From IMG/VR virus record IMGVR_UViG_3300020477_001143, positions 1 through 26,011 of that record: DNA of 26,011 bases. One strand, written 5' to 3'. Below the pieces are notes generated by a model, which saw nothing but the letters and a program-made list of their open reading frames with translations, did not search any database and was not told the DNA's origin. Within the stretch, counting starts at the first letter, position 1; the number at the start of each line of letters is the position of its first letter. The DNA comes from a virus. The position numbers and the translations under genes were made by a program. Below, piece after piece: positions 1 to 26,011 of this stretch.

Positions 1-56
1 CACGGCTGATGGGTAATGTATTCTTGGAGTGTAGTGACCTATCCTCAGTCTCAATG

Positions 57-80
57 AAAAGTCATTATAAAAGTCATTAT
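57..80. repeat. 12-nt tandem direct repeat in the leader
   Basis: The 12-mer AAAAGTCATTAT occurs twice back to back (57-68 and 69-80) and is followed by a partial third unit, CATTAT, at 81-86. It lies in 150 bases upstream of the first supportable gene. A 28-codon frame (9-95) reads through the repeat but has no convincing ribosome-binding site, so I leave it uncalled. The rest of 1-118 shows nothing I recognise. The repeat could be a binding site or simple slippage. Confidence 0.5.
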
Positions 81-118
81 CATTATCTCAGGTAATGTCA
101 TTTCAAAAATTTTTTTAG

Positions 119-126
119 TATAAAAA
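119..126 (+). promoter_or_regulatory. possible T4-type late promoter box (one mismatch)
   Basis: TATAAAAA differs from the T4 late -10 box TATAAATA at one position and lies 25 bases before the first gene start at 152. In AT-rich DNA this can arise by chance, and the ribosome-binding site at 134-138 would sit almost at the transcript start. Confidence 0.25.
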
Positions 127-151
127 TCGACACAGGAGAGTCCGAGATTAT

Positions 152-511
152 ATGAGAACTGCACATATTTTACGAAATAACTTATTCTTTTATTTTCTAG
201 TAATAGGGCTTCCCTCTATCTCCACTTATGCAATGGAAACTGCATTTGCGTATGGGTCTTCTTTTGAAGAGAATGTGTCAAATGTGCCAACAACTATTAC
301 AGTACAGAATATAAAGATAGTGACATTCCCTCTCCCACCAATGAAGGGAACATATCATTGGAAACAATGCAATAGTTATTCATATATTGCCCGAAAATGT
401 ATAGTATGGAAGTATTGCATGGAGATAGAGAAAGACGGGTCATGTATTCGCAGCATTCGTTGTGATGAGGAGAAATGTATAAATAATACAAGAACAATAA
501 AGAAAAAATAA
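152..511 (+). CDS. hypothetical secreted Cys-containing protein
   Basis: 119 residues, unrecognised. The N terminus has a positively charged start (MRTAHILRNN), then a hydrophobic stretch LFFYFLVIGLP (about residues 11-21) and small polar residues. This fits a signal peptide or an N-terminal anchor, with a possible cleavage point near the alanines at 27-33. The second half holds six cysteines between residues 73 and 109, spaced in pairs, and ends in a basic tail (RTIKKK). That pattern suggests a disulfide-bonded exported domain or a metal site. A ribosome-binding site AGGAG at 134-138 lies 13 bases before the ATG, which is longer than usual. It is the first gene of the window, with 59 bases to the next small gene. 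Function unknown. Confidence 0.6.
   Translation: MRTAHILRNNLFFYFLVIGLPSISTYAMETAFAYGSSFEENVSNVPTTITVQNIKIVTFPLPPMKGTYHWKQCNSYSYIARKCIVWKYCMEIEKDGSCIRSIRCDEEKCINNTRTIKKK
478..485 (+). promoter_or_regulatory. possible late promoter box TATAAATA
   Basis: An exact TATAAATA lies inside the 3' end of the gene at 152-511. It is followed by ATACA, much like the boxes at 6927 and 14756, which continue ATATA. It could drive the small genes from 571 onward. The position inside a coding region of AT-rich DNA keeps confidence low. Confidence 0.3.
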
Positions 512-570
512 TATGCCAGTTTTTACACACAAGAGAAAGATGCGCACGCGGGAAATGAGGGTTCTCTGAG

Positions 571-747
571 ATGGATATTTCAAAAAAGAAAAAAATAACT
601 GGATATGAGTTGGTAATGAAAATAATCTGGAATCTTATTATTGCTGTGGGGATTGGATATATTTTATTTGGATTTATATCAGTATTTTTTTTTAGTGATA
701 AATCTGTAAACTTTCAATCATTCAATATGTGGTACTGGTTTAATTGA
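571..747 (+). CDS. small single-pass membrane protein
   Basis: 58 residues, unrecognised. It starts MDISKKKKITGYEL, a cytoplasmic-style basic head. A continuous hydrophobic segment follows (about residues 18-41, IIWNLIIAVGIGYILFG onward), then a short polar and aromatic tail ending WYWFN. The layout is that of a one-pass N-in membrane peptide, common among phage accessory genes. The ribosome-binding site is weak (GAGGG near 555-559), so expression is less certain than for its neighbours. Its TGA overlaps the TTG start of the next frame. Confidence 0.5.
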   Translation: MDISKKKKITGYELVMKIIWNLIIAVGIGYILFGFISVFFFSDKSVNFQSFNMWYWFN

Positions 748-887
748 AGAACAAGATAGTTATTATTAGAATATTTGGAATAGGAGTTGGACTAATACTG
801 GCACATATTATATGGAGTAATTATTTTGATGATTGTGTTGTAATAGACTTTACATGGAGAATCAAAAAATATGCAAAAATCATTTAG
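744..887 (+). CDS. possible tiny membrane peptide (TTG start)
   Basis: 47 residues if the TTG at 744 is used. The TTGA overlap with the previous stop would allow coupled translation, and a TAA directly upstream rules out an earlier start. The hydrophobic core VIIRIFGIGVGLILAHII fills about residues 6-23, followed by a charged tail. The end overlaps the start of the next gene by 17 bases. There is no clear ribosome-binding site and the start codon is unusual, so this is a tentative call based on the hydrophobic pattern and the gap it fills. Confidence 0.35.
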   Translation: MKNKIVIIRIFGIGVGLILAHIIWSNYFDDCVVIDFTWRIKKYAKII

Positions 888-1371
888 AAAAATACGACAT
901 CAACTTCAGTCAAAGACCTGGATAACTGTGCTTGAATCTCTGATAGAAGATGGAGTAGATTTCGTTGTGGGTGGTGATGACGCATCATCATTTAATATTT
1001 TAGACGAGGCCCTCATAGGGAATGTGAAAACATCTGGAGAACACGAACCAGCAACATCACAACAAATCAAAAATTTTTTCAAAAACCACAAATCCAAATC
1101 ACACCCATCTGGTGTAAAAGTGAAAGTCGAAAAAATTCGTTCAAGTAAACTGAAAAAATTTGGTAAAGTCTTTCAACGGATCCAAGGAGATTATTTTAGG
1201 GTGACTGTTGTGAATCCTGGTGACACGATACCAAATGTGATTCGTCAACTTGCCATGCAAAAAATCTTAGGAGGCACTCCGAGTGATTGGACAGATGTAA
1301 ATTATGGAACTATTAAAAGTAATATGATGACGTTGGGAGGTTATCAATGGACCGCATTATTCAAGGAGTAG
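871..1371 (+). CDS. hypothetical phage protein
   Basis: 166 residues, soluble, not recognised. The start is supported by GGAGA at 856-860, ten bases upstream. The N terminus is basic (MQKSFRKIRHQLQSK). Residues 20-50 are acidic (EDGVDFVVGGDDASS) and the middle is very lysine-rich (about 65-100). The C terminus ends GGYQWTALFKE. No catalytic motif is obvious. It is followed after 7 bases by a gene with a capsid-targeting-like N terminus, with a strong AAGGAG inside its own last codons. Confidence 0.7.
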   Translation: MQKSFRKIRHQLQSKTWITVLESLIEDGVDFVVGGDDASSFNILDEALIGNVKTSGEHEPATSQQIKNFFKNHKSKSHPSGVKVKVEKIRSSKLKKFGKVFQRIQGDYFRVTVVNPGDTIPNVIRQLAMQKILGGTPSDWTDVNYGTIKSNMMTLGGYQWTALFKE

Positions 1372-1378
1372 AAAAAAA

Positions 1379-1627
1379 ATGAAAACATTTAATGAATTTA
1401 ATAATATGAGAAAAGAAGTTAGAACAAATGAGAGTAGTGGTGAGGCACGAGTTGCCGCCTGGGCAATGAGAGAGCTAGAGAAAGTACAATCAATATATGC
1501 AAAGAAAGTAAAAAAGATTGTTGCTGACCTGGAAGCCTCTGGTAATACTGATAAGGAGATTAAACGAATAATAGGTCATATGGATAAGGGATGGGGCATG
1601 TGGCGAAAATTTTTAAGGAACGCATGA
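1379..1627 (+). CDS. small protein with capsid-targeting-like N terminus
   Basis: 82 residues. It begins MKTFNEF, very close to the N-terminal tag of T4 internal head proteins (as I recall, IPIII starts MKTYQEF). The same tag recurs in several genes of this window. The body is a charged, probably helical segment (about residues 20-65, with LEKVQSIYAKKVKKIVADLEAS). AAGGAG at 1363-1368 lies ten bases upstream of the ATG. The stop overlaps the next start as ATGA. No clear gp21-type (L/I)xE site is visible near the tag. The role is inferred only from the N terminus. Confidence 0.7.
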   Translation: MKTFNEFNNMRKEVRTNESSGEARVAAWAMRELEKVQSIYAKKVKKIVADLEASGNTDKEIKRIIGHMDKGWGMWRKFLRNA

Positions 1628-1890
1628 GAGATGAGATTATGATGAATCCCGAAAATGGAAATCGTTTGTTATTTGGTCAACGAGTAGAAGAAAAGTATTT
1701 TCGTAAAGGAGTTCAAAAACTGATGTATAATAAACACTATACATCATATCATTCTATACTATCTCAGTTGCTATGTTTACAGAGAACGGACCCGTTGTAT
1801 AAGGGAATAAAAATCGGAAACATCATGGTAGATAACAATTTAATTTCATTGCATGAACTAGATGCAATACTGGAGGATGAAGAAAAATGA
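1624..1890 (+). CDS. hypothetical protein coupled to the PorB gene
   Basis: 88 residues from the ATG at 1624, chosen because it forms an ATGA overlap with the previous stop and has AAGGAA five bases upstream. A longer frame starts at 1591, but that start lies deep inside the previous gene and has no ribosome-binding site. The C-terminal part (GIKIGNIMVDNNLISLHELDAILEDEE) looks like the short helical 'low-level GNILV...LIS..EL' unit seen at the N termini of type II/IV secretion ATPases (MshEN-like). The similarity is weak and may be structural only. Its stop overlaps the oxidoreductase beta start as ATGA, so the two are probably translationally coupled. Confidence 0.65.
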   Translation: MRDEIMMNPENGNRLLFGQRVEEKYFRKGVQKLMYNKHYTSYHSILSQLLCLQRTDPLYKGIKIGNIMVDNNLISLHELDAILEDEEK

Positions 1891-2858
1891 ATAATAGTAA
1901 TATTCAAATATGTGAAGACCTTCTCGACATTATGCCACCTGAATATCAGGACATGGTGGAAAATGCTACATTTAATAAGACAGATGATAGAGGATGGAGG
2001 GATGTTGGTGAGTCAAAAGAATTGATAGAACAACATTCATTATGTGCAGGATGTCCAGAGTCGATTGCATTTAGATATATACTGGCTTCCATTCCCAATC
2101 CCAAAGATACAGTTTTTGTTGGTTCCACCGGTTGTACTTCATTAGTTTTTCCCCATGTAGGTATTCAAAATATACATTCACTTTTTGGAAATCAAAACGC
2201 AATAGCCTCAGGACTTAAACGATCTCTTGCCCATAGATTTCCCGACCGAATAAAAGATGTAGTAGTTCTTGCAGGTGATGGTGCTACTGTTGATATCGGA
2301 TTGGATATGACCATGCAATCCTGGTTTCGTCAGGAGAAGTTTACTACGATTTGTTTCGATAACGAATTATATGCTAATACAGGTGGACAAGAATCTGGAC
2401 TCATGCAAAAAAGTTTTGTTGCAAAGATGGCTCCCAAGGGAAAACAATTCGATAAAGTAAACTTACCACAAATTGCATTTGAATCAGGATGTCAATATGT
2501 TGTTATTATGACAGCCTCGAAACCAAACAGAGTAGAACAAGCAATCAAGAATGCTATCTATGTTGCAAGAGAGATTGGTCCTACATACATTCAAATCTAT
2601 ACTCCGTGTATCCTTGAGATTGGAAAACAATCTATGGAAGGATTGGATGAGATGAAAGATTCTGAAACGATTGGTGGAAGGTTTGGATACAAGGAGTGGG
2701 TAACAGATGAAGCAAAAGCATTGATTGAAATGAAAAGTCAGGAAGCAAAAGAAAGAAAGAAGTTAGCTAAACAAAAAGCAAAGGAGAAAGCAAATGGAAT
2801 GGCAGCATCCAAACCAAATAAAGAGGTCAGCACCGGTTCCCTCGCATCAGTCACCTGA
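1887..2858 (+). CDS. porB: 2-oxoacid (pyruvate):ferredoxin oxidoreductase, beta subunit
   Basis: 323 residues. This is the subunit that binds thiamine pyrophosphate and the proximal [4Fe-4S] cluster of POR/KOR enzymes, which interconvert 2-oxoacid + CoA and acyl-CoA + CO2 using ferredoxin. The four expected cluster cysteines are all present: C53 and C56 (LCAGCPE), C83 (GSTGC) and C241 (YTPC). The thiamine/Mg motif is GDGATVDIG (130-138) followed by N159 and ELYANTGGQ (160-168). Family beta subunits usually end near residue 290. Here a Lys/Glu-rich tail (about 275-323) is added, and its last 65 bases overlap the next gene in another frame. The start is an ATGA overlap. The alpha subunit is 2.7 kb downstream. 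Gamma and delta subunits are not in the window. Whether the substrate is pyruvate or another 2-oxoacid cannot be settled by eye. Nothing looks broken. Confidence 0.93.
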   Translation: MNNSNIQICEDLLDIMPPEYQDMVENATFNKTDDRGWRDVGESKELIEQHSLCAGCPESIAFRYILASIPNPKDTVFVGSTGCTSLVFPHVGIQNIHSLFGNQNAIASGLKRSLAHRFPDRIKDVVVLAGDGATVDIGLDMTMQSWFRQEKFTTICFDNELYANTGGQESGLMQKSFVAKMAPKGKQFDKVNLPQIAFESGCQYVVIMTASKPNRVEQAIKNAIYVAREIGPTYIQIYTPCILEIGKQSMEGLDEMKDSETIGGRFGYKEWVTDEAKALIEMKSQEAKERKKLAKQKAKEKANGMAASKPNKEVSTGSLASVT

Positions 2859-2979
2859 AGCCGAAAAACCAAAACAGATTATTCGTGCTTTGGTTGTCGT
2901 TGGTATCATGGCTGGTATTTACTGGGTAGCAACTCGTATCTTACCAACGCTGGTAGGATTGCATTTAGTTTCTAAATAG
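2794..2979 (+). CDS. small single-pass membrane protein overlapping porB
   Basis: 61 residues, unrecognised. It starts inside the 3' end of the beta-subunit gene in a different frame, with AAGGAG at 2781-2786 seven bases upstream. The first 30 residues are polar and proline-containing. One hydrophobic segment follows (about 31-48, ALVVVGIMAGIYWVATRI), then LPTLVGLHLVSK. The strong ribosome-binding site and the membrane pattern argue it is real. It leads directly into a ribosome-binding site (AGGAGA at 2978-2983) for the Cys-rich peptide. Function unknown. It could anchor or modulate something, but nothing in the sequence says what. Confidence 0.65.
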   Translation: MEWQHPNQIKRSAPVPSHQSPEAEKPKQIIRALVVVGIMAGIYWVATRILPTLVGLHLVSK

Positions 2980-2990
2980 GAGAAAAAAAT

Positions 2991-3068
2991 ATGTGTACGA
3001 ATCCAACGTGTGAATGTAGTCCCTGTACTTGTGAAAATTGTCAGGCGGGATGTTCTTGCTGTGGATAA
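2991..3068 (+). CDS. 25-residue Cys-rich, metallothionein-like peptide
   Basis: A 25-codon frame starting MCTNPTCEC with nine cysteines (positions 2, 7, 9, 12, 14, 17, 21, 23, 24), that is 36% Cys in C-x-C, C-x2-C and CC spacings, and almost no hydrophobic residues. AGGAGA lies at 2978-2983, seven bases before the ATG. The spacing is typical of metallothioneins, which bind Zn, Cd or Cu through thiolate clusters. It could also hold or donate iron for a cluster. Its stop overlaps the GTG start of the IscA-like gene by eight bases, which suggests coupled translation. Well below usual gene-finder cut-offs, so probably unannotated in relatives. Confidence 0.72.
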   Translation: MCTNPTCECSPCTCENCQAGCSCCG

Positions 3069-3384
3069 TAAGTTTATCACAATAACTGATGAAGCACATA
3101 AAGCTATCAAAGGTTTTGTTTTAGATGATGAAGTGTTGCGCGTAGGTGTAAAGGGTGGTGGATGTTCTGGTTTGTCTTATCTTATCCAGACCGATACACT
3201 TACAGATGATAATGATTCCATCCTTGATTTCGAGGAGTTCAAAGTTGTTATAGATAATAAGAGTATGATTTATATTAAGGGAATGGAACTTGACTATACC
3301 ACGGGTCTTGAGGGAAAGGGATTTCAATTTAAGAATCCCAATGCGTCAAGTACTTGTGGATGTGGTGAAAGTTTTTCTATGTAA
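3061..3384 (+). CDS. iscA: A-type Fe-S cluster carrier (IscA/HesB family)
   Basis: 107 residues from the GTG at 3061. A-type carriers receive Fe-S clusters and pass them to apo-enzymes such as [4Fe-4S] proteins. The three ligand cysteines are present: C35 in GGGCSGLSY, and C99 and C101 in the C-terminal CGCGESF. An upstream ATG (3010) would add 17 residues but lies inside the Cys-rich peptide gene. The GTG gives exactly the usual length and the cysteine numbering of E. coli IscA (35, 99, 101), so I prefer it. The gene overlaps the Cys-rich peptide by eight bases. IscA-like genes are known in T4-like marine phages. Here the neighbour PorB needs a [4Fe-4S] cluster, so cluster loading of that enzyme is a plausible job (inference). 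Confidence 0.92.
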   Translation: MDNKFITITDEAHKAIKGFVLDDEVLRVGVKGGGCSGLSYLIQTDTLTDDNDSILDFEEFKVVIDNKSMIYIKGMELDYTTGLEGKGFQFKNPNASSTCGCGESFSM

Positions 3385-3404
3385 TTTTTTATAAGGAGTT
3401 AGTC

Positions 3405-3644
3405 ATGGCACGACCTAAAAAAGCTAGTACTAAAAAGAAGTCAACATCAACCAGAAAGAAAGTCACCATACCAAAAAAGGAGCCAATGATGATGGATATG
3501 TTAAAGGGTAAGAAGACTTATATTACGGCACTTGTTATAGGTGTTATTGCCGCAGCTGAGTCTCTTGGTTATGTGATTCCTGAATTTGTGTACCCAATGT
3601 TGGGTGCATTGGGATTAGGAACACTTCGCCACGGGATGAAATAA
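3405..3644 (+). CDS. holin-like small basic membrane protein
   Basis: 79 residues. The first 26 are extremely Lys/Arg/Ser/Thr-rich (MARPKKASTKKKSTSTRKK). Then comes a hydrophobic segment TYITALVIGVIAAAESLGYVI (about 38-58) and a second moderately hydrophobic one, PEFVYPMLGALGLGTLRHGMK (59-79). This resembles short phage membrane proteins of the form 'KKTYI...GVI...LRH' that are often annotated as holins or unknown. The ribosome-binding site AAGGAG lies at about 3391-3396. No lysis enzyme is in the window, so a holin role is only a possibility. Confidence 0.7.
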   Translation: MARPKKASTKKKSTSTRKKVTIPKKEPMMMDMLKGKKTYITALVIGVIAAAESLGYVIPEFVYPMLGALGLGTLRHGMK

Positions 3645-3650
3645 AAACAA

Positions 3651-3950
3651 ATGGCAAAAAGGCAATGGGAGATTAAAACTGTTCATGGATTTACGGAACA
3701 TGGTTCTCTTGACGAGGGACTTGGATTCACGAGGACAGGTGATGTGAAAAAAATATTAAAGGAGTATAAAGAGAATGAGGCAAATAATCTTCACACCGAG
3801 AATTATCTCCTGCTCGCAAAAGCATTTGGTACTTCTCAAGAAGTAAAGAAGATTGAAGCTATTCTAAAGAAACAAGGTTATACTTCAAATGAAGATATGG
3901 ATTGGATGTATGAGCATATCAATCCTTATTGTAAAAAGTTAATTAAATAA
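3651..3950 (+). CDS. hypothetical protein
   Basis: 99 residues, soluble, unrecognised. The sequence starts MAKRQWEIKTVHGFTEHGS and continues with charged helical segments (KKILKEYKENEANNLHTENYLLLAKAF), ending in a Trp/Tyr/Cys-containing tail (DWMYEHINPYCKKLIK). The ribosome-binding site is poor. It starts six bases after the previous stop and its TAA overlaps the next ATG by one base, so coupling to its neighbours is likely. Confidence 0.65.
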   Translation: MAKRQWEIKTVHGFTEHGSLDEGLGFTRTGDVKKILKEYKENEANNLHTENYLLLAKAFGTSQEVKKIEAILKKQGYTSNEDMDWMYEHINPYCKKLIK

Positions 3951-4489
3951 TGAAATCGTTTAAAACATTTGTAACAGAAGAAGGCGAGGGAAGAATCTAT
4001 CTGGATATGGATGGAGTTCTTGCAGATTTTATTGATGGGGTTTTAGTCCATTTTAAGAAAGACAGAAAAGACCGCACCATCACCAAAGAATTTTCAGACA
4101 TGGCCACCGAGATTCAAGATAAAAGTCGGGCAGGAGAATTGCCTGGGTTCTGGGAGAACCTGTCCGTTCTTTCTGATGGTAAGAAACTCTATCGTTATGT
4201 AGAAACTCTAAACAAAGACATATGGGTTCTTTCTTCCTGTTCGAGAGACATGAAATATTGTTTCCGAGAAAAACACAAATGGATTAAAAAACATTTCCCA
4301 AAGATTGCTTCTGAGAAAGTAATCTTAGTTGCTTCAGCAAAACATAAATCACGTTATGCTAAACCCGGTGACATTCTCATTGATGATTTTAAAAATAATA
4401 TCAAAAGATGGGAACAGGCAGGTGGAACCGGGATATGGCATAACGGGGATGCGAGTAAGACTATGAGAGAATTAAAGAAAGTATTGTAA
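3950..4489 (+). CDS. 5'(3')-deoxyribonucleotidase-like HAD phosphatase
   Basis: 179 residues. It belongs to the NT5C group of haloacid dehalogenase-like hydrolases, which remove phosphate from deoxynucleoside monophosphates. HAD motif I is DMDGVLADF (residues 19-27), with D19 the expected nucleophile and D21 the acid/base. WVLSSCS provides motif II. A downstream lysine (in SAKHKSRYAKPGD) and DILIDDF supply motifs III and IV. The GIWHNG tail end also fits the family. The protein begins MKSFKTFVTEE before the domain, a variant of the capsid-targeting-like tag, with a possible gp21-type cleavage after VTE. This start overlaps the previous stop by one base. Likely role: nucleotide turnover. If packaged, it would act right after injection (inference). 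Confidence 0.85.
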   Translation: MKSFKTFVTEEGEGRIYLDMDGVLADFIDGVLVHFKKDRKDRTITKEFSDMATEIQDKSRAGELPGFWENLSVLSDGKKLYRYVETLNKDIWVLSSCSRDMKYCFREKHKWIKKHFPKIASEKVILVASAKHKSRYAKPGDILIDDFKNNIKRWEQAGGTGIWHNGDASKTMRELKKVL

Positions 4490-4490
4490 G

Positions 4491-5006
4491 ATGACGTTTA
4501 AGGAATCTTATGATAACTTTTTAAATAATGTTAAGACAGTTAAACAATATAATATTCCATTTATTATATGGTTAATAGAAAATCCCAAGTCACCATTTCA
4601 TTTACACGGTGCAGCTAACTTACATGACCACGATATTATTCATGTGTTATTAGAATGTGGGCAGACGAATTGGGATGAAGCTTTTGTTATTGGGTTTACA
4701 ATGGGCAATGATAATAGAATAAAGAAATGGGAAGTAAAGTTGTTTAAGTTTATTTCTTATTATTTTTATCCAGAAGAAAATCGTTTTACCAAAGATGAAT
4801 TAAAAGTTTTTGATTCTGGTTTTGTTTTCGGTCGAAGTAGATATTATCCAAGGATAGCAGATTTTGATTGGGATGGGATAGATTGGAATAGGTCATTAAA
4901 CGATATTCAAGAAACTTTTGGAATACATGCTAACGAATTGAGTTATTATAAAGGTGATTATTTGAATACTAAATATAAAAAGGAACCGATGTATGAAAAC
5001 TTTTAG
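4491..5006 (+). CDS. COQ4-like protein with HDxxH-x11-E motif
   Basis: 171 residues. H47-D48-I-I-H51 followed by exactly eleven residues and E63 matches the HDxxH-x11-E metal/ligand motif that defines the COQ4 family (ubiquinone biosynthesis scaffold). The following AFVIGFTMGND resembles the helix after the motif. The rest is shorter and more divergent than cellular COQ4 (usually above 200 residues), so the assignment rests mainly on the motif. The C-terminal half is aromatic-rich (ISYYFYPEENRF, DFDWDGIDWNRS). The N terminus, MTFKESYDNF, is a degenerate version of the MKTF tag. The ATG is one base after the previous stop, and the end overlaps the next gene by 14 bases. A phage role in quinone chemistry or lipid binding is unproven. 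Confidence 0.55.
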   Translation: MTFKESYDNFLNNVKTVKQYNIPFIIWLIENPKSPFHLHGAANLHDHDIIHVLLECGQTNWDEAFVIGFTMGNDNRIKKWEVKLFKFISYYFYPEENRFTKDELKVFDSGFVFGRSRYYPRIADFDWDGIDWNRSLNDIQETFGIHANELSYYKGDYLNTKYKKEPMYENF

Positions 5007-5316
5007 TGAACTTAGATTAGAAAGTATTCGAGATGAAGTTATTGAGCTCAAGTTATATATTGAAAATGATTCTGATCTTTATCGACAAAAAATTGTACCT
5101 ATTGTTAAAAACATTCAAAGAAAAATGAAGTCTGGAAAGTATGACCATAGCAAAGCTCCGAAGCTGTGGATGTATCTTGTAGATGAAGGCGCAAAGAAAT
5201 ATTCTAAAGAATTTCCAGGAGTCAAATTTGACAAGAAAGTTAAACAGCAGGTTGCACAAGAATTTGCTGATGAGTATAAAGATGAAATTGAGGCTCAGGG
5301 AGGAAAGATGTTCTAA
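4993..5316 (+). CDS. conserved phage protein with APKLWMYLVDEGAKKY motif
   Basis: 107 residues. It begins with the tag MKTFSEL. The C-terminal half carries SKAPKLWMYLVDEGAKKYSKEF and a KKVKQQVAQEFADEY helix. I recognise this pattern from small proteins of unknown function in marine T4-like phages. A ribosome-binding site (AAAGGA at about 4979-4984) lies eight bases upstream, inside the preceding gene. Charged and helical, with no catalytic motif visible. The stop overlaps the next ATG by one base. Confidence 0.75.
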   Translation: MKTFSELRLESIRDEVIELKLYIENDSDLYRQKIVPIVKNIQRKMKSGKYDHSKAPKLWMYLVDEGAKKYSKEFPGVKFDKKVKQQVAQEFADEYKDEIEAQGGKMF

Positions 5317-5564
5317 TGAAAACTTTTAAAGAACTAAGAGAATTTAATTTCAATAAGGCAGTTAAACGTGGGTATCTTGAGAAATCAGATAAACCGATGT
5401 TTGATAAATTAATGAAAACACATAAAGTAATTTCATTTGTAGTATCGGGTGATGGATATGAATTAAAAATAAAACATAAAAAAACAGGACAGACTTGTGA
5501 CTTTGTAGGAAAGAATCCACAGGATGTTTTAAAACAAGCACATGATAAATGGTGCAAAACTTAG
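5316..5564 (+). CDS. small protein with MKTF-type N terminus
   Basis: 82 residues. It begins MKTFKELREFNFNKAV and then has a compact basic domain with strand-like segments (HKVISFVVSGDGYELKIKHKKTG) and a final helix ending DKWCKT. Unrecognised otherwise. Its start overlaps the previous stop by one base (TAATG). The end is directly followed by the strong ribosome-binding site of the alpha-subunit gene. Confidence 0.7.
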   Translation: MKTFKELREFNFNKAVKRGYLEKSDKPMFDKLMKTHKVISFVVSGDGYELKIKHKKTGQTCDFVGKNPQDVLKQAHDKWCKT

Positions 5565-5570
5565 AGGAGG
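5565..5570 (+). promoter_or_regulatory. strong Shine-Dalgarno site for porA
   Basis: AGGAGG, within GAGGAGGT, lies four bases before the ATG at 5575 and is the best ribosome-binding site seen in the window. It implies that the alpha subunit is meant to be made at a high level independent of the upstream small genes. Confidence 0.75.
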
Positions 5571-5574
5571 TTAA

Positions 5575-6858
5575 ATGACAACAGCAGTAGCAATTGAAAC
5601 TCCAAAGCCTAAGGTTAAAAATAAAGCAGCACAAACTAGAAAATCTTACGATAGAATTATTCGGTCTACCCATGAAAAATTAGAAACCAAGAATAAGATG
5701 GGTCAGACCCACACAGACGCGAATGATTTTTTCTATCGTGCAGAAAGAACTAAAAAGTTTTTTACAGGTAGTGAAGTAATACAGGCGGCAATTAAAGTAG
5801 CACATTGTGATATGTCTATTGCATATCCTATTACACCTCAATCTGAAGCAGCCTCATTAATTGGTGAGTTGTATGCAGAGGGATATGTTGGAGAATATTT
5901 TCGAGGTGAAAGTGAGTTTGCGGTAATGAGTCAATGTGCTGGTGCGGCATTTGGTGGCTCAAGAGTATTTACTACTACTGCTGGTCCTGGTACAATGAGA
6001 GCAATGGAAAATTTTCCAATGTGGGCAGGTTCACGTTTACCAATTCAAGTATGTGTGACTTGTCGAGGAATTAATTCTCCTCTTAGTATTCAACCTGATA
6101 CATTGGAAATCCATTATCTATTAGAAACGGGAATGTTGATATGGCATGCTGAAACAGCACAAGACCTGTATGATTTTATTCTTAAAGGATTTATTGTTGC
6201 AGAGCAACCAGATGTTCATGTTCCTATAGCAGTATGTTGTGATGGGTTCTTTGTTACTCATACAAAAGATACTGTTGAATTAGTTCCAGATGATTTGTGT
6301 TTGACTCCGTATGACCCATATCAAAATCCTCAACCTGTTATGGATATGGAATCAGCTCCAGTAAGAATGATGCGAGACCCGTTTGTTATGAAATCGAATT
6401 ATATTCATTATGCAACTCAAGCATCCTGGCAACAAGAAATTCATGCAGCTGTAGAACGATCAAGAAAACATACCATTCCTTTATTGGATGGATTGATTGA
6501 TGTTGAAAATCCTGGTAGAGATATTATGATTGCTTGTTCTGGTACTGCTGTATCTCAATCAAGAGAAGCAATTCGTTTATTGGAATTGGAGGGAATTGAG
6601 GTTGGACTAGTAAAGATTAAAACAATTAGACCATTTCCATTTAAAGAAGTCAGAGCAGCACTGGAACATGCTAAAAACATTTTTGTTCCAGAGTTTAATA
6701 TTAAGGGATGGTTAGCACGAGAAATTTGTGCTATACTTCCAAATAGTGATAATGTCTATAAAGGACCTCATGTTGCTGGTGGAATGACAATGCCATCCGA
6801 GGTTATTGTAGATGAAATGAAAAAAGTTTTGGGAATGAAAGTAGAGGCCCGATTATAA
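5575..6858 (+). CDS. porA: 2-oxoacid (pyruvate):ferredoxin oxidoreductase, alpha subunit
   Basis: 427 residues. This is the alpha subunit of a multi-subunit POR/KOR enzyme, carrying the substrate-binding transketolase-like domain. The family signature AYPITPQSE is at 83-91, the conserved glutamate region is RGESEFAVMSQ (110-120), and GGSRVFTTTAGPG at 127-139 follows. The C-terminal transketolase-like domain spans about 315-380 (DIMIACSGTAVSQSREAI, then TIRPFP). It lacks the ~200-residue gamma domain that is fused in two-subunit enzymes, so it needs a separate gamma subunit, and none is in the window. About 60 residues precede the domain, with a basic start (PKPKVKNKAAQTRKSYDR). The substrate loop reads INSPLSIQPDTLEIH rather than the common pyruvate-enzyme form, so substrate choice is open. 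Full length and intact. Confidence 0.93.
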   Translation: MTTAVAIETPKPKVKNKAAQTRKSYDRIIRSTHEKLETKNKMGQTHTDANDFFYRAERTKKFFTGSEVIQAAIKVAHCDMSIAYPITPQSEAASLIGELYAEGYVGEYFRGESEFAVMSQCAGAAFGGSRVFTTTAGPGTMRAMENFPMWAGSRLPIQVCVTCRGINSPLSIQPDTLEIHYLLETGMLIWHAETAQDLYDFILKGFIVAEQPDVHVPIAVCCDGFFVTHTKDTVELVPDDLCLTPYDPYQNPQPVMDMESAPVRMMRDPFVMKSNYIHYATQASWQQEIHAAVERSRKHTIPLLDGLIDVENPGRDIMIACSGTAVSQSREAIRLLELEGIEVGLVKIKTIRPFPFKEVRAALEHAKNIFVPEFNIKGWLAREICAILPNSDNVYKGPHVAGGMTMPSEVIVDEMKKVLGMKVEARL

Positions 6859-6926
6859 CAATGAGGAGTGATGATGAGGTGGTATTAAAAGATTCCAAGA
6901 AGATTGGGATAAATTACAACAAGCTA

Positions 6927-6934
6927 TATAAATA
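6927..6934 (+). promoter_or_regulatory. T4-type late promoter box
   Basis: An exact TATAAATA, continuing ATATAA, lies in the 91-base gap after porA and 16 bases before the next ATG. The T4 late promoter -10 box is TATAAATA, read by a phage sigma/coactivator pair (gp55/gp33 in T4). The same extended form, TATAAATAATATA, recurs at 14756. The gap also holds a 15-codon frame without a start codon, IKRFQEDWDKLQQAI (6884-6931), which looks like a decayed copy of the MKTF-type tag. Confidence 0.65.
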
Positions 6935-6949
6935 ATATAAGAGGATACG

Positions 6950-7084
6950 ATGGCAGCACGAATCGAAGGAAGAAAAACAGAAACGATTAAGAAAGTTACT
7001 TCTATTGGACGAGGTAAACGAAGTTGTCCAAAGAATAAACATAAAAGACGATCTTGGAAACGATATAGAGGACAAGGAAGTTAA
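6950..7084 (+). CDS. small, very basic phage protein
   Basis: 44 residues starting MAARIEGRKTETIKK, with a C-terminal half of RPKNKHKRRSWK type (here SCPKNKHKRRSWKRYRGQGS). I recognise this KNKHKRRS...YRGQG tail from short basic proteins of T4-like marine phages. Nearly 40% of residues are Lys/Arg/His, so it could bind nucleic acid. A ribosome-binding site (AGAGGA) is six bases upstream and a late promoter box is 16 bases upstream of the start. The TAA overlaps the next ATG by one base. Confidence 0.78.
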   Translation: MAARIEGRKTETIKKVTSIGRGKRSCPKNKHKRRSWKRYRGQGS

Positions 7085-7512
7085 TGCCATCCTCAGTTGT
7101 CAAGTCATTTGCAAAGAGAACAGGTAAGTCTGTTGACCATGTTGAGAAAATCTGGAATGCTATTCGTGATTCTTTGATTTCAAATGGACACAAAGAAACA
7201 GATGATAATTTCTATCCAATGCTGGTAGGTGGATTAAAGAAGGCACTCAAATTAAAGGAGTCTACAATGTTGACGTATCAACAATTTATGGAAAAGATCA
7301 AGAAGGTAGTTCGTGGTGGGAAAGTAGTGAAGAAAGTAGATTGTCCACCTGGTAAGAAAGCAAAGGATGGAAAGTGTGTAGTTCAAACTGGTCAAGAAAA
7401 GATGGCACGAATAAAAGCTGCAAAGAAAGCAGCAAAGAGTAGGAAGGGTAAGTCTCAAGCAGGTGCAATTAGAAAGCGTAAACTTTCAATGAAGAAGTCG
7501 AAGAAACTCTAA
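7084..7512 (+). CDS. basic protein: small helical domain plus tag-like basic tail
   Basis: 142 residues in two parts. Residues 1-58 (SSVVKSFAKRTGKSVDHVEKIW ... NFYPMLVGGLKKAL) form a small helical domain I associate with marine T4-like phages. From residue 62 the sequence restarts with MLTYQQFMEKIKK, a capsid-targeting-like tag, then DCPPGKKAKDGKC and a strongly basic Ala/Lys tail ending SMKKSKKL. At that internal Met (ATG 7267) there is a perfect AAGGAG at 7255-7260 six bases upstream, so an 81-residue shorter product is likely made as well. The basic tail suggests DNA packing or binding. The TAA overlaps the next ATG by one base. Confidence 0.75.
   Translation: MPSSVVKSFAKRTGKSVDHVEKIWNAIRDSLISNGHKETDDNFYPMLVGGLKKALKLKESTMLTYQQFMEKIKKVVRGGKVVKKVDCPPGKKAKDGKCVVQTGQEKMARIKAAKKAAKSRKGKSQAGAIRKRKLSMKKSKKL
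7255..7260 (+). promoter_or_regulatory. internal Shine-Dalgarno for a nested in-frame start
   Basis: AAGGAG lies six bases before the in-frame ATG at 7267, inside the gene at 7084-7512. The nested product (7267-7512, 81 residues) would begin with the MLTYQQF tag, as the other tagged proteins do. Spacing and sequence equal the best gene starts of this window. Confidence 0.6.
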
Positions 7513-9191
7513 TGAAGAAAAAGAATTTAAAACAATTCCAAGAAGAAATTTCTTGTTTGCTTAAGGAAGCATTTAACTTCAGACCGGCAAATGAAAAAGA
7601 AATTAAAGCCAATCCTGCTATTCCAAAAGATTGGCAACCTTTTATAATTGACATATTTAAAATGTTTGGTGAAACTGTTGTTTTTCAGACAACAGGAAAA
7701 TTAAATAAAGAAGGTGAAATTTCTGGTGATGCACTTGCTGGCAAAATAAGACCTGATGAATGGTTTAAAATAAAAACTGGTAAAAGAAAAATTGGTAGTG
7801 GATTTAAGATAGAGTTTAATCCTAAAGGTACAAGTATGAAGTTGACCAAACAATATGGAGAGTGGGATTATTCAATTAATTTAGTTGCTGGTTTAGGTTC
7901 TGGTGTTAAAGGCCCAACAGGTGCTCAATGGGAGAGTTTAATAACACATCAATATAATGTTTTAAATAAAGAACCAGATGCAGATAAAAATGCAGCTAAA
8001 ATTGCAAATGAATTTTATCCAATTTACCATGAACCAGCACTTGCCTTAGCTAAAGCATTTAAAAAAGAATTAGGAATGTCAACAACAATGACACAGTTCG
8101 GTGCATCAACGGGGAAATTAAGTGCGTTATGGAAAAAACATGGTGGAACAAATGCTACACCAAAAACTGATATGTTTACAGATAATTATAATATTTCTTT
8201 GAAAAAAGCTGGTGGTTCGCAATATGCTTCTGGTACAGCAGGTGAAACACTTTCAACATTTCATGCAGCTTTAGAATATATGGGTGCAGATGGAAAGTCA
8301 AAAGCAAAAATAAAATCTATAATGAAAAGTATTAAAGATAATTTTGAGAAGATACAACTTGACATGGCAAAGGGTGAACTTGCAGATTTGGATGCTGGAA
8401 AAACAGTTGGGGGTAATATTAAAAAAGGTAGTAAAATATACAAGGGTGATAAAGCTTGGAGTAAAAAAGATCAAGATGAATTTAAAAAATTCAAAGATAC
8501 AGAGGAATTTCATAAAAGATTAAACGATCAAATTAAAAAAGATTTATCAGTTGAAAAAGAGCCTGAATTTAGGAAATGGTTTTTATTTGAAGCGATGTCT
8601 GGATTTAAAAAATTTGATGGTTCAAGATCAACATCTAGTATATGTGTTACTTTTGATCCAGATGACGGTACTGTTTCTACCATTGATGTTACAGAAGATG
8701 GTTCTTCTAAGAGTTTAACTGGTGATACACCAACTTTATCCAAAGAACTTATTAAGAAATCTGGACAAATAAAACTTTATTCTGCATTTAAATCGTCAGG
8801 AACAAGACCTTATTCTGTATTACGAGCTCATAAAGAACAAACAGGTGATATGTTGGTTGATTGTACTTTAGATAGTCTTATTAGAGATCAAATAATGTTA
8901 GATGAAGATGTTAAAAGTTTAGGATTGACTTTAACTGAAGAAATCATTGAGCTAGACGAAATTGCACTTTTAAAATCAGTTTATAGCAAAATGAAAAATA
9001 TTGGAAAAGATGCTAAAAAATGGATTGGTGGTTTCTTTAAAAAACTTATGGCACAAGTTAGTAAAGTATTAGCTAAAATTGAGAAATTAGGAAAAAGAAT
9101 GTTTGAAGGTCTATTTCAATTTTTAGGAATTGAAATAACAGATGCTTCTGTTTCAGTTCCTAGTGATATATCAGATTTTGTTAATAAATAA
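7512..9191 (+). CDS. large conserved phage protein, possible PD-(D/E)xK-like nuclease
   Basis: 559 residues. The N terminus (MKKKNLKQFQEEISCLLKEAF) resembles the capsid-targeting tag and contains LLKE|A, a good match to the T4 gp21 protease site (L/I)xE. The middle has WDYSINLVAGLGSGVKGPTGAQWES (about 115-140) and TPKTDMFTDNYNISLKKAGGSQ (217-238). In the latter, D220 and K231 of ISLKK could be the core of a PD-(D/E)xK nuclease fold, with Ser where Glu/Asp is usual. I recall the KTD...ISLKK.GGSQ pattern from marine phage proteins of unknown function. The C terminus (480-559) is helical with amphipathic Lys-rich segments. Its start overlaps the previous stop by one base. Enzymatic role uncertain. 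The gene itself is secure. Confidence 0.8.
   Translation: MKKKNLKQFQEEISCLLKEAFNFRPANEKEIKANPAIPKDWQPFIIDIFKMFGETVVFQTTGKLNKEGEISGDALAGKIRPDEWFKIKTGKRKIGSGFKIEFNPKGTSMKLTKQYGEWDYSINLVAGLGSGVKGPTGAQWESLITHQYNVLNKEPDADKNAAKIANEFYPIYHEPALALAKAFKKELGMSTTMTQFGASTGKLSALWKKHGGTNATPKTDMFTDNYNISLKKAGGSQYASGTAGETLSTFHAALEYMGADGKSKAKIKSIMKSIKDNFEKIQLDMAKGELADLDAGKTVGGNIKKGSKIYKGDKAWSKKDQDEFKKFKDTEEFHKRLNDQIKKDLSVEKEPEFRKWFLFEAMSGFKKFDGSRSTSSICVTFDPDDGTVSTIDVTEDGSSKSLTGDTPTLSKELIKKSGQIKLYSAFKSSGTRPYSVLRAHKEQTGDMLVDCTLDSLIRDQIMLDEDVKSLGLTLTEEIIELDEIALLKSVYSKMKNIGKDAKKWIGGFFKKLMAQVSKVLAKIEKLGKRMFEGLFQFLGIEITDASVSVPSDISDFVNK
9183..9190 (+). promoter_or_regulatory. possible late promoter box (AATAAATA)
   Basis: AATAAATA is one base from TATAAATA. 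It overlaps the stop of the previous gene and lies 18 bases before the ATG at 9209, with AGAGGA between them. The same variant occurs at 23013 in a similar place. Confidence 0.35.
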
Positions 9192-9208
9192 ATATTTAGA
9201 GGATTAAA

Positions 9209-9445
9209 ATGAAACGGTTTAAAAATTATATAGAAGATTATCGAATGTCAACGGTACCCAACTACCGTCCAGAAGGAACACCGGAGATGGGATGTAATGC
9301 CAGTTGTAAATGGTGGCGTCCCGGAACTGAAGACAATCCAGAGACAAACCATATCTGCGAACGATATGGTTTTAATTGTGATCCTGAATGGGTATGTGAT
9401 GGTTGGCAAAAAGCGGAAGCTTCCGTAGATGCACCTGGTGCGTAA
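9209..9445 (+). CDS. small Cys/Trp-rich protein with MKRF-type N terminus
   Basis: 78 residues beginning MKRFKNYIEDYR (tag variant). The core has five cysteines in the pattern C-x3-C (GCNASCKWW), then HIC, FNC and VCDGW. This resembles small Cys-rich modules of marine phages that read C..C...H.C..Y.F...P.YVCD.W, probably a metal-binding knuckle (zinc or Fe-S; undetermined). A ribosome-binding site (AGAGGA) is about ten bases upstream. It is the last gene before the tRNA-like element. Confidence 0.75.
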   Translation: MKRFKNYIEDYRMSTVPNYRPEGTPEMGCNASCKWWRPGTEDNPETNHICERYGFNCDPEWVCDGWQKAEASVDAPGA

Positions 9446-9452
9446 TCATTCT

Positions 9453-9522
9453 GGGGCATCATCTGGGAGTGACTGAATGTTGCACGTTCGGTTGGGTGGT
9501 TCGATTCCATCATGCTCCACCA
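9453..9522 (+). tRNA. tRNA-Ala(UGC)-like gene with shortened D arm
   Basis: Seventy bases fold as a tRNA. The acceptor stem is GGGGCAT (9453-9459) with ATGCTCC (9512-9518), including the G3:U70 wobble that marks alanine tRNAs. It is followed by A and an encoded CCA (9520-9522). The T arm is GGTGG/TTCGATT/CCATC (9495-9511). The anticodon arm is TGAAT/GTTGCAC/GTTCG (9474-9490), with U33 at 9480 and anticodon UGC at 9481-9483. Oddities: only 14 bases lie between the acceptor and anticodon stems (a canonical tRNA has about 19), so the D arm is either TCAT/GTGA sharing T9459 with the acceptor stem or a 2-bp stem. The anticodon stem has two G:U pairs, and position 32 is G. It may be a functional short tRNA, a decaying tRNA or a tRNA-like element. 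Confidence 0.6.
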
Positions 9523-9546
9523 AATATGAACGAGGGAAAAAAATAA

Positions 9547-9957
9547 ATGGCACTATCAAATATAGCACGAGTAAGAACAAGAAAATATTCAGATATAGAT
9601 TTGGATTTTACACCACATCCTGTTACTAAGGATCTTGTTGTTAAGACAAATGAAGAAGCAGTCAAACGAGCTGTTCGTAATTTGATTTCAACAAATGCGT
9701 TTGAACGTCCATTTCATTCTGATATAGGAGGAGATGTTCGAGCCTTATTATTTGAGAATGTCGATATATTTACTGCTTCAACACTTGAAACACGAATAAG
9801 ATTTCAATTAGAAAAATATGAACCTAGAGTAGAGACACTTAATATTAATGTTTTTCCAGATATTGATGCAAATGGATTTAATGTCACATTAGAATTTTTA
9901 ATCAAGAATCTTCCGAATCCAGTAACCGTAGAAGTTTTCTTAGAGAAATTAAGGTAA
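9547..9957 (+). CDS. baseplate wedge protein gp25-like
   Basis: 136 residues. T4 gp25 is the lysozyme-fold wedge protein that links to gp6 and gp53 at the inner baseplate and helps start sheath polymerisation. Family signs are the N-terminal DIDLDFTPHPVTKDLVVKTNEEAVKRAVRNLI, the central NAFERPFHSDIGGDVRALLFE, and the strictly conserved EPR motif in KYEPRVETL (about residues 100-108). Length is normal for the family (T4: 132). The gp6 gene follows after four bases, the standard T4-like order. Confidence 0.95.
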   Translation: MALSNIARVRTRKYSDIDLDFTPHPVTKDLVVKTNEEAVKRAVRNLISTNAFERPFHSDIGGDVRALLFENVDIFTASTLETRIRFQLEKYEPRVETLNINVFPDIDANGFNVTLEFLIKNLPNPVTVEVFLEKLR

Positions 9958-9961
9958 CGAT

Positions 9962-11755
9962 ATGCCAAAGCTATCAGCGACAGAATTAGATTTTGACCAA
10001 ATAAAAACAAACCTAAAAAGTTTTTTATCGACCCAATCTCAATTTCAAGATTATGATTTTGAAGGGTCGAGTATGGCAATCATACTTGACTTGCTTGCTT
10101 ACAATACACACTATATGGCATTGCAAGCAAACTTAACTGCAAATGAAATGTTTCTTGATAGTGCAACTCTAAGAGAATCTATTGTATCACTTGCAAAACA
10201 TTTAAACTATACACCTACATCAGCAACAGCTCCTCTTGCAAAAATTAATCTTACACTTGTACCTTCTGGAAATCCAAACTCTCTTAATATAGATAGAGGA
10301 ACAAAATTCACGACAACAGTTGATAATGTTAATTATACATTTATCAATGTTGAAACATATACTATTATTCCAGATTTGCAAGGAGTCTATTCGATTAATG
10401 ATGTTGAAATCAAAGAAGGAAAGTTATTAGATTTTTCTTATACAAAAGATTCAACAGATTCACAACAACGATTTCTTATTCCAAATAAAAATGTAGATAC
10501 ATCAACGATTGCTGTCACCGTTCAAACTTCATCGACTGATACGACTACTGAGGTATGGAATAAAGCTACTGAGACAACATTAATTGCAGGAACTGATAAA
10601 GTATATTGGATACAAGAAGTTGAAGACGAAAAATGGGAAGTATATTTTGGTGATGGTACAGTTGGTAAAGCATTAACTGATGGTAATATTGTTAAGATTG
10701 ATTATCTTGTTACAAAAGGAACATTAGCTAATCTTGCATCTACTTTTAAACAAGCAACAACAGTTGCAGGATTAACTTCTGATAAGGTAACAATTACAAC
10801 TTCACAGGTTGCTTCTAATGGTGCTTTAATTCAGTCAAAAGAAGATGTAGCATTTCTCGCACCAAAATTATATTCGACACAAGGTCGAGCTGTTACTACA
10901 ACTGATTATAAAAATATTTTATTAAAAGAACGAACTGATATTGATTCGATTACAATATGGGGTGGAGAAGATGCAGAACCTAAAGCATTTGGTACTGTTA
11001 ATATTGCAATCAAACCAAATAATGCTTCTATATATTCTACAGCTATCAAAGAAGATATTGTCAATCAACTTTTGAAGAAACGAGGAGTGGTATCAATTAC
11101 TCCAGTTATTGTTGATCCAATATACACTTATATGAATATTACAACAGCAGTAAATTATGACCCTGTTGTATTAACAACAACAAGTAGTGAATTACAATCT
11201 TCAGTTGAAACAACAGTTAAAAATTATTTTGTAAATACATTAAATAAATTTGATACTAAGTTTAGACATTCTGTAATGAGTGCAAATATTGATGCTACTG
11301 ATAAAGCAATTAGAAATAACAGTACCACAGTTACAATGGAGATGGAAGCAAATCCATTAATATATTCAACGAATTATACTCATACACTTGCTTTTAATAA
11401 TGCTATCGAAGAAGGTAGTCTTTCATCTTTAAGTTTTACTGATAAGGATGGAAATACTGCATTACTTGATGATAGTTCTGGTGCAATCCGTTCTTATAAA
11501 TTAGTAGGAACATCAAAAGTTTATATTAATTCTAATGTTGGAACTATTGATTATACAACAGGTAAAGTAGTTCTTACAAATTTCTTTGCATCAGCATTAG
11601 GAAATAATGAAGCAGGAACAGTTATGACTAAACTAATTGTAAGGGCTAAACCATCTGGTTTAGATTTATTACCAGTACGAGAACAATTATTAACATTAGA
11701 TACGACACGATACGGTTCTTTAATTATAACTATACTTGCTGAGTCAACAGAATAA
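9962..11755 (+). CDS. baseplate wedge protein gp6-like (baseplate J family)
   Basis: 597 residues. gp6 forms the ring joining baseplate wedges. The N-terminal region DFDQIKTNLKSFLSTQSQFQDYDFEGSSMAIILDLLAYNTHYMALQANLTANEMFLDSA is a hallmark of phage gp6/gpJ proteins. It is followed by a beta-rich middle with VYFGDGTVGKAL (about 223-234) and a C-terminal part with RTDIDSITIWGGEDAEP. Length is slightly below T4 gp6 (660). Placed directly after gp25. Its TAA overlaps the next ATG by one base. Confidence 0.93.
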   Translation: MPKLSATELDFDQIKTNLKSFLSTQSQFQDYDFEGSSMAIILDLLAYNTHYMALQANLTANEMFLDSATLRESIVSLAKHLNYTPTSATAPLAKINLTLVPSGNPNSLNIDRGTKFTTTVDNVNYTFINVETYTIIPDLQGVYSINDVEIKEGKLLDFSYTKDSTDSQQRFLIPNKNVDTSTIAVTVQTSSTDTTTEVWNKATETTLIAGTDKVYWIQEVEDEKWEVYFGDGTVGKALTDGNIVKIDYLVTKGTLANLASTFKQATTVAGLTSDKVTITTSQVASNGALIQSKEDVAFLAPKLYSTQGRAVTTTDYKNILLKERTDIDSITIWGGEDAEPKAFGTVNIAIKPNNASIYSTAIKEDIVNQLLKKRGVVSITPVIVDPIYTYMNITTAVNYDPVVLTTTSSELQSSVETTVKNYFVNTLNKFDTKFRHSVMSANIDATDKAIRNNSTTVTMEMEANPLIYSTNYTHTLAFNNAIEEGSLSSLSFTDKDGNTALLDDSSGAIRSYKLVGTSKVYINSNVGTIDYTTGKVVLTNFFASALGNNEAGTVMTKLIVRAKPSGLDLLPVREQLLTLDTTRYGSLIITILAESTE

Positions 11756-14739
11756 TGGCACATCCAGAAAATACAAAATATCTTTCTGTCCACGTTCCAT
11801 CACAACTCCCTGAGTTTACTCGGGAAGACCATGCTACGTTTGTTTCTTTTATGGAGGCATATTTTGAATTTCTTGACCAACAAGGTGGCGCGGCCGAGAT
11901 TATTAATGCTTTATCAGATTATGCAAATATAGACAAGACTGTTGATTCTTTTGTTGACCATTTTAAAGAACAATTTTTACATGATATTCCAAATAAAGTT
12001 GTAACAGATAAAGCTTTTCTTGTAAAAAATATTAGAGAATTTTATCGTTCTCGAGGTTCTGAAAAATCATTTCAATTTCTTTTCCGAACAATGTTTCAGG
12101 AAGAAATTACGATTGACCATCCTAAAGATAATATATTAAAACCCTCTGATGGTAATTGGGTTGTTGATAAAATTATTAAAGTAAAAGAATCTGCAGGATT
12201 ATCTAAATTTGCTGGAAAAGAAATTCAAGGTAGTAATTCTAACGCAACTGCTGTTGTTGAAAATATTGTAACAATTCGAGAAAATAAATTTGATGTAACT
12301 GAAATGTTGATTTCAAATATTGCAGGAACATTTGAAATTGGAGAAACGATAACAGCAACGGATAATGATGGTAGCACACTTTCTACTGTTCTTGGTGGAA
12401 TGATAGGATCAGTTACAGTTGATATACCTGGAAGTAATTATTCTGTAGGACAAGTATTGGATGTTACTGGAGGTGGTGGACAATTTGGTGAAGGAAGATT
12501 ATTGCTAGAAGATACAAGTGGAATATTATTAAAAGAAGATGAGACACATATTGTAGCCGAAGAAGATTTCGGTGTTAATATGAAAGTCTCTGTTAAAGAA
12601 CTACAAGGTGGAACAATAGATTCAGTTAAAATTGTTGATGGTGGAACAGGATATAGTAAAGGAGATTATCTAACTTTAAACAATACAAATGCACTTCAAA
12701 ATGATGGTAATTCAGGTGCGTTAAGAGTATTAGAAGTTGCTGGTAGATTAAATGGAATTGCAATAGCAAATAAAGGAGAAAATTATTTAAATCCTCCTTT
12801 AGTTTCATTTACAGGTGGTGGTGGAACGGGAGCCCAGGCAATTACTAGTTTGGAAGGTGGTCCTATTTCAACGTGCTCTATATCTTATGGTGGGACAGGT
12901 TATGATGTTAATGATATTATTACATTTCATGGTGGTGGAGGATCTAGTGGACTTGGAAAAGTTTCTTCAGTAAATGCAAAAGAACAATTTATATTGGAAG
13001 ATGGAACATATTTATTTTTAGAAGATGGTGATTTACTAGCAACAGAGGCTAGTGAAGGTATTACGGGAATTACTATAACGAATGGTGGAAGTAATTATTT
13101 AACTGAACCTGAAACTACAATTACAAAAGGAACAACTAATATTCTTTTAGAAGATGGTGAAGATATTTTATTAGAGATGGATCAAGTTGAACCTTATGTA
13201 TCTGGAACAACGAGTAAATTAAATAAAGAACATTCTGGTGGAACGGGAGCAATACTTGTTCCTAATGGATGGGGGAGAGTTGGTAGGATTTATTTTGATC
13301 CTCCAAGTTTTGATGGAAAGAATTTTTCTACTGTACCAACTATTACTTTGACTAGAGTTGGAAATTCAGGGTCAGGTGCAACAGCTACAGCCACAGTTGC
13401 TGGTACTACTGGGGATGGAAAAATTTTAGAAGTGGAAATTGAAAATGCAGGTAAAGATTATATTGCTATTCCTAGTGTTGATGCAACAGGTAAAGGAAAT
13501 GGTAATGCTTCTATTACATTAGGTTCAACAACTATCGGTGGTATTCGATTACTTAGTATAGGTCGTCCTGGATTTAATGTTACCAAACCACCTATCATAG
13601 ATGCTTCTGGGTTTGGTGATGGTAATTCAAAAATATCATCAACTGCAGCTGCACAATTTACAGTTGGTGATGGACATTGGGAAGGAACTAAAAGTTTTGT
13701 TTCACATGACCAATATATTCAAGATAGTAATTTTTATCAGATATATTCTTATGTTATTAATCATGGTGGACAGACAGCAGAGTTCTGGAGAGATACAGTA
13801 AAACGAGTATTACATCCTGCAGGTTTTAATTTATTTTCACAGATTGATGTTTTAAGTGAGATGGGATTACCACTCACTACAATGTCAATACGAGCACCAG
13901 AAAGATTTCACGACCTTCCAGGAGAACCAGAAGGTGTCGCAGAAGATGTCGGATTAATTCTTGTTCTCATGTTCAATCTTGCAAATACGTTTGATACTTC
14001 TTCTACAATAGATTTCTCTACAGGTGAACCAAACACGACAATAATATTTGTTCCGGGTGCAGGAACATTTCAAATTGGTGAAACAATTACATTTTCAAAT
14101 GGAACAACAGTAACAATAGTAGATATTACAGAAGATGGACTTGTTATTGATGATAGTACATTATCAGGTCCTTTACCAGATGAAGGAACATCTGTTACAG
14201 GAAATACATCTGGTGCTTCTGGAACTATTGCAGAATTTAAGAAACCATCTTCTCTTATTACAGCCAAACGTAGACTTGGGCCATCATGGAGAACAATCGA
14301 CTATCAAAAATTCTTTACTACTGCAGGATTTTCTAATAAAGAACGATTTCCAATGGAAATTGAAAATGATGGTACAACAAGGATGGAGTTAGAAGGTCAA
14401 TATCGCAATCCATATGAATTGAATCTAGAGCTTGTATCTCAAAGTGCTACTCCACAATGGCCGACAACACATACTTATAGATTAACAGAAAAGATTTTAT
14501 TAGAAGATGGTAGTTATATTTTATCAGAAGTACATCAACCGGGTGATTTAATATTGTTTGAAGATGGAGATATTCCAGTAATGGAACATCAGGGAGATGC
14601 TAGTGGAAGTTATACTATTAATGATTTTAAAGATATTGTTCTTGCAAAAATCATTGATGATAGTGGACGAACTAGAAATAATACGAGAAAACGTATGACA
14701 TCTGAAAGTTATATAACTTTTCATCCTTATTCTCCGTAA
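11755..14739 (+). CDS. baseplate structural protein in the gp7 position
   Basis: 994 residues, close to T4 gp7 (1032) and in the gp7 place between gp6 and gp8. The N-terminal ~130 residues (PSQLPEFTREDHATFVSFMEAYFEFLDQ, then NIREFYRSRGSEKSFQFLFRTMF) match the large structural protein found here in T4-like cyanophages. From about residue 185 it is built of repeats: GTFEIGETIT (191) and GTFQIGETITF (770); Gly-rich 'GGTGY...PP.ITFTGGGG.GA' units (about 300-640); and LLEDG/FLEDG units (near 248, 422, 468 and 920). The C terminus returns to ordinary sequence (FHPYSP). True homology to T4 gp7 is likely by position but cannot be shown by eye. A late promoter box follows. Confidence 0.8.
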   Translation: MAHPENTKYLSVHVPSQLPEFTREDHATFVSFMEAYFEFLDQQGGAAEIINALSDYANIDKTVDSFVDHFKEQFLHDIPNKVVTDKAFLVKNIREFYRSRGSEKSFQFLFRTMFQEEITIDHPKDNILKPSDGNWVVDKIIKVKESAGLSKFAGKEIQGSNSNATAVVENIVTIRENKFDVTEMLISNIAGTFEIGETITATDNDGSTLSTVLGGMIGSVTVDIPGSNYSVGQVLDVTGGGGQFGEGRLLLEDTSGILLKEDETHIVAEEDFGVNMKVSVKELQGGTIDSVKIVDGGTGYSKGDYLTLNNTNALQNDGNSGALRVLEVAGRLNGIAIANKGENYLNPPLVSFTGGGGTGAQAITSLEGGPISTCSISYGGTGYDVNDIITFHGGGGSSGLGKVSSVNAKEQFILEDGTYLFLEDGDLLATEASEGITGITITNGGSNYLTEPETTITKGTTNILLEDGEDILLEMDQVEPYVSGTTSKLNKEHSGGTGAILVPNGWGRVGRIYFDPPSFDGKNFSTVPTITLTRVGNSGSGATATATVAGTTGDGKILEVEIENAGKDYIAIPSVDATGKGNGNASITLGSTTIGGIRLLSIGRPGFNVTKPPIIDASGFGDGNSKISSTAAAQFTVGDGHWEGTKSFVSHDQYIQDSNFYQIYSYVINHGGQTAEFWRDTVKRVLHPAGFNLFSQIDVLSEMGLPLTTMSIRAPERFHDLPGEPEGVAEDVGLILVLMFNLANTFDTSSTIDFSTGEPNTTIIFVPGAGTFQIGETITFSNGTTVTIVDITEDGLVIDDSTLSGPLPDEGTSVTGNTSGASGTIAEFKKPSSLITAKRRLGPSWRTIDYQKFFTTAGFSNKERFPMEIENDGTTRMELEGQYRNPYELNLELVSQSATPQWPTTHTYRLTEKILLEDGSYILSEVHQPGDLILFEDGDIPVMEHQGDASGSYTINDFKDIVLAKIIDDSGRTRNNTRKRMTSESYITFHPYSP

Positions 14740-14755
14740 TATGTTAAACTGCTTG

Positions 14756-14763
14756 TATAAATA
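14756..14763 (+). promoter_or_regulatory. T4-type late promoter box
   Basis: TATAAATA continuing ATATAG lies in the 59-base gap before the gp8-like gene, 35 bases before its ATG. It shares the 13-base core TATAAATAATATA with the box at 6927. This is the only clear break inside the baseplate operon. Confidence 0.65.
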
Positions 14764-14798
14764 ATATAGAAACTTATTAATTGTAAAGGAATTAGACA

Positions 14799-16154
14799 AT
14801 GCCTGGAATCATTAACAATCACTTTCGTAAGTATAATGCAGGGAATTTTATCGAAGCATTCGGTGAAACTAATCCCGATGTTATTTACCTATTTATTGGT
14901 AAAAATGATGCGTGGAGTGGAACTTCAGAGGGAGAATATGCTGGAACAGCATCGTCAGATACCGCTGCACCAACCCCGATAGATACTGTTGTTTCTGATT
15001 TCAAGCATCACGATAATATGCTCGCACTCAAAAAAGTTGCAGCTGGAGATATTAAACGAGTTATTAAACGATTAGATTGGACTACTGGTACAGTCTATGA
15101 TGAGTGGGATCATACTGTTGACGATTTTTATGATAAGAATTATTTTGTAATGACTGATAATTTTAATGTATATAAGTGTATTAGTAATAATCGTGGAGTT
15201 GCTTCAACTGTAAAACCAACTGGACAATCAACTTCCATATCAGAAATTACAGAACTTTCTGATGGATATAGGTGGAAATTTATGTATGAAGTTCCATCTG
15301 CTGATGTTGCAAAGTTTGTTACAAAAAACTGGATTCCGATTCAAACTCTTACTTCAGATAATTCGACAGCACAATGGACAGTCCAACAGGCTGCAGTAGA
15401 TGGTTCAATCGACCATATTGATGTAACAGCTGTTGGTAGTGGATATTCAGATGCTCCAACGATTACATTTACAGGTGGTGGTGGTTCTGGTGCAACAGGA
15501 ACAGCAGTAATTAATTCAAGTGGAGTTATTACTGCTATTACAATCAATAATGGTGGAGCAAGTTATACAACTCCTCCAACTATTGCAATCTCGGGTGGTG
15601 GTGGTTCTGGTGCAACAGCGTCATGTACTGTTTCTGCCGGAGCTGTAAATCAAATTACAGTTGTTGCTGGTGGAACTGGATATTCAACAGCACCAGTAAT
15701 TACTATTACTGGTGATGGTTCAAATGCACAAGCAAATGTTATTTTATCGTCTGGAACGATTGATAAAATTCGTATGACTAATATTGGAAGTGGATATAGA
15801 AACGCAACAGTAACAGTTACAGGTGGTGGTGGTTCTGGTGCAACAGGTGTAGCACGAATTGGTCCTAAAGGTGGTCACGGAAAAGATGCTGTAAACGAAC
15901 TTGGTGGATTTTATGTTATGTGTAATATAAAATTGGATGGAACTGAAGGTGGTGACTTACCAGTAGGAGATGACTTTAGAAAAATAGGATTATTATTGAA
16001 TCCTACAGTTGGTGGGTCTTTGGCAAATGCAACTACATATACAAAAGCAGAAATTGATGATAATAGTGGAGAAGTATTATATGTTGAATATCGAGCACCT
16101 ATTGTTCGTGCAACAGACCAAACAGAAGATATTAAATTAGTTGCTGAATTTTAA
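14799..16154 (+). CDS. baseplate wedge protein gp8-like with inserted Gly-rich repeats
   Basis: 451 residues against 334 for T4 gp8. The N-terminal 190 residues match gp8: NHFRKYNAGNFIEAF, then NYFVMTDNFNVYKCISNNRGVAS (about 115-137) and DGYRWKFMYEVPSADVAKFVTKNW (about 153-176). The extra length is a block at about 205-345 made of four ~39-residue Gly-rich repeats of the form G-x-G-Y-x-x-x-P-T-I-T-F-T-G-G-G-G-S-G-A-T. The tyrosines fall at 216, 256, 295 and 333. The C terminus (GGFYVMCNIKLDGTEGGDLPVGDDFRKIGLL) is gp8-like again. A ribosome-binding site AAAGGAA lies near 14785. The insert probably forms a surface-exposed beta structure. Confidence 0.9.
   Translation: MPGIINNHFRKYNAGNFIEAFGETNPDVIYLFIGKNDAWSGTSEGEYAGTASSDTAAPTPIDTVVSDFKHHDNMLALKKVAAGDIKRVIKRLDWTTGTVYDEWDHTVDDFYDKNYFVMTDNFNVYKCISNNRGVASTVKPTGQSTSISEITELSDGYRWKFMYEVPSADVAKFVTKNWIPIQTLTSDNSTAQWTVQQAAVDGSIDHIDVTAVGSGYSDAPTITFTGGGGSGATGTAVINSSGVITAITINNGGASYTTPPTIAISGGGGSGATASCTVSAGAVNQITVVAGGTGYSTAPVITITGDGSNAQANVILSSGTIDKIRMTNIGSGYRNATVTVTGGGGSGATGVARIGPKGGHGKDAVNELGGFYVMCNIKLDGTEGGDLPVGDDFRKIGLLLNPTVGGSLANATTYTKAEIDDNSGEVLYVEYRAPIVRATDQTEDIKLVAEF
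15474..15846 (+). repeat. near-identical DNA repeats encoding Gly-rich units
   Basis: The string GGTGGTGGTGGTTCTGGTGC followed by AACAG occurs three times, near 15474, 15594 and 15822, inside the gp8-like gene, spaced by about 120 and 228 bases. A fourth, diverged unit (TGATGGTTCAAATGC) sits between the last two. Identity at the DNA level points to recent duplication or recombination rather than protein-level convergence. Confidence 0.75.
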
Positions 16155-16170
16155 TTAAAGGGAATCCATA

Positions 16171-19100
16171 ATGGCAGATGTCAATTTAAATGTGAATCCA
16201 TATTATGATGATTATAGTGAAACAAAGGATTATCAGAAAGTTCTTTTTAAACCTAGTGTAGCTGTTCAAGCTAGAGAAGTAACTCAGCTGCAGACAATAT
16301 TAGAAAAGCAAGTTGAAAGACATGGAGAACATATCTTTCGTGAAGGTAGTATTGTTTCTGGAATGGAACATACTATTCAAAAAGGAATTTATTTTGCTTT
16401 AATTAAAGATACTGACCACAACAGTACTGCTGTTACGATTGCTGATTGGAAAGGAAAAACTGTTCGTGGTGAAGAATCTGGTGTTGAAGGAATTATTCAT
16501 ACTGTTGCTGATGGAACTGAAGCTACTACAATTAGTGATTCTACTGGGCCGAAAACAATATATGTAAATGTAACAAGAGCTGGAACAGATAATATATCAA
16601 GACACTTTTTTTCTTCTGAAAATTTAGTTGATACAAGTGATTCAAGTAAAAAACTTAGAGTTTTTGATAATGTAAATGGTACGATAGAATGGATGGGTTT
16701 TGGAACGCAGCTTACAATAGATGACGGAATTATTTTTGCAAAGGGAAAATTTTTAATTGTTTCAAAACAAACAATAATTGTTGCTCGTTATGACCATATG
16801 GCAACTGCAAAAGTTGGTTATAAAGTTACTGGAACTTTTATTGATTCTGCAGCTGATTCCACTTTACTTGATCCTGCTCAAGGGGCCCCAAATTTTAATG
16901 CACCCGGTGCTGATAGATTACAATATAATCTAACACTTACGACAAGAAGTCTTACCTCTACTGATTTAGAAGATTTTGTAGAATTATTTAAAATAGAAGA
17001 TGGAGTAGTTACAAAGTCTGCTTCTGTTCCTCAATATTCTGAATTAAGAAAAGAATTTGCTCGAAGAACTTTTGATGAATCAGGAGATTATACGGTCCAA
17101 CCTTTTCCAATTAGAATTAGAGAACATTTAAATGATGGAACAAATGGTGGTAGATATACTTTAGCTAATGGAGGTGACACAAATCAATTAGCAATAGGTA
17201 TTGAACCTGGTACGGCATATGTTCAAGGATTTAAACATGAAACGGGTGTAACTGAATATTTAAATTTAACTAAAGCAGTAGATACTGAAGAAATCGAAAA
17301 CCAAAAAGTTTCTGCAGCGTATGGTAATTATGTTTTATGTACTGAGGTAGTTGGTTCATTTCCTTTTGATACTCTCTCAGAAGTTAGTTTAAGAAACGCA
17401 GCTGCTAAAGCAATTACAAATACAACGTATGGTGCTGCGGCATTGCCCGGAAGTGAAATTGGTAAGGCACGAGTTCGATCTATAATTCATTCATCAGGTA
17501 CACCCGGTGCAGCTGATTGTGAATATAAATTATATTTATTTGATATAAGAATGACATCAGCTGGAAAAGATTTTTCTGATGTTCGGTGTGTTACTAATCT
17601 TTCATCTTCTAGTGATAAATATTTAGCTGATGTTAGTTTAACTGCTGCTGGTACGAATAGTAATGTTTTATATGAAGATGGCGACCAACTCTTAACTGAA
17701 GATGGTTTATTTAAATTAGTACATGAAGATTCTATTTCAGGTGAAAAAGCAGTCTTAAAAGAAACAGGAAAATTTCATAAATTAGTTTATACACTTCCAC
17801 AAAATAATATTAAAACAATTCGTGATAGTAGTGGTGATGTTGAAACATCTTACAAGTTTAGAAAAGAATTTGATGTTACATTTTCTGGTACTGGAGTAGC
17901 AACTGTTGCTACTGGTAATAGTACAGAAACATTTCCATTTTCAGTTGGTGAATTAAGTGAGACTAATAGACGCGTAAACTTTATGGTTGTTCCAACCCAA
18001 ACAAAAACTCCATTTAATACTGGCCAACCAATAGATTTTACTACTGCGGGTTCTAATGGTGCAAGAAGTATTAATATAACGACTACTACTTCTGCTACTT
18101 TAAATTGTAATGAAACATTATCTGGTGGTATGACAGCAAAAGTTATTGTTACATTAACCCGGGCCAATGCAAAAGAAGCAACTAAAAAATTAGTCAAAAA
18201 TCAACAAGTAGTTATTGCACCGACAACACATACTGCAACAACAGTCGGGCCTTGGGGTCTTGGACGAAGTGATTGTTTTATACTTAATAAAGTTTATATG
18301 TCACCGAGCACATCAACTTTACCTACATCAGCTCATACAGACGTAACATCACATTTTGAATTAGATACAGGACAAAGAGATAATTTTTATGACCACGGAC
18401 AATTAAAAAAACTTGCAAGTTCTTCTCTGTCAATTACAGGTCAACTCTTAATTGATTTTCATTATTTCACCCATGATACTTCTCAAGGTATTGGATATTT
18501 TTCTGTTGACTCTTATCCAGTTGATGATACGGGAGTAACTGCTAATACAATTAAAACATGGGAATTGCCTTTCTTTAATTCTACTACTCAAGGTCAACAA
18601 TATGATTTAAGAGATACTATTGATTGTAGACCAAGACGAACAGATACGAATACGGTAACAAACCCTGCAGCTGGTTCTACATTTGGATTTGATGTAGCAA
18701 CAGCAGGTGCTCATATGATGCACCCCAATGAATCAATCAATATGGATTTGAATTTTTATCTTCCAAGAAAAGATAAAATTGTTATAAACAAAGAAGGAAA
18801 TTTTAGTATTGTTTTAGGAACAGCAAGATTTCCTATTGCATTTGCACCGCAAGATAATTCAGAAGCATTGACACTTGGAGTAATTAAAATGCCTCCATAT
18901 CCTTCTTTACCACCTGATCTTGCAAGAAAACATAAACGACCTGGTGTTCAAATCCAAACAATAAATTCACAACGATATACTATGAAAGATATTGGACAAC
19001 TTGAACAACGTATTAATAGAATGGAATATTATACAGCTTTATCTTTATTAGAAAAAGATACTGCTGAATTGCAAATTACAAATCAACAAGGTCTTGATAG

Positions 19101-22100
19101 ATTTAAAAATGGTATTTTAGTTGATCCGTTTACGGGACATAATATCGGAGATATTACTAATCCAGATTATGCAGCTTCTATTGATATGAAAAAACAAGAA
19201 TGCCGACCTAAATTTAGATTAGAAAATACACCATTAACATTAGATGCAACAAATTCAACTACTGTTGCACGAAAACCTAAAACTGTAATCTTAACAGTTA
19301 CATCTGTTACTGGCACTTTTGTAGAAACAGAAACAGTAACAGGTGGAACTTCAAGTGCAACAGCACAAATTGTTAATCAAGTAATTACAGCAGGTAATAA
19401 AATTTATTGTGATAATCTATCAGGAACATTTGCAGCTAATGAAACTATTACTGGAAATACATCTAGTGCAACAGCTACTGTTTCTATTGTTACTGGGTCA
19501 ACAGACGGAAATTTAGTTACATTACCATATACTTCTCAAGTGTATTCACAAAATTTATTTGCATCAAAACAACGTAACTGTGTTACTGAATTATTATTTA
19601 ACTGGGTTGGTGAAATTGAATTAACTCCTGATACTGATAACTGGGTTGATACCACAAGTCGTCCTGATGTTCAAGTTAATTTTGATAATAATATGGATGC
19701 TTGGGAAGCATTGGAAGATGCGTGGGAAACACATTGGAATGATTGGGAAACTATTGCAGTTGGTGAAGAAGTTGTTTCCAGAGAACAAATTGGTGGACGA
19801 TTACGTTTAGAGGGAGCTAGAGGACAAAGAGTATTTCAACAACAAAATGAAAGAGTAACTACATTAAAAACACAACAGCAAGTTAGAAGTGGAATTGCAT
19901 TAGATATTACACCTGAAGCTATTACTCATAGACTTGGTTCTAAGGTAGTTGATGTATCTATTATTCCTTTTATTAGAGAAAAAACAATTTCATTTTCTGC
20001 AAAGAGAATGAAACCTTTTACGAGAGTATATCCATTTTTTGATGGTGAACTTGTTAGTGCGCATTGTACTCCTACTGGTGGAGCACTGGGTGCAGATTTA
20101 GTTACAGATTCAGTTGGAAATTTAACTGGAACTTTTTCTATTCCAAATAGTGATGCTTTAAAATTTAGAATAGGAGAAAGAACATTTCGATTATCTGATT
20201 CTTATGTTATTACTGCGGACGATGCAACTGGTACTACTACTAAAACCATTACAGCTGTAGGTGCAGAAAAAAATGGAACTGAAGGAATAACAACAATTGC
20301 AGAAGCGACATATACTGCTAGAGGAATATTACAATCAAAAGAAGATACTATTATTTCTACTTCAGTTGCTAATTTTCAAAAAGTAACAATGGAAGATAGT
20401 AGATTTATTGAAGAATTAACAACTACGATTAATAATACTGGTGAACGATTTGTTGGTGAAGTAGCAAATCAAGAAATTCATCATCACCATCATACTCATG
20501 TAACAAATGTTCAAGCTCCTGCTCCATCACCACCTCCTTGTCATAACGCAGGACCAAAAGAACAATCGGCCGCATTTAAGGCGCATGTACGAAGTGGTGG
20601 ACATGCTCACGCACATAGAGAAGTTTATTGTAAAAATGGACAATGGGTTGATCCTATCGCACAAACATTTCTTATTGATAGTAGTGGTGGTCTTTTTGTG
20701 TCAAAGCTGGATATTTATTTTGCTACAAAAAGTGCAACATTACCTATTACTTGTCAAATTCGTGAAGTTGTAAATGGGTTTCCTGGTGCAAGAATTATTC
20801 CTGGAGGAACAAAAACATTATTACCAGCAGATATTAATACTAGTTCAGATGCAACCGCAGCTACACCATTTTATTTTGAATCACCGGTCTATCTATCTCA
20901 TGCAAAAGAATATTGTTTTGTTCTTTTACCAGCTGGTAATAATCCAGATTATAATGTATGGGTATCTGAGCTTGGTCAGAATAAAATAGGAACAACTGAA
21001 AGAATTTCAGAACAACCTCATGCTGGAATCTTATTTACATCTGCTAATAATAGAACATGGACAGCACGTCAAGCTGAAGATATGAAATTTCAATTATATC
21101 GAGCAAAATTTGATTTAGTTGCAACAGGTGGAACTGGAATATTTGTAAATAAAAATATTGATTATTGTACTATTAATAATCTTACGGGAACGGGTAATTT
21201 TCAAAATGGAGAAGTTATTACTGGTGCAACATCTGGTGCAAAGGGAACTGTTGAAGCTTATAATAAAGCAAAATTACGATTAGATATTTTAAATACATCA
21301 GGAACATTTCAAGCAAATGAAACAATTACTGGTGGGACATCTAGTGTTTCAGCTACGTTAATTTCATTTAATGATTTTAAAGTTAATGTAATACATCCAC
21401 AAGCAGAACAAATTACTTTACATACAACACAAGTAACTTGGAGTAGTAAAACAACTTCATCTAGTAATGTTGTTGATTCAGCATTTCAATTTATTGGTAT
21501 TAATAGAAATAATACATTAAGAGATGAAAAACGAGTATTATCATATTCTAATGAGATTGCACAAATATCTTCTGCTGACAGTTTAACTTTAAAGGCTCAA
21601 TTATTTAGTGGATTTGATAGTGTATCGCCTGTAATTGATCTACGAAGATTATCTTCTATTTGTGTAGAAAATATAATTAATAATGATAGTGCAGATGAGT
21701 CACTTGCAAAAGGTGGAAACGCACTAGCTAAATATATTTCTAAACGGATTGTATTAGACGAAGATTTTGATGCAGAAGATATTAGAGTTTATATTACAGC
21801 AGATAAACCATCTGGAACTGAGGTTGAAGTGTATTATAAAATTTTAAATGGTTCAGATGAGACAGATTTTGATGACCGTCCCTATCGAAAAATGGAACAA
21901 GTTACTGATGCTACGTTATTTTCAGTTGATGTTCAAGATTTAGATGATTTTAAAGAATATGAATATAAAGTATCATCTGCTGATTTAACTGGTATTAATG
22001 GTGAAATTCAATATACAGGAACACAAACAGAAGCACCTGTATTTACTGGATTCAAAACAATGGCTATTAAACTTGTTATGTTAAGTACAACAACTTCTCT

Positions 22101-22146
22101 TGTTCCACGATTAAAAGATATGAGAACTATTGCTCTTTCTGTATAA
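16171..22146 (+). CDS. giant DUF4815-type virion structural protein
   Basis: 1991 residues. The N terminus (NLNVNPYYDDYSETKDYQKVLFKPSVAVQAREVTQLQTILEKQVERHGEHIFREGS) is diagnostic of the DUF4815 structural proteins found downstream of gp8 in marine T4-like phages, likely a baseplate or fibre-attachment component. Visible modules: LYEDGDQLLTEDG near 501; GTF...ETITG-type repeats at about 1048, 1085, 1675 and 1711; a His-rich stretch EIHHHHHTH (1435-1443) followed by a proline-rich linker (PAPSPPPC) and GGHAHAHREVYC; and DPIAQTFLIDSSGGLFVSKLDIYF, typical of the family's C-terminal jelly-roll-like region, at about 1495-1517. It starts 16 bases after gp8 with AAAGGGA upstream and overlaps the next gene by one base. 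Unusually long for a T4-like baseplate protein. Confidence 0.88.
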   Translation: MADVNLNVNPYYDDYSETKDYQKVLFKPSVAVQAREVTQLQTILEKQVERHGEHIFREGSIVSGMEHTIQKGIYFALIKDTDHNSTAVTIADWKGKTVRGEESGVEGIIHTVADGTEATTISDSTGPKTIYVNVTRAGTDNISRHFFSSENLVDTSDSSKKLRVFDNVNGTIEWMGFGTQLTIDDGIIFAKGKFLIVSKQTIIVARYDHMATAKVGYKVTGTFIDSAADSTLLDPAQGAPNFNAPGADRLQYNLTLTTRSLTSTDLEDFVELFKIEDGVVTKSASVPQYSELRKEFARRTFDESGDYTVQPFPIRIREHLNDGTNGGRYTLANGGDTNQLAIGIEPGTAYVQGFKHETGVTEYLNLTKAVDTEEIENQKVSAAYGNYVLCTEVVGSFPFDTLSEVSLRNAAAKAITNTTYGAAALPGSEIGKARVRSIIHSSGTPGAADCEYKLYLFDIRMTSAGKDFSDVRCVTNLSSSSDKYLADVSLTAAGTNSNVLYEDGDQLLTEDGLFKLVHEDSISGEKAVLKETGKFHKLVYTLPQNNIKTIRDSSGDVETSYKFRKEFDVTFSGTGVATVATGNSTETFPFSVGELSETNRRVNFMVVPTQTKTPFNTGQPIDFTTAGSNGARSINITTTTSATLNCNETLSGGMTAKVIVTLTRANAKEATKKLVKNQQVVIAPTTHTATTVGPWGLGRSDCFILNKVYMSPSTSTLPTSAHTDVTSHFELDTGQRDNFYDHGQLKKLASSSLSITGQLLIDFHYFTHDTSQGIGYFSVDSYPVDDTGVTANTIKTWELPFFNSTTQGQQYDLRDTIDCRPRRTDTNTVTNPAAGSTFGFDVATAGAHMMHPNESINMDLNFYLPRKDKIVINKEGNFSIVLGTARFPIAFAPQDNSEALTLGVIKMPPYPSLPPDLARKHKRPGVQIQTINSQRYTMKDIGQLEQRINRMEYYTALSLLEKDTAELQITNQQGLDRFKNGILVDPFTGHNIGDITNPDYAASIDMKKQECRPKFRLENTPLTLDATNSTTVARKPKTVILTVTSVTGTFVETETVTGGTSSATAQIVNQVITAGNKIYCDNLSGTFAANETITGNTSSATATVSIVTGSTDGNLVTLPYTSQVYSQNLFASKQRNCVTELLFNWVGEIELTPDTDNWVDTTSRPDVQVNFDNNMDAWEALEDAWETHWNDWETIAVGEEVVSREQIGGRLRLEGARGQRVFQQQNERVTTLKTQQQVRSGIALDITPEAITHRLGSKVVDVSIIPFIREKTISFSAKRMKPFTRVYPFFDGELVSAHCTPTGGALGADLVTDSVGNLTGTFSIPNSDALKFRIGERTFRLSDSYVITADDATGTTTKTITAVGAEKNGTEGITTIAEATYTARGILQSKEDTIISTSVANFQKVTMEDSRFIEELTTTINNTGERFVGEVANQEIHHHHHTHVTNVQAPAPSPPPCHNAGPKEQSAAFKAHVRSGGHAHAHREVYCKNGQWVDPIAQTFLIDSSGGLFVSKLDIYFATKSATLPITCQIREVVNGFPGARIIPGGTKTLLPADINTSSDATAATPFYFESPVYLSHAKEYCFVLLPAGNNPDYNVWVSELGQNKIGTTERISEQPHAGILFTSANNRTWTARQAEDMKFQLYRAKFDLVATGGTGIFVNKNIDYCTINNLTGTGNFQNGEVITGATSGAKGTVEAYNKAKLRLDILNTSGTFQANETITGGTSSVSATLISFNDFKVNVIHPQAEQITLHTTQVTWSSKTTSSSNVVDSAFQFIGINRNNTLRDEKRVLSYSNEIAQISSADSLTLKAQLFSGFDSVSPVIDLRRLSSICVENIINNDSADESLAKGGNALAKYISKRIVLDEDFDAEDIRVYITADKPSGTEVEVYYKILNGSDETDFDDRPYRKMEQVTDATLFSVDVQDLDDFKEYEYKVSSADLTGINGEIQYTGTQTEAPVFTGFKTMAIKLVMLSTTTSLVPRLKDMRTIALSV

Positions 22147-22358
22147 TGGAAAAAAATAATTTTTTACGAGATGAAAATAGTAAAGCTCTTATAAATAATA
22201 ATAGAAATGCTTTACAAGCCTATAAGGTCAATAGAAATCGTTTGAATAAAGAGAAACAAGATATAGAATTTATTAAGAATGAGTTGCAGGAGCAACGAAA
22301 AATGATAACTGAATTGCAGAAAAAGTTATCTATTTTAACCAAAGATGGAGAAGAATAA
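22146..22358 (+). CDS. small coiled-coil phage protein
   Basis: 70 residues beginning MEKNNFLRDENSKALINNNRNALQAYKVNR, a pattern I recognise from short proteins next to structural genes in T4-like marine phages. The second half (NKEKQDIEFIKNELQEQRKMITELQKKL) has heptad-like spacing and should form a coiled coil. It overlaps both neighbours by one base (TAATG), so it is translated together with the giant structural protein and the next fibre-type gene. An assembly or chaperone role is a guess. Confidence 0.78.
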   Translation: MEKNNFLRDENSKALINNNRNALQAYKVNRNRLNKEKQDIEFIKNELQEQRKMITELQKKLSILTKDGEE

Positions 22359-23014
22359 TGGCAGTTATCCAAGTTCTACTTACAGATACATTTGATGGGT
22401 GGAGAACAAAGACGAATAGTTTAGCGACTCAAGTTGGAGATGTTACATTATTGAGTGGTTATTCTGTTCCAAGTGTAGATAATATTGTCGAAGCTATCAA
22501 TGACCTGGATGGAAGAACAACAGTTGCCACAAAGGCAATTTCTGATACAGATGCAGATACTAAAATTCATACAGAGAAAACAACTGATGAAGATAAGTTG
22601 AGATTTGATGTTGCTAGTACAGAAAAAATGTTTATTGATGCAACAGGTGTAACTGCTCATAATGGTACATCTGCTGGCGGAACAGCAAATGCACTTGCAC
22701 AATTTCATATTGATTCATCTACTAATAGTGGTATTCAATTAAATTCTGGAACAACTAATACTGGAAATATTTTATTTGGTGATTCTGGAGATAATGATAT
22801 TGGTAAAATTTCATATAACCATAATGATAATTCTATGACACTTACAACTAATGCAAATTCAGCTGCTAATAGTTTTAAAGTTGATAGTTCTGGAAATGTA
22901 AGTTCTCGGAATATTGGTGATACCTCAACACTAACATCAACTACTGGAACTATGGTTGGTGCTATTAACGAAAACGCAGCAAATGTTATTGCATATGCAA
23001 TTGCTTTAGGATAA
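22358..23014 (+). CDS. tail fibre/virion structural protein
   Basis: 218 residues. The N terminus VLLTDTFDGWRTKTNSLATQVGD is typical of T4-like marine phage fibre or virion proteins. The body is polar, low in Cys and rich in Ser/Thr/Asn/Gly, with short repeated segments (KMFIDATGVTAHNGTSAGG, FKVDSSGNVSSRNIGD) like fibre shafts. The end (GTMVGAINENAANVIAYAIALG) is alanine-rich and helical, possibly a trimerisation tip. The start overlaps the previous stop by one base. Confidence 0.75.
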   Translation: MAVIQVLLTDTFDGWRTKTNSLATQVGDVTLLSGYSVPSVDNIVEAINDLDGRTTVATKAISDTDADTKIHTEKTTDEDKLRFDVASTEKMFIDATGVTAHNGTSAGGTANALAQFHIDSSTNSGIQLNSGTTNTGNILFGDSGDNDIGKISYNHNDNSMTLTTNANSAANSFKVDSSGNVSSRNIGDTSTLTSTTGTMVGAINENAANVIAYAIALG

Positions 23015-23020
23015 TAAATA
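23013..23020 (+). promoter_or_regulatory. possible late promoter box (AATAAATA)
   Basis: AATAAATA, continuing TTATAA, overlaps the stop of the previous gene and lies 21 bases before the ATG at 23042, with AAAAAGGA between. It is one base from the T4 late consensus and is the same variant as at 9183. Confidence 0.35.
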
Positions 23021-23041
23021 TTATAAAAAAGGATTTTAAAA

Positions 23042-23359
23042 ATGGCCGTTTTTAAAAATGCAATTAAAACAAATGTAACTACTGTGCAGACATTGTATTC
23101 TACACCTGCATCCAAAACTTCAATTTTAATAGAACTTGATGTTGCTAATACAACAACTGCTAGTCAAACGGTAGATGTTCAAGTTGTAGATAATTCTGCA
23201 TCTGCTACGGGATATTTGGTAAAGGGTGCCCCAGTACCAGCTGGTTCTGCACTTCAAGTTGTTGCTGGACAAAAAATCGTATTAGAAGCACAAGATTCAA
23301 TTAAAATTATAGCAACTGGTGCCGTAGACGTTATCGGTTCACTATTAGAAGATGTATAA
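23042..23359 (+). CDS. small virion-associated beta protein
   Basis: 105 residues with the pattern MAVFKNAIKTNVTTVQTLYSTPASKTSILIELDVANT, a middle VQVVDNSASATGYLVKGAPVPAGSALQVVAGQKIVLEAQDSIKI, and a valine-rich end. This family is common in marine T4-like phages beside tail genes. The all-beta, PAGSAL...GQKIVLE.GD layout suggests a small immunoglobulin-like or decoration domain on the tail. A ribosome-binding site AAAGGA is upstream. The TAA overlaps the AAGGAG ribosome-binding site of the next gene. Confidence 0.75.
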   Translation: MAVFKNAIKTNVTTVQTLYSTPASKTSILIELDVANTTTASQTVDVQVVDNSASATGYLVKGAPVPAGSALQVVAGQKIVLEAQDSIKIIATGAVDVIGSLLEDV

Positions 23360-23372
23360 GGAGATCAACTAA

Positions 23373-26011
23373 ATGGCATATCTAGGATATCAGCCCCCTG
23401 ATAGATTTAATGCAGCTCACCTAAAAGAAACTTTTACGGGAAATAATTCTGCAGGACCCTATGTGCTTTCAAATGAAGTCGCCAACGGCCATGCGACTCA
23501 TGTTGAGATTTTCATAGGAAATGTTCGACAAGAACCCGGTGTTGCATATAATATTGGTGGAACAGGAGAAAATCGAAATAAAGAAGTAACTTTTACAGGA
23601 ACAGTTCCATCAGGTGAAGCAATTTATGTGGTGCATAAAGGAGAAAAAACTGCAACACCAATTCCACCTGTAGCTTCTCTTGATAATACACATCTTAAAG
23701 CAGCTTCTGCGATTGATGCAACTAAGATTGCTAATGGTAATGTTTCTAATGCAGAATTTCAATATCTTGATGGTGTAACAAGTAGTATTCAAACACAGAT
23801 TACAGCCAATACAACAGCAATAGGAAATGTTGATGTATCAACACATACAGACCCGTTAACATTTGACCAAGAATCAACTCCATCAAATCCTGCGTCCAAC
23901 AAACATAAACTTTATTTCAAAAATGATGGTAACTTATACAAGTTAGATTCTGCTGGTAATGAGAAGTTAGTTGGTGGTGACCCTGAAGGTGTTAAAACTA
24001 ATGCCGCAGATATTTTTACCAATTTCGTTAAAGATATGGAAAATCATGGTCGTGATGCCTTACATACTGAAACTGGATTCGTGGATGAATTAGAAACAGC
24101 TGGTGACATGGTAGATGCTTCTGCTTCGTCAGGTATTACTTATACCGGAACACCAAATTCAACTAATGGTGATAATTATTATGCAAATACTCCGGGTGCA
24201 AGTAATCAAACGGCCGATATTCAAACCTATACACAAGAATCATATTATAAATGCCAAGAATGGACAAATACAAATACAAGTACCTCACAAATAACTATTG
24301 GACCTGGTTCAGGTAATGATGTCTATAACGAATCAGAAACAGGGTCTATAACCCATGATATGCAAATTAGAGGTGGGAATGTTTCTGATTCTCATGGTGG
24401 TCAGGAATTTAAAGCAAATAGTGCTGCATCCATAAGTGGTATTAGTTGGAAAATAAAAAAGACAGGTAGTCCAACTGATAATTTTAATACAAAGTTATAT
24501 GCGAGTACAACTCCTACGGCAGCAGGTGGGTTTCCTACTGGTAGTGCGTTAGCAACCACAGCCGATATAGCTGCGAGTGGAATTGCTGGTTCATATACTC
24601 AATATGACTATGATTTTACGAGTGCCTATACACCAACTATTAATAATTATTATCATGTTGTTGTAAACAGAACAGGGAGTTCAGACACAAGCAATTTTCT
24701 AAAAGTTGGTGAAGTTAGTAGTGGTAGTTACTCTGATGGTGCGGCGATTAGAAATGACTCTGGGTCATGGGGTAATGTTGCTTCTGGATATGATTGTTGG
24801 TTCAAAGTAGCTCAGCAGGGTACTGTTGCTACAATTTCTTCAGGAACATTTCCGACTAATGCACTTAATGCCAGGATTACACTTGACGCTGGAACCACCT
24901 GGAGAGATATTACAGGTCGAACATCTAATACAGCACTTACACTAGCATCATATCCAGCAAACGGGGCTTATAATTGGGCTATGCGTATGGATGAGTTCGA
25001 TAGTGGGAAAGTGCAACTAAATGAGCATACAACGGCTGGAACAATTATTACTGCAAGTTCATATACGGTTGAAACATCTGCGTTCTCCAGCCCAGATTCA
25101 ACAGTTAAAGTCTTACTACATCTGGATAGCACCAACGGTGACAATACGACATGGACAGACTCTATAGGCACTCATAGTTGGTCGGCGAATGGTAATGCTA
25201 ACACATCAACGGCTCAAAAGGTTTTTGGGGCTACATCGCTGGCTTGTGACGGGGCAGCCGATTGGATTCAGGCTGGCAATCACGCTGATTTTCAAGTTTC
25301 AAACAGTGGTACATGGCAGTTTAAATGGCGACAATACTTTAATGCAATTGATACGAGTGGTACGCCTGTAGAAATTATGGGTAACGGTGATGCCAACACT
25401 TCTGGTTGGACGATAAACCAATTTTACAATTCCGGTTCTCCGTTATTACGATTTACATATACTAAGAGCGGTGGGGGTAACCAGCATTGTGGATGGAGTT
25501 GGTCACCGTCTACCTCAACATGGTACGCCATATGCTTGTCGTTTGATAATGGGTCGGTGAGGGCATATATAGATGGGACAGAAATTGGTTCCGTGGTAAC
25601 TATGGATGATGATATTGATTATTCGCCAGTTCGAGCATTGCGTATAGGACTATCGTATCCGGGGTGGGCAAACCTTAATGGATACATTGACGAGTTCCAA
25701 TTGGAAGTCGGTGGTACTGTCTCTGTCACATCAAATGTCATAACCGAAACAGTTTCAATCGCACCAGCATTTGCTCAATTAACGGATTGTTCACAATGGT
25801 CAGCTATTGATGATATGACTTCAACGGAGACAGCAAATAGTCAAACGATAAGACATTTTGTCATTCACGGTCCTTCAGGAATGACAGCGTATAATGATAC
25901 GGATACAGTTGTATCAACATTTTTACCGGGTGTCGCTGCTGACCAAACATATCCTTATACAACGGAAGCAAATTATGCCCAGCAAGAATGGACTAATGCA
26001 AATACCGGTGC
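23373..26011 (+). CDS. tail fibre protein with LamG/ConA-like domain (3' end outside window)
   Basis: Partial gene: at least 879 residues with no stop before the window end. The start ATG at 23373 has AAGGAG nine bases upstream. The N terminus MAYLGYQPPDRFNAAHLKETFTGN, then SAIDATKIANGNVSNAEFQYLDGVTSSIQTQI (about 111-142), is a phage fibre attachment and coil pattern. A repeated segment appears as YYKCQEWTNTNTSTSQ (about 290) and NYAQQEWTNANTG at the very end, suggesting duplicated domains. From about residue 582 to 790 the sequence reads VLLHLDSTNGDNTTWTDSIG, then FGATSLACDGAADWIQAGNHADFQ, then YIDGTEIGS and LNGYIDEFQLEV. This is the classic LamG/concanavalin-like jelly roll used for sugar binding. 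Probably the host-recognition protein. Confidence 0.85.
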   Translation, partial: MAYLGYQPPDRFNAAHLKETFTGNNSAGPYVLSNEVANGHATHVEIFIGNVRQEPGVAYNIGGTGENRNKEVTFTGTVPSGEAIYVVHKGEKTATPIPPVASLDNTHLKAASAIDATKIANGNVSNAEFQYLDGVTSSIQTQITANTTAIGNVDVSTHTDPLTFDQESTPSNPASNKHKLYFKNDGNLYKLDSAGNEKLVGGDPEGVKTNAADIFTNFVKDMENHGRDALHTETGFVDELETAGDMVDASASSGITYTGTPNSTNGDNYYANTPGASNQTADIQTYTQESYYKCQEWTNTNTSTSQITIGPGSGNDVYNESETGSITHDMQIRGGNVSDSHGGQEFKANSAASISGISWKIKKTGSPTDNFNTKLYASTTPTAAGGFPTGSALATTADIAASGIAGSYTQYDYDFTSAYTPTINNYYHVVVNRTGSSDTSNFLKVGEVSSGSYSDGAAIRNDSGSWGNVASGYDCWFKVAQQGTVATISSGTFPTNALNARITLDAGTTWRDITGRTSNTALTLASYPANGAYNWAMRMDEFDSGKVQLNEHTTAGTIITASSYTVETSAFSSPDSTVKVLLHLDSTNGDNTTWTDSIGTHSWSANGNANTSTAQKVFGATSLACDGAADWIQAGNHADFQVSNSGTWQFKWRQYFNAIDTSGTPVEIMGNGDANTSGWTINQFYNSGSPLLRFTYTKSGGGNQHCGWSWSPSTSTWYAICLSFDNGSVRAYIDGTEIGSVVTMDDDIDYSPVRALRIGLSYPGWANLNGYIDEFQLEVGGTVSVTSNVITETVSIAPAFAQLTDCSQWSAIDDMTSTETANSQTIRHFVIHGPSGMTAYNDTDTVVSTFLPGVAADQTYPYTTEANYAQQEWTNANTG

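Follow-up and report, generated by a model that had tools for sequence, protein, structure and literature searches.

Viruses of bacteria frequently carry metabolic genes taken from their hosts, but a phage locus that encodes only the alpha and beta subunits of a multisubunit 2-oxoacid:ferredoxin oxidoreductase raises the question of which enzyme these proteins belong to, where they came from and how they could work without their partners. The window analysed here is the entire virus record IMGVR_UViG_3300020477_001143, a linear fragment of 26,011 bases, so that the absence of a gene from it is uninformative for the remaining genome. An earlier note on this DNA had described the two subunits as a complete catalytic core and proposed its use within a host complex, an interpretation that the results below support in part.

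Both reading frames are uninterrupted from ATG to stop (Table 1). The porB-porA pair occupies 1887-6858, the two genes being non-adjacent and separated by a 2.7 kb gap that holds several small ORFs; a GGAGG ribosome-binding-like site lies immediately 5' of the porA ATG. The alpha subunit matches the Pfam families POR_N (1.8e-60), PFOR_II (9.1e-16) and Transketolase_C (3.8e-09) and contains the YPITPQSE motif, and the beta subunit matches TPP_enzyme_C (9.3e-18), with the four cluster cysteines C53, C56, C83 and C241, the GDG motif (130-132) and N159 invariant across all aligned phage betas. POR_N and PFOR_II in alpha, together with the thiamine (TPP) motif and the four cysteines in beta, place the pair among the 2-oxoacid:ferredoxin oxidoreductases, as the earlier note had recognised. 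The gamma domain PF01558 is absent from both proteins in a Pfam search, which rules out a fused gamma in the alpha subunit, and tblastn with the gamma, delta and epsilon subunits of Nitrospina, or with the ferredoxin of the phage type, yields no match in the window at E<=1e-4. Neither PorA nor PorB matches any PHROG, and in annotated phages tblastn finds only distant matches (<=36% identity), in unannotated records.

Table 1. Features of the window, with the evidence for each assignment
Feature	Position	Strand	Evidence or remark
porB, POR beta subunit, 323 aa	1887..2858	+	complete ORF; start codon shares bases with the stop codon of the ORF before it (ATGA)
A-type iron-sulfur carrier (ErpA/IscA/SufA family, CGCGESF motif)	3010..3384	+	TIGR00049, 113 bits, cut-off 58.8
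phage 5'(3')-deoxyribonucleotidase-like protein (NT5C)	3950..4489	+	phrog_2643, 1.1e-31
unknown protein common to contigs G001, G002, G005 and L002	4491..5006	+	without Pfam match
porA, POR alpha subunit, 427 aa	5575..6858	+	domains I and II only
T4-type baseplate wedge subunit	9547..9957	+	PHROG 261
T4-type baseplate wedge subunit, gp6-like	9962..11755	+	PHROG 219
baseplate wedge subunit	14799..16154	+	PHROG 438

Downstream of the pair and on the same strand, PHROG matches between 9547 and 22146 include T4-type baseplate wedge genes (PHROGs 261, 219 at 2e-164, and 438) and others; these genes, together with gp23 in related contigs, identify a T4-like phage. Homologues of the A-type carrier encoded in the window adjoin a ferredoxin gene in three phage relatives (L005, L006 and L011). 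The T4 late-promoter motif TATAAATA has four matches, which is chance level.

Assignment of the enzyme depends on the organisation of the corresponding host genes. The host genes for pyruvate:ferredoxin oxidoreductase (POR) are ordered delta (PF02552-like), alpha, beta, gamma, epsilon, with gamma directly 3' of beta in 74 of 78 host loci at a strict cut-off, and a paralogous cluster, alpha2-beta2-gamma2-epsilon2, has no delta and adjoins sucC-sucD in all four hosts examined. The genome of Nitrospina gracilis encodes a POR of five subunits and an OGOR that lacks delta, and in these hosts the five-subunit POR/OGOR serve CO2 fixation (PMC3578206). Gene context and this description together suggest that the delta-bearing cluster is POR and the sucCD-linked cluster OGOR. 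Among the alignment columns that separate the two host types, 43/44 in the window alpha and 44/45 in the window beta are POR-type, and eight of nine second betas found in phages are OGOR-type at 45/45. By these residues the core in the window is that of the reductive-TCA POR. A change of substrate, one of the benefits that the earlier note had considered, is not indicated because nearly all POR-separating residues are kept in both subunits, and it can be set aside on these host-like residues. Relative to the five-subunit POR of Nitrospina/Nitrospira and Hydrogenobacter/Aquifex, the phage alpha and beta are orthologous to the Nitrospina/Nitrospira subunits, share nearly all type-specific residues with them and retain the active-site and cluster motifs, but are the only two subunits present and are non-adjacent in the window, with gamma, delta (PF02552-like) and epsilon missing.

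The ancestry of the genes points to Nitrospinota. A scan of 84,980 genomes found the nearest cellular betas in Nitrospinota and then in Nitrospira (83-69% identity); those of Nitrospinota are 73-83% identical to the window beta, which matches that of Nitrospinia L037 at 83% across 281 residues. The alpha tree places the window as sister to L037 (100/97), with four phages forming one clade beside L039 and phage contig L002 nested within Nitrospinaceae. In the beta tree the window sits on a long branch (0.61) with weak support as sister to L037 (82/29), and seven phage betas form a clade of their own (100/99). Well-supported branches require at least three changes for alpha, at least two for POR beta and at least four for OGOR beta. 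Read from these trees, porA and porB are of Nitrospinota origin, and the same subunits have been captured recurrently by these phages. The auxiliary genes are nested among host sequences, as expected of phages of Nitrospinota, and this ancestry suggests that the host is a nitrite oxidiser of this phylum, very probably Nitrospina. Nitrospinota are aerobic nitrite oxidisers that fix CO2 via the reductive TCA cycle. The trees and the residue typing together supply the donor and the enzyme class that the earlier note had sought; the note's account of the gene content was incomplete, since relatives add OGOR beta, ferredoxin and Fe-S carriers.

These relatives comprise 17 further viral contigs from IMG/VR searches, giving a phage set of 18 with the window. 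POR alpha is present in 7/18, POR beta in 9/18 and OGOR beta in 12/18, accompanied by a YfhL-type 2[4Fe-4S] ferredoxin scoring above its NCBIfam cut-off in six, an Nfu-type NifU domain protein in seven and an A-type carrier in four. The fullest cluster, in L006, reads alpha-beta-beta2-Nfu-ferredoxin-ErpA; some relatives have just one or two subunits, and most of those contigs are short. At E<=1e-4 the 18 contigs, which may be incomplete, contain no host gamma or epsilon of either type, no delta and no OGOR alpha; the only hits to OGOR alpha arise from cross-matching with POR alpha. PF01558 likewise has no match in the 17 related records, contigs of 126 kb and 108 kb included, and scans of IMG/VR for gamma and OGOR alpha, which relied on short peptide patterns (poor ones in the case of the two-sequence gamma profile), confirmed no relative. 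The gamma gene whose discovery in a related phage would have spoken against subunit exchange was thus not encountered in the records and scans covered. The T4-type gene gp23 occurs in G001, G020 and G027, and G001 and G002 have long ORFs in common. In G020 the OGOR beta gene directly follows gp23, and in L002, as in the window, POR alpha lies near baseplate genes, at a distance of 2.7 kb in L002, so that the captured genes sit among structural genes.

The phage porA and porB genes are intact and under purifying selection. Positions that are near-invariant in hosts are kept at 181/183 in the window alpha and 158/163 in the window beta, and dN is below dS in every pair with an estimable dS, although dS is saturated for several pairs. 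Examples are dN 0.016 and dS 0.38 for L002-L056 and dN 0.15 and dS 1.7 for the window and L037 alphas; ratios well below 1, with some dS saturated, and an intact active site are those of an auxiliary gene under selection. Drift would be expected at the subunit interfaces if contact with gamma, delta and epsilon had been lost, and the kept positions indirectly support assembly with host subunits.

It is fairly probable that a captured core of the host's reductive-TCA POR assembles with host subunits and sustains carbon fixation in infection. The phage, T4-like and infecting a nitrite oxidiser of the Nitrospinota, would have captured the alpha-beta core of its host, and the phage proteins would join host gamma, delta and epsilon, replacing or supplementing the host alpha and beta. 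Assembly with host gamma is suggested by the conservation described above, and the carriage of catalytic subunits without the others suggests that the phage probably replaces worn host parts. The alpha and beta subunits, which carry the proximal [4Fe-4S] cluster as well as the TPP site, probably wear out or turn over fastest in an aerobic cell, and the A-type Fe-S carrier of the window, with the Nfu protein and 2[4Fe-4S] ferredoxin of relatives, could provide clusters and electrons. Oxygen wear would be a reasonable explanation for the choice of subunits because beta holds both TPP and the proximal cluster and because the POR and OGOR of Aquifex lose 95-100% of their activity in air (PMC10052474). 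The outcome would be that pyruvate-forming carbon fixation continues during infection, with the phage-supplied POR presumably running in the reductive direction, and OGOR beta in relatives would likewise sustain 2-oxoglutarate formation.

The opposite direction is one alternative: pyruvate and 2-oxoglutarate derived from host amino acids would be oxidised to acetyl-CoA and succinyl-CoA, with reduced ferredoxin formed for phage synthesis. Such a function might be read from the two long relatives G001 and G002, in which POR or ferredoxin genes adjoin an aldehyde dehydrogenase, a proline dehydrogenase and a saccharopine-dehydrogenase-type protein, joined in G001 by a tyrosine phenol-lyase/tryptophanase-type lyase, and these amino-acid-degrading enzymes could yield pyruvate and glutamate. 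Their family scores, however, fall below the equivalog cut-offs, which leaves the substrates unsure, the window has none of these catabolic genes, and the same five-subunit POR/OGOR serve CO2 fixation in the hosts (PMC3578206); oxidative use is considered unlikely. It is quite unlikely, too, that exchange does not occur at all, either because the full enzyme is encoded elsewhere in the phage genome, for which a 26 kb fragment leaves room, or because a gamma-less alpha-beta acts alone in some gamma-independent chemistry, non-oxidative decarboxylation being a conceivable example. The failure to find gamma in the 17 related records, long contigs among them, or to confirm it in the IMG/VR scans, and the near-complete retention of near-invariant host positions, argue against this reading.

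With genes 73-83% identical to those of hosts, a chimeric assembly, host contamination or accidental host cargo must also be weighed, and the earlier note had named a chimera as the finding that would overturn a phage origin. The independent contig L002 has POR alpha close to homologous baseplate genes, OGOR beta follows gp23 in G020, many contigs share the same gene set, gamma and epsilon, their neighbours in the host operon, are missing, the seven phage betas group apart from cellular ones, and the proteins have been kept intact by selection, all of which makes such an origin highly improbable.

Related observations have been made in other systems. T4-like viruses of Nitrospirota from Lake Baikal, VP_99 and VP_1723, were reported in 2020 to encode ferredoxin, a ferredoxin oxidoreductase resembling POR beta, one subunit of OGOR and a protein of Fe-S biosynthesis; these genes were proposed to act in the reductive TCA cycle and were presented as the first auxiliary genes that serve carbon fixation in the dark (Coutinho et al. 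2020, PMC7678222). Those viruses and the present ones are alike in being T4-like phages of nitrite oxidisers with similar kinds of reductive-TCA genes, whereas the Baikal viruses are assigned to freshwater Nitrospirota and their OGOR gene is named epsilon, and the available part of that account holds no alpha-beta POR pair, missing-subunit pattern, recurrence analysis or POR/OGOR typing. Virus-encoded korB, also a beta subunit of OGOR or a 2-oxoacid oxidoreductase considered as a carbon-fixation auxiliary gene, was described in 2025 from contaminated soils; the accessible text concerns soil viruses and does not mention a POR alpha-beta pair (PMC12615777). A described Nitrospina phage with these genes was not found in the open-licence literature, and PMC8725595, PMC11289388 and PMC10224230 hold nothing relevant. 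Relative to that literature, as far as searched, the Nitrospinota phages, the intact POR alpha-beta pair, the POR/OGOR residue typing, the repeated capture and the consistent lack of gamma, delta and epsilon are new. Among marine nitrite oxidisers Nitrospina are the main group, and they are important CO2 fixers in the dark ocean; a phage family with the key CO2-fixing subunits of such a host would tie infection to dark carbon fixation, as cyanophage photosystem genes tie it to photosynthesis. In cyanophages the photosystem and carbon-metabolism genes carried are those for fast-wearing host subunits, while the host supplies the partner subunits; pathway and host differ, and the likeness is one of analogy. 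With so consistent a choice of subunits, it becomes testable which part of an aerobic POR or OGOR is the first to fail, and by what means enzymes that are normally sensitive to oxygen are kept working in air.

More broadly, it may tentatively be suggested that the phages of nitrite oxidisers have taken up, time and again, the cluster-bearing catalytic subunits of both CO2-fixing enzymes (POR alpha and beta, OGOR beta) together with Fe-S carriers, but not gamma, delta or epsilon, because the captured subunits are oxygen-labile in aerobic organisms with a reductive TCA cycle and serve as spare parts to be swapped into standing complexes, and that some Nitrospira hold a comparable spare beta-beta-carrier cassette. 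The Nitrospira sequence concerned, L097, was considered as a phage contig with both betas and rejected, its neighbours being ordinary chromosomal genes; gp23 was not found in the L097 genome. Its chromosome carries a stand-alone cassette of an A-type carrier, a POR beta and an OGOR beta, and a second POR beta lies at another place in the genome, so that spare betas occur in a host too.

The divergent beta subunit of 2-oxoglutarate:ferredoxin oxidoreductase (OGOR) carried by phage contigs L156 and L157 possibly originates from a Nitrospira phage akin to the T4-like Nitrospirota viruses of Lake Baikal (PMC7678222). Compared by eye, it also resembles the beta subunit of the Nitrospira cassette at L097. 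The same genome, CG24D, encodes a second POR beta elsewhere, outside this cassette, and two further Nitrospira genomes (G032 and G037) likewise hold POR beta in two copies.

The window protein at 4491-5006, whose motif we take to be COQ4-like, is common to at least five phage contigs of the POR group, often lying close to the POR genes, and the proteins resembling cyclic-nucleotide-binding domains occur within these phage neighbourhoods too. The amino-acid-metabolism gene set of L003 is out of the ordinary in a phage.

Features in the window, phage contigs and a Nitrospira chromosome (OGOR-type columns, 45 beta positions separating host OGOR from host POR)
Location	Feature	Remarks
Window 4491-5006	171-aa protein, HDHxxxHVLL motif	No Pfam match
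L011:13236-13589	Small cyclic-nucleotide-binding-domain-like protein	By eye only
L006:16123-16458	Small cyclic-nucleotide-binding-domain-like protein	By eye only
L149:7-1171	OGOR beta	Directly 3' of gp23 major capsid gene
L156:10001-10900; also L157	Divergent phage OGOR beta	OGOR-type columns: 41/45; 64%
L003:4850-11613	Aldehyde dehydrogenase, tyrosine phenol-lyase/tryptophanase-type lyase, proline dehydrogenase, saccharopine-dehydrogenase-type protein	3' of ferredoxin, 126 kb phage relative
L097:7623-9843	A-type Fe-S carrier, POR beta, OGOR beta	Stand-alone cassette, Nitrospira chromosome CG24D

Follow-up and report, generated by a model that had tools for sequence, protein, structure and literature searches.

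Gene content of the locus

The window, that is, the whole stretch of DNA analyzed, is a 26-kb virus fragment with the following features.

1887..2858, plus strand: porB, beta subunit of pyruvate:ferredoxin oxidoreductase (POR; TPP and [4Fe-4S]), 323 aa (profile, PDB sequence, tree, and Foldseek)
2794..2979, plus strand: one-pass membrane peptide, 61 aa, start inside porB; relatives not found
2991..3068, plus strand: 25-aa peptide with nine Cys, possible metal binder; relatives not found
3061..3384, plus strand: IscA/SufA/ErpA-like A-type Fe-S carrier, GTG start (Pfam, PHROG, NCBIfam, and tree)
3405..3644, plus strand: one-pass membrane protein, 79 aa, no function assigned
3950..4489, plus strand: NT5C, 5'(3')-deoxyribonucleotidase (profile matches; downstream of IscA in contig L006, too)
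5575..6858, plus strand: porA, alpha subunit of POR, 427 aa (POR_N and tree)
9547..16154, plus strand: T4-like baseplate wedge genes (phrog_261, 219, 17744, and 438)

A first-pass annotation had described the first four genes as a metal and Fe-S cassette, and all four ORFs were confirmed in that order and at those positions. The membrane peptide begins 65 bases inside porB and is preceded by AAGGAG, the Cys peptide (MCTNPTCECSPCTCENCQAGCSCCG) has nine Cys and a TAGGAG ribosome site, and IscA, from its GTG start, shares 8 bases with the stop end of the Cys-peptide gene; ribosome sites are plausible for porB and both peptides. Matches to Pfam, to NCBIfam, and to PDB sequences bore out the reading of porB as an Fe-S enzyme subunit and of IscA as an A-type carrier. 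Missing from that gene list was the alpha subunit porA at 5575-6858, with six small ORFs between it and IscA.

PorB matched TPP_enzyme_C (PF02775; E 9e-18) and the beta models of 2-oxoacid:ferredoxin oxidoreductase (OFOR; NCBIfam NF008819, 8e-31). The cluster ligands Cys53, Cys56, Cys83, and Cys241, which align with the Cys of solved OFOR betas (PDB sequence match), and the TPP motif GDG(130-132)...N159 are invariant across 18 relatives. The AlphaFold model was moderate (pLDDT 69), and the top 10 Foldseek matches obtained with it were all OFOR betas (E 1e-11 to 1e-7). PorB has the TPP-binding domain with GDG...N, the four proximal [4Fe-4S] Cys, and the fold of an OFOR beta. PorA matched POR_N (Pfam, 1.8e-60) and corresponds to the alpha subunit of the five-subunit POR holoenzyme.

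IscA matched Fe-S_biosyn (Pfam, 7.6e-20), phrog_17776 (5.6e-31), and TIGR00049 (3e-33; 114 bits against a cut-off of 58.8), and its score lay under the equivalog cut-offs of IscA, SufA, and ErpA in NCBIfam. With the C35/C99/C101 motif present and PDB sequence matches in support, it has the C-x(n)-CGC ligands and family score of an A-type carrier.

The Cys peptide had no match in Pfam, PHROG, NCBIfam, or PDB and lacks the family homology of a metallothionein; it may still bind metal. Of 150 versions of the window generated by an order-2 Markov model, only one contained an ATG-started peptide of 20-35 aa with at least eight Cys. Neither phage tblastn nor a Cys-density scan of relatives recovered a relative, and the three matches from a degenerate DNA scan of viral contigs were judged chance. 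High-scoring single-pass membrane ORFs also start at 571, 744, and 3405 in the window, so the membrane peptide cannot be taken as a specific mark of such a cassette. Both peptides are unique to the window, with no counterpart in relatives. In L198, an unrelated 185-kb T4-like contig, a 22-aa peptide with nine Cys (MSNSNNCKCCKCCTCECENCCD; L198:9608-9672) is encoded some 330 bases 5' of IscA, which IscU follows; the peptide is like the window's peptide in kind only.

The phage type was read from the baseplate wedge genes from 9.5 kb onward (PHROG matches), by which the window is classed as part of a T4-like myovirus. The T4 late promoter motif TATAAATA occurred four times on the plus strand, about chance for the base composition, and was therefore not used as evidence. 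A 559-aa protein without a PHROG match is encoded between porA and the baseplate genes (7512-9191), and a 1991-aa ORF (16171-22146) lies 3' of the latter.

Assignment to the host POR operon

Nitrospinota are marine nitrite oxidizers whose CO2 fixation runs through the reductive TCA cycle, to which POR belongs. When one genome was scanned for each bacterial and archaeal species, the closest PorB relatives were Nitrospinota (best 81-83%; 83% to Nitrospinia bacterium OFTM166, L027), followed by Nitrospira (~74%), and the PorB tree placed the window copy within Nitrospinota. PorA was 82% identical to a Nitrospina homologue and sister to L027 with support 99/99. These identities of 82-83% to Nitrospinota POR indicate that the T4-like phage carries POR subunits of its host and probably infects Nitrospina, and a marine Nitrospinota nitrite oxidizer is most likely its host, as read from the captured genes only.

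Nitrospina genomes carry two operons of the POR or 2-oxoglutarate:ferredoxin oxidoreductase (OGOR) type. Operon 1, in the order delta-like ORF, alpha, beta, gamma, and small Fe-S protein, is the match of the window PorA and PorB. The peptide TPSFFTGSEVIK, reported as a POR-alpha peptide for Nitrospira marina (PMC8115632), was present in operon-1 alphas of Nitrospirota (21 of them) but in no operon-2 alpha, and because of this confinement operon 1 was assigned to POR. Operon 2 adjoins sucC-sucD and is therefore most likely OGOR. The assignment agrees with the five-subunit POR and the OGOR without delta reported for N. gracilis (PMC3578206). By the clade of the host POR operon, the window enzyme is predicted to be POR rather than OGOR.

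The gamma subunit (PF01558) was absent from the 18 phage records searched, with positive controls, and host-type delta and small Fe-S subunits were not seen beside the phage por genes. Within the 26-kb fragment, the phage thus encodes subunits and not the complete five-subunit enzyme, and the absent subunits must be host-supplied, which contradicts the "self-contained" unit proposed earlier.

Por-bearing relatives and repeated capture

Nine further IMG/VR contigs of up to 176 kb carried a full or near-full POR-type beta, in two more it was cut off near its start, and nine had an OGOR-type beta only. In L003 and L007, porA-porB-porB2 precedes an Nfu-type carrier and a YfhL-type ferredoxin (Fd) in either order, then IscA, and L006 has the order porB-porB2-Nfu-Fd-IscA; in all three the por genes lie within 3 kb of IscA, the Nfu-type carrier, and the 2[4Fe-4S] ferredoxin. 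PorB2, a second beta, was 72-77% identical to operon 2 of Nitrospina. The ferredoxin was Nitrospinota-like (74-79%), and Nfu was less close (~45%). In L001 and L002, porB occurs with ferredoxin, aldehyde dehydrogenase, proline dehydrogenase, and more. Large Nitrospira-type phages have a lone beta with no alpha, of POR type in L010 (176 kb; L010:10001-10927) and L011 (89 kb; L011:9989-10900), where it groups with Nitrospira, and of OGOR type in L012 (L012:9959-10858).

The phage copies need three changes on the PorB tree and are not one clade. The AU test rejected a single clade both when the window was taken together with the seven Nitrospinota-type phages (p 0.006) and when all ten phages were included (p 0.002). 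As judged from these trees, PorB was captured separately at least three times from Nitrospinota/Nitrospirota, and the OGOR-type beta showed at least four label changes. For PorA the test was borderline (p = 0.068), and a single phage origin was not formally rejected. Pairwise dN/dS among phage copies was about 0.08-0.14, and the genes therefore encode maintained proteins under purifying selection, not decaying cargo. As host-type genes in a viral contig, conserved under selection, they qualify as putative phage auxiliary metabolic genes.

In INPHARED, PorB gave only weak matches (27-36% identity) to unannotated "Listeria/Enterococcus/Staphylococcus phage" records, which resemble bacterial carry-over, and to faecal records; these matches were rejected. 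Among the unannotated "phage" records whose OFOR genes look like host DNA carry-over are OR846590, OR848792, and OR850114.

Linkage of IscA and por genes

With at least 586 viral IscA confirmed, viruses have IscA much more often than porB, and porA or porB was near none of the 80 viral IscA loci examined among the matches listed (flank of at most 10 kb a side, often less). IscA was present in 5 of the 18 por-bearing records, four times within about 2.5 kb of porB and once about 59 kb away; many of these records are short, and IscA absence in those is weak evidence. Long porB records of 108, 126, and 89 kb had no IscA, and the 176-kb record is the one with IscA at about 59 kb from porB. In the sister phage L141, which lacks any por gene, IscA occupies the same junction as in L003. 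Comparison of L141:8687-14404 with L003:6836-14088 revealed shared flanks (Tail438 81%, CRP 95%, and PDDEXK 88%) and, at the Tail438/IscA junction, the five-gene block porA-porB-porB2-Fd-Nfu, upstream of IscA, present in L003 and absent in L141.

In the tree, the window IscA groups with those of L003, L006, L007, and L141 in a single clade (99/86) that neighbors Nitrospinota IscA. Since the porB of the window and that of the others were separately captured, IscA most likely came first, with por genes arriving beside it at least twice; by this comparison of trees, IscA is most likely older than the por captures. The arrival fits either selection for closeness of Fe-S enzyme and carrier or a shared cargo hotspot.

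The first-pass annotation had suggested a self-contained maturation unit. The 0 of 80 loci, the long porB records without IscA, L141, and the separate captures together largely refute self-containment and do not support an evolutionary unit of IscA and porB, IscA being far commoner in phages without porB. What stands of the proposed maturation unit is the packing of an Fe-S subunit with an A-type carrier, joined by Nfu and ferredoxin in L003, L006, and L007.

Proposed role of the captured subunits

The explanation that we consider probable is that of a Nitrospinota T4-like myovirus whose captured POR alpha and beta sustain host POR, with IscA as a general tool. The phage carries host-derived genes for the catalytic heart (alpha and beta) of the five-subunit POR of the reductive TCA cycle. 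During infection, the phage alpha and beta would assemble with the host gamma, delta, and small Fe-S subunits, and beta, holding the oxygen-labile [4Fe-4S] and TPP, would be the most important subunit resupplied. POR activity would thereby be kept or raised once host synthesis stops, as psbA does for D1. IscA, with Nfu and ferredoxin in relatives, would help to load or repair clusters in the POR subunits and other Fe-S proteins, as a general T4-like phage tool and not a dedicated PorB maturation factor.

Nitrite oxidizers run OFORs in air. Most OFORs are oxygen-sensitive via their Fe-S clusters (PMC3578206, PMC8115632), and resupply of beta and cluster carriers would therefore be a sensible benefit, explaining beta-only capture. 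Sequence does not reveal whether the flux runs toward CO2 fixation or toward pyruvate oxidation. Stimulated CO2 fixation was favored for the Lake Baikal viruses (PMC7678222); the amino-acid-degrading genes of L001 and L002 would equally feed oxidative flux.

Such oxidative flux is the basis of a possible but rather doubtful alternative, in which POR/OGOR would oxidize 2-oxoacids from host amino acids and thereby supply phage production with reduced ferredoxin, acyl-CoA, and ATP. The proline dehydrogenase, aldehyde dehydrogenase, and ferredoxin near the por genes of L001 and L002, and the tyrosine phenol-lyase/tryptophanase of L002, a pyruvate maker, fit it, but these amino-acid genes are absent from the window, and OFOR direction depends on the ferredoxin redox state. 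About equally doubtful is that por genes and IscA are neighbors only through a shared variable cargo region, as the block absent or present between kept flanks in L141 and L003 and the IscA-NT5C neighborhood common to the window and L006 with different cargo would suggest; against this, the cargo is coherent in function (POR/OGOR subunits, ferredoxin, and two Fe-S carriers) beyond random expectation. The originally proposed unit, dedicated to maturation, with apo-PorB receiving metal from the Cys peptide and clusters from IscA, is unlikely. It draws on the tight packing with the 8-base overlap, on Nfu, ferredoxin, and IscA near por genes in L003, L006, and L007, and on the separate nine-Cys peptide of L198, yet IscA is far commoner without porB, is missing from or distant in the long porB records, and most likely predates the por captures, and the Cys and membrane peptides are not conserved.

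Extending the preferred reading of POR resupply, we tentatively propose, with somewhat less than even confidence, that phages of nitrite oxidizers, marine and freshwater alike, repeatedly took the betas of both CO2-fixing reductive-TCA enzymes, POR and OGOR (in marine phages alpha, too), cluster carriers, and ferredoxin as a resupply of oxygen-labile subunits, a chemolithoautotrophic counterpart of cyanophage psbA; in a variant, this would be coupled to amino-acid breakdown with the cycle running backwards.

Comparison with known systems

Cyanophage psbA/psbD (mentioned in PMC11360552) provide a phage-supplied labile subunit of a host energy complex, psbA replacing the labile D1. The likeness lies in the mode of working only, a labile subunit of a host energy or carbon complex being supplied by the phage; the genes are not homologous, and the host here is chemolithoautotrophic.

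The only precedent found is that of the Lake Baikal Nitrospirota T4-like viruses VP_1723 and VP_99 (Coutinho et al. 2020; PMC7678222), whose genes were proposed to act on dark carbon fixation via the reductive TCA cycle. Shared with them are the T4-like type, a POR-beta-like OFOR gene, an Fe-S biogenesis protein, and ferredoxin. They are freshwater Nitrospirota viruses with a POR-beta-like gene and an OGOR epsilon subunit, alpha not being named, whereas the genes described here are marine and Nitrospinota-type, with POR alpha and beta in the window, OGOR beta and Nfu in relatives, and separate captures shown by trees. PorA and PorB fall in the POR alpha and beta clades of the five-subunit POR/OGOR of Nitrospina gracilis and Nitrospira (PMC3578206, PMC8115632); in contrast to those hosts, gamma is missing in the 18 phage records and the window has the order porB...porA instead of porA-porB. 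A-type carriers (IscA/SufA/ErpA) and IscU were described in marine T4-like viruses by Nishimura et al. 2017 (PMC5332604), and the window IscA (TIGR00049; phrog_17776) is likewise an IscA-like gene in a T4-like marine phage, but it belongs to a Nitrospina-type phage clade next to Nitrospinota IscA and lies beside porB.

Already known, then, are OFOR, epsilon, Fe-S biogenesis, and ferredoxin genes in the Baikal viruses (PMC7678222) and A-type carriers in marine T4-like viruses (PMC5332604). New are the Nitrospinota branch, the POR alpha and beta pair, OGOR beta, Nfu, the separate captures, and the presence/absence comparison at the IscA junction; no paper on Nitrospinota viruses with carbon-fixation or POR genes was found in the literature searched.

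Nitrospinota are the most abundant known oceanic nitrite oxidizers and fix CO2 in the dark. The findings suggest that viruses draw on carbon metabolism in these main nitrite oxidizers of the dark ocean. That one and the same subunit was captured repeatedly implies a limit on phage production set by POR/OGOR activity in the hosts. With existing Nitrospina cultures and metatranscriptomes, it becomes possible to test whether viruses control carbon fixation in the dark.

Two minor observations concern the neighborhoods in relatives. Genes for a tyrosine phenol-lyase/tryptophanase, a proline dehydrogenase, and a saccharopine-dehydrogenase-like protein lie near the por genes (L002:8262-9623 and L001:13973-15954), and the amino-acid genes of these two contigs possibly form a viral amino-acid catabolic set. 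In L007, purM (AIR synthase; L007:13784-14734) lies beside the IscA region.
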